A stretch of 64,000 nt of DNA from Vibrio rhizosphaerae (lineage in GTDB: Bacteria > Pseudomonadota > Gammaproteobacteria > Enterobacterales > Vibrionaceae). Positions 1-64,000 of the stretch are shown in pieces. Numbering within the stretch: position 1 is the first letter of the stretch; every line of letters starts with the position of its first letter. The position numbers were made by a program, and so were the translations under genes. The stretch lies in assembly GCF_024347095.1 (NCBI RefSeq), contig NZ_AP024903.1, positions 2,852,001-2,916,000 on the forward strand, read 5' to 3'. Under the pieces are notes generated by a model. It saw nothing but the letters and a program-made list of their open reading frames with translations. It was not told the DNA's origin and ran no database searches.

Positions 1-1
1 A

Positions 2-664
2 GCTGATGAACTGGTCGGCGCCTATCGATTAGGTCTGGTCGATGAACTGATGGCGGAACATGGTCTTGCCGGGCTGTATTCCAGTACTTTGTTCAACTAC
101 GACCCTCAATTTATCCATCAGATGGGTAAATCCATTGAAATGGGCCGTTCAGTAGTGGCACAGCCTTATCAGAAAAGTATGGCATCCCTGTTACTGCTCT
201 GGAAAGGGATCGCCACATTCGTGACCCGTCGTCCACAGTATACCCATCTGTTTGGTCCGGTCAGTATCAGTAATGAATATAGTGATGACGCCCGCCAGTT
301 ACTGGCACAAACCATGACTTTAAATTACTACGACCCGGAACAGGCACAGTTGGTTAAACCGACCAACCCACTGCCGACGCACAAAAATCATGACTGGAAT
401 ATTCATCTGCTCAGTGCACTGGCTGACTTACAACTCTTGTCTAAAGTCATTGCCCGGATTGACGAAGGAAAAGGCGTACCGGTTCTGTTACGTCAATACT
501 TAGGCCTGAACGGTAAGTTCGCCTGCTTCAATGTTGACCCTGACTTTCATGATTCACTGGACGGCCTGATTGTGGTTGATCTCCGTCAGGTTTCAGAAAA
601 AACCTTAACCCGCTATATGGGCAGCGCACCCGCTCAAGCCTATCTGGCGTATCACGCCAAATAA
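2..664 (+). CDS. GNAT/hemolysin-like acyltransferase, C-terminal part (5' truncated by window)
   Basis: The reading frame is open from base 2, so the gene starts outside the window. About 220 C-terminal residues are visible, beginning ADELVGAYRLGLVDELM. The stretch LAGLYSSTLFNYD, then GRSVVAQPYQKSMASLLLLWKGI and FGPVSISNEYS, matches what I know of the acyltransferases annotated as putative hemolysins (COG3176-like, related to ornithine-lipid N-acyltransferases). Those proteins transfer acyl groups from acyl-ACP to amines; the substrate here cannot be told. Family assignment is from remembered motifs, not a search. It ends 22 bp before the convergent DUF2589-like operon and so is probably unrelated to it. 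Family membership fairly sure, function unsure. Confidence 0.72.
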   Translation, partial: ADELVGAYRLGLVDELMAEHGLAGLYSSTLFNYDPQFIHQMGKSIEMGRSVVAQPYQKSMASLLLLWKGIATFVTRRPQYTHLFGPVSISNEYSDDARQLLAQTMTLNYYDPEQAQLVKPTNPLPTHKNHDWNIHLLSALADLQLLSKVIARIDEGKGVPVLLRQYLGLNGKFACFNVDPDFHDSLDGLIVVDLRQVSEKTLTRYMGSAPAQAYLAYHAK

Positions 665-685
665 AACAGGATCACATTCCCGGAG

Positions 686-1168
686 TCAGTCCGTCTCCGG
701 GGATGGCCCTTCAGACCTATTCTCATCATACTCGATACAGATACTTTCCCCCGCTGACTCCGAAAACTGCAGCGACATTTTGATCGGAGTATTGTGAGAC
801 CACCAGCGCGATTTTTTGGATAAAGTCACCTGTGGCGCAGACTTGGTGGTGTCCTGTTGCCCGCGTTGTTCAAGGTAAGCATTTAACTCAAGAGACAGAC
901 GTTCTATTTTGAAAAAACGACACGGACACAACATATATAACGGAATCCATTGAATCTGATAACGAATTCCTTCATCCGTGATACAGGGCATTTTTATTCC
1001 CACAGGCTTGGCCGTCATGAGCGCGTCGTCACCGACGGAAAAATAATCCTGAAGCGGTGAATATTTTTCATCTTCCGCACGCGCCTTGGCCCGGAGCATG
1101 TCTCGCATCAGCCATTCCGCCAGAGTGCCGGGAGATTGGGATTTCGCCTTCATCGACTTTACTTTCAT
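686..1168 (-). CDS. DUF2589-like hypothetical protein (short form)
   Basis: 160 residues, last gene of a leftward four-gene run. An AAGG ribosome site lies about 8 bases before the ATG. The middle reads IKMPCITDEGIRYQIQWIPL, followed by RFFKIERLSLELNAYLEQ and later IKMSLQFSESAG. The order (short hydrophobic strand, PL motif, then a predicted beta strand with 'ELNA/EFNM') parallels the two larger upstream proteins at 1571-2278 and 2347-2964. I take it as a divergent member of the same DUF2589-like set lacking their charged linker. No signal peptide or membrane segment. Function unknown. The paralogy is inferred from pattern, not alignment scores. Confidence 0.6.
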   Translation of the reverse strand: MKVKSMKAKSQSPGTLAEWLMRDMLRAKARAEDEKYSPLQDYFSVGDDALMTAKPVGIKMPCITDEGIRYQIQWIPLYMLCPCRFFKIERLSLELNAYLEQRGQQDTTKSAPQVTLSKKSRWWSHNTPIKMSLQFSESAGESICIEYDENRSEGPSPETD

Positions 1169-1188
1169 CGCTCACACCTTGATCCCGG

Positions 1189-1431
1189 TTAGCCACGATT
1201 GATTTTCGGCCGTTCACCTTCGGCTTTCAGCCCGTTAGTCACCATTTGATACTGACGATACTGTGCCAGCCCCTGACGATAGACAGGGTAACTACTGATC
1301 GATAGTGCCACTGAGCTATGGCAAACCGGACACGAAAAATGCGCACCGGATAACAGCAGTTCCGGTTCAATGTAGATGATGCTCTTCTTACCGTTTTCAA
1401 GGCAAGTCGGACAAGGCAATTGCGTATTCAT
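1189..1431 (-). CDS. small zinc-ribbon protein
   Basis: 80 residues if started at the ATG at 1431, which has a good AGAGGG ribosome site; an upstream in-frame start would add 17 unconvincing residues. Two CxxC pairs (Cys7/Cys10 in PCPTC and Cys34/Cys37 in SCPVC) about 24 residues apart form a classic zinc-ribbon knuckle pair. The rest is polar with a Lys/Arg-rich tail. It sits inside the DUF2589-like operon, 20 bp before the 160-residue gene, so it is probably co-transcribed and could be a nucleic-acid- or protein-binding partner. No enzymatic residues visible. Function unknown. Confidence 0.68.
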   Translation of the reverse strand: MNTQLPCPTCLENGKKSIIYIEPELLLSGAHFSCPVCHSSVALSISSYPVYRQGLAQYRQYQMVTNGLKAEGERPKINRG

Positions 1432-1570
1432 AACGATCCCTCTGAATATCCTTGGTATGTTTTCTGTACATTCTCTGTACATGACAGGGAAGAGAAAAAG
1501 AAATCTGATTGAGCAAAAAGGGCCAGCTCCAGGGCATAGACTAGAAGGCTGGCCAAGTGAGGTTTGGTCA

Positions 1571-2278
1571 TCACGACGGTGATGATTCTCCGTTTTGGGT
1601 GATCATAATCGGCGAAATATTGTCGGTATAAGCCTTAATGATCACGCCCACGCCTTCAGGCAACGGCAATTGACCGGCATGAACCTTGACGTCATAACTC
1701 GCTTTATTACTCTTTTCATACTTTTCCGTATTACTGTTGCTCTTTTCAGAAGATTTCGACACGCTGCCACTCACACTGGCGGAGAAAGGGCCGTAGCCAA
1801 TCTTCGCTTCAAAACTCCCCTGAGCGCTCATGCTCTCTTTTTCTTGCTGGCTTTGTTCATTCGAGAAGCTTGATTTCACTTCCATATTAAATTCAATACT
1901 GACGTCATCTACAGCCAGTGCATTGAGAGGTAACAGGGTCAGTAGCGGAATCGAAATCGATGATTCGGCGGTATCCGTACTGACGGTCGATTTCCCTTCA
2001 TCCTTGCCTTTGGTCGTGGTAATGATCGGGCGTTTAAGTTTGAGCTCAACCATCACCGGCTGATATTCAGAACGTGACTCGTCGTCCTTATCACCGCCGC
2101 CCCCCTTAACGGCCTGCTTACTAAAACAGCTATCGAGCATGAACTTTACCTGCGTCATTGCCATTTTATTGTTCGCCTCAGCCGCGGCCATCAATGGCCC
2201 GCCGATCAGATCTCCCATCGGAAGACCACTAAATTGTTGTGCCATTGAGACCAGACCCGGCCCTGAAGTGACTGCCAT
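1571..2278 (-). CDS. DUF2589-family protein
   Basis: 235 residues, ATG preceded by a strong AAGGAG at normal spacing. The N-terminus contains FSGLPMGDLIGGPLMAAAEA and KMAMTQVKFMLD, which I recognise as the hallmark of DUF2589-domain proteins (function unknown). A beta-rich middle (MVELKLKRPIITTT, then SISIPLLTLLPLNALAVDDV and SIEFNMEVKSS) follows, then a Ser/Glu/Lys-rich segment of low complexity (SKSSEKSNSNTEKYEKSN) and a C-terminal strand pair. No signal peptide, so probably cytoplasmic. Second gene of the operon after 2347-2964; the shared PLxTLxPLxxL motif marks them as paralogs. Family call good, role unknown. Confidence 0.75.
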   Translation of the reverse strand: MAVTSGPGLVSMAQQFSGLPMGDLIGGPLMAAAEANNKMAMTQVKFMLDSCFSKQAVKGGGGDKDDESRSEYQPVMVELKLKRPIITTTKGKDEGKSTVSTDTAESSISIPLLTLLPLNALAVDDVSIEFNMEVKSSFSNEQSQQEKESMSAQGSFEAKIGYGPFSASVSGSVSKSSEKSNSNTEKYEKSNKASYDVKVHAGQLPLPEGVGVIIKAYTDNISPIMITQNGESSPS

Positions 2279-2346
2279 AAAGACTCCTTATCTGTATGTA
2301 AAGTAAACGTCTGTGCTATAGTCATCACAGACATGGTTGTCGCAGA

Positions 2347-2964
2347 TTAACCCGGTACTTGCGCCCGCAGCGCCCTTTCATAACCATCAACGATATATTT
2401 CAGCCCGTCCGGGGTCTCCATCGCCGCGATTTTTACTTCCAGCTTCGCTTTACCGCCGTGACCCTGATTGGCGCCTTCTTCTGCCATCTCTTTGGCTTTG
2501 AGAGTCCGTTTAGGAAACGAAACCTGCAACGCATCGCCGTTGACACTGAGCTCCAATTCAGTGGAAAAACTCATTTCCTGCAGTTCAACCTGAGATAACG
2601 GGATCAGCGTAATCAACGGAACGTTCACCGTCTGTACCGCCGGCCCGTTGCGAGTCACGGTCGGATACTGCATCGCCACCATTTTCGGTTTAAGAATCGG
2701 AATGTCGCTCCCATACTCACCATGCATAAACCGTTTCGATATATCATCCGGCGGAGGTGGATTTTTCTCGGTACGCTTTGGTGTTTTACCCTCGACTTTG
2801 GCATCGGAACGGCCAATATCTGCCATATGTGTGATGTCTTCATCATCCTCATCTGCCGGTTCAAAGAACCGCTCCAGAAGATCGAGATTTTTCTGAATCA
2901 GCGCCTCTCCGGCTGAAGCTGTCGCCACATGAATCGAATGGACAAACTCTTCTAAGTTGATCAT
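2347..2964 (-). CDS. DUF2589-family protein, first gene of operon
   Basis: 205 residues from the ATG at 2964 (MINLEEFVHSIHVATASAGE). An upstream GTG in frame would add 16 residues, but the MINLEEF start fits how these families usually begin and has GGAACAGAG upstream. An acidic linker (EPADEDDEDITHMADIG) and a Lys/Pro-rich linker (TPKRTEKNPPPPDD) separate a helical N-terminus from a beta-rich C-terminus with NVPLITLIPLSQVELQEMSF. That last motif is shared with the 235-residue neighbour. It heads the leftward operon and is divergent from 3226-4329 across about 260 bp, which must hold both promoters. Function unknown. Confidence 0.72.
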   Translation of the reverse strand: MINLEEFVHSIHVATASAGEALIQKNLDLLERFFEPADEDDEDITHMADIGRSDAKVEGKTPKRTEKNPPPPDDISKRFMHGEYGSDIPILKPKMVAMQYPTVTRNGPAVQTVNVPLITLIPLSQVELQEMSFSTELELSVNGDALQVSFPKRTLKAKEMAEEGANQGHGGKAKLEVKIAAMETPDGLKYIVDGYERALRAQVPG

Positions 2965-3225
2965 GCATCTCTGTTCCGTTAGTTCACATAGGCTCAGTAT
3001 GGTGATCGCCACTGAAAAGTTATCGGTTGAATACAGGAACTTTCAGGTCAAATCGATGAAGGGTTGAACCGATAACGGGCTGAACCGATAACGGGCAGGA
3101 TGCTCAAATTCAGCGCTCACATGTTCGCTCATCGTCAGTGGTTTCACCGTCAAAAAAGCGATTTTCTCCAAGCCCTGACATCGTGAATACGGTGTGATCA
3201 CGGGGAAACTTGAGGGGAAACGTCA

Positions 3226-4329
3226 ATGAAGCGATTGGTGGAAATATTAAAAACAAAGAGTCGGCCCATCCTGTTAGGGCTGGCAGGTATTGCATCCGCA
3301 TCCGTCATTCCGGTCTGGCAAATCTATTTTGTCGAAACCTCGGATGTCACACTCGAAATCACCGGCATTCAACGGATCGAGTCGGATCATCTTAAAACCA
3401 CACTGGATACGGATGAGCTCAAATTGCTCGAACCTTATATTCCCGAACGACTGCGCTATGAATATAACCCACAAGGCGAGAAAGGCGATAAAATCGACTA
3501 CCCTGAATTCACCGTATCCACCTTAACCAATGCGTATGATGCTGCCCGTCAGGATCTGAAAAATATTGCAGAAACCCGCGCTAAGCTGGAGCAATACATT
3601 GCGACCATCAATGCTTATCTCGACCCGAAAGATCATGAACATCTGCTGAGCGAATTCCGGGTTGGCGAAATGAAACAGTGGACACTCAGCAATTATATGG
3701 ACGACTCAGAAGCCCATTACTATGAACAACAAGTGCTCACTATCACCCGCAACTATGCCGAATTGAAGTTTACCGGCAAACAAACACCCCAGTTTAACCT
3801 CCCTGCGCTGAAGTTTCTGCTTTCAGATGTGAGAGATGATCTCAGTGATGTGATTGAACAAAACAATCAGCGGCTGGAACAGTTGCGGGATAATATTCGT
3901 GGTATCGAAGCTCAGCTCAACAAATTAAAAGCCGAAAAGTATCACCAATACAGCTATTTCACCCTCGACGTGGTCGCCGGTAATATTGGCCGGGTCAGCA
4001 CTTCACTCCGTCCGGTGGCATTAATGCGGGTACAAATCAGTGGCAACAATTATGTCGATGTACGTTTACTGATGGAGGATTATCAGAATAACGCGGAGCT
4101 ACCACCAGCCTCGACCAAAGTCCTCCATTATCGCTCCGCTGAATTAAATCATCTGCCCAATGACGATCGCACGCTGGTGAATACGTTTTGGGGAAGTACC
4201 GGTCTTGCCAGAATACTGACGCTCGATACCAGCGAGCATATTTATGCCTCAAACACTATCGCTTTTGCCGATAATCAGAACCAGAAAGTAATGGTTGATA
4301 AGCTGAAAAAAGCCGCTGGATATTTTTAA
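3226..4329 (+). CDS. membrane-anchored coiled-coil protein, unknown
   Basis: 367 residues. One N-terminal hydrophobic segment (about residues 14-32, ILLGLAGIASASVIPVWQI) behind a Lys/Arg-rich start suggests an inner-membrane anchor with the bulk on the far side. Residues about 95-125 and 195-235 are rich in heptad-like Leu/Ile with Glu/Lys/Gln (for example NNQRLEQLRDNIRGIEAQLN), a probable coiled coil. The C-terminal third is beta-rich. No catalytic motif recognised. The ATG has GAGGGG upstream. It diverges from the DUF2589-like operon, so a shared regulatory region is plausible, but a functional link is not shown. Confidence 0.65.
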   Translation: MKRLVEILKTKSRPILLGLAGIASASVIPVWQIYFVETSDVTLEITGIQRIESDHLKTTLDTDELKLLEPYIPERLRYEYNPQGEKGDKIDYPEFTVSTLTNAYDAARQDLKNIAETRAKLEQYIATINAYLDPKDHEHLLSEFRVGEMKQWTLSNYMDDSEAHYYEQQVLTITRNYAELKFTGKQTPQFNLPALKFLLSDVRDDLSDVIEQNNQRLEQLRDNIRGIEAQLNKLKAEKYHQYSYFTLDVVAGNIGRVSTSLRPVALMRVQISGNNYVDVRLLMEDYQNNAELPPASTKVLHYRSAELNHLPNDDRTLVNTFWGSTGLARILTLDTSEHIYASNTIAFADNQNQKVMVDKLKKAAGYF

Positions 4330-4435
4330 TAAATAATATAATTATCACATTTTTTATTTATCATACAAAACAAACAGTTAAATATTTAAAGAGTTCCTAT
4401 ATCATCCTCCTACAATTAACAATGAGGTATAAAAA

Positions 4436-4828
4436 ATGAAAAAGATGAGTGCCGTATTACTCGGACTAACGGTTGGATTTTCTGGCATGGTCAGTGCAGC
4501 CACGACTAATTTTTCCGGATCGTGGAAATTTAATGTCAATGGTTTTACCTACGATGTAGAAATCTCACAAGACAAATTACTGGTCGAAGGTACAATGGTA
4601 AGCACCAATGCCAACGAGCCCAACAGTAAAATTGTCGGCTCAGTTGCCGGTAATACAATTATGTTTTCCAGAGATGTGTCTCCGCTGTTAGAGACACCAC
4701 AAAACTACGTTGGATATATGTTTAAAAAAAGCGGCAGTAACAATGTAATGGCAGGAGAACTGTATAATATGACAGTCCATAACACCTCATCAGATAAATA
4801 TGGATGGTATGCCACTAAGGTTGAATAG
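4436..4828 (+). CDS. small secreted protein, unknown
   Basis: 130 residues with a textbook Sec signal peptide (KK start, LLGLTVGFSGMVSA core, cleavage predicted after ...SAA near residue 22). The mature part starts TNFSGSWKFNVNGFTYDVEI and looks like a small beta-sandwich or lipocalin-like 'FSGSW' fold: alternating polar and hydrophobic strands, no Cys. GAGG lies upstream of the ATG. A strong hairpin terminator directly follows, so it is a single-gene unit. Likely periplasmic or secreted; binding partner unknown. Confidence 0.7.
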   Translation: MKKMSAVLLGLTVGFSGMVSAATTNFSGSWKFNVNGFTYDVEISQDKLLVEGTMVSTNANEPNSKIVGSVAGNTIMFSRDVSPLLETPQNYVGYMFKKSGSNNVMAGELYNMTVHNTSSDKYGWYATKVE

Positions 4829-4860
4829 TTGATTCTGTAAATACCTTTAATCATTGACTT

Positions 4861-4890
4861 AAGTAAGCCAAAAGTGGCTTACTTATTTTC
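4861..4890 (+). terminator. rho-independent terminator after the small secreted protein
   Basis: Perfect 10-bp stem AAGTAAGCCA / TGGCTTACTT with an AAAG loop, followed by ATTTTCC. It lies 32 bp after the stop codon. The downstream tail is short in T, but the stem is perfect. Confidence 0.75.
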
Positions 4891-5002
4891 CTCTAGCAAC
4901 ATCATCAATTCCCCTGATTCATTCCCAATTTCCCCCAATCATTTCCTGAACAATTTCATTACTGTGACCTTGTATTCACCCATATGAGACAAGGAGCGAA
5001 CC

Positions 5003-5893
5003 ATGCAAGAGCTGGAACTGACGGCATCAGTCGGCAACGGTGCGGACAATACCCCGGAAGATGTGTTGAATATCCAGAAAGCCCTGAACCGAATTGCCGA
5101 CAAAATCGGCCTTTCAACACCGTTAACCGAAGACGGTAAAATCGTTGATCCCCATGATCAATCTCCGACCTGTCATGCCATCGGGCTGTTACAAACCTCC
5201 CTGTTAGGCTATCGGCACCCTGATTATCGGATCGACTGTGGCGGTAAAAGTGAACAGGCACTCAAACAGGCTCTCCTGCCGACACCGGCTTATATTCCTG
5301 ATCTGGCGCTCCCGGAATCCGCCCCGCAAAGAGGACTCAGCGAACAGGATTATCAGGATGCCGGCGCAATCCTCTCGTGTGAGATTGCCGCGATCAAAGC
5401 CGTCTCAGATGTCGAATCCGCCGGCAGCGGGTTCTTTGCCTCCGGCGCACCTTGCCTATTGTTTGAAGCACATCAGTTCTCTAAATACAGCGGCCATCGC
5501 TTTGATGATTCCCATCCGAATATTTCTGCGCCGAAATGGGATCGCTCACTGTACGCCGGGGGAGAAAAAGAGTACGAGCGTTTACAGCAAGCGCTGACTC
5601 TGGATCGGGAAGCTGCATTGAAATCCGCCTCTTACGGACGCTATCAGATCATGGGGTTCAACCATCAAAGTGCCGGTTATAATGATGTCGAAAGTTTTGT
5701 CCGGGATATGTTTCTGGCAGAACGTCATCATCTGATGGCCTTCGTTCATTTTATTCAGTCTAATCCGAAATTGCTCAGTGCAATTCAGTCCCTTGACTGG
5801 GCAACCTTTGCCCGTTACTACAACGGTCCGGGGTATGCGGAAAACCACTACGATGAAAGGCTCCGACAAGCTTATGAACATCATCGGGAATAA
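5003..5893 (+). CDS. peptidoglycan-binding N-acetylmuramidase (DUF3380 family)
   Basis: 296 residues. The N-terminal 95 residues have the look of a peptidoglycan-binding module (helical, 'VLNIQKALNRIADKIGL ... TCHAIGLLQTSL'). From about residue 115 the sequence follows the DUF3380/N-acetylmuramidase family: AIKAVSDVESAGSGF, CLLFEAHQFSKYSGHRFD, ASYGRYQIMGFNH and WATFARYYNGPGYAENHYD. Glu138 in DVESAG is the expected catalytic acid. No signal peptide is visible, so export would need a holin-, lysis- or secretion-type route. The following lamin-tail gene is 88 bp downstream in the same direction. Such enzymes occur in phage endolysins and as secreted effectors; nothing here decides between the two. 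Confidence 0.82.
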   Translation: MQELELTASVGNGADNTPEDVLNIQKALNRIADKIGLSTPLTEDGKIVDPHDQSPTCHAIGLLQTSLLGYRHPDYRIDCGGKSEQALKQALLPTPAYIPDLALPESAPQRGLSEQDYQDAGAILSCEIAAIKAVSDVESAGSGFFASGAPCLLFEAHQFSKYSGHRFDDSHPNISAPKWDRSLYAGGEKEYERLQQALTLDREAALKSASYGRYQIMGFNHQSAGYNDVESFVRDMFLAERHHLMAFVHFIQSNPKLLSAIQSLDWATFARYYNGPGYAENHYDERLRQAYEHHRE

Positions 5894-5981
5894 ATAAAAC
5901 CATTGGTGATTGGTTCACCTTATCACGGCAAAAACGACCCGATCACCGCTACGGATGAAACCATATAAAAGGAGAACACCC

Positions 5982-6746
5982 GTGTCATCAGATATCATTT
6001 TGAAAACGCAGCAGCTCAGTCAAGAGATTGCGTCAACCTACCCTTTGGACGCCATGAAGATGGACGCCTACTGGGCAGCTCTGAACGATTTACAAGTGAA
6101 GTTTTATCTCCAGATCACCGGGCTGGATTTTCTCGGGGAGCCCGATGGAGATGAGTCCATCACGATCACTAACCGGGGCCATGCCATTTGCGATATCAGT
6201 CAGTGGCGGATCAATGCCGGAAACCCTCATCAAGACTATATTTTCCCCGAGGACACCCTGCTCCGGGGCGGTGAATCTGTCACGGTTTATACCCAGCCCG
6301 GTGCCCGACATAGTTTTAATTCAAACCGCTCGATCTGGAACAATCATGGAGATACAGCCACGCTGTTCAATCATAGCGGCGAAGTCATCTCAACCTGGCT
6401 TTACGGGAAAGCGGCTCATATGCATGTGATGATATCTAACGTGCACTATAAAGGCGATGAATTCAGAACTGAGGGTGACGAATATGTTGAATTACGTAAC
6501 ACCTCCGGAGATCGTGTTGATATCACCGGGTGGCAGCTCACCGCCATGAGTAATACACACAGCTTTACCTTCCCGTCGGGGGCGATTATTGAACCCTCGG
6601 GGACGGTCCGGGTTTATACCAATCGTCCCCCCAGTGCTGCGAATGAATATAGTGTGAATAGCCCGACAGCGATCTGGAACAATCGCGGCGGGATGTGCGC
6701 GCTGTCCGATTACCTTGGATGTGAGATTGCTCATTTTGCGTATTAA
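5982..6746 (+). CDS. double lamin-tail-domain (LTD) protein
   Basis: 254 residues from a GTG at 5982, chosen because AAGGAG lies 8 bases upstream; earlier in-frame starts lack such a site. Two tandem copies of a lamin-tail-like immunoglobulin fold are visible. Copy 1 (about residues 38-135) has ESITITNRG, DISQWRIN, FPEDTLLRGGESVTVYT and SIWNNHGDTATLFN. Copy 2 (about residues 145-254) has DEYVELRNTSG, DITGWQL, FPSGAIIEPSGTVRVYT and AIWNNRGGMCALSD. LTD domains often bind DNA or cell-surface partners in secreted bacterial proteins. No signal peptide is seen. It lies between the muramidase and a membrane protein. Confidence 0.8.
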   Translation: MSSDIILKTQQLSQEIASTYPLDAMKMDAYWAALNDLQVKFYLQITGLDFLGEPDGDESITITNRGHAICDISQWRINAGNPHQDYIFPEDTLLRGGESVTVYTQPGARHSFNSNRSIWNNHGDTATLFNHSGEVISTWLYGKAAHMHVMISNVHYKGDEFRTEGDEYVELRNTSGDRVDITGWQLTAMSNTHSFTFPSGAIIEPSGTVRVYTNRPPSAANEYSVNSPTAIWNNRGGMCALSDYLGCEIAHFAY

Positions 6747-6792
6747 TCATGCAATAACCACCATGCAGCCACATCGTTACAGACACAAATGA

Positions 6793-7851
6793 GTGCTCAT
6801 CAATATGGTTATTCGCGCATTCAGCCGGCGCTCCTCCGGGGGCGTCACTTCAGACACGCTATCGAGTGCTGATAAAACAGCACCAACCGCGGCCCTGATC
6901 GAAACACAGACGCTGATCAACGATGGCATCCGTCTGTTGCATTATGTTGCCCGTTCGGGGGACTTGAATGTTGATCCGGAAATCGCCGCCGGAATTATTA
7001 ACGCGCAAAACAACCTGCACAGCCGCAATTGGGGGGAAGAGGATGAAAACCGCCTGCTGCGTTGTTATGACAAACTCGCCAGTCAGGTCTGGCCGGTAAC
7101 CGTCGAGAGTATCAAAGCCGTCGTCCCCAATGCCGTCAACGGGCAAATCGAATCCCCCCGGGCCAACCGCACTATTATCTGGTATCGCCGTTACACCGTG
7201 TTTACCCTGATCATTCTGCTCAGCGTGCAGATCTATTACCTGTTCGGTTACGGACTCACACAGACTCTGTTGCAATATACCCATTTATCCTTGTCATCAA
7301 CGTCGGTAAAACAAGAGCAATCCCCCCCGGTGTCGCCACAAAACAACAAGCTCTACGAAAATCATCTCCGCGCCAGTTATCAGTTATTACAACACTGGAA
7401 TCAGGTTTGGATGTTCGGCAACGATTTTCAACTGTCACCGACCGATCAGCAGATCCCGCCCGGTCAGGAAGAACAAACCATCCACTTTGCCACCCATTTG
7501 ATTGCCGCCCAGTCCGTCCTGCAAATGTTACAAAACTATATCCTGCCGCTCATGTACGGCTTGTTGGGGGCTTTTATTTTTGTCCTGCGTAGCCTGCTGC
7601 AACAAATCAGAACCCTGACTTATACCGCCAGCCGCGAAATCGGCTACCGCCTGCGGCTGACACTCGGCTGTCTGGCCGGCATGATCACCGGTTGGCTGCT
7701 CAAACCCGAAGTCGGCACGATGACCCTTTCACCAATGGCACTGGCCTTTATCGCTGGCTACAGCATTGAAGTCCTGTTTAGCGCACTCGATATGATCATC
7801 GACAACATTCGCAAGAAAACCCCGGACACCAAAGATTCAACCCCGCCTTAG
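6793..7851 (+). CDS. multi-pass membrane protein, unknown
   Basis: 352 residues from a GTG at 6793; an ATG four codons later (6805) is equally possible and neither has a clear ribosome site. A soluble N-terminal part (about 1-130) is followed by a transmembrane segment (TVFTLIILLSVQIYYLFGYGL), a roughly 100-residue presumably periplasmic region, and three further hydrophobic segments (YILPLMYGLLGAFIFVL; LTLGCLAGMITGWLL; LSPMALAFIAGYSIEVLF). It ends in a charged, Pro/Asp-rich tail. Third of three rightward genes with the muramidase and LTD protein. Possibly a channel or holin-like partner, but that is only positional inference. Confidence 0.65.
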   Translation: MLINMVIRAFSRRSSGGVTSDTLSSADKTAPTAALIETQTLINDGIRLLHYVARSGDLNVDPEIAAGIINAQNNLHSRNWGEEDENRLLRCYDKLASQVWPVTVESIKAVVPNAVNGQIESPRANRTIIWYRRYTVFTLIILLSVQIYYLFGYGLTQTLLQYTHLSLSSTSVKQEQSPPVSPQNNKLYENHLRASYQLLQHWNQVWMFGNDFQLSPTDQQIPPGQEEQTIHFATHLIAAQSVLQMLQNYILPLMYGLLGAFIFVLRSLLQQIRTLTYTASREIGYRLRLTLGCLAGMITGWLLKPEVGTMTLSPMALAFIAGYSIEVLFSALDMIIDNIRKKTPDTKDSTPP

Positions 7852-8454
7852 ATTTTCTCATCGGTCAGTGTGTCTGTGGCGTTCGAGCAATCCTCCCACA
7901 AAAAAATAAAACACTATGAACCAACCATCGCCACCAGCACACAAATCAAAATATCAGCTTAATCAGGCAACAATACTTATTTATCTATAAATAATGACCA
8001 ACTTAAAAATAATAATGGCCTCTTTAAATTTAAAACCAAACAAATGTAACAAAATATTTCTTGACATATAAACACAAAAGTATAATTTATAAAACCCATT
8101 GAAGTGAAATTAGATGCACTTCATATTGATTATTTAAACAATTAGATTCATTCTTATTTTTGGTATTTACCCGACAATGAAAGCATTCACATAAATTATA
8201 AATCGAACATAAAGGTTCGTATTATTCATAGTGTTAATATTTTTAATATGTGTATTTTTATGAATGCATATAGGCATCAATATATTTAAATAAATAAAAA
8301 AATAAATTAAATATAAAAAATTACAATATAAGATAGTTCTAATTTAAATAATTACTTTTATTACATTGATAAAAAAATTTGTATATAAAAGTATTATCAA
8401 TAAGTCGTTACCATTGAATATATAAAATAATTAAACTTACAGGAATTCGTCAGT
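7852..8454. other. AT-rich intergenic region upstream of the NRPS operon
   Basis: About 600 bp without a convincing gene. It is much richer in A/T than the flanking genes, with runs such as ATTTTTAATATG, and must hold the promoter of the NRPS operon. An AGGAATT ribosome-site-like stretch lies about 10 bases before the NRPS ATG. Such AT-rich DNA is often bound by H-NS-type silencers (inference). No clear terminator for the upstream gene was seen. Confidence 0.5.
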
Positions 8455-11400
8455 ATGAATCGTACAGAAGGCTATGCTGTTTCGTGCGCCCAAGAAGCCA
8501 TGTGGTTTGTCGATGGGTTTAATTCAACCAGCCGGGAGAATGAACTTAGGGTTGCATTTAAAATTGAAAAACAAACAAATATAGATTATTTGTGTCAAAA
8601 AATTATTGATATAATTAATCAAAATTCAGAATTAAGAAGTTACTTCCGAACCGATGATTCTGGATTATTAAAGTTCACTGCCCCACAACTTAATATTGAT
8701 GATATTGTCAAATATCATCAAGAAACGGGAGAAGATGAATTCATTCATCATGTGTTATCAGAAAAATTCGACTTAAAGTCAGATCACTGCCTAATCAAGG
8801 TTCATTTGAACCAAAGTACAGAAAAACATCTCATGGTGATTAGAGTACATCATATTATTTCTGATTTTCATTTCATTGAAACTATCATTAACCAGTTATT
8901 TAAAAATAACCATCATTATTTATTTTCGCCAACAACACTAGCTGATTCACAATCAAAATATATTAATAGCAGTGAATACCATGATGATATTCATTTCTGG
9001 TCAAAACAATTAAAACAACAAAAAACTGTCCTTGAATTATTGCCGAACAGTCCCACCGACACTGCATTTAATGGTCGTATTTGTAAGACTCAAATCAAAG
9101 GCAAGCTATATTCAAAGATCAAACAATACGGCGAACATGCTCATCTCAGTCCTGCCCGGTTGCTCAGTCAGATGTTTGCCCTGACCTTATACCGGCTGAG
9201 CGGACAAAACGAGTTTTGTATGGGCTTATCCGTCAGTATGAGAAAAAACAATCCGGAAATCGGCTTGGGCTATGCAGTCAATGTTCTGCCTATCCCCTAC
9301 CACTTCTCTCCGGATCAGAGCGTCAATGACACGCTCTCAAGCGGCAATACAACCATTCTGGATGCGCTGCACCATAGTCAGCTGCCGTTGAAACGGATCG
9401 TTGAAACCTGTGCACCGGAGCGATCGCTCAGTACCAATCCGCTGTTTAATGTATGCTTCAATTTCCAAAAGCTCTCACAAACATATCAGGGCAGTTTGTC
9501 CGCGTTGCTCTATGGCTCTCAGGGACAACCCGTCACCATCGATCAAACAACGCTGGAGCCTTTCGACATCGACCAAATCGATTGCCAGTTTGATTTATTG
9601 ATGGTCGCGGAAGAAACCACGGACGGATTTGATATTTTTCTCCTCCATAAAGAGAACGTGATCAGTCAGAAGACGGCTGAAGGGATTTTAGCGAACTTCG
9701 TCCATTTCTCTGACGTCTGCTTGCAACAACCGGAACGTACACTCCGCGAATTTAGTTTCACCACCGGCAAAGCACAAAGCCCGTTTAACCCTCAACCCGG
9801 CAGTACCAGTCGCACACTGGTTGACTGGCTGAATGAAACCGCAGCCAAGTATCCAGAACATGTGGCGCTTCGCTACAACGATACCCAACTCACTTATCAG
9901 TCATTATTCCGTCTGGCCGACAACTTGGCGCATCAGTTGATTGAATATGGCGTGAAGCGTGGTGATAAAATCCCGCTGTGCTTCAATCCCGGCCCCGATA
10001 TGATCGTCGCACTACTCGCCGTGCTGAAATGCGGTGCCTGTTATGTGCCGATTAACCCCGCGTATCCCGATAGCCGCGTGAGTGATATTTTATCCGATAT
10101 TCAGGCGACCAATGGCTTGGTTGAAGAGAGTCTCACCGCAAGATTTGAGCCGTTGCTGGAACGAGTTATTGTACCCGAACTCGATGTTCTGGCACAGCAA
10201 ACACCGACCGGCTCATTGACATCATTCTTACCGGACGGTGAAGATCTGGCCTATATCATTTATACCTCGGGGTCGACAGGTAAACCGAAAGGGGTCCAGA
10301 TTTGCCATCGTAATGTCGTCCGCCTGTTTACCACCAGCGATGATCACTTCCGGTTTTGTGAAAACGATGTCTGGACCCTTTACCACTCATTTGCTTTTGA
10401 CTTCTCGGTTTGGGAGATCTTTGGGGCGCTGCTCTACGGTGGCCGTCTGGTGATTGTGCCTTATCTGATCTCGCGCAGCCCTGAAGAGTTCTCACAACTG
10501 GTCGAGCAAGAGCAAGTCACCGTCCTCAATCAGACACCGACCGCCTTTTCCCGCTTCAGTGAAAGTTGTATCCGTAATCAGCTCTCACTCCGGCAGCTAC
10601 GGGTCGTGGTATTCGGTGGTGAAGCCCTCAATCTGGTGAGCTTGTTACCGTGGTATAACACCTACGGAGAACGTGTCAGTCTGATCAATATGTATGGCAT
10701 CACCGAAACAACGGTTCATGTCACCTACCGTCCATTAACACGGCAAGACTGTCTGGAAGACCGGGGCAGCCTGATCGGAATGCCTCTGAATGATCTGGGT
10801 GTCGTCGTGATGGATCCATTCGGTCATCCGTTACCGATTGGCTGGCCGGGAGAAATGTATGTCGCCGGTGAAGGTTTAGCCAAAGGATATTTCAATCGTC
10901 CCGAACTCACGGCAGAAAAATTCATCGAAAAAAATCTGGGCGGAGAAACACTGCGTCTGTATCGCTCCGGTGATCTGGCACGCTTCATCAGCGATCAAGA
11001 AATTGACTATCTGGGCCGCATTGACCATCAGGTCAAAATACGCGGATTCAGGATTGAACTGGGTGACATTCAGGCCAAGCTCTCGCGGATTGAGGCTGTC
11101 TCTCACGCATTTGTAACCACTCAAAAAGCTGATAATGACACGATTCTCATCGCTTACTTGCTGGTAAATGCTCCGATCAACTACGAACAAGTGATTCAGG
11201 GGATCGCCGCCGATCTACCGGAATATATGATTCCGCAGCAATTCTATCTCACGGATGAAATTCCGCTGACCGTCAATAACAAAGTCGATATGAAGCGGTT
11301 ACATGACATAGCAACCCAACTCTTACCCACCGTCCGTAATCAAATTGCCGAGTCCGCAACAGAAGTCACTATTTTGTCGATTTGGCAGGCAATTCTCGGC

Positions 11401-11682
11401 TTCGATGAAATCGATCTGGAAAGTGACTTCTTCACGATGGGAGGAAACTCCAGCTCGATCTTAAAAGTTTACCAACAATTGAATCAGCACTATCCCAACC
11501 AGCTGTTAGTCACTGATTTATTTAAATACAGAAATATCCGCAGCTTATCGCGATTTTTAGCTGATAAAACCACTGCGGCGCCCGACAAAAAGACCAGTTC
11601 GCAAAAAACGGCAAGGGCACAAAAGAGAATCAATCAATTAAAAAACAGAAAACAACGTCAACCCCAATTAAATGGTGCATAA
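8455..11682 (+). CDS. nonribosomal peptide synthetase, single module C-A-T, predicted Thr-specific
   Basis: 1075 residues. Condensation domain about 1-440 with HHIISDF at 132-138 (catalytic HHxxxD intact, the usual Gly after Asp replaced by Phe). Adenylation domain about 455-960 with YTSGSTGKPKG near 602, FDFSVWEIFG, NMYGITETTVH and the core lysine in NNKVDMKRL. Lining up the specificity positions by hand gives DFWNVGMVHK, one conservative change from the standard threonine code DFWNIGMVHK. Carrier protein about 965-1040, with Ser999 in GGNS the phosphopantetheine site. There is no thioesterase; the chain must pass to the next protein, whose start overlaps this stop. The first 450 bases are more AT-rich than the rest. 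A C domain at the very N-terminus implies either an acyl starter or an upstream carrier. Confidence 0.93.
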   Translation: MNRTEGYAVSCAQEAMWFVDGFNSTSRENELRVAFKIEKQTNIDYLCQKIIDIINQNSELRSYFRTDDSGLLKFTAPQLNIDDIVKYHQETGEDEFIHHVLSEKFDLKSDHCLIKVHLNQSTEKHLMVIRVHHIISDFHFIETIINQLFKNNHHYLFSPTTLADSQSKYINSSEYHDDIHFWSKQLKQQKTVLELLPNSPTDTAFNGRICKTQIKGKLYSKIKQYGEHAHLSPARLLSQMFALTLYRLSGQNEFCMGLSVSMRKNNPEIGLGYAVNVLPIPYHFSPDQSVNDTLSSGNTTILDALHHSQLPLKRIVETCAPERSLSTNPLFNVCFNFQKLSQTYQGSLSALLYGSQGQPVTIDQTTLEPFDIDQIDCQFDLLMVAEETTDGFDIFLLHKENVISQKTAEGILANFVHFSDVCLQQPERTLREFSFTTGKAQSPFNPQPGSTSRTLVDWLNETAAKYPEHVALRYNDTQLTYQSLFRLADNLAHQLIEYGVKRGDKIPLCFNPGPDMIVALLAVLKCGACYVPINPAYPDSRVSDILSDIQATNGLVEESLTARFEPLLERVIVPELDVLAQQTPTGSLTSFLPDGEDLAYIIYTSGSTGKPKGVQICHRNVVRLFTTSDDHFRFCENDVWTLYHSFAFDFSVWEIFGALLYGGRLVIVPYLISRSPEEFSQLVEQEQVTVLNQTPTAFSRFSESCIRNQLSLRQLRVVVFGGEALNLVSLLPWYNTYGERVSLINMYGITETTVHVTYRPLTRQDCLEDRGSLIGMPLNDLGVVVMDPFGHPLPIGWPGEMYVAGEGLAKGYFNRPELTAEKFIEKNLGGETLRLYRSGDLARFISDQEIDYLGRIDHQVKIRGFRIELGDIQAKLSRIEAVSHAFVTTQKADNDTILIAYLLVNAPINYEQVIQGIAADLPEYMIPQQFYLTDEIPLTVNNKVDMKRLHDIATQLLPTVRNQIAESATEVTILSIWQAILGFDEIDLESDFFTMGGNSSSILKVYQQLNQHYPNQLLVTDLFKYRNIRSLSRFLADKTTAAPDKKTSSQKTARAQKRINQLKNRKQRQPQLNGA

Positions 11683-14600
11683 GATGGAAAAAAATGGCAT
11701 AGAGGTAGCAATCATCGGGATTGCAGGCAAATACCCACAGGCTGATAATATTCAAGACTTTTTTGATAACCTCAAACACGGCAAAGAGTGTTTAACCACA
11801 TTCACCGATGAGGAGCTACAAGAAAGTGATCCTTGGTACAGTCAAGACGCAAGCTACGTCAAACGGGCTGGTATTCTTAATCATGCAACCGAATTTGATA
11901 ATAAATTTTTTAATATCTCGAACCGGGACGCACTATTAACCGATCCACAACAGCGGATCTTTTTACAAACCGCGTGGCACGCTCTGGAAGACGCCGGATG
12001 CGATCCATTCTCCTATCAGGGAGATATCGCACTGTATGGTGGCAGCAGTACCAATACATATCTGTCTCACCATATTTTTAATTCAGATTATCGCCATGAA
12101 ATCAATCAGTACCCGGTCATTCTCGGCAATGAAAAAGATTTTCTCTGTACGCGAGTCTCTCATGCCCTGAACCTGCGTGGCCCGGCTATGACGGTTCAAA
12201 CCGGATGTTCAACCTCACTGGTTGCCGTCCATATGGCCTGTCAGAGCTTGCTTAACGGTGAGTGTGATATCGCGATGGCGGGCGGTATTACCATTCGCTT
12301 CCCGGTCAAAGCCGGCTATAAATATCAGGATGGCGGCATCTTATCACCCGATGGTCACTGTCGGCCGTTTGATCAGGATGCCTGCGGTACTGTCGTCAGT
12401 GATGGCTGTGGCATTGTCGTCCTGAAATTACTCGAAGATGCACTCCGCGACCGCGATCAGATTTACTGCGTGATCAAAGGCTCAGCCGTCAATAACGATG
12501 GTCAGGATAAAATGGGCTTCACCTCGCCCAGCATTTCCGGGCAGTCACGAGTGATTGAAGACGCCCTGAGCCTGTCCGGTCTCGATGCCAGTCAGATCAG
12601 CTATGTCGAAACTCACGGCACCGGCACGAAACTGGGCGACCCGATTGAAATCAATGCACTCAGAGACATTTATACCGGCCATCAAGGCCAGAAAGTCAAA
12701 CTGGGCTCCGTCAAAGCCAATATCGGTCATACCGATACCGCTTCAGGGATTACCGGCTTGATCAAAGTCGCGTTGATGATGAAACATCATACCTTGCTGC
12801 CTCAGATTCATTTTAATCAACCCAATCCACTGCTTGAACTCGACAACAGTCCGTTGGAAATCAACACACAACTGGCCGACTGGTATGATAACGACGCCGT
12901 TCGCTATGCAGCCGTCAGTTCTTTCGGGCTGGGTGGCACCAATGCACATATGATTGTCGAATCAAGTGATATCTATCAGCAACCTTCGCAACCTGCGTCA
13001 GCCAAACCACAACATATCTTACTGTCCGGCCGGACAGCACAAGATTTGATTCGTAACAGTCAGCAAGTCGCGGCGGCGGCTCAGCATTACGCCGATCAAG
13101 ATCTGGCCAATATTGCCTACACGCTGGCTGCCGGAAGACACCATTTCTCTTACCGCTATTGGGTTGAAGCCGCAAATATTGCAGAAGTACGCCAAAACCT
13201 CGCCGCGCTGACCGAAAGTACCGTGCATCAACCGACCGGGATCTGTCGGATTAAAATGTATCAAAATCAGGAACTGAGCTTATCGGAAACCTTCATCAAC
13301 AGTGCCGCTTATTTCAACTTCGCCGAACTGTCGGAAAAACACCGTTTTCTGGCGGAATTATGTGAGCAAATGGTTGTTGAGCCGTTAGACGTTGAGATGG
13401 TCTACACCAATGAATTGATCGATAAAGTGATGATTCATGCCTACAACGCAGACAGCAAAAAAGTGGCGGAGACCGACTGCGAAATTTTCGATTTAAGCAA
13501 CAATGAAGTGTTCGGTATGCTCTGCTGGTTATGGCAACAAGGCCTGACTATCCGTTGGGAAAAGCTTTATGCGACCCAGTCACGCCAAAAAGTATCGCTA
13601 CCGGGCTATGCCTTTGAGCAGACCGTGTTTGAAATTGAACCGACGTCTGGCCGCAATGTCCTCGCTCAACCGGATTCAGAGCAGCCGGCTTCAGACAACA
13701 CCGCGATTACACTGGCAAGTATCCAAGATAAAATCCGGCAACTCTGGCTCGATGATCTGGGTGAAGCCATCCCTTGTGCGGCAACCACCGACATTTATGA
13801 GTTATGCGGAGACTCTTTCAGCGCACTCCAAATGAATGTTGAGCTGGAAGACTTCTATGAGATCTCGCTGTCGAACAAAACATTCATTGAAAACAATACC
13901 CTGAACAAGCTCTCTGAGGTGATTTATAACCTCAAACATACCGGTGAACATTCCACGCTGGATGAGCATATCGTCTGCTTTAACGACCAAGGCAATCTCG
14001 CGCCGATCTTCCTGATTCACCCGGCCGGCGGTACCGTGATGGGCTGTAAAGAATTGGCGCGTCGCCTGCCGGAAGGTCATCCCGTCTATGGGATTCAGTA
14101 CCCCTTCCGCGATGAAGGCAATGACATCGTCTCTATGTGTGATTTAGCCCGCCACTATAACGAAAAAATCACGGCGCTTTATCCCACTGGCAATCTGATC
14201 CTTGCCGGTCACTCCTTCGGGGGAAATGCCGCGCTGGAAATGGCACTTCAGTTCGAACAAGCGGGCAGAACCATTGAGCAAGTGATCATGTTTGACAGCC
14301 ATCCGCCACAAGCATACTTCTCCAATACGGTGTTCAGCGAACAGCAGTTTCTGGCGTCATTCCCCGTCATCTGCGGCATGTTCTTTAACACCCAGGAACC
14401 GCTCAATGATATGAAGAGTGACACGCTTGAAAATGTGGTCGATTACCTCAAACAGAAAGGCTGGGTGCCTTGGGGATTCAGCACCGAAGAATTCAAACTG
14501 TACTATGAATTATGGCGCAGTAATCACAATACCCTGAGAACGCATATGCCATCCGAAAAACTGAAAGCAGATTTAATCTTCTTCAAAGCAGAAGTGTTCC

Positions 14601-14797
14601 AACCTCAGGAAATATTGGATGTGCTGAACATCTCATTGGTTGAAGGCACCGAAATCGCCCAATGGCAATGCTTTGCTCAGTCACCAATTAAAGAGTTCGT
14701 CGTTCCCGGCACCCATTACACCATGCTGGACAAAGAAAACGTCGATGTCATTGCTGACATCCTGCATGAATTACTGACCTTTACTGTCGCAGCTTAG
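11672..14797 (+). CDS. polyketide synthase module KS-(AT remnant)-ACP-TE
   Basis: 1041 residues; the first ATG overlaps the NRPS stop, and a second in-frame ATG (11684) is possible. Ketosynthase about 1-430 with a complete triad: Cys179 in TGCSTSL, His315 in ETHGTGT, His353 in NIGHTD. A KS-associated linker follows (ILLSGRTAQDLIRN ... YTLAAGRHHF). Where an acyltransferase of about 300 residues should follow there are only about 140 residues, without any GHSxG, ending in the usual post-AT linker (IRWEKLY ... VSLPGYAFEQ). Carrier protein Ser715 in GDSFSAL. Thioesterase about 775-1035 with Ser848 in GHSFGG. Malonyl loading must therefore come from an acyltransferase in trans. The TE releases or cyclises the NRPS-PKS product. 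Confidence 0.92.
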   Translation: MVHKMEKNGIEVAIIGIAGKYPQADNIQDFFDNLKHGKECLTTFTDEELQESDPWYSQDASYVKRAGILNHATEFDNKFFNISNRDALLTDPQQRIFLQTAWHALEDAGCDPFSYQGDIALYGGSSTNTYLSHHIFNSDYRHEINQYPVILGNEKDFLCTRVSHALNLRGPAMTVQTGCSTSLVAVHMACQSLLNGECDIAMAGGITIRFPVKAGYKYQDGGILSPDGHCRPFDQDACGTVVSDGCGIVVLKLLEDALRDRDQIYCVIKGSAVNNDGQDKMGFTSPSISGQSRVIEDALSLSGLDASQISYVETHGTGTKLGDPIEINALRDIYTGHQGQKVKLGSVKANIGHTDTASGITGLIKVALMMKHHTLLPQIHFNQPNPLLELDNSPLEINTQLADWYDNDAVRYAAVSSFGLGGTNAHMIVESSDIYQQPSQPASAKPQHILLSGRTAQDLIRNSQQVAAAAQHYADQDLANIAYTLAAGRHHFSYRYWVEAANIAEVRQNLAALTESTVHQPTGICRIKMYQNQELSLSETFINSAAYFNFAELSEKHRFLAELCEQMVVEPLDVEMVYTNELIDKVMIHAYNADSKKVAETDCEIFDLSNNEVFGMLCWLWQQGLTIRWEKLYATQSRQKVSLPGYAFEQTVFEIEPTSGRNVLAQPDSEQPASDNTAITLASIQDKIRQLWLDDLGEAIPCAATTDIYELCGDSFSALQMNVELEDFYEISLSNKTFIENNTLNKLSEVIYNLKHTGEHSTLDEHIVCFNDQGNLAPIFLIHPAGGTVMGCKELARRLPEGHPVYGIQYPFRDEGNDIVSMCDLARHYNEKITALYPTGNLILAGHSFGGNAALEMALQFEQAGRTIEQVIMFDSHPPQAYFSNTVFSEQQFLASFPVICGMFFNTQEPLNDMKSDTLENVVDYLKQKGWVPWGFSTEEFKLYYELWRSNHNTLRTHMPSEKLKADLIFFKAEVFQPQEILDVLNISLVEGTEIAQWQCFAQSPIKEFVVPGTHYTMLDKENVDVIADILHELLTFTVAA

Positions 14798-14808
14798 GAG
14801 AAATCATC

Positions 14809-15930
14809 ATGACTCAACCACGTCCATTACCAAAAGGACAAACACCGGCCAGATTAAACGCTCGGGGTATCGATTTTTCTGACTATCAAAAAATCGACTA
14901 CCGGGTCAATCGTAAAGGTGAAGACTGCGTCGAAGTCTGCCGCTCACTGGCACACCACCTCGATGAAGTCGCTTTAGAAAAACAGGCAGCAGGACATCAG
15001 CTCAGTGCCTGCCAGCTCTCGTATAAAGCGGCCGCGTTATATCGGATCTCCCATTACGGAATTCTCGAGTTTGACGACGAAAAATCAGCGTTATATCAGA
15101 AAGAGCTAGAGGTATTCAGCCGGGCACTATCCCTCGATACTCGCTTTAGCGCAGAACGAACCGAAATTCCCTACCGGGAAGGAAAACTGGTTGGCTGGCT
15201 GATGAAACCTTTCAATTGCAGCGATGACGTTCCGGTTGTGATCGCGACCGGTGGGATTACCGGCTTTAAAGAAGAAGTTCATTATGTGATTACCCACTTT
15301 CTCGAACGAGGAATCGCAGTCTTGAATATTGACGGCCCGGGGCAGGGAGAAACATTCTATCACTATGGTATCGGTGTTGAACCGGAATCAGAACTGGCAC
15401 ATAAGGCCATGATTGACTACCTGATTGACCGGACTGATGTCGGCAACAATATTGCTTTATACGGTTTATGTATGGGCGGATTGCTGGTGGCCAGAACCGC
15501 AGCAGCGCATCGGGATAAAATCAAAGCCATTGTCTGTATGGGCGGTGGCTACGAGCTGACGAGCAGTGTCAAAGAACACCCTGAGTTTGAAGCGGTGTTT
15601 GCCTATCGCGGTAACGTGGCAATTGATGAGATTTACCCATTTGTTGACCGTTTCGGGATGGATACGCTATCAGCCAAGATTGACCGCCCGCTCTTAATTA
15701 TTCACAACCGTCCGGACTTTCTCATTCCGTCGTCGAACGTCAAACGCATCTATGAAGAAGCAACGACCAGCGATAAACAGCAAGTCTACTTTAAAGGGGC
15801 GGAACACAACGCGCATAATGCCAATGCCGAGGCTTGCGCTCTGGCGGCTGACTGGCTGGTCGAGCGATTACGTCCTCACCCAAAGGCTGCCGCGGCACAA
15901 ACCAGACAGGCCGATTTGGTCACTGGATAA
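14809..15930 (+). CDS. alpha/beta hydrolase with Cys at the nucleophile elbow, biosynthetic operon
   Basis: 373 residues, 11 bp after the PKS stop, AGGAG ribosome site, clearly the third gene of the operon. An N-terminal helical cap (about 1-110) precedes an alpha/beta hydrolase core: PVVIATGGITGFKEEVHY (oxyanion region), NIDGPGQGET, then the elbow GLCMGG with Cys221 in place of the usual Ser. A late Asp (RPDFLIP) and His (GAEHNAH) follow. The overall layout resembles FrsA/DUF1100 and 2,6-dihydropseudooxynicotine-hydrolase-like enzymes. A Cys nucleophile is known in dienelactone hydrolases. Role could be editing, release or C-C bond cleavage of the NRPS-PKS product (inference). Confidence 0.85.
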   Translation: MTQPRPLPKGQTPARLNARGIDFSDYQKIDYRVNRKGEDCVEVCRSLAHHLDEVALEKQAAGHQLSACQLSYKAAALYRISHYGILEFDDEKSALYQKELEVFSRALSLDTRFSAERTEIPYREGKLVGWLMKPFNCSDDVPVVIATGGITGFKEEVHYVITHFLERGIAVLNIDGPGQGETFYHYGIGVEPESELAHKAMIDYLIDRTDVGNNIALYGLCMGGLLVARTAAAHRDKIKAIVCMGGGYELTSSVKEHPEFEAVFAYRGNVAIDEIYPFVDRFGMDTLSAKIDRPLLIIHNRPDFLIPSSNVKRIYEEATTSDKQQVYFKGAEHNAHNANAEACALAADWLVERLRPHPKAAAAQTRQADLVTG

Positions 15931-15947
15931 CTGTCTGAAAACAACGT

Positions 15948-15971
15948 GAGCCTTGCATTTTTGCAGGGCTC
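15948..15971 (+). terminator. terminator-like hairpin after the NRPS/PKS operon
   Basis: GAGCCTTGCA / TGCAGGGCTC forms a 10-bp stem with two G-U pairs and a TTTT loop, followed by AATTTC. It lies 18 bp after the last operon gene. The U tail is weak, but stem and position fit. Confidence 0.6.
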
Positions 15972-16126
15972 AATTTCATCCATAGCAGTCATGTAATGAA
16001 CGATGCCATATCGATAGATGAATCTTATCCTCGTCACTGATAAATCGTGCTATATTTAAGCATCTGATTTCATATTTCATCAAAATCCTGAGTCCGACTC
16101 ATCAATTTTCCTTTAGGGCGTTAATC

Positions 16127-16438
16127 ATGATATGGGTATTCTTGCCACTGATGATTGTACTTTTCCGCTGGAAGTCATTTGATCTCTCACAATGGCGCTT
16201 TACAGCTTACTACCTGTTATATGCCATCATCCTTACATCCTTTTATCATCCACCGCTCTCACCAGATCTCGGCAGTTTCTATCTGGGCATTCCGGCGATT
16301 TGTTATGTCTCTTTTCTGTTTCCCAATCTGCAAAACTATTATCCGGAGTCAGCCGTCAGAACGCTCAGTATCATGGGGCTCTCGATCACGTTTATGACGT
16401 TGATCTACAGCCTGTTCACCGCTGGGAACTGGCGATAA
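16127..16438 (+). CDS. small membrane protein, unknown
   Basis: 103 residues with three hydrophobic segments (IWVFLPLMIVLF; FTAYYLLYAIILTSFY; FYLGIPAICYVSFLF; last about 20 residues also hydrophobic). A weak TAGGGCG lies upstream of the ATG at 16127. Its last 90 bp overlap the 3' end of a convergent gene (16349-16741); one of the two C-termini may be an artefact. No family recognised. Confidence 0.5.
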   Translation: MIWVFLPLMIVLFRWKSFDLSQWRFTAYYLLYAIILTSFYHPPLSPDLGSFYLGIPAICYVSFLFPNLQNYYPESAVRTLSIMGLSITFMTLIYSLFTAGNWR

Positions 16439-16741
16439 ATCGGGTGGCATTGCCTCATGTGTTGAATCATCAGTATCCACGGGCTGTGCGAGCCCGGATG
16501 TTGCCTGTTCAATTTGTTTCGGGATCTGTTGAATAAAGGTTTTGATCAACTCCTGAATCAACTTATCCGATTCGTCTTTGACCCGATCAAGGGTTGCCAG
16601 TTTGAGCCGAAACAGATGAATCGACGTCTTAACCTTCGCCATCTGCGCCAACTGCTTCGGATTCAATTTCTGCTGCTGTTGCGCTGGCTTCGGTTTGAAC
16701 GCTTTTTCTATTTTTTTCAATATTTTGCTGGTATCAGACAT
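16349..16741 (-). CDS. small basic coiled-coil-like protein, unknown
   Basis: 130 residues from the ATG at 16741 (MSDTSKILKKIEKAFKPKPA), preferred over an ATG 28 codons upstream because GAGAG lies just before it. Lys/Gln-rich N-terminus, a helical middle (IHLFRLKLATLDRVKDESDKLIQ...), then an Asp/Pro/Glu-rich tail. Composition resembles the R-body accessory proteins further right, but no motif is shared. Convergent overlap with 16127-16438. Confidence 0.5.
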   Translation of the reverse strand: MSDTSKILKKIEKAFKPKPAQQQQKLNPKQLAQMAKVKTSIHLFRLKLATLDRVKDESDKLIQELIKTFIQQIPKQIEQATSGLAQPVDTDDSTHEAMPPDLSPVPSGEQAVDQRHKRDREPHDTERSDG

Positions 16742-16903
16742 GGGAATACTCTCACGTAATCTACCATTCATTTTAGCTGCCCCATCCCCGTAAATATCGG
16801 TGAAACAACGGATATATTCCCCCATTCCACCGGGTATTTTGGCCCAGAAATAACATAATCAAATCACGTTGATGAAACCCAATTGTTTATCAGGAAAGAT
16901 CCT

Positions 16904-17338
16904 ATGTTCAAAATACCTTCACGTTGGCTTTTCCCTCTCCTGTTGTTGCTTTCGGGATGCGCCGTCCAGCTCGTCGCTGAATTTGATCCACAAACCCTGC
17001 ATCAACTTCAGCAAATCAATAACCAAATCGACCGACTGTATCTACAAATGGCGGCTTTGCCGGCAACACAACGTCGGTATCCGCGATTTCAACCTCAATA
17101 CTTAGAGATTGAAGTGATGATTCGGGGATTCGTCCGGCTTCAGGAGTGGCGGCAAATGAATGAAGAAACCAACAAACAAGCGCAGATTCTGGCAAAACTC
17201 TGGCAACAGGACATGCAGCAACACCAAAAAAACGGCCACCTGTCCGATTTTCTGCTCAAGCGTCACCGGGCGCAGTATCAGCGGCTGATCGACACCATTG
17301 CACAGGGTGAATTAGCGAAAAAAACCACCCAGCCCTGA
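16904..17338 (+). CDS. small lipoprotein, unknown
   Basis: 144 residues from the ATG at 16904, chosen for the AGGAAAG site upstream. Lipobox LLSGC (LLLLLSGCAVQ) with the lipidated Cys near residue 20, so a membrane lipoprotein. The mature part is helical and Gln-rich (LHQLQQINNQIDRLYLQMAAL). No known family. It starts a run of unknown rightward genes ending at 20409. Confidence 0.65.
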   Translation: MFKIPSRWLFPLLLLLSGCAVQLVAEFDPQTLHQLQQINNQIDRLYLQMAALPATQRRYPRFQPQYLEIEVMIRGFVRLQEWRQMNEETNKQAQILAKLWQQDMQQHQKNGHLSDFLLKRHRAQYQRLIDTIAQGELAKKTTQP

Positions 17339-17503
17339 GACGCAGGACGTTGATTCAATCACTTGCCTTGCTTACGAACGATCGTGCCGGGGCAAAGCAT
17401 CGTTGACAACGCACGCCGGTTTAAAACCAGCATCATTGTCACCCAAAATGATTATCACCCAACATGATTGTCACCAATAAGAAGCCACGCATAAGGAGTC
17501 ACT

Positions 17504-17803
17504 ATGCCCTTTTCTATGGATACCATCGCCGAGCAGATCGCCGCACAATTCGGACAATCCCCTTTAAAGTCGGGCATTGAAAACGCACTCAAAACAAGTC
17601 TCGGTCAAAAACAGGGAGAATTTGAAGCGCTAGAGACCGCCCTGCAAAACGGAGACCTGACTCAAGAAGAGTTTCAAATCGAAATCGAACGGGAAAAAGC
17701 GCTCCTGAGCGCAGAAATGGAAACCCTGCAAATTATGGCCAAGGCAGAGGTCCAGAAAGTGGTCAATCAGGTATTTCAGGCCATTACCAGCCAGTTGAAA
17801 TAA
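17504..17803 (+). CDS. small helical protein, unknown
   Basis: 99 residues, ATG preceded by AAGGAG at normal spacing. Almost wholly predicted helical and rich in Glu/Gln (FEALETALQNGDLTQEEFQIE, then ALLSAEMETLQIMAKAEVQKV). No Cys, no signal peptide. In size and composition it is like the Reb-locus accessory proteins, but I see no shared signature. Probably co-transcribed with the 512-residue gene 52 bp downstream. Confidence 0.6.
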   Translation: MPFSMDTIAEQIAAQFGQSPLKSGIENALKTSLGQKQGEFEALETALQNGDLTQEEFQIEIEREKALLSAEMETLQIMAKAEVQKVVNQVFQAITSQLK

Positions 17804-17854
17804 CTCCGAAACCATAAGCGACGGGGGACAGGCAGCGCCAGTACAGGAGGAAAA

Positions 17855-19393
17855 ATGATGAGACGCGTTCGGATCACACGCATTATTTGGGTGCCATCGG
17901 GTTATCATATTGTCCGCCGCCCCGCGAGCCGTTCATCGCAGCAACACTCACCCCCCAAAACTCCGGCCTCGGCCCATGTCGCATCGAAACCGCCACAATT
18001 GACCGAATCAATGGCTCAATCACCCCGGCAAGAGATAGCGTCGCAGGAGACGCCGTCCTTGGTCAATCCGCCTGAAGCGCTAGACGTACTTGCTGGAGTG
18101 CCAGAAACAGAGGCACCAGAAACAGAGGATCGGACGACACCATCCGATCCGGAGCCGGGCGAGATTGCTTCATTTCCCGACCAATGTAATCCCTATCAGG
18201 ATTTTTTACAGAGCTTACCCCACTATTTGCACTCGATGCCGGCTGAAACTTTTGTCACCAATGCCCCCGTGGAGCCGCCCCCCTCATCACCGCAAACATC
18301 GTGTTTACCCGGGCAGCGCGTCCCTGTCGCGCCGCCGCTCGTTCCTCACTTAATCGATCGCCCGAGAGCCCCTCATATCTCTCCGCCACCCGAGGCAGAG
18401 CATAATTCAAACGATAATCATGAGGATGACGATGAAGCACATCATCCTTTGACCGAACATGCGTGGCTCATCCCGCATCTACGCCAGCTGACTGGTATCC
18501 GTCATATGCTGCGGGCATCCGCGGCTCTCAACCCGGCACCATTACCACCAACGACCCGGATTTCACCGACACTGACCCATACAACTTCATCAGAAAACAG
18601 TCATACCCCATTCATTCAGCCAAGTTCTTCACCAACTGAACCTTTAGAATCACCTTGTCATGACTCAACTTGGAGAAAGAGAATGAGACAATTGCTATTT
18701 CGCTTATGTCAAGCCGCTGATGGCCGCCACTTTGCTTTCCTCACTGATCAGCCGGACGTAGAGGACCTCTTCGACAACGGCTACAAAGTTGCTTATAAAA
18801 ACCGCGACCGGTCAACCGGTGACGGGATGCTGGCGCGCTGGAGAAAAGCCTACTCGGTCAAATCAGCCACTTACCAGCAGTTACCAGAGCAAGACGGTTT
18901 GCCGGACGGGGTGCAAAATGCCTTCGATACCATGATCCGCAACTTAATTCCCGGGGTTGATGTATTCTTCTGTGACTATAACTTAGCCATTGAAGCGGAT
19001 TTGCCCATCTGTAATCACATGATGGAACAATACCGTTCGACCGACTTTGTACTGTTTTCCTGCGAAGAATTGATCGGCAACGATCCCACCACACAACCTT
19101 ACATGGTTTCTTATGCTGCCCCGCGTTATCAGGATGGCGGAAACACCAGCAGCCAGCATCGAATTTACTGCAAAACCGACGCCTTTGCTTTTTGTCAGTC
19201 GATCCATGCCATTGTGGTTCAACAAGAAAAAGATGCCCTGAGCGGCGGACATATTCGCACCGAAGTGGATACCTATATCGGTGAGCCGCCGGTGGAAGCT
19301 GCGGTAGCCGAGCAGGTGATCAATCGGTTTGTCGAGGCTTTGCCACAATACAATAGCTCAGTCAAAGCGCTGAAGGCGCCGCAGACAGAATAA
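17855..19393 (+). CDS. Pro-rich protein with possible receiver-like C-terminal domain
   Basis: 512 residues; an ideal AGGAGG precedes the double ATG (17855 or 17858). Residues about 20-265 are low-complexity, rich in Pro, Ser and Thr, with acidic patches (NDNHEDDDEAHH). The C-terminal about 230 residues form a folded domain starting at WRKRMRQLLFRLCQAADGRHF. Its order DVFFCDYNL, DFVLFSCEEL and HRIYCKTDAF resembles the Asp / Ser-Thr / Lys sites of a CheY-like receiver, with an insertion near the start. This is a hand-made resemblance only. Same direction and close spacing with neighbours suggest an operon. Confidence 0.6.
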   Translation: MMRRVRITRIIWVPSGYHIVRRPASRSSQQHSPPKTPASAHVASKPPQLTESMAQSPRQEIASQETPSLVNPPEALDVLAGVPETEAPETEDRTTPSDPEPGEIASFPDQCNPYQDFLQSLPHYLHSMPAETFVTNAPVEPPPSSPQTSCLPGQRVPVAPPLVPHLIDRPRAPHISPPPEAEHNSNDNHEDDDEAHHPLTEHAWLIPHLRQLTGIRHMLRASAALNPAPLPPTTRISPTLTHTTSSENSHTPFIQPSSSPTEPLESPCHDSTWRKRMRQLLFRLCQAADGRHFAFLTDQPDVEDLFDNGYKVAYKNRDRSTGDGMLARWRKAYSVKSATYQQLPEQDGLPDGVQNAFDTMIRNLIPGVDVFFCDYNLAIEADLPICNHMMEQYRSTDFVLFSCEELIGNDPTTQPYMVSYAAPRYQDGGNTSSQHRIYCKTDAFAFCQSIHAIVVQQEKDALSGGHIRTEVDTYIGEPPVEAAVAEQVINRFVEALPQYNSSVKALKAPQTE

Positions 19394-19407
19394 GTTCTGG
19401 AGGTGGT

Positions 19408-20409
19408 ATGAAAACAGAACGATTATATTCAGGACAATTGCATTCGAAACAACAGCATCCGAAACAATTGCATGCCAAACAACTGTATTATGCGGCCTTA
19501 AGTGCCGCATTAATGGCAAAGGCTGAACCTGCACTCGCCCAACAACTGGGCTATCAACTTGCCTACCTCACCGCCGACGCGGAGCGGTTTGGCTACCCGG
19601 CAATCTCCCCGTCCGGTGCTCCGGTGGCGGAGAAACACCCCGTCAACGAGCCCCCCCGGACACCGCAAGCACATGATTCACGTCTGTCTTCGTTACAGGC
19701 TCATCAAGTATTTGCTCCGCAGGATCCCCCCCGCCAGCACCCGGCGCAACGCTGGCCGATTAATCCGCTCAACCACGTCGACTGGCTCGCTGGTGGTCGC
19801 CTGAATGAACGTTGGCTCAAACAACAAAAATTTTCCACAGGCGGACAACCGGGCACGACCACACACAAATCTGCCCGGGTACCTCATCCCGTCCCACCAT
19901 CGGCTTCTCCCGCAGACGAAGCACGAATTTTCAATCGCATCAATGATGCCATCATGCGGGCACTGGTTCAGTCGGATCCCGATGCGCAGCGTAAATTTGC
20001 CGTGGCGCTGTTTGCGTGCATCTGTCATCACCGCTGGCCTGCGCCTGACGCTGAACGAGAAATCTACTGGCTGATCATGCATTCGGTTCGCTGCTATCTG
20101 TACGGTACCCGACTTCAATGGGGCAAGACGTTTGCCGCCAGTACCGAGGCCAGACAACAGCGCAACCCCATGTATCGGATCGTGTCAGAGTTCCTCAATC
20201 ATCCTCAGCCAGAACGCGTACAAATCGCACTCAAACAAGTGATGATGCAACTGGGTCAACTGCCGCCGATTCTTCAGGCCCAATGTTTAGCGCTCGGGAT
20301 TGTTTACCGGGATCCTCACGCTCCGGCAACCGACCAGTGTTCTGCTTTGTATGATGCCCTCAATCCACCGGCATTGGATCACGCGGTGACATGGTTTTGG
20401 AATGAATGA
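19408..20409 (+). CDS. hypothetical protein with His/Lys/Gln repeats
   Basis: 333 residues, TGGAGG ribosome site, 14 bp after the preceding gene. The N-terminus contains short repeats (GQLHSKQQHPKQLHAKQLYY). After a Pro-rich linker (about 70-170) comes a helical C-terminal domain with DAIMRALVQSDPDAQRKFAV and WPAPDAEREIYWLIMHSV. No recognisable family or catalytic motif. The 16.9-20.4 kb genes may act together with the R-body genes nearby, but that rests on proximity alone. Confidence 0.58.
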   Translation: MKTERLYSGQLHSKQQHPKQLHAKQLYYAALSAALMAKAEPALAQQLGYQLAYLTADAERFGYPAISPSGAPVAEKHPVNEPPRTPQAHDSRLSSLQAHQVFAPQDPPRQHPAQRWPINPLNHVDWLAGGRLNERWLKQQKFSTGGQPGTTTHKSARVPHPVPPSASPADEARIFNRINDAIMRALVQSDPDAQRKFAVALFACICHHRWPAPDAEREIYWLIMHSVRCYLYGTRLQWGKTFAASTEARQQRNPMYRIVSEFLNHPQPERVQIALKQVMMQLGQLPPILQAQCLALGIVYRDPHAPATDQCSALYDALNPPALDHAVTWFWNE

Positions 20410-20439
20410 GTCATGGGTGGGGTTATATTTCACGTCATC

Positions 20440-21127
20440 TTTGGGAGCCGGTGGCTGGCAAGGATAAAACTTGTGATGCCGGTGTTTGGGACGCTATCAC
20501 TTACCTCGATTTCATCAACATCTCCGAAAGCGCCCCAGATACTTTTTTATGGCCAAAAAAGTATCCAAAAATGCCCAGAGTTTGGGTTCAGCGCACCGAA
20601 TCTGGGGCGGATTGATTCGCATCCTGCTCAGGCAATCCTGAAAATTCATCCTTGAATTTTCCCCCTGAGCGCATCGATCAATTTGGCTTCGCTTTAAAAA
20701 TGTTTCACTGCTCGCAAATCCACGACTCAACCAAGAAAACCATTTCGGGCGAAGGGTTAGGCTTTTCCGGGCAGGACGTCCGTAAAAGCCGGTTCTGGAC
20801 AACGTGCGACGCCGTCAAACTTGGGAGCCGATGGCTGGAAAGTAAAACTTGTGATGCCGGTGTTTGGGACGCTATCACTTACCTCGATTTCATCAACATC
20901 TCCGAAAGCGCCCCAGATACTTTTTTATGGCCAAAAAAGTATCCAAAAATGCCCAGAGTTTGGGTTCAGCGCACCGAATCAGGGGCGGATTGATTCGCAT
21001 CCTGCTCAGGCAATCCTGAAAATTCATCCTTGAATTTTCCCCCTGAGCGCATCGATCAGTTTGGCTTCGCTTTAAAAATGTTTCACGACACGCCAATCAA
21101 CCACCCAACCAAGAAAACCATTTCGGG
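20440..21127. repeat. two direct copies of a ~310-bp non-coding element (378-bp period)
   Basis: Copy 1 is about 20440-20750 and copy 2 about 20820-21127. For example TTGTGATGCCGGTGTTTGG begins at 20471 and again at 20849. The copies are nearly identical in the middle and differ at their right flank (CACTGCTCGCAAATCC versus CACGACACGCCAATCA). Each contains an imperfect palindrome around ACTTTTTTATGGCCAAAAAAGT and an inverted GGATTGATTCGC region. Short reading frames inside look incidental. I see no transposase or clean terminal repeats. Probably a dispersed intergenic repeat duplicated locally. Confidence 0.75.
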
Positions 21128-21139
21128 AGAATGAATACA

Positions 21140-21796
21140 TTAACTACCTATATTCGAGCTCTGGAACAGAATATACGCATCGTGGACACCTTGTATGAAC
21201 ATTTGGGCAGCAATGATGGTGAGAATCAGGCCCATTAATCGGGTGGTAATACTGATGCCCGATTCGCCAATTTTTTCAACTAATTTGGCACCATACAAAA
21301 AGCACACGAAAGTAATCAGACACAGTAAAGCAAATGAAATAATCGTGATAATGATATGCAGCATTTGTCCGGATGCGGAGTAGTTCATCGCGGTAGCAAT
21401 CGTACCGGGCCCGGCCAGAATCGGCAAAGCCAAAGGCGAAATTGCAATATCTCTGTCGTCATCATCGGCAGTCGTTTCTGTATCTGAGTGCGAGTGAAGC
21501 TTGGAAGCACTCCCATGTAGCATATTATAACCGACGATAAAGACTAAAATACCGCCAGAAAGTCTTAAGGCAGGTAAGGTAATCCCAAACACTTCAAAGA
21601 TACCTTTTCCCAGCAGACAGAATGCGGTAATGATGATAAAAGCAGTCAGTAGCGCTTTAATGGTCGTGTTTTTTCGCTGTTGCTGATTTTGGTTCGCGGT
21701 CATGCCGATGAATACTGCGGTATTGGCAATAGGATTCATCATGGCAAAAAATCCCATAAAAACAGTAATCGCCATGGTCGTGATATCGTGCATCAT
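21140..21796 (-). CDS. MarC/NAAT family membrane protein
   Basis: 218 residues with six hydrophobic segments. MarC family hallmarks: TVFMGFFAMMNPIANTAVFIG near the start, LRLSGGILVFIVGYNML, then PLALPILAGPGTIATAM and LILTIIAAQMFIQGV near the end. A His/Asp-rich cytoplasmic loop (SHSDTETTADDDD) separates the halves. The family is a set of inner-membrane proteins of uncertain function, sometimes annotated as antibiotic-resistance or amino-acid-export related. Leftward single gene, ending 13 bp from the duplicated element. Confidence 0.85.
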   Translation of the reverse strand: MMHDITTMAITVFMGFFAMMNPIANTAVFIGMTANQNQQQRKNTTIKALLTAFIIITAFCLLGKGIFEVFGITLPALRLSGGILVFIVGYNMLHGSASKLHSHSDTETTADDDDRDIAISPLALPILAGPGTIATAMNYSASGQMLHIIITIISFALLCLITFVCFLYGAKLVEKIGESGISITTRLMGLILTIIAAQMFIQGVHDAYILFQSSNIGS

Positions 21797-22013
21797 AAGA
21801 AAGGCCTGTTATCTGATTGAGTCAGAATTAGTTACCATGTTTTATAGCGATGTGTCTATCCATACATCAACTTTGTCGCAAGATATATTACTGACACATC
21901 ATTATATTTGGGGCCGAGAAAATGAAAAACACCGAGATCTGCCCACCCCAATCACTTACAGTCCCCATGTACACCATAACATCACTGATGAATCCATCCT
22001 GTAAGGAGCACCG

Positions 22014-22619
22014 ATGAATGCCCAACAACTGCTCGGATTCTTTGCCGAACACTATGATTTTCAGCGTGCCAATCAGTATCTTGCCGATCCCGAAATCCGC
22101 GCCTTCGCCAAATCCTGGCTGACGGTCGAACTGGGGCAAACGCTGATACAACACGCGCCGGATGCCCGGCTTGCCTATACACCACGCTATGCTGACCATG
22201 AGAATTACCTCCATTACCGGGAAAAGAACGATCAGATTGACGAGTGCAGTAAACGGCAGGCCTCTTACGCTGATTTCAGTATCGAGCAAGCACAAAAATC
22301 AGTCTGGTATGAAGTTTTTTTCATCCACGAGCAGCAGTTTCGCCTTGCCCGGGAACGGCAGAAAATGCACATGAACATGGCACGGGTCGCCGCTTTTCAG
22401 CGCTGTCTGCAAGGGGATCAGGTCTGTTTACTCAGTGTGTTATGGGGTGCGTTTGATACCCGGGATGCCGCTTTGCTGGCTGAGTTTGATCATCCGTCAC
22501 GCTGTAGCTATGCTCTGGATTCGCTGCGTCAGGGAAGCGGCCGGATTTCCCGGCTCTGTCAGATTGATAAAAAAGCCAAACCGAGGTTGATTCTGGCAGC
22601 TTATCTGCCAACGGCATAA
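22014..22619 (+). CDS. hypothetical cytoplasmic protein
   Basis: 201 residues, AAGGAG upstream. Mixed helical protein (MNAQQLLGFFAEHYDFQRANQYLAD) with a Cys-containing C-terminus (AFQRCLQGDQVCLLSVLWG). No signal peptide or recognised domain. Convergent with the R-body gene run, whose last gene ends 73 bp away; divergent from the MarC gene. Confidence 0.6.
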   Translation: MNAQQLLGFFAEHYDFQRANQYLADPEIRAFAKSWLTVELGQTLIQHAPDARLAYTPRYADHENYLHYREKNDQIDECSKRQASYADFSIEQAQKSVWYEVFFIHEQQFRLARERQKMHMNMARVAAFQRCLQGDQVCLLSVLWGAFDTRDAALLAEFDHPSRCSYALDSLRQGSGRISRLCQIDKKAKPRLILAAYLPTA

Positions 22620-22692
22620 CATGCCAAAGCCAGGACCGATGCGCGCCAACGCTCGATATCCATCCATATCGCCGAAAAGAATCGACGCGGCT

Positions 22693-22959
22693 TTAATCAA
22701 ATTTCTTCGCCACTTCTGCCGCCTTACTCCCCAGCTCAGAAAAATTGGCCGTCCCCTTTTCCATAATTTGCTGGGCTTGTTCAATCACCTTGATATATTT
22801 TTCATCCCCCGTCGCTAACAGCTGTGACAAGGCGACCCCAATGGCTGTGGTACTGATGGTATTCAGGTTACGGAGATTATCGACAGCATCCTGAACGGCA
22901 ATCGCCGTTGACTGTGCAACGGACTGTTGGGCCTTTTCAGTGGTTGATCCTTTCGACAT
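22693..22959 (-). CDS. R-body locus small protein, 'NTxSTTAIG' family, copy 1
   Basis: 88 residues, last gene of the leftward R-body run. Core: SVAQSTAIAVQDAVDNLRNL, NTISTTAIGVALSQLLATGD, then IIEKGT-like helix (VIEQAQQIMEKGTANFSELG). It is a paralog of 24452-24745, which shares SVAQSTALAxxDATDNLRNL and NTLSTTAIGTALSQMLETGD. No signal peptide. Its role in R-body assembly or extension is inferred from position only. Confidence 0.7.
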   Translation of the reverse strand: MSKGSTTEKAQQSVAQSTAIAVQDAVDNLRNLNTISTTAIGVALSQLLATGDEKYIKVIEQAQQIMEKGTANFSELGSKAAEVAKKFD

Positions 22960-23026
22960 GGTTCCTCATCAAAGCATCGCGCTGAATTCAGATGGCGTGT
23001 CAAACGGCGACGTGATTCGTCATCAC

Positions 23027-23212
23027 TTAGCCTTGCTGTAAAATCAGGGCACAAGCGGTGGATGTGGCAGCATTACTGACAGCCTGCATCCCCTGTTGAA
23101 TCGTGACAGCATTTTGCATATGCAGCCCCATCGTATCGGACATGGCTGATTCAGTCAGTTGATTGATCATCTCATCGACCTGCTCCAGATCGGTATTTTC
23201 CTGCTTTGCCAT
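23027..23212 (-). CDS. R-body locus small protein, 'DTxGLxMxNA' family, short copy
   Basis: 61 residues: MAKQENTDLEQVDEMINQL, then SDTMGLHMQNAVTIQQGMQA and NAATSTACALILQQG. Residues 24-61 line up with the middle of the 144-residue protein at 23877-24311 (ADTLGLSMYNAITSQQQSQM ... TNACARLLQ). The alternation of small Ala/Thr/Gln-rich helices resembles RebB-type subunits without being one. Member of the leftward run. Confidence 0.65.
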   Translation of the reverse strand: MAKQENTDLEQVDEMINQLTESAMSDTMGLHMQNAVTIQQGMQAVSNAATSTACALILQQG

Positions 23213-23341
23213 GATCGTGTTCTCCGTGAATGAAAGGGAAGCTGAGGATTAAAAGCGGGGACTATGGTTTAAGGGGGATCGCCATTCACAGCGCTTGATT
23301 TGAATGGCTTTGCCCCTTGCCAGATGACCAATCCCGAGCTA

Positions 23342-23608
23342 TTAATCTTTTTCGACAATATCTTCGGCCGCCCGGCCTAAGACCGCCGTGCCGATAGCCG
23401 TCAGTGAGTTAATCCCCTGCACCGTCGCTGACTGCATGGTAATCCCCGCCTGTTGCTGGGCCGATGTGGCATTATGGTTGAGATTCGACATCGCCAGACT
23501 CATTGCAGTATAGAGATTGCCCATCGCATTGGCTGGGGAACTCGCCAGTACCTGCGTATTGGTCTGAGTGACTGCGTCGGTAATTTGTTCATTCACTTTT
23601 TTAGACAT
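23342..23608 (-). CDS. RebB-family R-body protein
   Basis: 88 residues. RebB signature: VNEQITDAVTQTNTQVL, PANAMGNLYTAMSLAMSNL, NHNATSAQQQAGITMQSATV and QGINSLTAIGTAVLGRAAED. R-bodies are insoluble protein ribbons, first known from Caedibacter, made of such small subunits; they unroll and can rupture membranes. This is the most divergent of the full-length copies in the window. Leftward, 11 bp before the coiled-coil gene in transcription order terms. Confidence 0.88.
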   Translation of the reverse strand: MSKKVNEQITDAVTQTNTQVLASSPANAMGNLYTAMSLAMSNLNHNATSAQQQAGITMQSATVQGINSLTAIGTAVLGRAAEDIVEKD

Positions 23609-23619
23609 AATTTCCTCGT

Positions 23620-23880
23620 TTATGCGTGTTGTTCAGGCAATACCTGTTGAAGCTGTTGATTGATTTTTTGCATTTCCTGCTCGATCTGGGTGTGAACATC
23701 CTCAAACATCTGGTTCACTTCCTGATGAACCTTTTGAATATTTTCGTCCATCTCTAATGACTGAAACTGCTCCTGATTCTGACGGACCATATGCTGAATG
23801 GCTTGCATCTGGTTTTCCGTGGTTTGCTGAATCTGGTTCAGGCGCTGCTCGATATTGGTCGACGATGCTTGCTCACTCAT
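23620..23880 (-). CDS. coiled-coil protein of R-body locus
   Basis: 86 residues, nearly all Gln/Glu with heptad hydrophobics: EQRLNQIQQTTENQMQAIQ, then FEDVHTQIEQEMQKINQQLQ. Strong coiled-coil prediction by eye. Its ATG overlaps the stop codon of the upstream 144-residue gene (ATGA), implying translational coupling. Could cap, nucleate or chaperone R-body ribbons (inference). Confidence 0.7.
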   Translation of the reverse strand: MSEQASSTNIEQRLNQIQQTTENQMQAIQHMVRQNQEQFQSLEMDENIQKVHQEVNQMFEDVHTQIEQEMQKINQQLQQVLPEQHA

Positions 23881-24311
23881 TCTGCTGTTTCCTCCGGCTG
23901 TTGTTTATTCCGTTTTAAAAACTTGAATAAGTTAAATCGTTTGGGTTGTTTGATATCCACGGTCGCCGAGTCTGAGTCATTCGCATCCGGGGATAAACGA
24001 TCCGAACCATCCACAAAAATGGCAGGCTCTACATCCGACTCTTTTCGGGATGACGCAGGCGTAAGCGGGGTCTGCGTTTGTAATAGCCGGGCACAAGCAT
24101 TGGTCACTGACGCTGCGGTTGTCATTTGCGACTGTTGCTGGCTGGTGATTGCGTTATACATCGACAGCCCTAACGTATCTGCCAATGTGGTTTCTAACAG
24201 GCTGGTCGGCTGGGCCGTATAAGCCTGCAAGGTATTAAAATGTTCAATCGTCTGCTGTGGCAACTCTTGCCGTGATTCATTTTCATAGCGGGGATTCTGC
24301 TCTTGCATCAT
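23877..24311 (-). CDS. R-body locus protein, 'DTxGLxMxNA' family, long copy
   Basis: 144 residues from the ATG at 24311, set by AAGGAG five bases upstream; a GTG two codons earlier is less likely. Gln/Glu-rich N-terminus, core SLLETTLADTLGLSMYNAIT and TNACARLLQTQTPLTP, an acidic linker (DANDSDSATVD), and a basic C-terminus (KFLKRNKQQPEE). The core is shared with the 61-residue protein at 23027-23212. Translationally coupled to the next gene. Confidence 0.68.
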   Translation of the reverse strand: MMQEQNPRYENESRQELPQQTIEHFNTLQAYTAQPTSLLETTLADTLGLSMYNAITSQQQSQMTTAASVTNACARLLQTQTPLTPASSRKESDVEPAIFVDGSDRLSPDANDSDSATVDIKQPKRFNLFKFLKRNKQQPEETAE

Positions 24312-24451
24312 CGTCACTCCTTGATTATTGCTGATGATCCTGATATCCGCCGCTGCAGATCAAAGATCATGGTTGGATTCGATCAGGATCGATCATTCAT
24401 CTCTCTTGCTTCACAACGCTTTCATCCGGGCTCGTCATCTCGGCACAGCGA

Positions 24452-24745
24452 TTATTTGGAAGCGTCGTACAGCACAGTGGCAATTTTTTCCCCGACGACA
24501 CCAAAGTTATCCGCACCATTGGTCACGACTTTTTGGGCCTGTTCAATGATATGGGCATACTTTAAATCACCGGTTTCTAACATCTGGCTCAATGCCGTGC
24601 CAATGGCTGTGGTACTGAGCGTATTGAGATTACGCAAGTTGTCTGTCGCATCCGATAATGCCAGCGCAGTCGATTGAGCAACCGACTGAAATGCCGAGTT
24701 AAATGCACTTTGATCCGGCTCAGGAGGACGTAAGGTATCTTTCAT
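24452..24745 (-). CDS. R-body locus small protein, 'NTxSTTAIG' family, copy 2
   Basis: 97 residues with an AGGAG site. Core SVAQSTALALSDATDNLRNL, NTLSTTAIGTALSQMLETGD, then HIIEQAQKVVTNGADNFGVV. Clear paralog of 22693-22959. The two copies flank the 23-24.3 kb genes, suggesting an ancestral block duplication in which each block carried this family, the 'DTxGL' family and RebB. Confidence 0.7.
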   Translation of the reverse strand: MKDTLRPPEPDQSAFNSAFQSVAQSTALALSDATDNLRNLNTLSTTAIGTALSQMLETGDLKYAHIIEQAQKVVTNGADNFGVVGEKIATVLYDASK

Positions 24746-24804
24746 CTGATGCTCCTTTTAAGACCCTTTGCCGGACCAGCCGACAAAGGGAATGAAAGCA
24801 CTGA

Positions 24805-25065
24805 TTAATCTTTCTCAATAATGCCTTCAGCACTACGGCCAACGACCGAGCCACCGATAGACATCAAGGAGTTAACCCCCTGCACGGTAGCGGCCTGCAT
24901 CGTAATTTGCGCTTGCTGCTGGGCAGCCGTTGCATTATGAGCAGCCGTACCAAGGGCTTGACCGGTGGACATCAGTAAGTTGCCCATTGCCATAGCTGGC
25001 GTTTCACCGACGACTTTTGTATTGACTTGTGTGACGGAGTCTGTCACCTGTTCATTCACTGGCAT
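24805..25065 (-). CDS. RebB-family R-body protein
   Basis: 86 residues: MPVNEQVTDSVTQVNTKVV, ETPAMAMGNLLMSTGQALG, AAHNATAAQQQAQITMQAAT and VQGVNSLMSIGGSVVGRSAE. By hand count it differs from the neighbour at 25156-25416 at about 10 of 86 positions, so the two are recent duplicates. Strong AAGGA site. R-body structural subunit by family. Confidence 0.92.
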   Translation of the reverse strand: MPVNEQVTDSVTQVNTKVVGETPAMAMGNLLMSTGQALGTAAHNATAAQQQAQITMQAATVQGVNSLMSIGGSVVGRSAEGIIEKD

Positions 25066-25155
25066 TGTGATTTCCTTTTACGAGTTAATTAATGAAATGG
25101 TGTCCTGCTCACGTCACTTCGGATGTCAGACAGGACGCATTAATACCGACTGGCA

Positions 25156-25416
25156 TTAACCTTTTTCAATGATGCCTTCAGCACCCCGTCCAATGACGGA
25201 AGAACCGATTGCCATCAAAGAGTTGACACCCTGCACTGTTGCAGCTTGCATGGTAATTTGTGCCTGTTGCTGTGCTGCTGTCGCATTATGGGCGGCATTG
25301 CTCAAGGCATGGCTGGTTGACATCAGCAAGTTGCCCATCGCCATTGCGGGAGTTTCCCCGACAACTTTTGTATTCACCTGCGTGACTGAATCGGTGATTT
25401 GTTCATTTACTGGCAT
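25156..25416 (-). CDS. RebB-family R-body protein
   Basis: 86 residues, the near twin of 24805-25065. It keeps the same AAHNATAAQQQAQITMQAAT core; changes cluster at the GQALGT/SHALSN stretch and the C-terminus. AGGAG site six bases before the ATG. Likely a major ribbon subunit together with its twin. Confidence 0.92.
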   Translation of the reverse strand: MPVNEQITDSVTQVNTKVVGETPAMAMGNLLMSTSHALSNAAHNATAAQQQAQITMQAATVQGVNSLMAIGSSVIGRGAEGIIEKG

Positions 25417-25438
25417 AATATTCTCCTACGTTCACGTA

Positions 25439-25714
25439 TTAGCTTTTACTGCTCTTACTCGGTTCTAGAATCAGCTCAACACTCCGGCCAACGATCGCAC
25501 TGCCGGTACTGAGCAGTGAATTGACCCCTTGAACTGTTGCGGTCTGGTGGACCAGCGTTGCCTGCTGGTTTGCACTCACACTGCTGTGCGCGGTAAGCCC
25601 CATCGCGTGGCTGGTGGAAATCAACAGATTCCCGGTCGCCGCTGCCGGTGTACTACCAACGGCTTCCGTGTTGACTTGGGTTACAGAATCGGTAACCGCA
25701 TCATTTACTGGCAT
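25439..25714 (-). CDS. RebB-family R-body protein, variant
   Basis: 91 residues from the ATG at 25714 (MPVNDAVTDSVTQVNTEAVG), set by AGAGGAG; an upstream ATG would add 15 residues out of family. Core MGLTAHSSVSANQQATLVHQ and TATVQGVNSLLSTGSAIVGR. The AAHNATAAQQQ core of its neighbours is replaced by TAHSSVSANQQ, and the C-terminus is EPSKSSKS instead of EKD/EKG. Likely a specialised or minor subunit. Confidence 0.88.
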   Translation of the reverse strand: MPVNDAVTDSVTQVNTEAVGSTPAAATGNLLISTSHAMGLTAHSSVSANQQATLVHQTATVQGVNSLLSTGSAIVGRSVELILEPSKSSKS

Positions 25715-25765
25715 AGATATGCTCCTCTTAGTCATGAAAGATGACGATTCATCTTTCAAAGCCGG

Positions 25766-25972
25766 TCAGGATGACGAACTTTTCAGTGCAATGGCGTAAA
25801 TCAAACTCGAACTCAATGCCGTGTTAGTCACGACAATGGTCTGTATCTGCTGCTGGACCTGAGTCGCATTTTCTGCGGCCCGACCAAGTGAGGCGGCAAC
25901 CAGATTCATTTGCGTGTTTCGTGAAACCTTGGGTGTCAATTCGCTTAACAACTTCTGAACATCAATTTCCAT
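25766..25972 (-). CDS. short RebB-like protein, first structural gene of the run
   Basis: 68 residues: MEIDVQKLLSELTPKVSRNT, NLVAASLGRAAENATQVQQQ, then IQTIVVTNTALSSSLIYAIA. The 'AxSLGxAAxNATxxQQQ' segment matches the centre of the RebB core, but the VTDxVTQxN start is missing, so it is a shortened or diverged family member. First gene after the regulator, AGGAAG upstream. Confidence 0.7.
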   Translation of the reverse strand: MEIDVQKLLSELTPKVSRNTQMNLVAASLGRAAENATQVQQQIQTIVVTNTALSSSLIYAIALKSSSS

Positions 25973-26019
25973 CTTCCGGCTTCCTGCGCCATCCTGTGAC
26001 TGAGTTTCATATTAGGATG

Positions 26020-26042
26020 AAGCCAATTGGATAACTTGGCTT
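26020..26042. promoter_or_regulatory. inverted repeat in the R-body promoter region
   Basis: AAGCCAA - 9 bases - TTGGCTT, a perfect 7-bp inverted repeat in the 112 bp between the regulator gene and the first Reb gene. No T-run follows on either strand, so a protein-binding site (perhaps for the AraC-type domain of the neighbour) is more likely than a terminator. A TAATAT hexamer follows it on the minus strand and could be a -10. Confidence 0.4.
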
Positions 26043-26084
26043 AACGGATGAATAATCACGGCTTATCCGGCAATAAAGCGGTGA

Positions 26085-27251
26085 CTAATGGGTAACGAAA
26101 TAATCGTGTTCCTGACGCTGCACCTGCCGATACTCTCTTGGTGTAGAACCGGTATAGCGTTTGAACATTTTTTCAAAATGACTGAGGTCGCCAAACCCGG
26201 CACTCATGCACACATCGGTGATCTTGATTAAAGGGTTGGTCATGATCAGACGTTGCGCTTCACGAATCCGAAGCTGGCACAATATGGTTTTGAATGAACT
26301 GCCCAGATGTTCCCGGAACAGATAGGATAAATGAGAGGCACTGGTATAACTGGCAGCAGCAATCTGGCTCAGAGAAATATCTTCCTGAAAGTGCTCACTC
26401 AGAAACATTAATGCTTTGGACAATGCAGGATGCATGTTGGCCCATAAAGTGGGGTCATTGCGGAGTAAATGCTCGATCAAGTCCACTTTTGGGGTTGCTT
26501 TCTGACACAAGCCTAAATGGGCCAGATCATCCGTCGATATCTCGGTTTTCTCCAACGACATAATTAACAATAATATATTTTGCAATTGGCTAACATTGCC
26601 GGGCCATTCATATTTTTTCAGTTGTTCCAGAGCATGATCAGAAAATAAAACCGGTCGTTCAAATCGACTCAAAATGAATCGAATATGCTGTTCGATATCT
26701 TGTTTTCTTTCTCGTAAAGGTGGCAAATGAAAATTAAATTGCGGCACTGAAGAACCTAATATTTTAGCAATAAACTGTTGCTCTGAAGGTAAGCGATAAA
26801 AAGGCTCCGAACAGGAGACAATTAATCGAATCTTATTCTTCCTTAATGCTTCCTGAAATGCATCCTGTGTGAATAAAAAAATCAATTCATCTTTAAATGA
26901 AGGATCTAATTTATCAACCTCTTCCAGATAGATTGTGCCATTCCCGACTTGCTCAATACAGCGGCTAAGATAGTCACGATATGCCTGCGCATTGTGAAGA
27001 TTTGCGGGAACACATATAAATGGCTCTCGGGCACGAGAGCTGTGATAGTGAATATTGCATGCGACATCTTTCTTTTCGCACCCCGGCTCACCCGAAATGA
27101 ATACCGGAAAATTAACTTCGGCGGCAAAGCGAATTTGCTGTTTAATCCGCTGGATCAAATTCGAATCCCCCAGAATGGGATAAAAAAGGTCTTTGTGGGG
27201 ATTGAAAGAGTCAGGCGATGGATCGTATAAGTGATTTGTTTTATTTATCAT
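26085..27251 (-). CDS. AAA+ (NtrC-like) / AraC-family hybrid transcription regulator
   Basis: 388 residues. Residues about 22-250 follow the NtrC-type AAA+ domain: Walker A-like GEPGCEKK (54-61), Walker B-like GTIYLEEVD, LPPLRERKQDIEQH and YEWPGNVSQLQN. The GAFTGA loop that contacts sigma-54 is absent; the stretch where it belongs is short. Residues about 285-380 are an AraC double helix-turn-helix: EDISLSQIAAASYTSASHLS and IKITDVCMSAGFGDLSHFEK, ending GSTPREYR. No Fis-type domain. It sits upstream of, and co-directional with, the R-body genes and is the obvious candidate regulator of them. Loss of GAFTGA argues against sigma-54 activation. Confidence 0.85.
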   Translation of the reverse strand: MINKTNHLYDPSPDSFNPHKDLFYPILGDSNLIQRIKQQIRFAAEVNFPVFISGEPGCEKKDVACNIHYHSSRAREPFICVPANLHNAQAYRDYLSRCIEQVGNGTIYLEEVDKLDPSFKDELIFLFTQDAFQEALRKNKIRLIVSCSEPFYRLPSEQQFIAKILGSSVPQFNFHLPPLRERKQDIEQHIRFILSRFERPVLFSDHALEQLKKYEWPGNVSQLQNILLLIMSLEKTEISTDDLAHLGLCQKATPKVDLIEHLLRNDPTLWANMHPALSKALMFLSEHFQEDISLSQIAAASYTSASHLSYLFREHLGSSFKTILCQLRIREAQRLIMTNPLIKITDVCMSAGFGDLSHFEKMFKRYTGSTPREYRQVQRQEHDYFVTH

Positions 27252-27733
27252 TGTTTAATTCCTTTTATTTACCGTTGACGTCAGCGTTTCATGCTAAACG
27301 GGACATTTTGGTTAATATTGGAATTTACGATGATCTTTACGGTCTAAATGATGCTGATAATATTTATACACATCACAAGCTTTCGCCAGTTATTATCATA
27401 AATAATATTTAAAATATCAGTATTTCTATCAAAATTGTGATTGGCATTTTATCATTCAGTATGTTTATTATTTTAAACAAAACTATCAATTTAACGTTAC
27501 CAAAAACATTCAGTCTTTTAAGTCAACCTAACCATACTCTCTTTATGATAACGCATGAAAAGTGATGTTGATTTTGATGTAACCTATGAGATACCTATCT
27601 CGATTAAATCACATTATTTATCGTTTTTTCCCATCATATTAATCGTTAATATTCATTTTATTCATAAACTTTCATAAGTGTATACTCGATTTCGGGCAGA
27701 AAAGGGCTTTTGTCATCCATGAAGGAAATCATC
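27252..27733. promoter_or_regulatory. intergenic region with catalase promoter and OxyR-like half-sites
   Basis: About 480 bp, AT-rich, between the divergent R-body regulator and the catalase gene. ACCTAT occurs at 27582 and again at 27593, an 11-bp spacing that fits tandem OxyR half-sites as known for peroxide-inducible catalases. No gene seen otherwise. The OxyR assignment is a pattern match only. Confidence 0.4.
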
Positions 27734-29254
27734 ATGCAAACGTCAAAAGGCTTTTTAATCATAATAATAGGACTGGGATTACCCCTGCTAAGTCAGGCTC
27801 AGTCTCAGACGCTGACCCGGGACAACGGCGCCCCGGTTGGTGATAATCAAAATTCTATGACCGCAGGTAGCAGAGGCAGTGTATTACTGCAAGATGTTCA
27901 CCTGATCCAAAAATTACAACGCTTTGCCAGAGAACGGATCCCTGAACGAGTGGTTCACGCTCGTGGCACGGGTGCCCACGGAGAATTTGTCTCCAGTGGC
28001 AATTTCAGTGCCCTGACAACCGCCGCACCGTTTACGCAAGCCGGTAAGAAAACCCCGGTATTCGTCCGTTTTTCAACCGTCATCCATCCGAAAGGCTCAC
28101 CAGAAACGCTCCGCGACCCGCGTGGATTTGCGACCAAATTTTATACCGATCAGGGCAACTGGGATCTGGTCGGCAACAATTTACCGATTTTCTTCATTCG
28201 CGATGCGATCAAATTTGCGGATATGGTGCACTCTCTGAAACCCTCTCCGGTAACCAATGTACAAGATCCTAACCGCTTCTTTGATTTCTTTAGCCATGAG
28301 CCCGGCTCAACCAATATGTTAACGTGGGTTTATTCCAATCTCGGCACCCCGGCAAGTTACCGGATGATGGACGGGTTCGGTGTCCATGCTTATAAGTGGA
28401 TTAATGCGCAGGGCGATGTGAAATATGTCAAATTCCACTGGAAGAGCCAGCAAGGCGTCAAAAGTTTACGCCCTCAGCAGGTGGCCGAAGTTCAGGGCAA
28501 AGACTTTAATCATCTGACCAATGACCTGTACCGGCAGATCAACGCCGGCCATTATCCGAAGTGGGATTTGTATGTTCAGACCCTCACCCCGGAAGCATTG
28601 TTTCAACTCGACTATAACGGGCTGGATGCCACCAAAGAGTGGCTCGGCGTGCCGGAAACCAAAGTCGGCACCATGACACTCAATCGCGTGCCGGACAATT
28701 TCTTTCAGGAAACCGAACAAGCCGCCTTTGCTCCCTCGAATCTAATCCCCGGGATTGAACCCTCGGAAGACCGGCTGTTACAGGGTCGCCTGTTCGCCTA
28801 TGCCGATACACAGCTCTATCGTATTGGTGCAAACGTCGCACAATTACCGATTAACCGCCCGCTCGTTCAGGTGCGTAACCATAATCAGGACGGGGCAGCA
28901 AACTTGGGGCAGACCGATTCAGATGTTAACTACGAACCAAGTTCAAAACTCAATTGGTCTGAAGATACCCAATATCGGGCGCTGAATACCAAACTCAACG
29001 GCACGGTCCAGCAAGCTCCCATCAGCCAGCCACGTAATTTCTATCAGGCAGGCGTGTTTTACCGGCGTCTGAGTGATCAGGATCAGCAAGATCTGATTAC
29101 CAATCTCGCCGCCGATCTCAGTCAGGTTCATGACCCCAAAATCAAGAACACCATGCTGAGTTACTTCTACCGCGCCGATCAGGATTATGGCAAGCGGTTG
29201 ACGCAAGCGGTGGATGCCAAGCTGACGGACGTCATCAAACTGGCTGAAATGTAA
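27734..29254 (+). CDS. katB: secreted (periplasmic) monofunctional heme catalase
   Basis: 506 residues from the ATG at 27734, preceded by AAGGAAATCATC; other starts lie 3-8 codons upstream. Signal peptide (FLIIIIGLGLPLLSQAQSQ). Catalase motifs in order: RIPERVVHARGTGAHGEF (essential His), FVRFSTVIHPKGSPET, DPRGFATKFYT, NNLPIFFIRDA, and the proximal heme Tyr in RLFAYADTQLYRIG. Breaks down hydrogen peroxide in the periplasm. An ankyrin gene follows, the same pairing as katB-ankB of Pseudomonas, which supports the name. Length is usual for small-subunit catalases. Confidence 0.93.
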   Translation: MQTSKGFLIIIIGLGLPLLSQAQSQTLTRDNGAPVGDNQNSMTAGSRGSVLLQDVHLIQKLQRFARERIPERVVHARGTGAHGEFVSSGNFSALTTAAPFTQAGKKTPVFVRFSTVIHPKGSPETLRDPRGFATKFYTDQGNWDLVGNNLPIFFIRDAIKFADMVHSLKPSPVTNVQDPNRFFDFFSHEPGSTNMLTWVYSNLGTPASYRMMDGFGVHAYKWINAQGDVKYVKFHWKSQQGVKSLRPQQVAEVQGKDFNHLTNDLYRQINAGHYPKWDLYVQTLTPEALFQLDYNGLDATKEWLGVPETKVGTMTLNRVPDNFFQETEQAAFAPSNLIPGIEPSEDRLLQGRLFAYADTQLYRIGANVAQLPINRPLVQVRNHNQDGAANLGQTDSDVNYEPSSKLNWSEDTQYRALNTKLNGTVQQAPISQPRNFYQAGVFYRRLSDQDQQDLITNLAADLSQVHDPKIKNTMLSYFYRADQDYGKRLTQAVDAKLTDVIKLAEM

Positions 29255-29261
29255 ACCATTT

Positions 29262-29317
29262 GGTTCACGAGACAATACAGCTCTTTTCTGCCCGAATAAG
29301 AAGCTGTCTCGTGAGCC
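29262..29317 (+). other. long hairpin between catalase and ankyrin genes
   Basis: GGTTCACGAGACA (29262-29274) pairs with TGTCTCGTGAGCC (29305-29317) in a 13-bp stem, one G-U or mismatch pair at most, around a 30-base loop. No T-run follows. It begins 8 bp after the catalase stop. May stabilise the catalase mRNA or attenuate read-through into the ankyrin gene. Confidence 0.6.
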
Positions 29318-29387
29318 ATCCCCCGAAACACAAGGTGTAGCCTCTGCCAAATCCAAGTTGACGTGGCATCACCAAGTGAGGTTTAAG

Positions 29388-29873
29388 ATGAAACCATTGT
29401 ATACCCTTTGTTTACTGTTGATTCCCTGTTGGTGTTTTGCCAACGCCCCAACGCCGCCGACTGAACCACCCTCGTCCCGACAAACCACTGGCGGTGATGA
29501 AGATGAACTGGTCCGGCTGTTTTTTGCCGCTGCACGGGTCGGCCAGACGGAGGTTCTCGCGACCTTTTTGGATGCCGGTTTCCCGATCGATCAACGTAAT
29601 CCGCACAGCTACACCGCCCTGATGGTCGCCGCCTACAACGGGCAGAAAGCCGCAACGACGTTATTAATCAAACGGGGGGCTAACGCATGTATTCAGGATA
29701 AACGGGGCAATACCGCGATCATGGGGGCCATCATCAAAGGTGAGTTTCAGATTGCCAGACAGCTTTATCAGGCTGACTGTGATCCCCGTATCCGCAATCA
29801 TGCCGGCCTGACACTGGAAGCATTTGCGGAAAAGTATACCCAAGGCGGGATGCCTGAAGTTTTACAGCCATAA
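29388..29873 (+). CDS. ankB: periplasmic ankyrin-repeat protein
   Basis: 161 residues from the ATG at 29388 (GAGG upstream). Signal peptide LYTLCLLLIPCWCFANA, then about 3-4 ankyrin repeats: LVRLFFAAARVGQTEVLATF, HSYTALMVAAYNGQKAATTL and RGNTAIMGAIIKGEFQIARQ. Paired with the secreted catalase; in Pseudomonas AnkB supports KatB activity, and the same role is likely here. Confidence 0.85.
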   Translation: MKPLYTLCLLLIPCWCFANAPTPPTEPPSSRQTTGGDEDELVRLFFAAARVGQTEVLATFLDAGFPIDQRNPHSYTALMVAAYNGQKAATTLLIKRGANACIQDKRGNTAIMGAIIKGEFQIARQLYQADCDPRIRNHAGLTLEAFAEKYTQGGMPEVLQP

Positions 29874-29932
29874 CCCTTATCCCGATACGCATCATTTTTG
29901 CGTCCGATAAGGCACCGTGCTCCCCGGTTCAC

Positions 29933-32900
29933 TCATTGTGCCTCATCAGATGTGAGGTATTGCTCTCCATCGGCTGTCCCGGAAGGATTCGCTGATGAAT
30001 GGTTGCGAGCTTCGCGGGACAATACCAAACTTAACGCCGCGGGTAAGACGGTCAGTGTTATCACCGTCGCGACCATCAGACCGCCAATGATGGCATAGGC
30101 CATCGGCCCCCAGAAGACCTGCCGGGCGATGGGCAACATCCCCAGAATGGCCGCAAAGGCAGTCAGTAAAATCGGACGAGCACGATGGGTCGCTGCCAGC
30201 ACAATCGCCTCTGAGCTGCCTTTGCCTTTGGTAAGATTAATATCCACTTCGGCAATCAGAATGACCGCGTTACGGATAATCATCCCCACCAGTGCAATCA
30301 TACCGAGCATCGCGACAAACCCCAGCGGCACACCGGTTGGCAGTAACGCTGCCACAATACCGATCAAGCCAAATGGTGCGGTAAAGAGTGCCAGTAACAT
30401 CCGTGAGAAACTGCGTAACTGAATCATCAATAACGTCAGCATGACAATGAGCGTCACCGGTAACACGGCATAGATCGAGTCGTTGCCTTTATCGGATTCA
30501 GCCACCGCGCCCTCTTCTGTCACGCGATAACCGAAGGGAAGTTTCGCCCTGAACTGCTGCACCGAACCAGCCAATGCGTCGGAGACTTGTTGGGCCATAA
30601 AACCGGGTGCCGTATCGGTCTGCACGGAGATGAACGGCTCTAACTGACGCCGCCAGACAATCGGGTCAGTAATCGTATAGGTCACGCTCGCCACTTGTCT
30701 GAGAGGCACGATTTGTCCTTGTCCGTTTGATAACTGCAAATCGGCGAGCGCCTGAATATCATGTTGTTCATCAACACCACCTTTCACCACGATATCAACC
30801 GGATGGATGCCTTCACGCAGAGAAGCAATGGTTTGCCCGGAGAACAACGTCGCGAGTTGTTCGGCGATCTGCTGACGGCTCAGACCAACTGCTCTTGCCG
30901 CCGTCGGATCCACCACCACCCGGAGTAAGCGTTGTGGCTCCCCGGAGGTCAGATTGACGTCTTTGGTATACGGATGATTCGCCACATCATTAGCTAAATC
31001 CAGAGCCAACTGGCGGACTTTGCCAAGATCGGGGCCACTCACCCGGTAACGAATCGGCCAGCCAACCGGCGGCCCTAACTCCAGCGGAGAAACCCGGGTG
31101 ACCCACTGGCTAAACGATTGATCCATGATCGTCTCTAGCTGGTGGCGCAAGGTATCGCGCACATCGGTATTTTTCGCCACCACCACTAACTGAGCAATAT
31201 TTTCCTGATTTAACAAGATATCCATCGGCAGATAAAACCGCACCGCACCGGAGCCTACATAGCTGGTGAAGTGAGCGATATTCGGATTGCCCGCCAGTTG
31301 TGTCTCCAGCTTCTTCACCTCTGCCAGCGTCTGGGTTTGATCGGCGTTTGCCGGCAGTCTCATGCTGACCAACAGCTCCGGGCGATCCGAAGCCGGGAAA
31401 AATTCAGAATGTAACCGTGTACTCAGGATCGCGGCGATCAGCAGTAAAGTGAATGCCACACCCAATGTTTTCCAGCGATGCTGCAAAATCGTTTCGAGTA
31501 ACCGCCGGTAGCGGCTCATCTTTGCACCGGCCCCGTGATGGCGGTTGAATGTTGTCGGTAACAGCCATACGCCCAACAAGGGGGAAAACAGTATCGCCAC
31601 AATCCACGAACACGCTAAGGCAATCACTACCACCATAAACAGTGAGTAACAATATTCACCGGCACTGGAGCTGGCAAACCCGACCGGGATAAACCCCGCC
31701 ATCGTGACTAAAGTGCCGGTTAACATCGGAAATGCAGTATTTTGATACGCCCAGGCAGCGGCCTGACGTTTCGGCCAGCCCGCTTCCAGTTTAGAGACCA
31801 TCGCTTCAATGGTGATCATCGCATCATCCACCAGCAGCCCCAAGGCAATGATCAAGGCCCCCAGCGAGATCCGCTGTAAACCAATCCCGGCGAGTTCCAT
31901 TCCGGTAAATGTCATTGCCAGTACAATCGGAATCGACACCGCGACCACCAGTCCGGCCCGGGTCCCTAATGAAACAAAAGAAACCCCCAGAACAATTACG
32001 ACCGCTTCCATAAGCACATGGACAAACCCGCCCACCGCGTCTTTGACGACTGCGGGTTGATCAGCCACTTGAGTCACCTCGATCCCATAAGGCAGATGAT
32101 GACGGATCGATGCAATTGCGGCGTGCAGATGCTCGCCGAATGCCAGCATATTACCGTCTGCCGACATGGAAATGGCGAGCCCAATCGCAGGTTGACCATT
32201 GACCCGGAATAACGGAGCCGCCGGTTGTGCCGGTTGTGTGTAAATATCGGCAATCTCTTGCAGGGGAATAAAGCGGTCATGGATGCGCAAGATGACCTGA
32301 CGCAGGGCATCCACGGACTGGAAAGCCCCGCTCACTTGCACGGCAATTTGCTCATGATCGGTGCGAATGATCCCGGCGGGAGTGACTGCATTTTGCGCCT
32401 GCAAACTGTCGATGACTTGTTGCGCATTCAGATTCAGCCCCGCAAGCCGTTTCGAAGAGATAGCAACCACAAGTTGCTGCTCTTGTGCGCCTAACACCTC
32501 AATTTTACTGACATCCGGGACCCGCATCAGAATGGAACGGGCATTGTCTGCCTGCGTTCGTAGCTCTTTGGCACTGAATCCATCGGCGGTGAACGCATAA
32601 ATCGTCCCGTACGTATCGGCAAATTCATCATCAATCACGGGGCCTTGCGTCCCGGCGGGTAACTCCGGGGCTAAATCCCTCATTTTTTTGCGGGTCAGAT
32701 ACCAGATATGATCCACTTGATCCGGCGGCGTCTCATCGCGCAGATTGACAAACACCACGGTTTCACCGGCATGGGTATAACTGCGCAGATAATCCAGATG
32801 CGGCAACTCTTGTAATTTCTTCTCGATTTTATCGGTCAGTAATTGGGTGGTTTCCCCGATGGTCGCCCCCGGCCAGCGGGCTGACACCACGACGGTTTTG

Positions 32901-33052
32901 ATGGTAAAGGCCGGGTCTTCATTGCGGGGGAGATGTTGAAAACTGAAAACACCCATCACCACAACCACCAGCATCAGAAACGAGACCATTTGTTGATTTT
33001 GCAGTGCCCAAGCAGATAAGTTAAAGCGCGGCTCAGAAGATGTCGGTTGCAT
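29933..33052 (-). CDS. RND-family efflux pump inner-membrane subunit
   Basis: 1039 residues, full length for the family. AcrB/MdtB-like features: N-terminal helix, FQHLPRNEDPAFTIKTVVVS (start of the porter domain), a second set of helices with VVSIPIVLAMTFTGMELAGI and IIALGLLVDDAMITIEAMV (the conserved LVDDAI-type acidic pair of the proton relay), and MIALVGMIIRNAVILIAEVD near the end. The PRxEDP motif at the start suggests the subgroup with VexB/TriC-like pumps. Its start overlaps the adaptor stop (TAATG). Exports drugs or toxic compounds using the proton gradient. Substrate unknown. Confidence 0.93.
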   Translation of the reverse strand: MQPTSSEPRFNLSAWALQNQQMVSFLMLVVVVMGVFSFQHLPRNEDPAFTIKTVVVSARWPGATIGETTQLLTDKIEKKLQELPHLDYLRSYTHAGETVVFVNLRDETPPDQVDHIWYLTRKKMRDLAPELPAGTQGPVIDDEFADTYGTIYAFTADGFSAKELRTQADNARSILMRVPDVSKIEVLGAQEQQLVVAISSKRLAGLNLNAQQVIDSLQAQNAVTPAGIIRTDHEQIAVQVSGAFQSVDALRQVILRIHDRFIPLQEIADIYTQPAQPAAPLFRVNGQPAIGLAISMSADGNMLAFGEHLHAAIASIRHHLPYGIEVTQVADQPAVVKDAVGGFVHVLMEAVVIVLGVSFVSLGTRAGLVVAVSIPIVLAMTFTGMELAGIGLQRISLGALIIALGLLVDDAMITIEAMVSKLEAGWPKRQAAAWAYQNTAFPMLTGTLVTMAGFIPVGFASSSAGEYCYSLFMVVVIALACSWIVAILFSPLLGVWLLPTTFNRHHGAGAKMSRYRRLLETILQHRWKTLGVAFTLLLIAAILSTRLHSEFFPASDRPELLVSMRLPANADQTQTLAEVKKLETQLAGNPNIAHFTSYVGSGAVRFYLPMDILLNQENIAQLVVVAKNTDVRDTLRHQLETIMDQSFSQWVTRVSPLELGPPVGWPIRYRVSGPDLGKVRQLALDLANDVANHPYTKDVNLTSGEPQRLLRVVVDPTAARAVGLSRQQIAEQLATLFSGQTIASLREGIHPVDIVVKGGVDEQHDIQALADLQLSNGQGQIVPLRQVASVTYTITDPIVWRRQLEPFISVQTDTAPGFMAQQVSDALAGSVQQFRAKLPFGYRVTEEGAVAESDKGNDSIYAVLPVTLIVMLTLLMIQLRSFSRMLLALFTAPFGLIGIVAALLPTGVPLGFVAMLGMIALVGMIIRNAVILIAEVDINLTKGKGSSEAIVLAATHRARPILLTAFAAILGMLPIARQVFWGPMAYAIIGGLMVATVITLTVLPAALSLVLSREARNHSSANPSGTADGEQYLTSDEAQ

Positions 33053-34239
33053 TACTCTTCTCCTGCCATCAAGGTCACGCTCTGCCCGGGACGCAGCTTA
33101 TCCACACCGGCAACGACGATGCGCTCACCGGGATTCAGTCCCGCGGAAACCTGAATCGAGGTATCACTGAACTGAGCCACTTGTATGGGCTGTAAGCGCA
33201 GGGTTTTGGTTTTTAGTATCGGATCAACGACATACACGGCGGGTTGATCCCCCACGCGTGTCAGTGCGCTTTTCGGAATCACCAACTGCTGAGTTGTAGC
33301 CAGGGACAATTGCCCTTTGACGATCGCCCCCAGATTCATCTGCGGTGGTGGATTGGTGAGCGTGACTCTCACGCGATAAGTGCGGGTATAAGGATCGGCT
33401 TGCGGGGTAATATCCCGCAATTGCGCAGCCGTTTTAATGGTCAAATCGGACAGTAAGGCGACGCTAATCCGGGGATGATCAATCTCGGTTTGCAACACTT
33501 GTTCGGGGACTTCAAAAACCGCATCCAAACGATGATTATCGGCCAGCTTCAAGATTTGTTGCCCCGCCTGAACCACCTGTCCCTGATTGGCGGATGTTTC
33601 ACTGATGACGCCATCCTGAGGGGCTTTCAGTTGGGTAAACTGCATATTATCCTGCGCATCGGCCACTGCCGCCAAGGCGTTGTCGAGACGCGATTTGGCG
33701 GCTTGCCAATCGGAACGTGACTGATCATAAAGCGCCCGGGAAATCGCGCCTTTCGGGAGCAACGCTTCCATGCGGGCAAAGTTGTCGCGGGCGAGCTGCT
33801 CTGCGGCCCGGGCACTGTCTTGTTCAGCCCGAGCCTGCTTCAAGGCATTTTGAGCACTGCTGGTATCCAGCGTTGCCAGCACATCGCCCTGACGGACATG
33901 CGCCCCGACATCGACCCGACGTTCGAGTATTCGCCCGCTAACCCGAAAACTCAGCGATGTCTGTTGATAGGCCTGAATATCACCGACCTGAGTGATGGTC
34001 GGTGTCATTTCAACCGCTTTCACCACCAGCGTTTTCACCGGACGAGCAGACGGAGACTGCGTTGTCTGAGGAGCGGTATCACATCCGCTGAGACAAGCAA
34101 TCATCATCAGACCGATACCACGTCTGATACACCACACATGTTTTGCCAACAAGCAATCGTGCTTTGCTAACGCAGCCAATAAATCGTGAACACGCCATGA
34201 GGAGTGTTTCGCAAACAACGGAACAGCAGGAAATAACAT
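33052..34239 (-). CDS. RND efflux periplasmic adaptor (membrane fusion) lipoprotein
   Basis: 395 residues. A lipobox LSGC (IACLSGCDTA, Cys53) marks a lipoprotein, but it lies unusually far in from the ATG at 34239. A GTG at 34137 would give a typical short signal peptide, so the start is uncertain. The mature part has the barrel-sandwich/coiled-coil order of MFPs: SFRVSGRILERRVDVGAHVR, QGDVLATLD, helical hairpin with Ala/Gln/Arg, LKAPQDGVISE and PGERIVVAGVDKLRPGQSV. Operon with the pump gene. Confidence 0.9.
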   Translation of the reverse strand: MLFPAVPLFAKHSSWRVHDLLAALAKHDCLLAKHVWCIRRGIGLMMIACLSGCDTAPQTTQSPSARPVKTLVVKAVEMTPTITQVGDIQAYQQTSLSFRVSGRILERRVDVGAHVRQGDVLATLDTSSAQNALKQARAEQDSARAAEQLARDNFARMEALLPKGAISRALYDQSRSDWQAAKSRLDNALAAVADAQDNMQFTQLKAPQDGVISETSANQGQVVQAGQQILKLADNHRLDAVFEVPEQVLQTEIDHPRISVALLSDLTIKTAAQLRDITPQADPYTRTYRVRVTLTNPPPQMNLGAIVKGQLSLATTQQLVIPKSALTRVGDQPAVYVVDPILKTKTLRLQPIQVAQFSDTSIQVSAGLNPGERIVVAGVDKLRPGQSVTLMAGEE

Positions 34240-34391
34240 CGGGATGATGTCCTTTAAGTAAACGACGACTAAGTCACACGATACTCAGGAACATCTAGAC
34301 TCTTTAAAGAAAGTATCAATGTTTCATCAAGACGTTCCATCAAGACCCATCCATCCGCGCTGATCCTGCGCCGCCACACCGCTGCAAATGT

Positions 34392-35576
34392 TCAAACCGG
34401 GACATGTTTCGGCAGGATCACGTCGAAACAGAGTCCCCGTCCGGCAGCAAGAGTGACCTGAATATCGCCCTGATGCGCCTGACAAATCGCTTTAGCGATC
34501 GATAACCCCAGCCCGCTCCCGCCTGAACGGCGGTTTCTCGACACCTCTTCACGACTGAACGGTTCAAACATGTTATCGACATAATCCGCGCTGACGCCCG
34601 GCCCCTGATCGATAAACTGAATCTGCACCTGTTCGGCCGAGTCTCGCACCGTCATCGTCAGCATCTTCCCTTCGGCGGCATAACGTAACGCATTTTCCAT
34701 CAGAATCAGACACACTTGCCCGATTCGCTCCGGATCCACATTGCACATCACCGTCTCCGGGGCATCAAGCGTAAAGGTCATTGATTTTTCCGTCGCATGA
34801 GGGGCTAACCATGCCATGCGCTCTTGGATCAATGCACTGAGATTGGTCGGCTGACGCGATATCGATAGTTGTCCGGCCTGCGCTAGCGATAACAAATGTA
34901 GATCATGAATCAGGACATTGAGGCTGTTCAACTGGCGCATAATCTGTTCAAGATGTTCCGTCGAGGGTTCAAACACCCCATCCATGATCCCTTGTAAACG
35001 TCCCATCGCCGAGGTAACGGGAGAGCGTAATTCATGCGCCATTGCCACATTAGAGCGTTTGAGTTTGGCTTCGTATTGCTCCAACTGGCGAGTCATTTGG
35101 TTGAAGTCATACACAAAGCGCGACAACTCAGAAGGAATCTGCTCAATTTCCTGACATTGCACGGTGAAATCCCCTTTGGCAACATGTCTCGCGGTCCGTG
35201 CGAGAGACATAAATTGCCTCGCCAGAGGGCGGATACCGCGTAAGCCCAGCCAGATAATGATGGGGATCGTCAGTAAAACCAGCAGTAATAAAATGAGCCA
35301 GTCCATGGTTGCCACCGAGGTATTCACCACGCCGTGACCATAATATTGTTCAACCAGCGTGACGTAACGTTCCCAGTTTGATTCTGGATTCTGTTGCAGC
35401 AATGAAAACTCCGCCCGCACCGGTGCCGGCATGTCATAAAATACCCACAGATTCCATAAAGCAAAGCGTAGCCACATACACACCGCAATCAGTACCACGG
35501 TGCCGATCGTCAATGAAATGATGCGTGACGAAATCCATCCCCACAGCGATAACTTTCCTTCGTGGGTCAGTTTCAT
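34392..35576 (-). CDS. sensor histidine kinase (BaeS-like)
   Basis: 394 residues, two transmembrane segments (ISLTIGTVVLIAVCMWLRF; LILLLLVLLTIPIIIWLGL) around a short periplasmic domain, then HAMP. Phospho-acceptor His in MAHELRSPVTSAM, N-box LMENALRYAAEG, DQGPGVSADYVD and GGSGLGLSIAKAI. The start overlaps the response-regulator stop by 4 bp (ATGA). It precedes the pump genes by 150 bp in the same direction, so it likely controls them. Confidence 0.92.
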   Translation of the reverse strand: MKLTHEGKLSLWGWISSRIISLTIGTVVLIAVCMWLRFALWNLWVFYDMPAPVRAEFSLLQQNPESNWERYVTLVEQYYGHGVVNTSVATMDWLILLLLVLLTIPIIIWLGLRGIRPLARQFMSLARTARHVAKGDFTVQCQEIEQIPSELSRFVYDFNQMTRQLEQYEAKLKRSNVAMAHELRSPVTSAMGRLQGIMDGVFEPSTEHLEQIMRQLNSLNVLIHDLHLLSLAQAGQLSISRQPTNLSALIQERMAWLAPHATEKSMTFTLDAPETVMCNVDPERIGQVCLILMENALRYAAEGKMLTMTVRDSAEQVQIQFIDQGPGVSADYVDNMFEPFSREEVSRNRRSGGSGLGLSIAKAICQAHQGDIQVTLAAGRGLCFDVILPKHVPV

Positions 35577-36262
35577 GAGCAGAACCGATAGCCGACCGAA
35601 CGGACCGTTTGCAGCACATTAGAGATGCCGGTCTTTTCCAGCTTTTTACGTAAGTTATAGACGTGCGTATCAATGACACGCTCTAAAGCATCACTTTCCG
35701 GTAAACAGGCTTCAATTAACTGTAAACGTGAGAAGGCTTTGGTCGGATACTTCAACATCAAGGCGAGCAATTTAAATTCGGTATGGGTTAAATCCAGAAC
35801 ATCTTGCGTGTCATCTGCCGTGGCCACCCAAGCATGCATGGCAACTAAATCTACATGTAAGTTGTGGTAGGTTAAGTGATCCTGAGACGAAGTATGATGC
35901 TGCGTGCGCCGCAGCACCGCTTGCACCCGGGCAACCACTTCACCGGGATGATAAGGCTTCACCACATAGTCATCGGCCCCATAACGCAATGCACCGATTT
36001 TATCCGGGTCATCACCCATCGCACTGACCATGATGATCGGGATGTTGCTCTCCCGCCGGATTTGCATCAGCAACTCAGTCCCGCTGAGCAGCGGTAACAT
36101 AATATCTAACAGGATCAATTGCGGTTTCCACTGGCGATAAAGTAATAATCCTTGCTGCCCGTCGCCCGCAATCGCGACGTCAAATCCATCACGCTTGAGG
36201 TAAGCTTCCAACACATTGGCAGCATCAAAATCATCTTCGATGACTAAGATTCTTTTGCTCAT
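35573..36262 (-). CDS. OmpR-family response regulator (BaeR-like)
   Basis: 229 residues. Receiver with phosphorylation Asp in LILLDIMLPLLSG and Lys in YVVKPYHPGEV; C-terminal winged helix (DLTHTEFKLLALMLKYPTKA, RLQLIEACLPES, VIDTHVYNLRKKLEKTGISN). First gene of a leftward response regulator-kinase-adaptor-pump unit. The layout is that of envelope-stress or drug-responsive RND control. Confidence 0.92.
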   Translation of the reverse strand: MSKRILVIEDDFDAANVLEAYLKRDGFDVAIAGDGQQGLLLYRQWKPQLILLDIMLPLLSGTELLMQIRRESNIPIIMVSAMGDDPDKIGALRYGADDYVVKPYHPGEVVARVQAVLRRTQHHTSSQDHLTYHNLHVDLVAMHAWVATADDTQDVLDLTHTEFKLLALMLKYPTKAFSRLQLIEACLPESDALERVIDTHVYNLRKKLEKTGISNVLQTVRSVGYRFCS

Positions 36263-36524
36263 TTGGTATCCCTTGGCAATCTATTAAGACATGTTAAAAC
36301 AAATATTGATAACGCACCGTCATGCTGACATGACAATCAAGAATCTGAAGCCATAGACCCAATGATATTACACCAGCATTTCAGACTGAAACAGCGCGAC
36401 GGGCCATTCTTGACCGTCGTGTTGACTGCACAGATGTTGCGCCGATCACCGTCAAGCAACCGCCCAAAAGGAAAGAGGTTAAAAAGAAAGTGTTCACCGG
36501 GGGAAAATAACCGGGGAAAAATGA

Positions 36525-36557
36525 TAAAAAAGGATTGAGGCGAATGCGCTCAATCCT
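36525..36557 (-). terminator. rho-independent terminator of the PTS transcript
   Basis: Read leftward: AGGATTGAG, an 8-9 base loop, CTCAATCCT, then TTTTTT. A perfect 9-bp stem with a good U-run. It lies about 190 bp beyond the PTS stop. Confidence 0.8.
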
Positions 36558-36611
36558 ATCCCTGAATCATGACGTCGCCACGTCTTCCGCTTCCGCGATT
36601 CAATATACATC

Positions 36612-36704
36612 CTAACGGTACATCAGATAACGCGATCCCATCTTGCCATCGGCCCGCTGGGAACCGTTTCTCTGATAAGCGGCGGTTCCACTGCCCATCC
36701 CCAT
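36612..36704 (-). CDS. possible 30-residue peptide downstream of the PTS gene
   Basis: A start-to-stop frame encoding MGMGSGTAAYQRNGSQRADG then KMGSRYLMYR. It lies between the PTS stop and the terminator, so it would be on the same transcript. Ribosome site is poor. It could equally be a leftover C-terminal fragment. Low confidence. Confidence 0.25.
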   Translation of the reverse strand: MGMGSGTAAYQRNGSQRADGKMGSRYLMYR

Positions 36705-36746
36705 AAAATTGAATCGGGAAACGAAAACTTATCGGCTCAGCCGCAA

Positions 36747-38183
<1,437 letters not shown>

Positions 38184-38209
38184 TTATTTATAATTCACGT
38201 ACCGGGAGC

Positions 38210-38290
38210 AAAAAAAAACCTGAAAGAGTCACGTTCATATTTCGATGAACCGACCCTTTCAGGTTTTGCCCGCTTTCACGGTAACAATCC
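38210..38290 (-). promoter_or_regulatory. BglG/LicT-type RAT + terminator, PTS-proximal (element 1)
   Basis: Read leftward: RAT at 38290-38262 (GGATTGTTACCG ... CGGGCAAAACC). The RAT overlaps the 5' arm of a terminator hairpin AACCTGAAAG / CTTTCAGGTT, closed by a run of nine T. Binding of an antiterminator to the RAT would block the hairpin. It lies 42 bp upstream of the PTS start. Confidence 0.9.
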
Positions 38291-38309
38291 TAAAGTTTAA
38301 AAAGCCAAT

Positions 38310-38399
38310 AAAAAAACCTGACCATTCGAAGTCACCTTAAAGCGGCTTTATCACTTCGTCTGTGTCAGGTTTTGCCTGCATACCATGCAGTAGCAATCC
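38310..38399 (-). promoter_or_regulatory. BglG/LicT-type RAT + terminator, PTS-distal (element 2)
   Basis: Read leftward: RAT at 38399-38369 (GGATTGCTACTGC ... GCAGGCAAAACC) overlapping a terminator with outer arms AACCTGAC / GTCAGGTT and a T-run. It stands 20 bp upstream of element 1, so the PTS leader has two switches in series. Confidence 0.9.
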
Positions 38400-38456
38400 A
38401 ATATAAATCCGTTTTACCTGCTCTGATTCAATCAAACAATGAGGAACGATTGTGAT

Positions 38457-38472
38457 TGTGAGATCGATCAGG
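38457..38472. promoter_or_regulatory. CRP-like site upstream of PTS leader
   Basis: TGTGA-GATCGA-TCAGG, 8 of 10 matches to TGTGA-N6-TCACA. Its centre is about 65 bp before the RAT start. Similar spacing is seen before two sulfatase leaders. Confidence 0.45.
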
Positions 38473-38536
38473 TAATTGATTGCATTATTAGAAGCAGCGC
38501 AATTTTTCGCATGGGTGCGTGGCTTCAGATCTTCCG

Positions 38537-40444
38537 TTATACCTTATATTGTTCAATCTCATGGAATAGTTGCTTCGAAAGTTTCTCTAATTTATCCGCC
38601 TGAGTAATGCCCTGTGTGGACTCCGCTTTCAGTTGACCCGAAACCGATTTAATCGATTCCAGTTTTTGGCTGACATCACCGGTTACATGCGATTGTTCAT
38701 GGGATGCAGAAGTGATCTGTAACGTCATCTGACTCATTTCCCCAACCGATGTATTAATTTGATCAAGACATTTGCTGGTCGAAACCACATCTTCAACACA
38801 TTTTCCGGTCAAATCGTAACTGTTTTGCATCATGTTTGCGACTTGGCTGGTTGAGCCATGCAGCTTCTCGATTTTATCTTTAATTTCCTCGGTGGAGACA
38901 TGAGTCCGTTGAGACAACACCCGGACTTCATCAGCAACGACCGCAAAACCACGACCTTGCTCACCGGCTCTGGCCGCTTCAATCGCCGCATTTAATGCCA
39001 ACAGATTGGTTTGTTCGGCAATATCCCGGATCGTGACCAGAATGGACTCGATCTGCTGGCTGTCCTGCTCAAGCATCCGGATGTTATGAATCGATTTCTC
39101 CAGCTCTGCAGATAATTGCTGAATCGACGATTCACTTTTAGACATCCAGCCAACCCCATCATCACAAAGTTCCACACATTGACGACACGATTCCGAGGTT
39201 AATTCAGCATTTCGGTATACTTCAACGGCAGAGCTCGACAGCTCGGATACCGCAGCAGCGACCAATGTAATATTCTCCTCCTGTCCGGCGATCTCTTTGC
39301 CCTGATGCTCGGATGAATCCGAAATATGATGGGATTCTTCGGTTAATTGGCGTGTCACCTGATTGATATGCTTCACCAGAGAATGAATCCGATCAATAAA
39401 TGCATTGAAATTAGTCGCAAATTTACCGACTTCATCCTGACTATCGATTGGAATCCGCTTCGATAAATCCGCATCACCGGACGCAATATCCATCAGGGCA
39501 TCATTGACCTTATCAAATTTTTTGAAGATGCCGAAAACAAGCACACTGATGCCCAGAATACCGAACAGAATAATCCCGGTAGCAATCAATAACTGCTTGA
39601 TGAAATATTCATTGACTGGCTGATTAATCAGTGAATTTTCAACCGTAAAAACAAGGACCCACCCCATATCAGGCACAATGTAAGGAATAAGAGTAAACAC
39701 CCGGCCTTTTTTGGTCACTGATGTCCGAACGCCATGCTGCTCTGCAATTCTAAATAATTTTTCACCTGAGGATGTCGAATTAAATTCGGATAAGTTCTTC
39801 ATCACTAATTCAAGTTTCGGGTGGAAAATAATAAAACCATCCCGGTTGACTAACATGGCATCACTACCCGTCGGAACTTTGATCTGAAAAACTTCTTTCA
39901 TCAAACGCTGCAAAGACAGAGCCCCGGCAACGACACCTGAAAATTGACCATTAAGATAGAGTGGTGTGGAAATCGATATCATGAGTGACTTTGAATGCCC
40001 ATCTTTATAGGGCAAGGACACGAAATCAGAGCGGGTATTCAAGGCTTGCTTTAACCATTTCGTCTCACTGGTAAGAGAATCTGAATGAATCCCTTGGCTA
40101 AATTTCACATCGCCTTGCGTATCAATAAAATACAGGTCATCGAATCCCAGCTGTTTGAAGTGTTTTTTAAAGATGTCATTCACATCACGATCGGGGTTAT
40201 GGATGGTATCGCGGATAATTGCCAGATTATTCTGGTGCTGTTTCATCCAGTTTGAGATGATCTTTGAATGCGTTTCTAATAAGCCACGACTTTGTTCCAG
40301 CACAGCCTCTTTACGATTATGTTCAAAAGTCCCGTAACTCAGATAAGTTAGGATTGATGTGGTGATAATAATAAAAAAAGCCGATGTGAAGATTATTTTT
40401 GATTTCAAATTGAATTTAACGATATGAAAGAAACTCACATTCAT
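38537..40444 (-). CDS. methyl-accepting chemotaxis protein with dCache-type sensor
   Basis: 635 residues from the ATG at 40444, set by AGGATAAGGG; an upstream frame would add 20 residues. Transmembrane segment 1 about 15-36, periplasmic dCache-like domain ([43 protein letters not shown]), transmembrane segment 2 about 275-298, HAMP, then the signalling tip [20 protein letters not shown] and [18 protein letters not shown]. Its ligand is unknown but its leader carries the same RAT switch as the sulfatases, suggesting it senses a glycan or its breakdown product. No pentapeptide tether is seen at the C-terminus. Confidence 0.93.
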
Positions 40445-40612
40445 CACCCTTATCCTAAAGTCATTCAGCCATTTATCCCGATAATTAGCGGTCACAGGAT
40501 CCAATACACATCGATTTGTTCAATCATTGGTTTGTTCAATAAGCAGTTTATTCAATAACCTGTTTATTCAATAAACAGTGAGCTAAATATCAGTAACCGG
40601 TTTAAAACCCAC

Positions 40613-40688
40613 AAAAAAACCCAAACGAAAAGATCCCGGATCCGGAATATTTTTGTTTGGGTTTTGCCTGATTGAACAGTCACAATCC
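40613..40688 (-). promoter_or_regulatory. RAT + terminator upstream of the chemoreceptor (element 3)
   Basis: Read leftward: RAT 40688-40660 (GGATTGTGACTG ... CAGGCAAAACC), then a hairpin with outer arms AACCCAAAC / GTTTGGGTT and seven T. The loop holds a second hairpin around TCCGGATCCGGGA. It lies about 170 bp before the start codon. Confidence 0.9.
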
Positions 40689-41008
40689 GATGTCTGTGGT
40701 TACTTAACCCCAACAGGCGAAGCAACTAAACTACGTTCGAGTATTCACGGAAGTAATCATAGCGTCAATAACAGGCAATAAAAAAGTGATCAGGCACAAC
40801 AAACACAAATATAAAAGCGGAATTAATATCACATTTAGTTTAAATACGATGCAATAAATGGATCAGCGCCGACCCTCGCTTAATATGTATGACGTTGTCG
40901 GAACTCTGACGAATAGCCACACCGAATTTAAACCGCTCAATCCTGCCCAAAAACCGCCACGACTAAAGTCTGATGACGAATACCATGGTCATAAAAAGCA
41001 CTAAAATA

Positions 41009-41024
41009 TAGGATTTAGGTCACA
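41009..41024. promoter_or_regulatory. CRP-like site upstream of sulfatase 1 leader
   Basis: TAGGA-TTTAGG-TCACA, 8 of 10 matches to TGTGA-N6-TCACA, strong half nearest the gene. Its centre is about 66 bp before the RAT, the same spacing as at the PTS gene. Confidence 0.4.
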
Positions 41025-41082
41025 ATTAACTTAATTAACAATTGATGTTTTGAATACAGGCGCGTAGCTTTATTTCATTCAA

Positions 41083-41175
41083 GGATTGTAGCTACATTAC
41101 ATCATGTAGGTAGGCAAAACCTGAACCTGAGTTTCTTCGTGAAGATAGAGGATACTTAGGTTCAGGTTTTTTTTT
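41083..41175 (+). promoter_or_regulatory. RAT + terminator upstream of sulfatase 1 (element 4, long-loop variant)
   Basis: RAT at 41083-41121 begins GGATTGTAGCTAC and ends GTAGGTAGGCAAAACC. At 39 bases it is longer than the other seven (29-32). The extra length is a second CTACAT/ATGTAG stem. Terminator arms AACCTGAACCT / AGGTTCAGGTT lead into nine T. Confidence 0.88.
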
Positions 41176-41273
41176 GGCCTAAATCCGGCGGTCTCTGATG
41201 ATTCCGTACCCATTATTTTTGTTCTCTTTTTCTTTCAATGTGCACTGCAATATCATGTAAAGAAGGTAATACT

Positions 41274-42980
41274 ATGAAGAAGCTTGCTCCGACACTGATT
41301 GCGTTAGCCTGCGCACAGGCTATCGGTAGTTACGCAACGGCTGCCACACAATCCTCAGATTCATCATCGGCACAACGCCCTAATATTGTTTACATTATCG
41401 TCGATGACCAACGTTATGATGCGATGGGATTTATCAATCATGAGGCCGTTACACCCAATATGGACAAACTGGCCAAAAATGGGGTGTATTTTAAAAATGC
41501 ATTTGTCACGACATCTCTGAGCGGACCGAGCCGGGCAAGCATTCTGACCGGGATGTACGCGCACAATCACGGTATGGTCGACAACAATAAGAATCCGGAT
41601 GTATTCAAACTCCATTACTTCCCAGAAGAACTCAAAAAAGTCGGTTATCAGACAGGTTTCTTCGGTAAATGGCATTTCGGTGGCATTGAAGAGGAAGGTA
41701 AACCAGGATTTGCCGGTTTCGATCGCTGGGTCGGCTTTGTCGGTACCAACGCTCAGGGGAACTACTATCCGGTTGATATGTTCGGCAAACCTTCAATGCT
41801 CAATGTGGACGGTAAACTGGTTAAACAGAAAGGTTACATTACTGATGAATTGACCGATTACGCCATCAACTGGCTGGATCATCGCGATAAGAGTAAGCCT
41901 TTCATGCTTTACTTAGGTCACAAAGGGGTGCATGCCGACTTCCTGCCCGCACCGCGCCACTATGGAAAACTAGCCGGTAAAACGTTCAAAAAACCAGATA
42001 CTTATGCTAACACGGAGAAAAACTATAAAGGCAAACCGCGCTGGGTGAAAGACCAACGCAATAGCTGGCATGGCGTCGATTATCCGTATAATAGTAATCT
42101 GGATCTGGATCAGTTTAAACGCAATTACTACGAAACGCTGATGTCTGTCGATGACAGTGTCGGCCGGGTACAGCAGTATCTGAAAGAACATCATCTGGAT
42201 AAAAACACCGTGATCATGGTCATGGGTGATAATGGCTTTATGTTTGGTGAACATGGTTTGATCGACAAACGTAATGCCTACGAAGAATCCATCCGCGTGC
42301 CGCTGATCGCCGCAGGACCGGGCTTTGATAAAGGCCGAGTGGTTGAAGATGTCGTTGCCAATATTGATATTGCGCCAACCATTTTGGATGCAGCCCATAT
42401 CAAGATCCCGAATAATTATGACGGGTCTAGCTTCCTGCCGCTGGCTTCAGGCCACAAATCAACGACGCCGCGAAGCAAGTCTTTTGTCTATGAATATTTC
42501 TGGGAATACAACTTCCCTTATACACCGACAACATTTGCGATTCGTAATAGCCAGTATAAATATATTCAATACTATGGATTATGGGACACCGAAGAACTCT
42601 ATGATCTGAAGGCCGATCCGCATGAGAAACATAACCTGATCGACTCTCAGGAGCCCGATATCATTCGTACCAAGGTTGCACTCCGCAAAGAGTTGTTCCA
42701 GAAGCTGAAAAATCACGAAGGTAAAAATGTGATCCCTTACAACGAGCAACGCTCCAGAGGTCAAGTTTTCCGTTACAAAGCCACCGGTAAGAAAGCTGCA
42801 GACTTCCCGGATCAATGGATGCGTGACTATGATCCGGATGACAAATACTTTGGTTTGCGACCTGATATGGTAGACAAAGCCAAGAAACTAGCCCCACTTT
42901 CCGGTTCTTTAAAGCGTACGAAAGAATACATCAAGACGCACTATTTGATGAACCAGAAAAAAGAAGCAACTGAGAAGTAA
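41274..42980 (+). CDS. Ser-type sulfatase 1 (secreted), S1 family, GlcNAc-6-sulfatase-like
   Basis: 568 residues from the ATG at 41274 (AAGAAGG upstream); the preceding 12 codons are leader. Signal peptide to about residue 24. Metal site DDQRYDAMG (Asp44/45); nucleophile motif S83-G-P-S-R in place of Cys-x-Pro-x-Arg, which calls for maturation by an anSME; GKWHFGG; late metal Asp-Asn in VMGDNGFMFGEHGL. The sequence style (NIVYIIVDDQRYDAMG, SILTGMYAHNHG) is like N-acetylglucosamine-6-sulfatases, an inference. The first gene after a RAT switch and the CRP-like site. Acts in the periplasm or outside the cell. Confidence 0.92.
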   Translation: MKKLAPTLIALACAQAIGSYATAATQSSDSSSAQRPNIVYIIVDDQRYDAMGFINHEAVTPNMDKLAKNGVYFKNAFVTTSLSGPSRASILTGMYAHNHGMVDNNKNPDVFKLHYFPEELKKVGYQTGFFGKWHFGGIEEEGKPGFAGFDRWVGFVGTNAQGNYYPVDMFGKPSMLNVDGKLVKQKGYITDELTDYAINWLDHRDKSKPFMLYLGHKGVHADFLPAPRHYGKLAGKTFKKPDTYANTEKNYKGKPRWVKDQRNSWHGVDYPYNSNLDLDQFKRNYYETLMSVDDSVGRVQQYLKEHHLDKNTVIMVMGDNGFMFGEHGLIDKRNAYEESIRVPLIAAGPGFDKGRVVEDVVANIDIAPTILDAAHIKIPNNYDGSSFLPLASGHKSTTPRSKSFVYEYFWEYNFPYTPTTFAIRNSQYKYIQYYGLWDTEELYDLKADPHEKHNLIDSQEPDIIRTKVALRKELFQKLKNHEGKNVIPYNEQRSRGQVFRYKATGKKAADFPDQWMRDYDPDDKYFGLRPDMVDKAKKLAPLSGSLKRTKEYIKTHYLMNQKKEATEK

Positions 42981-42992
42981 CCTCCCCCACTC

Positions 42993-43020
42993 GCCCCGCT
43001 CCGGAACATCCGGGTGGGGC
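42993..43020 (+). terminator. hairpin after sulfatase 1
   Basis: GCCCC (42993) pairs with GGGGC (43020) and CCGG with CCGG inside, followed by TATTTA. Strong G/C stem, weak U tail, 12 bp after the stop codon. Confidence 0.6.
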
Positions 43021-43121
43021 TATTTACTGAGACTATCCGACCGCCTCCTGTCGCTCTCATTCAGAGAAAGCCCAGCGACTCAAATCACGGCAATCATCCT
43101 GTGCTCCTGAGCGAAAAAACA

Positions 43122-43149
43122 TAAAAAAAGGACTGCCGTAGCAATCCTT
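43122..43149 (-). terminator. rho-independent terminator of the sulfatase 2 operon
   Basis: Read leftward: AAGGATTGC, TACG tetraloop, GCAGTCCTT, then TTTTTTT. A 9-bp stem with one G-U pair and the very stable UACG loop. It lies 47 bp past the 176-residue gene, so it ends the transcript of sulfatase 2, anSME and that gene. Confidence 0.85.
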
Positions 43150-43195
43150 CTCTCTCATGATTGAAACCACAACTATAGGCAATCCGATGTCTTAT

Positions 43196-43726
43196 TTATT
43201 CCGCCAACCAAGGATACATCACCGCAATCAGAGTCCCCGTCTTATCATGACTCAAGGTCACCGAGTCAATACTCACACTCGGTATTTTCAGATAATCCTG
43301 AGGATAATGACCCCGCTCAACCCGCTCCTGTACCAACACGGTCGCCGTGTCATTTTGCAGCGCGCTATACGATGGCAGCTTCTCCCGGTAAAAGCGAATC
43401 ACCTGCTCAACGTCGGCCTCGGTTATAAAGGTCGCAAAAGGCAGAGTCTGGTCTAAGTCATCAAAGTTGATGCCATGATGTTTATGGACGACCATCAGCG
43501 CACCGGGATAAATCGGCAATGTCACGGTATCGACCGGCGCTTCTTGAATCTCGGGATTAATCCCCATCTGCTGACGCAATCTTGCCCGGGTTGTTTTCAG
43601 CGTCTGAGAAACCGCAGACTGCACCGATGCCGGAGCCGCCTTTACCGACTCTTGTGCCAGTGTCACCGGCGGCAGAGCAAACAGACCACTGAAGGCGAGG
43701 CTTGCGATATATACTCGTTTTTTCAT
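43196..43726 (-). CDS. periplasmic protein of unknown function in sulfatase operon
   Basis: 176 residues with a signal peptide (RVYIASLAFSGLFALPPVTLA). The mature part has an amphipathic Ala/Gln segment, then VDTVTLPIYPGALMVVHKHH, EADVEQVIRFYREKLPSYSA and SIDSVTLSHDKTGTLIAVMY. The 'YPGA ... VxxFYxxxLP' pattern resembles small periplasmic proteins seen in many proteobacteria, function unknown. It is the third gene of the sulfatase 2-anSME operon. Confidence 0.7.
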   Translation of the reverse strand: MKKRVYIASLAFSGLFALPPVTLAQESVKAAPASVQSAVSQTLKTTRARLRQQMGINPEIQEAPVDTVTLPIYPGALMVVHKHHGINFDDLDQTLPFATFITEADVEQVIRFYREKLPSYSALQNDTATVLVQERVERGHYPQDYLKIPSVSIDSVTLSHDKTGTLIAVMYPWLAE

Positions 43727-43786
43727 TAACTTACCTTTTATTACAACAAATCACCGCATTGACCGGCTGATGAGCCTCACGCCAAG

Positions 43787-44968
43787 TTAGGCACTCTGAA
43801 GAACCCGGCGGATAATTTCCTTCATCGGCGGAACGCAGTGGCTGAAATGAACTTTGTAGCCGTCACACAAATAGTTTTTATTCGGAATACCATTCGATGA
43901 AAGTGAGAAGCGATGTTTCGGACACCCACCATGGCAAACTGCTTTCACCGGACACTGCAGACAATCAACGGAGATATCCTTCGATTTACTTTGCGAAAAC
44001 TGGATCTGCTGTTCACTGTTAACCATCTTGAGCAGATTATTGTGGTGAATATTCCCCAGTTTATTGTCGGGAAAAACAAAGTGATCGCACGAATAGACAT
44101 CACCGTTCGCTTCTAATGCCAGATTGGCACCACACTCTTCAGAGAAAACACAACTGCCTTTACCACCGATAAGCTGGGTCATGGTCTGCTCAAAATTCAT
44201 CACAAAATACTGGCCGATGTCATGTTTCTGCCATTCGTCAAAAATGGTATTCAGAAAATGACCATAAGCGGCGGAAGGCACCGTCCACGGGGCAACCTGA
44301 CACGGATCTGAAAAGTCGGGCTTAATCAGGAACAGGCCGTTGGCATCCGCCTGATTGGCAATCCGCTCGACCAGCGGAATAAACTGCATGTAATGACTGC
44401 CGATGGCTTTTAAAGCACGGTAGACTTCCAGCGGTTCATGGACATTATGCTCACTGACTACTGTCAGCGTATTAAATTCGACTTGATATTTTTTCAATAA
44501 CTCAATGGCTTCAATCACCTTGTCATAAGTATTTTTGCCTGACTTCGTGCGCCGATAGCGATTATGATGCTCGGCGTTACCATCAATAGAAAGGCCGATC
44601 AGAAATTGATGACGGTGAAAAAATTTCGCCCAGCTCGGCGTCAGGTTCAGGCCATTGGTCTGGAAAAAGTTATTAATCTGTTTTCCCTGTGCATAACGCT
44701 GTTGATACGCCACTGCTTTTTCAAAAAACGCCAATCCAGCCAGAGTCGGTTCCCCGCCTTGCCAGATAAAGTCGATAACCGGTGCCGACTGGGATTCAAT
44801 ATTAGTTTTTACATAGTTTTTCAGCGTCTCTTCATCCATTTGCCAGTTCTGTTTCCGGCTCGGATAAAGTTTCTCCTTCTCCAGATAGAAACAGTATTCG
44901 CAATCAATGTTACACACGGAGCCGGTCGGCTTCGACAAGAGCTGAAAATTTTCAATCTGGTTTTGCAT
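43787..44968 (-). CDS. anaerobic sulfatase-maturating enzyme (radical SAM, anSME)
   Basis: 393 residues from the ATG at 44968 (GAGGA upstream). Radical-SAM cluster Cys19, Cys23 and Cys26 in CNIDCEYCFYLEKEKLY; IDFIWQGGEPTLAGLAFFEK; SIDGNAEHHNRYR; then a SPASM domain with auxiliary-cluster cysteines (CVFSEECGANLALE, GDVYSCDHFVFP, CLQCPVKAVCHGGCPKHRF). Converts the active-site Ser (or Cys) of sulfatases to formylglycine without oxygen. All four sulfatases in the window have Ser at that site, matching this enzyme. It lies 90 bp after sulfatase 2 and is probably co-transcribed. Confidence 0.95.
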   Translation of the reverse strand: MQNQIENFQLLSKPTGSVCNIDCEYCFYLEKEKLYPSRKQNWQMDEETLKNYVKTNIESQSAPVIDFIWQGGEPTLAGLAFFEKAVAYQQRYAQGKQINNFFQTNGLNLTPSWAKFFHRHQFLIGLSIDGNAEHHNRYRRTKSGKNTYDKVIEAIELLKKYQVEFNTLTVVSEHNVHEPLEVYRALKAIGSHYMQFIPLVERIANQADANGLFLIKPDFSDPCQVAPWTVPSAAYGHFLNTIFDEWQKHDIGQYFVMNFEQTMTQLIGGKGSCVFSEECGANLALEANGDVYSCDHFVFPDNKLGNIHHNNLLKMVNSEQQIQFSQSKSKDISVDCLQCPVKAVCHGGCPKHRFSLSSNGIPNKNYLCDGYKVHFSHCVPPMKEIIRRVLQSA

Positions 44969-45058
44969 CACAGTGTCCTCACGTATTCGATGAGACAGGG
45001 CCGTCATACCGACGACAGCCCTGATTCGCTTTGTTATTAATCTTTGTATTGAGACCCG

Positions 45059-46786
45059 TTATTGAAACGTGTAGCTCTGGCTTGCACTTTCTTTCCAACC
45101 ATATCTTACGGATTTGAATTCAATTTTATGTACCCCTTGCGGGACTTTGAGTGCCTTGGTATACAACTCCCAGTCTCCGTCATCAAATCGATAACCGATC
45201 GATGCGTTCTGAGTCCGGTTCACAATCGAAAATGTCTTGAATAATGGGTTGTAATGACCAAACGGTGCTGCTGTCACGCGCTGTTTACCGTCTTTATCCA
45301 GAATCTGTTTCACCATTTCAGACTCAGGCATCAGTGACATATCCACGGCACTGCCATCCCATGCAACCAAAGCCTGCCGCATGGTTGCAAGGACCGCTTT
45401 ATATTTAGGATCTTGTGCCAGATTATTCAGCTCATATGGATCATTCACCTTGTCATACAGCTCTTCCTGAGGGCGAGGTTCAAACCAGATTTTTTGCTGT
45501 TTGTTCAGATGGCCGGCGTCATGCTCCGCCTTCATCGATTGCATAATTCCCAGATTGTTACGGAAATTATTGTCATATCCTCCGGGGATTTCCGTATGCT
45601 CGTTATAGACATAACTATAGCGTGCATTCCGGACACTCCGCCCGTATTGAGGTACTCTATCGAAACGATCCCGCCCGGCATAGGTGTATTCGCGCACCGG
45701 GGCGTTATCTTTCGATAAATCGACCCCAGTCATATAGTCGGGCACCCGGCTGCCGGAAAACCCAAGAATGGTCGGGGCCAAATCTTCAAAAGAGACCAGA
45801 CGACTTTCTGTTTGACCGTTTTGTTTCCACCATGTAGGTCGATATTGCTTCGGTACATGCACCATGAACGGTACTTTCAGACCCGAATCATAAAGATCGC
45901 GTTTATGCCGCGGAATCCCATCGCCATGATCCGTTGTGACAATCAGAATGGTATTGTCCCAAAGCCCGTCTTTCTTCAGGCCCTGAACGATCTTACCAAC
46001 CATCTGGTCCATGACTTGGACGTTATCATAATGTCGGGCAATATCTCGTCTGACTTTCGGCGTATCAGGATAATAGGGTTCAAGCTTAACCGCATTCGGA
46101 TCGGTTGGCTCGATATTGTAATGGGTTCGCAACTTATCCCACCGATTGACCAGCCCCAGCCATTTTTTATCCAGCAGATCGTCCTTGCGGAAAATCCCTG
46201 ACTCATGCGTAATCTGTGGATTGAGGTGTAAGAAGAACGGTTTGTCATGAAGATCGTAGTTCCGCCACGCTGTCGGCACCATCAAATCATCCATACTTTT
46301 ATATGAGCCATGCTGATCCCACAACGTGAATGGCCCGATATTCATTGGTCCGCCAGAAAACTGATAGTCGGTTTTGGTATCGTTGTAAGTGAAATATCCG
46401 TTAGCACGAAGTAATTCAGGGTAGCCTTTGACTTGTGACTCTGGGACACCAATATATCCGCCACCGGGATAATTGGTCGTGCGCATATGCTGCAAGCCTA
46501 GAGTCTGAGGGAATCTGCCCGTAATCACACCCGCCCGGCTCGGTGCAGAGACCGGAGCCATGGCATACACCTGCTGGAATCGGACGCTTTCTTTTGCCAA
46601 GGCATCGATGTTCGGAGTTTTTGCAACCGAGTCCCCATAGACACCCCATCTAGGACTCAGATCTTCAGCCATAATCAGGACGATATTCGGTTTTTCAGAC
46701 TGTTTCTGTGCTGCAAAATCAACCGCATTGACCGTACCGCTGATACTGGCAGCTAACAATGTTAAAGCCAGGACATTTTTCTTCAT
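45059..46786 (-). CDS. Ser-type sulfatase 2 (secreted), S1 family, heparan-N-sulfatase-like
   Basis: 575 residues, signal peptide to about residue 22. Metal pair in LIMAEDLSPRWGVYG (Glu41-Asp42 here, Asp-Asp in most sulfatases); nucleophile motif S80-A-P-S-R; late pair in VTTDHGDGIPRHKRD, with His in place of the usual Asn. Motifs NDTKTDYQFSGG and LQHMRTTNYP occur in enzymes usually annotated as heparan N-sulfatases; substrate not proven. The C-terminus carries a beta-sandwich of about 70 residues (NRTQNASIGYRFDDGDWELY) that may bind carbohydrate. First gene of the operon with anSME. RAT element 5 stands upstream. Confidence 0.9.
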   Translation of the reverse strand: MKKNVLALTLLAASISGTVNAVDFAAQKQSEKPNIVLIMAEDLSPRWGVYGDSVAKTPNIDALAKESVRFQQVYAMAPVSAPSRAGVITGRFPQTLGLQHMRTTNYPGGGYIGVPESQVKGYPELLRANGYFTYNDTKTDYQFSGGPMNIGPFTLWDQHGSYKSMDDLMVPTAWRNYDLHDKPFFLHLNPQITHESGIFRKDDLLDKKWLGLVNRWDKLRTHYNIEPTDPNAVKLEPYYPDTPKVRRDIARHYDNVQVMDQMVGKIVQGLKKDGLWDNTILIVTTDHGDGIPRHKRDLYDSGLKVPFMVHVPKQYRPTWWKQNGQTESRLVSFEDLAPTILGFSGSRVPDYMTGVDLSKDNAPVREYTYAGRDRFDRVPQYGRSVRNARYSYVYNEHTEIPGGYDNNFRNNLGIMQSMKAEHDAGHLNKQQKIWFEPRPQEELYDKVNDPYELNNLAQDPKYKAVLATMRQALVAWDGSAVDMSLMPESEMVKQILDKDGKQRVTAAPFGHYNPLFKTFSIVNRTQNASIGYRFDDGDWELYTKALKVPQGVHKIEFKSVRYGWKESASQSYTFQ

Positions 46787-46828
46787 TTCCTATTCTCCTG
46801 AATAGTCAGCAAGTTGCATCGCCCAGAA

Positions 46829-46896
46829 ACAAAAAAACCCAAGCAAAGATATTTCTATCTCTGCTTGGGTCTTGCCTGTCGAAACAGTAACAATCC
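46829..46896 (-). promoter_or_regulatory. RAT + terminator upstream of sulfatase 2 (element 5)
   Basis: Read leftward: RAT 46896-46868 (GGATTGTTACTG ... CAGGCAAGACC), with AAGACC instead of AAAACC. Terminator arms ACCCAAGCA / TGCTTGGGT and seven T. The change in the RAT keeps its overlap with the terminator arm. It lies 43 bp before the gene. Confidence 0.9.
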
Positions 46897-46956
46897 GTGC
46901 GAATACAGCTAGCCTACGTTTCTATTGTGTAAATAGCAATTACGGGCCATTTTATC

Positions 46957-46972
46957 TGTGATTGCTATCGCC
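46957..46972. promoter_or_regulatory. CRP-like site upstream of sulfatase 2 leader
   Basis: TGTGA-TTGCTA-TCGCC, 8 of 10 matches to TGTGA-N6-TCACA. Its centre is about 68 bp before the RAT, close to the spacing at the PTS and sulfatase 1 leaders. Confidence 0.4.
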
Positions 46973-47055
46973 TTTCTTCGGTAATCAACCCTGATGAATA
47001 AAACCACCGGAATAAACCATTTCCGGTGGCAATCATCTCAGTGCACCGATAGAAC

Positions 47056-48207
47056 TTAAAAATTAAACCGGGACTCGAGATACATCTGATCGTCACCTTT
47101 ATCACTCATGACTTCAGAAATTGCGATGGTGGTTCTACGATTGATAAAATACTTCAGTTGAAGTTCAAAAGCTTTATCAAGCTCATCCACATTCACAATG
47201 ATCGTCGGAGAGAATCCTTCACCGTTTTCAGGAAGCAGGCTGTAGGTTACATTCGCAGATGCACCCAGCCCTTTGGTGGCATATCCTTGGTTACGGATAA
47301 TATCGCCATTTTCATGATCATCCATTTTCGAATAAGAGAAGTTCCAGGACATACGTTGTGCCTTCGCAAACTGCTTATACCCGTAGAATGTATAAGTCAG
47401 CAAATTCTTATCGGTCCGTTCAAAGTTAGTATCAGAATTGGAGTGGTAAGAATCTTTGGTCTTCGCGCCGCGATTCCCCATGATTCCCTTACTACCGACA
47501 AAAAGACCCGGCTGACCATTATGAACCGCCAGATAGGCACCGTAGGAATCAGCTTCATACGAATAAATATCTGCCGTCTGATAACCGAAATCCATCCCCA
47601 TAATGTCAGAATCTACATCGTAGGAAGCATACACATACAGGTTATTGTCATAGTGGCTGTCGTAAATAATTTTCCCTGCATTTTTTATCCCTCTTTCTGA
47701 CTGGTTGTTATACAAACCCGTCACAGCGACATCGTTGGAGAACGAGGCCATCGTCGCTGTATATTTACCATAGCCCAGAAAGCCCCATACAGAATCTTCA
47801 AAACCGACTCGGAATTGGTCAATCTTCTGCTTATCATCAAAATTATCGAAACGATCGATGACCTTATTATTTTCATCAGCCCAATTTTCCTGAGCCTCCA
47901 ACCGCACATCACCGACAAACCCGATCCGATCGGTCAGGGCAGTATAGCCCCGCATGCGCATCATCACTTTAAAATAAGCTTTTTCATAATCAGTGTGATC
48001 CGTTGATGTGTTATAGCCGCCTTTTAAGAAGCCGTTAAAATACCACCGGGAATTTTTATCTAGGTTGGTTAAAGGCTCGATTGTTGAACCTATTTTCTTA
48101 TAGTTTTTGACAATATCGGAGTCCCATTTGGTTGTGTCACTCTTTGCATAAACATTATGACTTAGCCCACATGCTATCGCGAATGCTAAAATTGTAATAT
48201 TCTTCAT
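47056..48207 (-). CDS. outer-membrane porin
   Basis: 383 residues from the ATG at 48207 (AGGGG upstream); a longer frame runs into the leader and is discarded. Signal peptide NITILAFAIACGLSHNVYA. The mature protein alternates aromatic/hydrophobic and polar residues in about 16 strands (GFLKGGYNTSTDHTDYEKAY, VYASYDVDSDIMGMDFGYQ) and ends in YLESRFNF, the C-terminal Phe that directs outer-membrane insertion. Not an OmpF/OmpC copy; closest in style to Gram-negative specific porins such as chitoporin-like channels. RAT element 6 lies just upstream, so it probably admits the oligosaccharide used by the locus. Confidence 0.85.
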   Translation of the reverse strand: MKNITILAFAIACGLSHNVYAKSDTTKWDSDIVKNYKKIGSTIEPLTNLDKNSRWYFNGFLKGGYNTSTDHTDYEKAYFKVMMRMRGYTALTDRIGFVGDVRLEAQENWADENNKVIDRFDNFDDKQKIDQFRVGFEDSVWGFLGYGKYTATMASFSNDVAVTGLYNNQSERGIKNAGKIIYDSHYDNNLYVYASYDVDSDIMGMDFGYQTADIYSYEADSYGAYLAVHNGQPGLFVGSKGIMGNRGAKTKDSYHSNSDTNFERTDKNLLTYTFYGYKQFAKAQRMSWNFSYSKMDDHENGDIIRNQGYATKGLGASANVTYSLLPENGEGFSPTIIVNVDELDKAFELQLKYFINRRTTIAISEVMSDKGDDQMYLESRFNF

Positions 48208-48227
48208 ATCTTTCAAACCCCTATTAA

Positions 48228-48296
48228 TAAAAAAACCCGCCAGACGGTTATAAATAACCATCTGGCGGGTTTTGCCTGCAAATACAGTAGCAATCC
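48228..48296 (-). promoter_or_regulatory. RAT + terminator upstream of the porin (element 6)
   Basis: Read leftward: RAT 48296-48268 (GGATTGCTACTG ... CAGGCAAAACC), terminator with a long stem AACCCGCCAGA / TCTGGCGGGTT and a T-run. It ends about 20 bp before the start codon. A lone TGTGA half-site sits about 53 bp upstream. Confidence 0.9.
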
Positions 48297-48522
48297 AAGA
48301 ACAATAATAAATAAATATTCTAAAATAAAAACCCATTGATACATTTAATGTGATTTAAAGCAAGAAATATTTTTATCAATAAAAATGAATTACAATATGA
48401 ACACAATGACACTTCAACAAAAAGTCAAAGAATGGGGTTATTTAAGCATGCCATTAAATAAAAATATCAAAGCAGAAAAAGAATGAAGATAATTCCTTCA
48501 TCCTTTTTCTGACTCATTCGAT

Positions 48523-50028
48523 TTAATTATTAGGATTAAATAATGGCGCTTTAGGCTTCGGCATATTCTCTTTAAATTGCTTCGCCGCCGACAGAACTTT
48601 TGCCAACACTTTCGGAGAACTTTGTGCAAGGTTCGTTGTTTCACTCGGATCATCTTTGAGGTTGTACATGGTCGGTTCATTCAACCAAACAATCCCTTTT
48701 CTACCTTTACGTTCACCGAAGACAACCTTATAGTCACCCATCCTAAATGCCGTAAACTGCCCCAGAACATAATAAGGCATGATCGTTCTGGCACTCTTAT
48801 CCCCTTTCAACCATGTTTTACTGATATCAAATCCATCGAGATCTTTGACCGGATGATGGGTGCCAGTAAGAGACATAATTGTCGGCAGGATATCCAGCGT
48901 ACTACCGATGCCATCAACGACTTCATTTTTCAGATGACCTTTCCAGTTGACGATAAACGGCACTCTCATTCCGCCTTCATACTGGGTACCTTTCGCATCT
49001 CTCAAATTTCCTTTTTGGCCAGCCAGCCCCCATTTGTTCCACATCCACCAAGGGCCATTATCTGAAGTGAACATCACGATGGTATTATCCGCCATCCCTT
49101 GTTTTTCCAGCTGATCCATGATTTGTCCGACCGACCAGTCAATTTCCAGCAAGATATCACCATAGCGGTTGTGACCTTTACCGACAAACTCAGGTGAACC
49201 AAACAAAGGGGTATGCGTCTGCGGATAAGACATGAACATGAAAAATGGATTTTTTTGGTTCTTATGATCGGCAATATAATCTTTGGCACGACTGGTAATA
49301 TCTTTGGTAAAGGTTGCCTGTTTCATACCGCCGGGAACCTTATAATCAATATATTTGCCGTTGATAGTATCTTTGGACTCATAAGACATATACAAAGGGA
49401 CATCCCAGTATTCTTGCTTCGGCAGAATATAAGCAGGCATGCCCTTCACCCAGGCATCATGTGCCGCTTTCAGATCCTTTTTCATCAACGCATTCATTTC
49501 TAACTGATTTGGTGTGAGCGTTGAATAACGGTCATTACTGGCAGGAATACCATACCACCAGTCAAATCCATGACGAGTCGGAAACGAGTCAGAATTGCTG
49601 CCCAAATGCCATTTCCCGTACATCACCGTGTCATAACCATTGGTCTTGAGTGAGTCGGCGATCGTAACTTCGGAGTTCGGGAAACCATCCGGGTCACCTT
49701 CAATAAATACCCCCGGCGCAGTTGTACCATATAGGCCGGTTTTGGGCCCTAACCTTCCGGTTAACAGACCGCCGCGACTCGGAGAAGAAATCGGTGAACT
49801 CACATAAAAGTTTGTCCAGCGCTGGCCGGTATTGGCAAGTTTGTCCAAGTTTGGCGTTGGGGTTTTACTGCCTTGCAAGCCAATGTCCGCCCACCCCATA
49901 TCGTCAGTAAATAAAATAATAACATTGGGTTTTTCTGCGGCATGCTGACTTGCCATGGCTGAAGGCGTCAGACTGGCCAGACTGGCAATCGCAACGCTCA
50001 CTCCGATTGCAATATTTTTTATCTTCAT
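48523..50028 (-). CDS. Ser-type sulfatase 3 (secreted), arylsulfatase-like
   Basis: 501 residues, signal peptide to about residue 27. Metal site TDDMGWADIG; nucleophile motif S81-S-P-S-R; GKWHLGSNSDSFPTRHGFD; late pair in FTSDNGPWWMWNKWG. The overall style is that of arylsulfatases (AtsA-like). Glycan target unknown. Leader contains RAT element 7, but 428 bp separate that element from the start codon. Confidence 0.93.
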   Translation of the reverse strand: MKIKNIAIGVSVAIASLASLTPSAMASQHAAEKPNVIILFTDDMGWADIGLQGSKTPTPNLDKLANTGQRWTNFYVSSPISSPSRGGLLTGRLGPKTGLYGTTAPGVFIEGDPDGFPNSEVTIADSLKTNGYDTVMYGKWHLGSNSDSFPTRHGFDWWYGIPASNDRYSTLTPNQLEMNALMKKDLKAAHDAWVKGMPAYILPKQEYWDVPLYMSYESKDTINGKYIDYKVPGGMKQATFTKDITSRAKDYIADHKNQKNPFFMFMSYPQTHTPLFGSPEFVGKGHNRYGDILLEIDWSVGQIMDQLEKQGMADNTIVMFTSDNGPWWMWNKWGLAGQKGNLRDAKGTQYEGGMRVPFIVNWKGHLKNEVVDGIGSTLDILPTIMSLTGTHHPVKDLDGFDISKTWLKGDKSARTIMPYYVLGQFTAFRMGDYKVVFGERKGRKGIVWLNEPTMYNLKDDPSETTNLAQSSPKVLAKVLSAAKQFKENMPKPKAPLFNPNN

Positions 50029-50456
50029 GTTTTGAGTACCTTATTTATATCAATTTTATACCAAGTATTATTAGTGAATACTTTATATGGTTATATATGC
50101 TCAATGCTGACATGAGTGATATATAGCACAAGTAAAATACCTTTAAAAAATAACGCACACGTCAGAGACTCTGCTTATAAAAACAGTCTTCTCTGATATC
50201 AATACATCAATATTTTTATCCCATAATGTATTTACATATACTTATATTTAATAAACTATGCTGTTTCTATACACCTTGTCTCTTAAGCAAACAGATTAAT
50301 AAAAGTCCTCACAAGGCACCTTGACACTCAATAAAAATAATCACACTCGATAACGACCGAAATCATTAAAAAATGAACACCCTATTTGCTTCATTCATTC
50401 TATTTCAGTTTAAAGTCACAGTATTAATATCAAGTTCTGTTTACTTTATTTAAAAT
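50029..50456 (-). other. long 5' leader of sulfatase 3
   Basis: About 430 bp of AT-rich sequence between the sulfatase 3 start and RAT element 7. No gene or clear hairpin seen. Either the transcript has a very long untranslated leader or a second promoter lies inside it. Confidence 0.45.
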
Positions 50457-50550
50457 AAAAAAAAACCTAAATCCAATCAAATCCAAATAATAACGCTCAA
50501 TCGGATCTGATTGGATTTAGGTCTTGCCTGCAACCCTGCAGTAACAATCC
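50457..50550 (-). promoter_or_regulatory. RAT + terminator upstream of sulfatase 3 (element 7)
   Basis: Read leftward: RAT 50550-50520 (GGATTGTTACTGC ... GCAGGCAAGACC), again with AAGACC. It overlaps a long terminator stem, ACCTAAATCCAATCA on one side and TGATTGGATTTAGGT on the other, followed by a T-run. Same architecture as the other elements. Confidence 0.9.
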
Positions 50551-50617
50551 ATATTCGCAATCAATATAATTTTAAAATAACAACTAATTTAAGCGAAGCA
50601 AATACAATCTACCAGAT

Positions 50618-50633
50618 TGTGATATGTATCGAT
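50618..50633. promoter_or_regulatory. weak CRP-like site upstream of sulfatase 3 leader
   Basis: TGTGA-TATGTA-TCGAT, 7 of 10 matches to TGTGA-N6-TCACA. Its centre is about 75 bp before RAT 7, roughly one helical turn farther than at the PTS gene. Confidence 0.3.
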
Positions 50634-50812
50634 AAACAGAAAAGTAAGCCACAGTTAATGTGATCATCAGCATGTTTTGACTTCATTTTCTTGACTAGTC
50701 TATTGAAAAGATAAAATTATTAGCTCTATTTTTATCATTAAGCAACATCAGTGTCCTACCCATGTTTATATTTTTGGCAACGACACAAATACACTAAAAT
50801 ACTGATTTTAAA

Positions 50813-50884
50813 GGATTGTTACTGTACATCGTACAGGCAAAACCTGAATGAGCAAGAATACCAGGCTCATTCAGGTTTTTTTTT
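50813..50884 (+). promoter_or_regulatory. RAT + terminator upstream of sulfatase 4 (element 8)
   Basis: RAT 50813-50844 (GGATTGTTACTGTAC ... GTACAGGCAAAACC), a perfect match to the bgl-type RAT ends. Terminator arms AACCTGAATGAGC / GCTCATTCAGGTT and nine T. It lies 140 bp before the start codon. Confidence 0.92.
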
Positions 50885-51024
50885 GGCACAAATCAGGACA
50901 TAGCACCGCACTCATGTAATGACTGATAAGAAGATCACTTCGCTTTTTATGAATCATAAGCATCTTTTGTGCGAATGAATAATGTTCATGTTGTTTTCAT
51001 CCATTCTCATAAGAGAAATTAAAG

Positions 51025-52485
51025 ATGCCCATGACTAAATTAAGAAAATCTCCTTTGGCACTTGCAATATACATGATGGCAGCACCTGTGTTTGCTACAT
51101 CAACCAATACAGAACAAGAGAGTCAACCAAACGTATTGATGATCGTCGTCGACGATCTGGCTTTACCGGATATCTCTGCTTACGGGCATGATCTGGCACC
51201 AACACCAAACATCGATAAGCTTGCTCAAGACGGAGTCCTGTTTACCAATGGTTATGTCGCAGCATCGGTTTCAGCCGTTTCTCGGGCTGCGATTCTCACG
51301 GGACGCTCACCACAACGTTTCGGTTTTACTTACAATATTCATGACAAAAAAGATGCGGACAAAGGCTTACCGGCTGATGTACCAACGATCGGTGAGCGAC
51401 TCAAAACACACGGTTATAACACCAATGCTATCGGTAAATGGCATCAGGGGTTCAACGACGAGTTTTACCCGACCAACCGGGGGTTTGATGACTTCTACGG
51501 CTTCCTGACCGGTGAATCCATTTATGCCAGTCAAAATACACCGGGAATCGTGACAACCCCCACCAAATTTGACGCCCGAAAAAAAATGTCTTACGACCAT
51601 CGCGAGCCGCGTCAAAGTGTATTCAAAGGGAAAGAACGGAAAGTTGTCAACAATCTGAATAAATACTTAACTGATGATTTTACTGATGTCGCGATTCAAT
51701 ATCTGAATAGCCAAGAGGATAAGAAAAACCCATTTTTCCTCTATCTGGCTTATAACGCGCCCCACTATCCGCTACAGGTACCACAAAATTATTACGACAA
51801 ATTCAGTGATATCAAAGATCCGGTCAGACGCACGTATGTCGCCATGATCAGTAATCTGGATGACAATATAGGTCGTGTCATGGAAACACTGGAAAAAACC
51901 GGACAAGATAAAAATACGATGATCTTCTTTGTTTCCGACAATGGGTGTCCGATCCAATTCGGATTCTGCGACTGTAGTGACCCCCTAGGCTCCGGCAAAT
52001 TTACCTATGTTGAGGGTGGCGTTCATGTACCGTACATCTTTAGCTGGAAAGGAAAAGTTAAGCCGAATCAACGCGTTGAATCTCCGGTTTCATCTATCGA
52101 TATGGTGTCGACCATTCTGTCTCATGTGGAAAAAAATAAAGATCTTCCCGCTGAACTCGACGGACTGGATCTCCTCTCGGTTATCAACGAGCCCGAAGCA
52201 TATAGCGACCGAAAACTCTTCTTCTCTCAGACACCATTGCACGCAATGCGGGACGGTAAATACAAGCTTTGGATCTCCGACGACCAACAAAGCACAGAAC
52301 TTTACGATCTGGAGAAAGATTCAGGAGAGCTGCACAACATCGCCACTGAGCATCCGGAGATCACGCAAAAAATGCAAAAAGCGCTTCAACAATGGAATCA
52401 AGAAAATCCAAAACCGTTGTGGAATATGCATCGCACTTTCCCCGGCTGGAAAACCTGTACAAAAGATACGGAAGGCGTTTATTAA
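51025..52485 (+). CDS. Ser-type sulfatase 4 (secreted), divergent nucleophile motif
   Basis: 486 residues (an ATG two codons later is also possible). Signal peptide to about residue 25. Metal site VVDDLALPDISAYG; nucleophile motif S83-A-V-S-R, with Val where Pro or Ala is usual; GKWHQGFNDEFYPTNRGFD; late pair FFVSDNGCPIQFGFCDCSD, a Cys-rich insertion unlike the other three. Expected to be matured by the anSME of this locus. Whether the Val change still allows maturation is untested. Confidence 0.9.
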   Translation: MPMTKLRKSPLALAIYMMAAPVFATSTNTEQESQPNVLMIVVDDLALPDISAYGHDLAPTPNIDKLAQDGVLFTNGYVAASVSAVSRAAILTGRSPQRFGFTYNIHDKKDADKGLPADVPTIGERLKTHGYNTNAIGKWHQGFNDEFYPTNRGFDDFYGFLTGESIYASQNTPGIVTTPTKFDARKKMSYDHREPRQSVFKGKERKVVNNLNKYLTDDFTDVAIQYLNSQEDKKNPFFLYLAYNAPHYPLQVPQNYYDKFSDIKDPVRRTYVAMISNLDDNIGRVMETLEKTGQDKNTMIFFVSDNGCPIQFGFCDCSDPLGSGKFTYVEGGVHVPYIFSWKGKVKPNQRVESPVSSIDMVSTILSHVEKNKDLPAELDGLDLLSVINEPEAYSDRKLFFSQTPLHAMRDGKYKLWISDDQQSTELYDLEKDSGELHNIATEHPEITQKMQKALQQWNQENPKPLWNMHRTFPGWKTCTKDTEGVY

Positions 52486-52509
52486 CACCATCTCGCCTAG
52501 ACATACCGT

Positions 52510-52537
52510 TGTGTAACCATTTTCGGATGGTTACACA
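52510..52537. terminator. bidirectional terminator-like hairpin between sulfatase 4 and the MarR-GNAT gene
   Basis: TGTGTAACCAT / ATGGTTACACA, a perfect 11-bp stem with a TTTCGG loop. It lies between two convergent genes. No strong T-run on either side. Confidence 0.55.
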
Positions 52538-52554
52538 CACAGAAATGATTTAAT

Positions 52555-53496
52555 TTAAGGGTGAGCTCTCATAAAACGTAATTCAGTCATCGCTTTTCCC
52601 CATTGCTCACCCACGTATTGTTCAATACGTGAAAACCCATATTTCTCGTAGAGATGGTGCGCAGCTTCCAGCCCTTCAACAGTGTACAGATGCGTTTCAT
52701 CAAAACCCGATGCATCCACGAATGCTAAAGCAGCCGTCAGAAGCTGATGGCCGACACCGGTTCCTCTGGCTTTGTCATCCACAATAAACCAGCGTAAATG
52801 AGCTTTCCCCGGCCCTAAATCTTCTCCGTCAATGGCAATCGAGCCTACAATCTCTTCACCCAGTTTGGCGACCCATATTTCATTGTGAGCATGATCTAAA
52901 CGGCCACAAAACTCCGCGAGCCCGCTTGCGACCGCAGATTCAAATGGCTGCCCAAAGCCAGTTTCTCTTGAATAATAAGCGCTATGCATTGCCGTTATTT
53001 GGGCAATCAGGCCATGACAATAGCCCGTGGATATTTTAATTTCAGGACGCCGATTGGCGACACTCAATCGGCCGGATAAAGCATCCGCATACAACTGAAG
53101 CCCGTCGATAATCGTTTTTTCTTGCTGCCGATTCAGGTGGTTGAGCGCTTCAATCACCTGATGTTGTGCAAACGCATGTATGGCAGCGACCCGTTTTTGC
53201 CCGGCGGGAGTGAGTTTCAGTTGTTTACTTCGGGCATCACGGGTATGAGGCTCTTCTTGAATATCCCCGGTGGCCATGAGTTTACGTAACATCCGACTGA
53301 CAGATGATTTTTCTAATTGAAGACAATCACTTAAATAACGCGCAGTGACACTCTCACCATTTTCGATCTCCATTAAAGCATGCACAGCAGAAGGCGATAA
53401 ATCGGTTCCTGCAAATGGTCCACCCATAAATCCGAGCTGTCGAACCAGCTGTCGTGATGATGCACGAATCGCATCGATATCTGAATTTGAAATCAT
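52555..53496 (-). CDS. MarR-GNAT fusion protein (bifunctional regulator/N-acetyltransferase)
   Basis: 313 residues. Residues about 1-145 are a MarR winged helix (LSPSAVHALMEIENGESVTA, LQLEKSSVSRMLRKLMATGD, DARSKQLKLTPAGQK). Residues about 155-313 are a GNAT acetyltransferase (EIWVAKLGEEIVGSIAIDGE, LRWFIVDDKARGTGVGHQLL, HLYEKYGFSR). Such fusions couple DNA binding to small-molecule acetylation. A perfect palindrome overlaps the promoter, suggesting autoregulation. Probably leftward single gene. Confidence 0.9.
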   Translation of the reverse strand: MISNSDIDAIRASSRQLVRQLGFMGGPFAGTDLSPSAVHALMEIENGESVTARYLSDCLQLEKSSVSRMLRKLMATGDIQEEPHTRDARSKQLKLTPAGQKRVAAIHAFAQHQVIEALNHLNRQQEKTIIDGLQLYADALSGRLSVANRRPEIKISTGYCHGLIAQITAMHSAYYSRETGFGQPFESAVASGLAEFCGRLDHAHNEIWVAKLGEEIVGSIAIDGEDLGPGKAHLRWFIVDDKARGTGVGHQLLTAALAFVDASGFDETHLYTVEGLEAAHHLYEKYGFSRIEQYVGEQWGKAMTELRFMRAHP

Positions 53497-53510
53497 ACTC
53501 GCCCCACTTA

Positions 53511-53525
53511 GTTGTATAATACAAC
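53511..53525. promoter_or_regulatory. palindromic operator candidate for the MarR-type protein
   Basis: GTTGTAT-A-ATACAAC, a perfect 7-1-7 palindrome 15 bp upstream of the MarR-GNAT start. The size and A/T core are typical of MarR operators. Autoregulation inferred. Confidence 0.6.
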
Positions 53526-53773
53526 AATATGGTCAATAGATAGATATGTCAACTCGTTGCAACAAAAACACGATTCAAACGGCTTCTGTTTTGCGCAAGG
53601 AGACCATATTATGGTGCTTGAACAGCAACTCAGTGCGTCAAACGCGTTATGACCGTCAGTTGCTGAACGATAAACCGAAGACCTTGCCAATCTTTTTCGG
53701 GGTTTCTGCACAAGACACTCAGCAAGCCTGACGTTAAAGGATCAACGCTGACTTTTATTCAAAGGAAATTTAC

Positions 53774-54634
53774 ATGTTTACAATTGCAGCCGATGTCAAA
53801 AATGAGCTGGGAGAATGCCCGCTCTGGTGCGAGAACACGCGCAGCCTGTACTGGACCAATATCAAAGGCAGTGAACTGCTTGCCATGCAAGTGGATAATC
53901 ATGTGGTCAGGCACTGGCCGTTACCGGAAAAACTCGGCTCGTTTGCCCTGACGGATAAGGCTGACATGTTGCTGATGGGCATGGTCACCCAGCTCGGCTT
54001 TTATCATCTGAATACCGGGACATTTAACCCGCTGGTGGCATCACCGGGAGCGCCGGGAACCCGAATCAACGATGGCCGTTGTGACCGTTCCGGCAACTTT
54101 GTTTTTAGTACCATACATGAAGGGAGTCCAATTCAGCCGGTGGGGAAATTTCACCGACTGAATGCCGACACTCTGGAAGTCGAAACACTGGCACTCCCCG
54201 ATGTGTACATCCCGAATAGTATCTGCTTCAGCCCGGATGGCGGCACCATGTACTACACCGATTCGAAACTGGGCCGGATTTTCTGCTGCGATTATCCTTC
54301 GCTCAAAAATCAGCGTGTTTTCGCGGAGACAGAGGGCTCAGAAGAACCTGACGGATCATGTGTGGACGCCGAGGGTTACGTATGGAATGCCAAATGGGGC
54401 GGAAGCCGGGTTGTCCGTTACCGTCCCGATGGCACGGTCGACAGTATCCTGACCTCGCCTGCTGCTCAGCCAACCTGTCCGGTTCTCGGCGGAGATAATT
54501 TCGCGACCTTATACTGCACCAGCGCACGAGTCGGACTCTCAGCCCCTTCTGAATATGACGGCACGTTGTTAAAAGCAGTGTCAGCCGTTGCCCCCGGTTT
54601 GCCGGAAAGTCGTTTTGTGGTCAAATTACGATAG
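53774..54634 (+). CDS. SMP-30/gluconolactonase-family protein
   Basis: 286 residues, AAAGGAAA site upstream. Beta-propeller signatures: ELGECPLWCENTRSLYWTNI, RINDGRCDRSGNFVFSTIHE, PNSICFSPDGGTMYYTDSKL and EEPDGSCVDAEGYVWNAKWG. The conserved metal-binding Glu, Asn and Asp are present (GECP, INDGR, PDG). Family members hydrolyse sugar lactones. It lies 278 bp from the divergent MarR-GNAT gene and may share regulation with it. Confidence 0.9.
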   Translation: MFTIAADVKNELGECPLWCENTRSLYWTNIKGSELLAMQVDNHVVRHWPLPEKLGSFALTDKADMLLMGMVTQLGFYHLNTGTFNPLVASPGAPGTRINDGRCDRSGNFVFSTIHEGSPIQPVGKFHRLNADTLEVETLALPDVYIPNSICFSPDGGTMYYTDSKLGRIFCCDYPSLKNQRVFAETEGSEEPDGSCVDAEGYVWNAKWGGSRVVRYRPDGTVDSILTSPAAQPTCPVLGGDNFATLYCTSARVGLSAPSEYDGTLLKAVSAVAPGLPESRFVVKLR

Positions 54635-54708
54635 GCAAAGAGGAAAAAAGCGCAAGGCGGTGAGCGGTGAAGTCACAACCCCTGACGGCTTCTCCTCACA
54701 CAATCATG

Positions 54709-54752
54709 ACTCACGGAACTATCCACTCACGGAACTATCACTCATAGAACCA
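54709..54752. repeat. short 15-16-bp tandem repeat
   Basis: ACTCACGGAACTATCC, then ACTCACGGAACTATC, then a partial ACTCATAGAAC. About 2.7 copies between the SMP-30 gene and the DeoR-type gene. No other feature seen in this 210-bp gap. Confidence 0.6.
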
Positions 54753-54847
54753 TGCGACGATCATCGCCAGATCGGCAAAAATGATGGCTTCGTGAAGTCT
54801 TGTGGCCGAAAATATCGAGAAAACGGCCTTTCGGACAGCTCGATGAT

Positions 54848-55612
54848 TCAGTCCCCGGCAACGACGAATTCTGTGCCAGCCTTTTTAAACAACGCTTGGT
54901 AATCCGGTTCCGGGCAGATATCCGTAATACAAAGATCAAACTCAGAGAGATGCGCGATTTTTAAAGCGCCCCGTTTACGAAATTTTGATGAATCAAGCAA
55001 CAAAATACTGCGTGTTGCGGATGACATCATGGCCTTTTTTACCGCAACTTTTTCCATATCGAAATCTAAAACATTGCCCAATGAATCCAGACCAGAAGCA
55101 CAAATCAGTGCACAGTCTGCAAAATAGCTGCGAATTTCATCGCAGGTTTTCGCGCCGGTCAGAGAGCCATCGGCACCTCGCAAAGTACCACCGGTCACAA
55201 TCACATTATGTTCACTCCCATGTGCTGCAAAAATCATGGCCGCAGATAAGTTATGAGTCATAATTTGTCGCCCCGGCAACAGCGCCATTGCCGATGCCAC
55301 CCGGTCACACGTCGTGCCCGTATCAATAAAACAGCTCTCCGTCGGTTCCAGACATGCTAACGCGGCTTTAGCAATGACCGATTTAGCGTCCGTCATCATT
55401 TCAGATTTAAATCGATACCCCAACCGCACGTCGGTATCCGCTTCAGTCACTCCGCCATGAAAACGCTGCAAGAGATTTTCATCACACAATTTTTTCAGAT
55501 CGCGCCGAATGGTGGGCTGTGAACAATCCAGCTTTTTGGCTAAAAACTCGATCGAGGCATACCCTTGCTGGCGAACAATTTCTAATAATTTCTGGTGTCG
55601 GACCCGGGACAA
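54848..55612 (-). CDS. DeoR-family transcription repressor
   Basis: 254 residues from a TTG at 55612 with GGAG eight bases upstream (no better start is seen). N-terminal HTH: ASIEFLAKKLDCSQPTIRRD, then LLQRFHGGVT. C-terminal sugar-phosphate sensing domain: CFIDTGTTCDRVASAM, VIVTGGTLRGADGSLTG and LLLDSSKFRKRGALKI. Divergent from the LOG/ABC operon across 98 bp, so it probably represses that operon in response to a phosphorylated ligand. Confidence 0.9.
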   Translation of the reverse strand: MSRVRHQKLLEIVRQQGYASIEFLAKKLDCSQPTIRRDLKKLCDENLLQRFHGGVTEADTDVRLGYRFKSEMMTDAKSVIAKAALACLEPTESCFIDTGTTCDRVASAMALLPGRQIMTHNLSAAMIFAAHGSEHNVIVTGGTLRGADGSLTGAKTCDEIRSYFADCALICASGLDSLGNVLDFDMEKVAVKKAMMSSATRSILLLDSSKFRKRGALKIAHLSEFDLCITDICPEPDYQALFKKAGTEFVVAGD

Positions 55613-55632
55613 TTGATGATCTCCAAATTGTC
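55608..55632. promoter_or_regulatory. inverted repeat at the DeoR-type start
   Basis: GACAATT - 11 bases - AATTGTC spans the start codon of the repressor. Candidate operator for autoregulation or for the divergent operon. Short arms, so modest confidence. Confidence 0.4.
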
Positions 55633-55710
55633 ATAATGAACGTTTATGCTCAAATCTACCAAAATTCACACCCTTTGTGATTTATTCTGCTTAAGAGTCA
55701 TAAAAAATTC

Positions 55711-56367
55711 ATGAATACATTGTTTTCTCTCGAAATAACAACCAACCGTCTTTACTGTAATGGTAAAGCGACACTGATTCGTCTTATCGATGCGGATAGT
55801 GCATTTGCTCTGAGACTGAAAGAGTGCCTGAGTCAGCAAGAGGTCCTAAAACTCATCCGCGACTTTCCCAATGAAGTTCAGATCCCCCCGGTCGGTGTGA
55901 TTGGCCCCAAAGAGGCGACAGACGCTCAATATCAATGCGCACAGACCCTTGGACATATGCTTGCCAGTCTTGGGCTTTGTGTCATTTGCGGCGGACGAAA
56001 CGGCTCAATGGAAGCTGTTTGTAAAGGCGTCTATCAGGCAGGCGGGAAATCGATCGCTCTGCTTCCCGGCGATAGTTGGCTGGAAGCGAACCCTTACGTG
56101 ACTATCCCTGTCGTCACCAATATGGGGCCAACCAGAAACTCATTAATCGCTCAGACCGCTTTTGCCCTGATTGCAGTTGGCGGCGGTTACGGCACTCTGA
56201 CAGAAATGGCCTATGGTCTGCATTACGATAAAGCAGTATTTGCCACCTGCGACGCACCTCAAATTAAAGGCGCCCGATACGACACTGATCTTGAGGCCAT
56301 TGTAACCAATATATGCAACATCTTATTTGGTGATCTGTCATTCAATGAACCCGCGATCGCGCCATAA
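55711..56367 (+). CDS. LOG/SLOG-family nucleotide-binding protein (TIGR00725-like)
   Basis: 218 residues. Rossmann-like SLOG fold: QIPPVGVIGPKEATDAQYQC, LGLCVICGGRNGSMEAVCKG, NMGPTRNSLIAQTAFALIAV and GGGYGTLTEMAYGLHY. GGxxG and PxRN..GGxGTxxE are the LOG hallmarks (nucleotide or base-linked sugar binding). First about 50 residues are an extra segment. It begins an operon with an ABC importer and is the only enzyme-like protein in it, so it may process the imported compound. Confidence 0.85.
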   Translation: MNTLFSLEITTNRLYCNGKATLIRLIDADSAFALRLKECLSQQEVLKLIRDFPNEVQIPPVGVIGPKEATDAQYQCAQTLGHMLASLGLCVICGGRNGSMEAVCKGVYQAGGKSIALLPGDSWLEANPYVTIPVVTNMGPTRNSLIAQTAFALIAVGGGYGTLTEMAYGLHYDKAVFATCDAPQIKGARYDTDLEAIVTNICNILFGDLSFNEPAIAP

Positions 56368-56447
56368 ACAAACCTTAAACAATACGTAATCAAAATGTCA
56401 TCGCACAGCATCATGATCACAAACAATCAAATTGAACGATTGTTGTC

Positions 56448-57224
56448 ATGAAAAAGATTACGTCTATTTACATTATTTATTTGTTGCTACCAATTCTCCT
56501 TTTGGCAGTCGGCTCCTTTGGACAAAGTTGGGTCAATACGCTGCTGCCAAACGGATTTACCTTCGACTGGTATCGTCAGATATTGCAGTCAACCGCTTAT
56601 CTTAATGCGTTATTGATGAGTCTGCAGGTCTGTATCGCCGTCTGTCTGGTTAATTTATTGGTGGTGACACCGGTGGTGTACTTACTCCAGTTAACGGATA
56701 GTTTGCGATTAAATAAGATCTCCCGCATGTCAGCACTCATGCCGATAGCGGTTCCGGAACTGGTGATAGGTTTTGGTTTCATCCTTGCTTTCACCTCAGA
56801 TGCGCTGCCCTGGCTCGGCACCACGTGGGTCCTGATTCTTGGTCACTGGGTGCTGACATTCCCTTATTTTTTCTTCAGTCTGTCGGCGGATATTGAGAAG
56901 TCCCCCCTCAAAAGTCTGGACCGAGTCGCGCAGTCTTTCGGCGCATCATCTGTCCGGCGCTTTGTCACCGTCTTTTTGCCTCTGGCATCACAATCACTAC
57001 TGACCGGCCTTTTGACGGTAGCAGCGATTTCATTGGGTGAATTTCAACTCAGCAACCTTATCGCCGGATTTATGAACCGGACTTACCCCACCTTGTTACT
57101 ACAGGCTTTCTATGGCGCGACGGGGCTTGCTTGTGCCGCCACGATGATTTTACTGGTGCTGGCAATAACCATGTCACTACTCTCCAGTCTTCCTCACGGA
57201 TCAAATGCAAGGAGTCACAGCTAA
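56448..57224 (+). CDS. ABC importer permease 1
   Basis: 258 residues, six hydrophobic segments, PotC/ModB-like inner-membrane permease. EAA-type coupling motif DRVAQSFGASSVRRFVTVFL near residue 165. The stop overlaps the ATPase start (TAATG). Part of a complete permease-ATPase-binding protein-permease set. Confidence 0.9.
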   Translation: MKKITSIYIIYLLLPILLLAVGSFGQSWVNTLLPNGFTFDWYRQILQSTAYLNALLMSLQVCIAVCLVNLLVVTPVVYLLQLTDSLRLNKISRMSALMPIAVPELVIGFGFILAFTSDALPWLGTTWVLILGHWVLTFPYFFFSLSADIEKSPLKSLDRVAQSFGASSVRRFVTVFLPLASQSLLTGLLTVAAISLGEFQLSNLIAGFMNRTYPTLLLQAFYGATGLACAATMILLVLAITMSLLSSLPHGSNARSHS

Positions 57225-58255
57225 TGATTGAATTTCGCTCCGTCTCTTTTACGTATCCCGGTAGTGATGTCGGTGTACATGATATTTCGTTATCGGTGAA
57301 CAATGGTGAATTACTGGCTATCCTTGGTAAAAGTGGCTGTGGAAAAACCACGTTACTCAAACTTCTGGCCGGATTTGAACAGCCAAGTTCAGGACAAGTC
57401 ATCATTCATCATCAAGATCAATCGGGCATTCCATGTTCGCAACGCCGTCTTGGCATTGTATTTCAGGACTATGCACTCTTTCCGCATTACAACGTTTTAA
57501 AGAATGTCATGTACCCGCTCAAAATCAATAAAACGGCCAATGCCCGGGAGAAAGCAATGGCGATGATCGAGCTGGTTGGTCTTGGGGGGATGGAAAACCG
57601 AATGCCTCACCAGCTTTCCGGAGGACAGAAACAACGTGTGGCACTGGCTCGCGCTTTGGTTTTCGAACCGCAAGCGCTGCTGCTGGATGAACCCCTGTCG
57701 GCACTCGATGCGTCCCTCCGTCAGGAAATGCGCGACGAAATTGTCAAAATCCAAAAAACACTCAATATCACGACCTTTTTGATTACGCATGATCAGGAAG
57801 AAGCCATGAGCATGGCCGATCAGGTTGCGGTGATGGAAAATGGTCGAATTCAGCAATGTGGTCAGCCGTTGACGATTTATCACCACCCCAATTCCGTCGC
57901 CGTGGCTCGCTTTGTCGGTAAAGCCAATATTTTATCCGGCACAACAGCACAAAACGGTCTGATCAAAACTGCGTTGGGTGATCTTCGCTTACCACAAACA
58001 GATTTGATGGCAAATCAGTCCGTTCAGTTAGTGATCCGACCGGAACAAATTATTGCAGCACCAGATACCACAACACCCAACCAATTTGCAGTGGAAGCCA
58101 TCGAACAACAGCAATTTCTCGGCCATACCATGGCTTACCGACTACGCGTCAGTGGCCAGCCTCTTGATGTATATACCCCTTATTTAACGACACCATTAAC
58201 CCGAATCGCCATTCCTGCCGAATCGGTTCATGTGATTGAAAACGGAGACTTTTGA
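57224..58255 (+). CDS. ABC importer ATP-binding protein
   Basis: 343 residues from the ATG at 57224 (longer frame starts inside the permease and is discarded). Walker A GKSGCGKTT, Q-loop FQDYALFPHY, signature LSGGQKQRVALARAL, Walker B ALLLDEPLSALDASL, switch His in ITHDQEEAMS. C-terminal TOBE-type domain (QSVQLVIRPEQIIAAPD) as in spermidine, iron or maltose-type importers. Powers uptake. Confidence 0.95.
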   Translation: MIEFRSVSFTYPGSDVGVHDISLSVNNGELLAILGKSGCGKTTLLKLLAGFEQPSSGQVIIHHQDQSGIPCSQRRLGIVFQDYALFPHYNVLKNVMYPLKINKTANAREKAMAMIELVGLGGMENRMPHQLSGGQKQRVALARALVFEPQALLLDEPLSALDASLRQEMRDEIVKIQKTLNITTFLITHDQEEAMSMADQVAVMENGRIQQCGQPLTIYHHPNSVAVARFVGKANILSGTTAQNGLIKTALGDLRLPQTDLMANQSVQLVIRPEQIIAAPDTTTPNQFAVEAIEQQQFLGHTMAYRLRVSGQPLDVYTPYLTTPLTRIAIPAESVHVIENGDF

Positions 58256-59334
58256 TGAAATCTTTCAAGACTACGCTCGCGGCAACCTTACTGGCACTGT
58301 TACCCGTGTGCAGCAGTATGGCTCAAGCCCTAAAAAGCCCGGAATTGTACCCGGGAGAACAAGCTCAATACGACAAAGCCACCAAAGAAGGCATGGTGGT
58401 TTCATTTGACACCGGCCCGACTTGGGCGAACTGGGGCACGATGTTTAAAGCATTCAAAAAACGCTATCCGGGGATGGAAATTGTTTACAATGATTTGGGG
58501 TCAGCAGCAACGGTTGTTGCGCTGGAGAAATCTAAACATCGCCCTCAAGCCGATACAGCATATTACTTTGGCGCATCAGCAATTGATGCGAGTAAACGAC
58601 ATCTTCTGAGTGGATTCAAACCCGTTAACTTCAATAAAATTCCTCAGGTTTTTAAAGATCCGGATGGCAAATGGTTCACCATTCATACTTTAAATGTGGC
58701 GTTTCTGGTGAATAAAAAACTGGTTAAACATGTGCCTGCGTCTTGGGCCGATTTACAGAAGCCCGAATACAAGAACAGCATCGTTTATCAAGATCCCCGA
58801 ACGACTGGTCAGGGACAAGTTGTTGTTTTAGCCGCAAATGATGCCCAAGGCGGTGATATGTCCAATGTCGCTCCTGGCGCGCAATACTTTGGCCACTTAA
58901 AAACCATCGGTAATACTTTACGAGTGGTCGGAACCACACCATACGCACAGTTCGTTAAAGGTGAAATTCCGATTTGGATTGGTTACGAAAACGATGGTCT
59001 GAAAGCGATGATGAAAGATGGTATGGGCGAGAACGTCGCGGTCATCATTCCCAAAGAGGCTTCGCTTGCCACACCTTATGCTATCTCAATGGTAAAAAAT
59101 GGGCCGAATCCTGAATCAGCGAAATTATGGCTGAATTTTGTGATGTCTGAAAAGGGGCAATCCATTTTTGCAGAGGGCTTTGTTCGTCCGGTACTGACAG
59201 AGATGCCCCTGCCAAAATCAGTCCAGGATAAGTTAGTGAAAGCGCCTCAGATTCACCCTCTGGACCTTGAAGCCGCGGCTAAAATCAAACCACAACTTGA
59301 TAAGCTGTGGGCGAAAGCGGTCCTCACTCACTAA
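58255..59334 (+). CDS. ABC importer periplasmic substrate-binding protein
   Basis: 359 residues from the ATG at 58255, which overlaps the ATPase stop (TGATG). Signal peptide TTLAATLLALLPVCSSMAQA. Family-1-type solute-binding fold: EGMVVSFDTGPTWANWGTMF, IPQVFKDPDGKWFTIHTLNV, NKKLVKHVPASWADLQKPEY and MVKNGPNPESAKLWLNFVMS. The style is that of iron/thiamine/phosphonate-type binding proteins. Ligand unknown. Confidence 0.92.
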   Translation: MKSFKTTLAATLLALLPVCSSMAQALKSPELYPGEQAQYDKATKEGMVVSFDTGPTWANWGTMFKAFKKRYPGMEIVYNDLGSAATVVALEKSKHRPQADTAYYFGASAIDASKRHLLSGFKPVNFNKIPQVFKDPDGKWFTIHTLNVAFLVNKKLVKHVPASWADLQKPEYKNSIVYQDPRTTGQGQVVVLAANDAQGGDMSNVAPGAQYFGHLKTIGNTLRVVGTTPYAQFVKGEIPIWIGYENDGLKAMMKDGMGENVAVIIPKEASLATPYAISMVKNGPNPESAKLWLNFVMSEKGQSIFAEGFVRPVLTEMPLPKSVQDKLVKAPQIHPLDLEAAAKIKPQLDKLWAKAVLTH

Positions 59335-59353
59335 TTATAATAAGGATAAAACT

Positions 59354-60184
59354 GTGAAACTTGTAAAATGGGTGCGTTGGCTCACCGTCACTCCCGGATT
59401 GCTTGGTTACGGCCTGTTTTTCATTTTTCCTGTGATGTTAGTTTTTTCTGAGGCGCTTTCCGCGCCTCTCGAAACCTTCAATCGCATGATTTCTGATAGT
59501 TACCTCGTGGGAAGTATCCAAGGGAGTCTCTTTCTTGCACTCGCCACATCGGCAGGCTCACTCACCGTTGCCCTGTGTATCGCCCGATTTTTAAGCCAGT
59601 GCCACCCTGTCGTCCGACAGTGGTTAAGCGTGGGGATTGCTCTCCCATTAGTCTTTAGCGGGTTGATTGTCGCCTACGGTTTTATTCTCACTTTCGGAAG
59701 AGCAGGCTTTGTAACGCAATTGCTCGGCCATGTCGGTGTCCCGGAATCCGTGTTCGGTAATCTGATTTTTACACCCTTTGGGCTGGGGCTGGCGTATTGC
59801 TACTACCTGATCCCCAGAGCCGTATTTATTTTGCTCCCCGTCATGTTAAATTTTGACTGGCAGCAAATGAAGGTTTCCGAAAGTTTCGGCGCTTCAAAAT
59901 GGCAAAGCTACCGCTACATCTTTATCCCTCAGCTTTACCCGGCGATGATCACTTCACTATGTGTCATGGTCTCGGTGGCACTCGGAGCATATGGGACCGC
60001 ATTAGCGCTGTCCGGCACCCAACTGAATATATTACCTCTCACGCTTTACAGTAAAATATCTGATGGCGGGACCGATTTCCCGGTCGTAGGCATGTTATCT
60101 ATCGTTTTGGTCGCCCTGTGTATTGCGTTTACTTATCTGGCAGAATGGTTTAAACGTCGCTATGAATTCGCAGGTTCGTCATAG
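59354..60184 (+). CDS. ABC importer permease 2
   Basis: 276 residues from a GTG at 59354 with AAGGATAAAACT upstream; earlier in-frame starts lie inside the binding-protein gene. Six hydrophobic segments. EAA motif KVSESFGASKWQSYRYIFIP. Completes the importer. Confidence 0.9.
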   Translation: MKLVKWVRWLTVTPGLLGYGLFFIFPVMLVFSEALSAPLETFNRMISDSYLVGSIQGSLFLALATSAGSLTVALCIARFLSQCHPVVRQWLSVGIALPLVFSGLIVAYGFILTFGRAGFVTQLLGHVGVPESVFGNLIFTPFGLGLAYCYYLIPRAVFILLPVMLNFDWQQMKVSESFGASKWQSYRYIFIPQLYPAMITSLCVMVSVALGAYGTALALSGTQLNILPLTLYSKISDGGTDFPVVGMLSIVLVALCIAFTYLAEWFKRRYEFAGSS

Positions 60185-60303
60185 TTCAATATAAATCAAA
60201 TCGTTAAAGATCCATTGACTCTGTTGTTTGAATAACAATGTATTTGAATAACGATCTCGTTTGAATCACAACGGCTCCTGTGAGTTGGTACTATGAATTG
60301 GTA

Positions 60304-61323
60304 CTAATTGGGGCATTGCTGATCTTTAATCCAATGAGCCATTATATTAAAAGCATTGGGTGAATATGAGTAACGACCGAATAACACAAACAGGTATTCT
60401 TTCCATACAGGCCATTGAGATGACAGTTGATAGTCGAAAAGTTCGCTACGGAGAAGGCCGTGAGTGGCGTTAGGTAACTGTTTTATACATCGGGATACAT
60501 CACGGGGAAGCAGTCTGTGCCAAACGTCAACTGTCTCCGTGTGATCGACATTTCGGTCCTGTTCTCCCATCAGCAACAAGGTAGCTGTATGCATCTCAGA
60601 TATATCTTTTCTTGCATCAGACTGTGAATTACGCCGTTCAAAATCGGCTCTGGTACAAATAGAGGCACAGGGTTCGCTAGCTTTTGCGATGCTGAACTGT
60701 TCGTTAAATGCCAGTTCAGCTTTTTTCTGAGCTTCTTTTATCGCGTCAACAGCGTAATGCTCTAGTTTAAGTCGTTCTCCGGTGTAGTAAATGCTTTGAC
60801 TTCGCCAGTTGATTGCGGCACCGACAAGAACAGCAAAATCAGTTTTGGTTAACTGACTCGCCTTAGGAACAACCCAACCCGCCTGAGAAAAACCAAGATA
60901 CCCGCCACGACTATTTCTCAGTTCAGGCAGTTCTCTAAGTTGTTTCATCGCTGTGGCGGCCTCAACCGAACGATCGAACATCGTCTGAGCGAACCAATTG
61001 CCTGAGCTAAGGCCAACACCCGGCTTATCCCAAGAATAAACAGCAATACCATTTGATACCAGAAAACGAACCAATGGGACATAGCCTCCGTTTGACCAGC
61101 GATCTTGTGGTCCATCGCCGTGAATGAAGACAACAAATGGCGGGGAAACAACATGAGGCGGAAGGATCAGTGTTCCACTTAAAACGTCACTGCCATGAGT
61201 AAAAGATAACGTTCTCTGAGTGCCAGTGTTTTCTAATCCAAAAGTCAAAAAACGGAACACCATGAAAAGAAAGATTAAAACCACCAACAATAACAGAGAT
61301 TTTTGCGACTTATATTTAATCAT
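60304..61323 (-). CDS. alpha/beta hydrolase, membrane-anchored
   Basis: 339 residues. One N-terminal transmembrane segment (LLLLVVLIFLFMVFRFLTFG). Hydrolase motifs: VFIHGDGPQDRWSNGG, YSWDKPGVGLSSGNW, nucleophile elbow YLGFSQAGWVVP and a late Asp in MGEQDRNVDH and His in PNATHGLL. Likely a periplasmic esterase or peptidase-like enzyme; substrate unknown. Leftward, not linked to the ABC operon. Confidence 0.85.
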   Translation of the reverse strand: MIKYKSQKSLLLLVVLIFLFMVFRFLTFGLENTGTQRTLSFTHGSDVLSGTLILPPHVVSPPFVVFIHGDGPQDRWSNGGYVPLVRFLVSNGIAVYSWDKPGVGLSSGNWFAQTMFDRSVEAATAMKQLRELPELRNSRGGYLGFSQAGWVVPKASQLTKTDFAVLVGAAINWRSQSIYYTGERLKLEHYAVDAIKEAQKKAELAFNEQFSIAKASEPCASICTRADFERRNSQSDARKDISEMHTATLLLMGEQDRNVDHTETVDVWHRLLPRDVSRCIKQLPNATHGLLRSELFDYQLSSQWPVWKEYLFVLFGRYSYSPNAFNIMAHWIKDQQCPN

Positions 61324-61712
61324 CAGATTACTCGACCTCTTTTCATCTCATTGCACTCACTCAAACCTGAAATATACATCAAGACACGCAGCAACTAATT
61401 ACGGGATGTTTACAGTATTGGAAAAACTCTAAAACCGTGGCCAATTTTAGTTGACCACTACACCCAAAAGTAAAAAAGATTTATGCGGTTTTAGCAAAGA
61501 AATTAGCAGTTAACCTAAAAAATAGACACTTTCAGAAAAAATATTTATTTTTACTCCAGAAAATACCACCGAACTCCAGAAAAATCCCAGCAACTTCCAG
61601 TCAACGCCCAGAACATTTTATTAATTCATTTAAAATCAATCATTTATGATAATTTGACATAAGTTTAAAAAAGTTTAGCCTACAAAAATAACAAGTAATG
61701 AAGGAGAAATTT

Positions 61713-61805
61713 ATGAAAGATTTTTCAGAGGCATTAATACTATTTTTAGGCGTTATAGAGGCCGTAATTCGTCTTATTAAGATCATAAAAAGTAAGAAAC
61801 CGTAG
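61713..61805 (+). CDS. 30-residue hydrophobic peptide, TisB-like candidate
   Basis: Starts MKDFSEALILFLGVIEAVIR and ends LIKIIKSKKP. One membrane-spanning amphipathic helix with a Lys-rich tail, like type I toxins such as TisB. Perfect AAGGAG six bases before the ATG, and a TTGACA -35-like hexamer at 61654. Too short for gene callers. An antisense RNA was not identified. Confidence 0.55.
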   Translation: MKDFSEALILFLGVIEAVIRLIKIIKSKKP

Positions 61806-62068
61806 CCCTGCAAGATTAAATAACAAAAACTTGCAATATTAAACAAAATAACCTTTTAAATCATAGCGATAATATCGGAACACATAATATCTCAGCTATT
61901 GATGGGGCAATTTTACTCAACAGATTCACTTCTATTTTCATGTTTATGCCGCAAATAAAACGATAGTATGCACAACAAAAAGTGGCGGCCTATAATTAAG
62001 AAATAGTAGGTCAAGAACTAACACAACTTATATGATCAAAACGAATTTGGGGGAATTTTCGATTTATA

Positions 62069-62100
62069 AATGGCAGCGTACCGATGTGAACGCTGCCATT
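62069..62100. other. perfect hairpin before the iterons
   Basis: AATGGCAGCGT / ACGCTGCCATT, an 11-bp perfect stem with a 10-base loop. No T-run. It sits directly against the first iteron. Confidence 0.6.
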
Positions 62101-62102
62101 CT

Positions 62103-62324
62103 AGTATGATACTTTAATACTCAGTATGAATCTTTATTACTTAGTATGAGTCTTTATTCCTCTCCTACACAACAATTGTAGGAAGGTAATAAAGTATCAT
62201 TCTCAGAGTCGCTGAAAGCCTTGTGCTGCCGTATGATTTTGGTGGAGCAAGAAAATAAAGTATCATACTACTTGAGTTTTACCTATTTCAAAGTTACCGA
62301 CAACAAGTAATAAAGTTTCATACC
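62103..62324. repeat. iteron-like array: three direct 20-bp repeats and three inverted copies
   Basis: AGTATGA(t/a/g)(a/t)CTTTA(a/t)TA at 62103, 62123 and 62143, exactly 20 bp apart. The reverse-complement form (TAATAAAGTATCAT) recurs at 62187, 62253 and 62308. Arrays of this type are bound by replication initiators, transposase subunits or transcription regulators. It ends about 310 bp before the next gene. Confidence 0.75.
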
Positions 62325-62635
62325 ATTTGTCATATTGATTAATTTGTATATAAAGCAAGAAGCAATAACTGCTGAATTAAGTCTAAGCATACCTCTTCTG
62401 ATTTTCTCTCAATAACTAAAAATATTCTCTCAATGTCATTAAAAACGTGAATGAAACCCCTTGATATGAGAGCATAGTTATATCGTGTTGGCTTATCGCT
62501 GGCAGTACCGGCTGATATAAACGATTAACTATCTAAACGCAGCCTTGGTATAACAAGTAAACTAAATGGTTCAAGTCTAATGAATTATGGCAGGGCAAGG
62601 TGTGCTGTGGAATCATTAGCAATGGAAAATCACTA

Positions 62636-63010
62636 ATGGATACAATACAACTAGCGCTAGACCTAGCTCTTTTAGGAGAAGCAACAAATGCTAACTATAC
62701 AGTCGTTACTTTTGGTCTGGCTGCTGCAATATTTGGCTTATTAATTATAATGCTAGATTTCTGCACATCAAAAACTACAAATAAAAATAGCCTATTGAAG
62801 CTATCATATAATGGATTCTCAGGGATTGGAGTCTTTTTGTTATGGGGGATTGGCGCTGGCATCGCAGGATTAGTTGGCGCAGCTGCTGACATTTTTGAGA
62901 TTAGCCGCACTGCCAGTGTTTTTGTTGGTGCCGGTTGGCCTGTTGTGTTACCAAGACTGCTAGCTTCTGCAAACCAAGACCTTTCTCGAGAAAGAGTTCC
63001 TACGGAGTAA
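62636..63010 (+). CDS. small membrane protein of possible defence cluster
   Basis: 124 residues from the ATG at 62636; a GTG 12 codons earlier is less likely. Three hydrophobic segments (YTVVTFGLAAAIFGLLIIML; GFSGIGVFLLWGIGAGIAGL; VFVGAGWPVVLPRLL). No recognised family. The next gene begins 4 bp after the stop, so one transcript. Confidence 0.6.
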   Translation: MDTIQLALDLALLGEATNANYTVVTFGLAAAIFGLLIIMLDFCTSKTTNKNSLLKLSYNGFSGIGVFLLWGIGAGIAGLVGAAADIFEISRTASVFVGAGWPVVLPRLLASANQDLSRERVPTE

Positions 63011-63013
63011 TTT

Positions 63014-63433
63014 ATGCTGAATTTTTTATTAGGTCGCTCTAATTTTAATAGAAAGGAGCAAGTTATCGAGTCAATTCGAACTTTCGAAAGATTCAGTGAA
63101 TGTGAGGATATTGAAAAGGCTGATGCTCTACTCATGTTCAAAAGTGACACACAACAATGCTGGTTAGTATTTACAAACCTCCGCATGTACTTTGTCATTG
63201 ATGACACAGAAAAATCACTACTAAAAACTCTATGGGCTCGTGATAAAGAAAATATCGTTGTTGATGGTCGCATAGATCTTCACCTTAAAGAGGTTCCCTA
63301 CTCAAAAGAAACGGGTAAACTTTACTTTGGTAAAATGAATAATAGTGTGCTTTACACTCATTCTCTATTTAGTCATGCCAGTCTTTCTGGGATTATTCTG
63401 GCGCTGGCTAACAGGTATTTCTTAGAAAAATAA
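63014..63433 (+). CDS. small cytoplasmic protein of possible defence cluster
   Basis: 139 residues. Alternating short strands (ALLMFKSDTQQCWLVFTNLR, MYFVIDDTEKSLL, IDLHLKEVPYSKETGKLYFG) and a final helix suggest a PH-like small beta domain. No known motif. It lies 10 bp before the GHKL ATPase gene. Confidence 0.55.
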   Translation: MLNFLLGRSNFNRKEQVIESIRTFERFSECEDIEKADALLMFKSDTQQCWLVFTNLRMYFVIDDTEKSLLKTLWARDKENIVVDGRIDLHLKEVPYSKETGKLYFGKMNNSVLYTHSLFSHASLSGIILALANRYFLEK

Positions 63434-63443
63434 GGCTGAGCTT

Positions 63444-64000
63444 GTGACTGAAAAATTTAATGAAAAAAACGATTCGCTCACTTTTGACGTTGATGCTCAA
63501 TTGATCACCGAACTCGGTGAAAGATTGGTAAGCCGGAATCATATTGGTATTTCAGAACTAATAAAAAACGCGTATGACGCAGATAGCCCAAGTGTTAATG
63601 TATCGCTTATTAATGCTTCTGACCACTCTCTAGGTAACTCGGAGCTAGTCATTTCTGACAAAGGTTTAGGAATGACGTTTAAAACCGTAGAAACACACTG
63701 GATGACCATAGGCACTAGTAACAAGCGGAGCCATCCACTCAGCAAATTATATGGTCGACCTGTAACAGGTAACAAGGGTATTGGTCGGTTTGCTTGTCAA
63801 AGATTAGCTCAGTACCTCGAGCTTTCGACTTGTGCAAAAGTAGTCGATAGCTATGAACACACTATTGTTCAGTTTGATTGGGACGACTTTGTACCCGGTA
63901 AACGTCTGTCTACTGTTAAATGTCGGTACAATACATACACATCTCCTACAGGATCCATCGGCACAACCCTAAAATTAAGGCGCTTACGCGAACGAGTCAC
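63444..64000 (+). CDS. GHKL (HSP90/MutL-like) ATPase, 3' truncated by window
   Basis: GTG start at 63444; frame open to the window end (185 codons). Bergerat-fold motifs: N-box with Asn42 and Asp45 in ELIKNAYDADSP, D-box SDKGLGM (Asp72), G-box TGNKGIGRFACQRL (109-122). The N-terminal part (FDVDAQLITELGERLVSRNH) is typical of HATPase_c_3 proteins annotated near anti-phage and restriction loci. Downstream effector domain, if any, lies outside. Third gene after the membrane and PH-like proteins. Confidence 0.8.
   Translation, partial: MTEKFNEKNDSLTFDVDAQLITELGERLVSRNHIGISELIKNAYDADSPSVNVSLINASDHSLGNSELVISDKGLGMTFKTVETHWMTIGTSNKRSHPLSKLYGRPVTGNKGIGRFACQRLAQYLELSTCAKVVDSYEHTIVQFDWDDFVPGKRLSTVKCRYNTYTSPTGSIGTTLKLRRLRERV

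Follow-up and report, generated by a model that had tools for sequence, protein, structure and literature searches.

Why should sulfatases, a porin and a chemoreceptor carry the same kind of leader as a sugar transporter gene, and which protein might read these leaders? BglG-type antitermination is the textbook example of a local switch for one or a few sugar operons. In the stretch of the Vibrio rhizosphaerae genome analyzed here (C1:2852001-2916000; 64,000 nucleotides, hereafter the window), eight elements consisting of a RAT and a terminator were investigated. It is highly likely that all eight are RAT antiterminator/terminator switches within a set of 13 RATs that share one trans-acting BglG/LicT-type protein (C1:989598) as their reader and serve the use of sulfated beta-glucosides.

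A first-pass annotation had described RAT-terminator leaders before four sulfatase genes, a porin gene, a chemoreceptor gene and, twice, a PTS EIIBC gene, with overlapping RAT and terminator arms in each. All eight were found at these places, and in every one the 3' ACC of the RAT is the start of the hairpin 5' arm, with an oligo-T tail behind the hairpin. On the minus strand, two elements in tandem precede the EIIBC gene (36747..38168): the first (RAT R1 with its overlapping terminator, 38310..38399, RAT 38399-38367) scores 43.2 bits and the second (RAT R2, 38210..38290, RAT 38290-38261) 42.5 bits with a covariance model made from the elements, the R1 model, which also provided the scores below. 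The second element occurs in six clade genomes; the tandem is also present in G234 and G254, and a single RAT in G161, G162 and G302. The encoded protein is an EIIBC of the beta-glucoside type with no IIA domain (Pfam PTS_EIIB and PTS_EIIC only), and its top NCBIfam model, PRK09824, stays under its cut-off. The same strand carries the leaders of a methyl-accepting chemotaxis protein (MCP; element 40613..40688, RAT 40688-40659, 40.6 bits), of SulfB (46831..46896, RAT 46896-46867, 41.3 bits), of the porin (48229..48296, RAT 48296-48267, 43.2 bits) and of SulfC (50457..50550, RAT 50550-50519, 42.5 bits). The leaders of SulfA (41083..41175, RAT 41083-41122, 34.9 bits), whose RAT has a long loop and a CTA/TAG upper stem, and of SulfD (50813..50884, RAT 50813-50845, 42.3 bits) are located on the plus strand. 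The start codon of SulfC lies about 490 nt away from its RAT.

Searched for separately and with mismatches allowed, one RAT half was found 72 times in the window (54.7 expected; a count attained in 2 of 100 shuffles) and the other 35 times (19.8 expected; attained in 1 of 100). As isolated halves are thus only mildly enriched, the strength of the signal lies in the composite element, to which the searches were restricted. One further candidate, GGATTGCTACGG at 43147-43136 on the minus strand, was rejected as a RAT, since it reads as a piece of the terminator downstream of the SulfB operon.

The whole-genome covariance scan suggested by the first-pass annotation was carried out with the R1 model, the scoring covering 150 of 3347 first-look candidates. 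It returned 13 RATs at E<=2.9e-6, while the next match had E=8.9. These belong to 12 leaders spread over both contigs, the EIIBC tandem counting as one, and each RAT is followed by an ORF on the same strand. Of the five RATs outside the window, two are found before carboxylesterase genes and one each before bglG-bglF, a second sulfatase maturase gene and a GH1 glucosidase gene. The initial description of the regulon therefore held for its eight window leaders and fell short in its extent. The two-part hairpin sequence is kept in all 13 by the R1 model, and 15 columns are invariant in the 11-element alignment A3. An exact gapped RAT pattern, which leaves out three of the 13 (SulfA, the leader of bglG itself and a long-loop RAT on C2), matched the genome ten times, and never when reversed. 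Compared with Rfam RF03530 (bglG-cis-reg), the Vibrio leaders are the same kind of element and differ in score: none of the eight window elements attains the gathering threshold (80), and with the score relaxed two match weakly (30.4 and 29.5 bits) and six have no listed match, so that they are not members by Rfam's rule. Two matches to microRNA families at relaxed score were taken as hairpin noise.

The genes behind these leaders bear on the substrate. PF00884 is above cut-off in all four sulfatases and the C/S-x-P-x-R motif is present in three. SulfA (41238..42980, plus strand) is a Ser-type sulfatase (S95-G-P-S-R) whose best solved match is the GlcNAc-6-sulfatase 5g2v; SulfB (45059..46786, minus strand) is likewise of the Ser type (S80-A-P-S-R), with S1_8A as best solved match; SulfC (48523..50028, minus strand), another Ser-type enzyme (S81-S-P-S-R), is arylsulfatase A-like; and SulfD (51025..52485, plus strand), with the variant motif S-A-V-S-R, is best matched by S1_19. 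These homologies indicate sugar sulfates of several kinds. SulfB is followed on its strand by rSAM1 (43787..45007), an anaerobic sulfatase maturase (TIGR03942, 485 bits; cut-off 349), and by the final gene of the run, a hypothetical protein (43196..43726) with no Pfam family above cut-off. Weak relatives of the latter (34-39%) are situated between SulfA and the rSAM gene in G224 and G204. The unlinked maturase with its own RAT, rSAM2, has Radical_SAM and SPASM domains and is 40% identical to rSAM1; both maturases that a similarity search with rSAM2 detected in the genome lie within the regulon, rSAM1 by its position behind SulfB. The chemoreceptor (38537..40504, minus strand, start codon uncertain) combines a dCache ligand domain with HAMP and signaling domains (Pfam MCPsignal, dCache_1, HAMP). 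The product of 47056..48207 (minus strand) has no Pfam match, and its AlphaFold model (mean pLDDT 70; residues 1-48 below 50) resembles OmpF, OmpC, OmpU and chitoporin structures in the PDB (E 1.6e-11 to 7e-9 among 50 listed matches, TM about 0.5); it is accordingly modeled as a trimeric-porin-like barrel.

Four sulfatases near four different groups, namely GlcNAc-6-sulfatase, S1_8 (which holds N-sulfamidases), arylsulfatase A and S1_19 (carrageenan), would fit a glycan sulfated at several positions, and a porin and a chemoreceptor suit oligosaccharides. A sulfated polysaccharide, glycosaminoglycan- or carrageenan-like, is thus a possible substrate of appreciable weight, if a doubtful one, in place of small sulfated or acylated beta-glucosides. 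However, none of the genes that directly follow the 13 RATs in this genome encodes a lyase or an endo-acting glycanase. Across the clade, the RAT targets are beta-glucoside PTS genes, GH1 and esterases, as well as GH3, GH42 and GH78 (one protein each by Pfam). Moreover, GH1 and EIIBC adjoin the sulfatase in G262, a Vibrio without a CAT_RBD gene that exhibits EIIBC-GH1-SulfA-rSAM1 in one run and no RATs. Small decorated beta-glucosides are therefore preferred. Luteolin sulfates are present in Zostera and Thalassia according to an extract of one study (PMC9318810), and a sulfated-flavonoid glucoside from seagrass as the substrate is only an idea.

As had been stated at first reading, the window encodes no BglG-type protein: CAT_RBD matches in the genome are confined to two loci, C1:989 kb and C1:443 kb, and PRD matches lie at these two and at C1:1010 kb. 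The proposal depended on a BglG/LicT gene elsewhere in the genome, and such a protein is encoded at C1:989598, with a CAT_RBD (83.6 bits, cut-off 25) followed by two PRDs. Its histidines H103, H162, H210 and H272 align with histidines of LicT chains, one of which has substitutions at some of these sites; they are presumably the PRD phosphorylation histidines. Immediately downstream lies the gene for a 672-aa EIIBCA (BglF, C1:990 kb). The leader of bglG itself carries a RAT of the regulon class, in which an upper-stem C-G is replaced by A-U.

Alternatively, the leaders might be read by both antiterminators or by the 443-kb protein, which would make them a cross-talk network instead of a one-protein regulon. 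Both proteins have a CAT_RBD and two PRDs and are 37% identical, and RATs of related antiterminators can cross-react in Bacillus. Such an arrangement is nevertheless improbable, as the RAT in the leader of the 443-kb operon (GGGCGTTACC..GGGCGAAACC) is plainly of another kind and is conserved in four genomes, and the R1 model finds no convincing match at this locus (best 9.3 bits). In addition, five RAT-bearing genomes have exactly one CAT_RBD gene: G135 and G155 with three RATs each, G204 with seven, SulfA included, and G211 and G254 with six each. In a comparison of antiterminator N-termini, with 7 of 30 proteins left out, the RNA-binding loop reads VALGNGIGW in the 443-kb protein and VVMGKGIGF in the 989-kb BglG, and the clade as a whole has three RAT classes. 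The single-CAT_RBD genomes, the distinct 443-kb RAT and the co-occurrence described below support the earlier proposal that one trans-acting antiterminator probably reads all leaders, as does the RAT class shared with the leader of bglG.

RATs were identified in 15 of 226 genus genomes and a CAT_RBD gene in 17, which include all 15 (15/15 vs 2/211, p=1.4e-21, kinship uncorrected). Family-wide, the exact pattern was found in 17 of 329 genomes, while G274 was found by the R1 model only. Three of these 17 genomes (G134, G199 and G253) have one identical 27-mer in common, which was set aside as unrelated to RATs because they show neither R1 matches nor CAT_RBD. A class-wide R1 scan detected RATs in 1 of 369 genomes, the V. 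rhizosphaerae genome itself; it carries little weight, as 19 candidates were scored per genome and 12 of the 13 known RATs recovered.

A terminator overlap is found in 104 of 110 clade RATs, among them all 13 of this genome, compared with 255 of 2200 mononucleotide shuffles. The hairpins of 12 of the 13 leaders have energies between -15 and -38 kcal/mol, and the MCP hairpin has -15.1 as consensus. In the clade alignment, which was fitted to the structure, 97.5% of 752 RAT stem cells are paired and 50 cells are changed on both sides, a level reached by none of 500 shuffles; two of five covariation measures did not exceed the shuffles (both-side-change pairs, 4 vs 3.2; further pair types, 10 vs 10.3). 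A MAFFT alignment of 11 elements gave six both-side cells, a number that no shuffle out of 500 attained, with further types again not above shuffles (169/500). Apart from these weaker measures, covariation thus indicates preservation of the RAT stem. The terminator stems, tested with structures that came from the very same sequences, are paired in 972 of 996 cells across 59 orthologous leaders, with 11 pairs altered on both sides, five of them in the bglG leader, whereas slid controls reached 30-52% pairing and 0-4 such pairs. Comparison with relatives revealed one stem pair altered on both sides in each of the SulfB and porin elements. It is very unlikely that the leaders are constitutive attenuators, plain 5' terminators fixing low expression or switches for other factors with relic RAT likeness: strong hairpins would stop most transcripts regardless, but compensatory changes keep RAT sequence and stem while flanks drifted, and RATs are confined to CAT_RBD-bearing genomes among the 226 scanned.

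In the model of one BglG reading all leaders, BglF would phosphorylate and inactivate BglG in the absence of substrate, and transcripts begun upstream of each RAT would stop at the overlapping terminator. Uptake of a beta-glucoside would free BglG, which would bind the RATs, block the terminator arm and allow read-through in twelve leaders, the inducing signal being uptake of the sugar itself. This would switch on bglGF, EIIBC (through two serial switches), the chemoreceptor, the porin, four sulfatases, the RAT-bearing maturase, the GH1 glucosidase and two carboxylesterases, with rSAM1 carried behind SulfB. Their most likely job would be to free decorated beta-glucosides of sulfate (and acyl) groups in the periplasm, after which the PTS could phosphorylate and import them. 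Judged from sequence, one sugar-sensing RNA-binding protein very probably switches a kit to find, desulfate, import and split sulfated beta-glucosides.

Related genomes differ in this equipment. SulfA carries a RAT in G204, and in G262 it lies inside the PTS-GH1 run. Four CAT_RBD genes and nine RATs are present in G224, where the SulfA operon lacks a RAT and is accompanied by a divergently oriented LysR gene, indicating that RAT control of this sulfatase is not universal. In the sister strain G254, 13.7 kb of the cassette (MCP to SulfD) are missing and the unlinked maturase survives as decayed fragments only. It can be proposed tentatively, at somewhat short of even confidence, that RAT-terminators are portable genome-wide operators by whose gain or loss separately promoted genes enter or leave the beta-glucoside regulon, and that the recruited enzymes share the task of exposing the hydroxyl group required for phosphorylation by the PTS. 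These enzymes would comprise a 6-O-type sulfatase, the other sulfatases and esterases, and, in sister species, GH78 rhamnosidase, GH3 and GH42. If so, one post-initiation RNA switch would bring foraging via the chemoreceptor, passage of the outer membrane, desulfation together with its dedicated maturases, and uptake under a single product-induced decision, and in V. rhizosphaerae the EIIBC transporter would be gated by two switches.

The system resembles E. coli BglG/bgl and B. subtilis LicT/bglPH in its CAT_RBD-PRD-PRD protein, the RAT-terminator overlap, the neighboring beta-glucoside EII, the presence of GH1 and the autoregulated leader; E. coli bgl has a porin gene, too. It differs in its 13 RATs on two contigs and in the addition of sulfatases, maturases, esterases and a chemoreceptor. 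The Vibrio-built R1 model also matches EIIBC loci of Pantoea, Erwinia and many Bacillota, and 78 of 80 named EIIBC loci (up to 21 kb; RAT counts only) have zero to two RATs, one has three and that of V. ruber, from the same clade, five. An extract of a report on NagY, a BglG family protein of Enterococcus faecalis, counts polysaccharide lyases, PTS genes and regulators among 26 direct targets, for 23 of which a permissive motif scan (FIMO p<0.01 within 200 bp) gave a putative RAT (PMC12502629). The initial statement that BglG-family control is known for single operons is thereby outdated. According to the same extract, additional RAT candidates in E. coli and B. subtilis are not tied to terminators or mostly do not overlap them, whereas all V. 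rhizosphaerae RATs do, and its account of NagY names neither a sulfatase nor a chemoreceptor (PMC12502629). Literature searches listed no paper that places sulfatases or a chemoreceptor under BglG-type antitermination; a large BglG-type regulon as such has a precedent in NagY. A pneumococcal island likewise links a sulfatase and its modifying factor to a PTS of the cellobiose type, together with a ROK protein upon whose deletion the island transcripts go up, as stated in an extract (PMC3283741); the word "antiterminator" occurs nowhere in that paper.

The V. rhizosphaerae kit would exceed the reach usually known for BglG-type proteins acting via true terminator switches. If the model is correct, evolution has made a real regulon from BglG antitermination, of a size usual for DNA-binding regulators and across two chromosomes, and a group of marine sulfatases is given a likely role. 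The strong, terminator-overlapping RATs would be open to testing one by one, in a clean system for asking how a single RNA-binding protein serves many leaders simultaneously, how RAT specificity separates paralogous antiterminators and how genes acquire or lose an RNA operator, as for SulfA in the three genomes above. Finally, CRP-like sites are situated at -65 to -68 relative to four RATs, and sites with p<=0.03 were found in 8 of 13 leaders, four of these eight at -107 to -137, a pattern that is only suggestive of CRP control.

All eight GGATTGTTACTG...CAGGCAAAACC elements with overlapping terminators that the first-pass annotation had described in the window were found where it placed them. 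Its gene identities were likewise confirmed: the elements precede genes for four sulfatases (SulfA to SulfD), one porin and one chemoreceptor, and two of them stand before a PTS EIIBC gene. EIIBC is of the beta-glucoside type without IIA, the chemoreceptor is a dCache methyl-accepting chemotaxis protein (MCP) and all four sulfatases carry PF00884. The best solved matches of the latter are a GlcNAc-6-sulfatase, S1_8A, arylsulfatase A and S1_19, and their N-termini, judged by eye, are secretion-like. Ser-type motifs are present in three of the four (SulfD reads SAVSR), which fits maturases of the anaerobic type, and an anaerobic sulfatase maturase is encoded behind SulfB (TIGR03942, above cut-off). 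The porin gave no Pfam match; AlphaFold predicts for it a trimeric-porin-like barrel (mean pLDDT 70), which matches OmpF, OmpC, OmpU and a Vibrio chitoporin in the PDB at a TM of ~0.5. Elsewhere in the window, comparison with relatives gave multiple matches across positions 23286-27711, revealing several direct repeats of about 255-262 bp within that stretch.

A covariance model (R1), built from eleven such ribonucleic antiterminator elements (RATs), yielded 13 matches at E<=2.9e-6 in the 4.56-Mb genome of two contigs (C1 and C2), the next following at E=8.9 (150 of 3347 candidates scored). The window itself corresponds to C1:2852001-2916000. Five RATs are located outside the window: at C1:989492 (+) before the antiterminator gene bglG itself, at C1:993879 (-) before a second rSAM/SPASM maturase, at C1:2363910 (-) before a carboxylesterase, at C2:33316 (+) before a GH1 gene and at C2:38026-38096 (+; L023:12027-12097) before another carboxylesterase. 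The last is 71 nt long and carries in its loop an extra stem that varies in sequence among relatives. Because the EIIBC pair stands in tandem, the 13 RATs make up 12 leaders. Each RAT overlaps a terminator, and a same-strand ORF of at least 140 aa starts no more than 500 nt downstream of every one.

Only two CAT_RBD proteins, each with two PRDs, are encoded in the genome, at C1:989598 and C1:443105; another PRD protein, encoded at C1:1010 kb, gave no match to CAT_RBD. Alignment of the 989-kb protein with solved LicT chains shows that it has histidines at the corresponding PRD positions. Its gene is followed by EIIBCA (bglF) and then by the convergent, RAT-controlled maturase, and its own leader carries a regulon RAT in which A-U replaces the upper-stem C-G (GGATTGCGAATGCACAAGCATGCAAAACC). 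The 443-kb operon consists of GH1, EII and antiterminator genes, and its leader (L009, - strand, from 10959) belongs to a different RAT class, GGGCGTTACC..GGGCGAAACC, kept in four genomes; R1 found no convincing match at this locus (best 9.3 bits). The RNA-binding loops also differ (VALGNGIGW in the 443-kb versus VVMGKGIGF in the 989-kb protein). Given the differing leader and loop and the regulon RAT before bglG, all 13 leaders (counted by RAT) were assigned to the 989-kb protein, which would read them in trans, and the 443-kb operon is apparently insulated from the regulon. G161 and G302 have a third antiterminator gene, whose loci contain a further RAT variant, GGCGTGTTACTG..CAGGCAAGACC (L177:2502 (+) and L178:9322 (-)). 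About 4.7 kb before bglG ends a 1628-aa ORF that by eye resembles nonribosomal peptide synthetases (L010:2-4888).

Conservation of the RAT stem was analyzed in 110 RATs from 59 sources (85 distinct rows) in an alignment fitted to the structure. Standard pairs occupy 97.5% of 752 cells, and 50 cells are changed on both sides versus 10.1 in shuffles (0/500 as high); no excess was seen in pairs with both-side change (4 versus 3.2) or in further pair types (10 versus 10.3). In a MAFFT alignment of the first eleven elements, 98% of 99 cells pair, with six both-side cells (0/500 shuffles), three both-side pairs (11/500) and no excess of further types (169/500). A terminator starts in the RAT 3' arm in 104 of the 110, compared with 255 of 2200 mononucleotide shuffles. 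None was found for six RATs, namely those before bglF in G204, G211, G224 and G318 and the weakly scoring ones in G156 and G198. In 59 orthologous leaders forming 13 sets, 972 of 996 terminator-stem cells pair, the structures being derived from the same sequences as tested. Eleven pairs changed on both sides (five in the bglG set) and 27 on one, six of the 13 sets showing no both-sided change; a control slid by 1-3 columns gave 30-52% paired cells and 0-4 both-side pairs.

Among 226 genomes of the genus, R1 matches (E<=1e-4) occur in 15 and a CAT_RBD gene in 17, which include all 15 (Fisher p=1.4e-21, uncorrected for kinship). In the two CAT_RBD genomes without such matches, G156 and G198, bglF-like genes are preceded by weak variants of 25 bits. 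A single CAT_RBD gene accompanies several RATs in five genomes (three each in G135 and G155, seven in G204, six each in G211 and G254), and one of G204's seven precedes a SulfA orthologue. Recurrent targets are bglG, bglF, EIIBC, GH1, porins and carboxylesterases. Pfam assigned one RAT-target protein each from G211, G224 and G318 to GH3, GH78 alpha-rhamnosidase and GH42; proteins with similar N-termini also lie behind RATs in G204, G224 and G318. The EIIBC tandem recurs in G234 and G254, with more distant counterparts in G135, G155, G274 and G296; G161, G162 and G302 have a single RAT there.

The window's own genome (G000) shares the sulfatase-chemoreceptor-porin cassette with G161, G162 and G234; of these four, G000 and G234 alone have SulfD with a RAT. 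G161 and G162 hold an extra module beside bglG, comprising tandem RATs, a porin gene and a sulfatase (L127:8957-12227, L132:9021-10405). In G162 the chemoreceptor ORF (L133, behind the RAT at 8002-7973 (-)) spans 296 aa versus 633-655 aa in the three other cassette genomes, and the gene is possibly broken. G254 lacks window positions 38831-52551; a 154-bp remnant of the MCP 3' part abuts position 52552, so the cassette was likely lost. The scar adjoins the DNA of a MarR + GNAT domain protein at the cassette border (window 52555-53496 (-)). The unlinked maturase beside bglF is 91-100% identical in the four cassette-bearing genomes, reduced to two short decayed pieces in G254 and without near relative in G302, which has no cassette at that place. 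SulfA orthologues (>=70%) occur in seven of the 226 genomes, G000 included. One of these seven is G262, which is not among the CAT_RBD genomes; there EIIBC, GH1, SulfA and maturase form a single run on the same strand, a LamB-type porin gene lies beyond it, and no RAT was found (best 14.8 bits, inside SulfA). G204 shows RAT-SulfA-hypothetical-maturase followed by another chemoreceptor, whereas G224 has SulfA-hypothetical-maturase without a RAT beside a divergent LysR gene, indicating that RAT control of the same operon was gained or lost. This linkage evidence suggests that these genes form one pathway.

The nearest large regulon is that of NagY in E. faecalis, for which 26 direct targets are reported, 23 with a putative RAT by loose motif search (PMC12502629). 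In contrast, every genomic site of the Vibrio set overlaps a terminator, and its targets include sulfatases, maturases and a chemoreceptor. Among open-licence PMC papers, none was found on a sulfatase under BglG or antiterminator control or on V. gazogenes with a sulfatase. A survey of 80 named EIIBC loci, made as a count of R1 matches, gave none in 24, one in 27, two in 27, three in one and five in one (V. ruber). While the machinery is classical, the same cannot be said of its scale, its targets or its modular evolution.

In this family, EII is known to phosphorylate and inactivate the antiterminator without substrate; with substrate the antiterminator binds the RAT and the terminator is prevented (PMC12502629, PMC1489936). 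Beta-glucoside uptake would accordingly be expected to open all leaders. The hydroxyl that beta-glucoside PTS transporters phosphorylate is the one at C6, so sugars freed of their sulfate, acyl or rhamnosyl groups would become transportable, and we infer that the recruited enzymes may unmask sugars for transport. CRP-like sites (p<=0.03) were detected in eight of the 13 upstream regions, four at -65 to -68 relative to the RAT (bglG, SulfA, SulfB and the first EIIBC RAT) and four at -107 to -137. The combined p of 2.7e-6 over all 13 regions, those of the two EIIBC RATs overlapping, hints at catabolite control.
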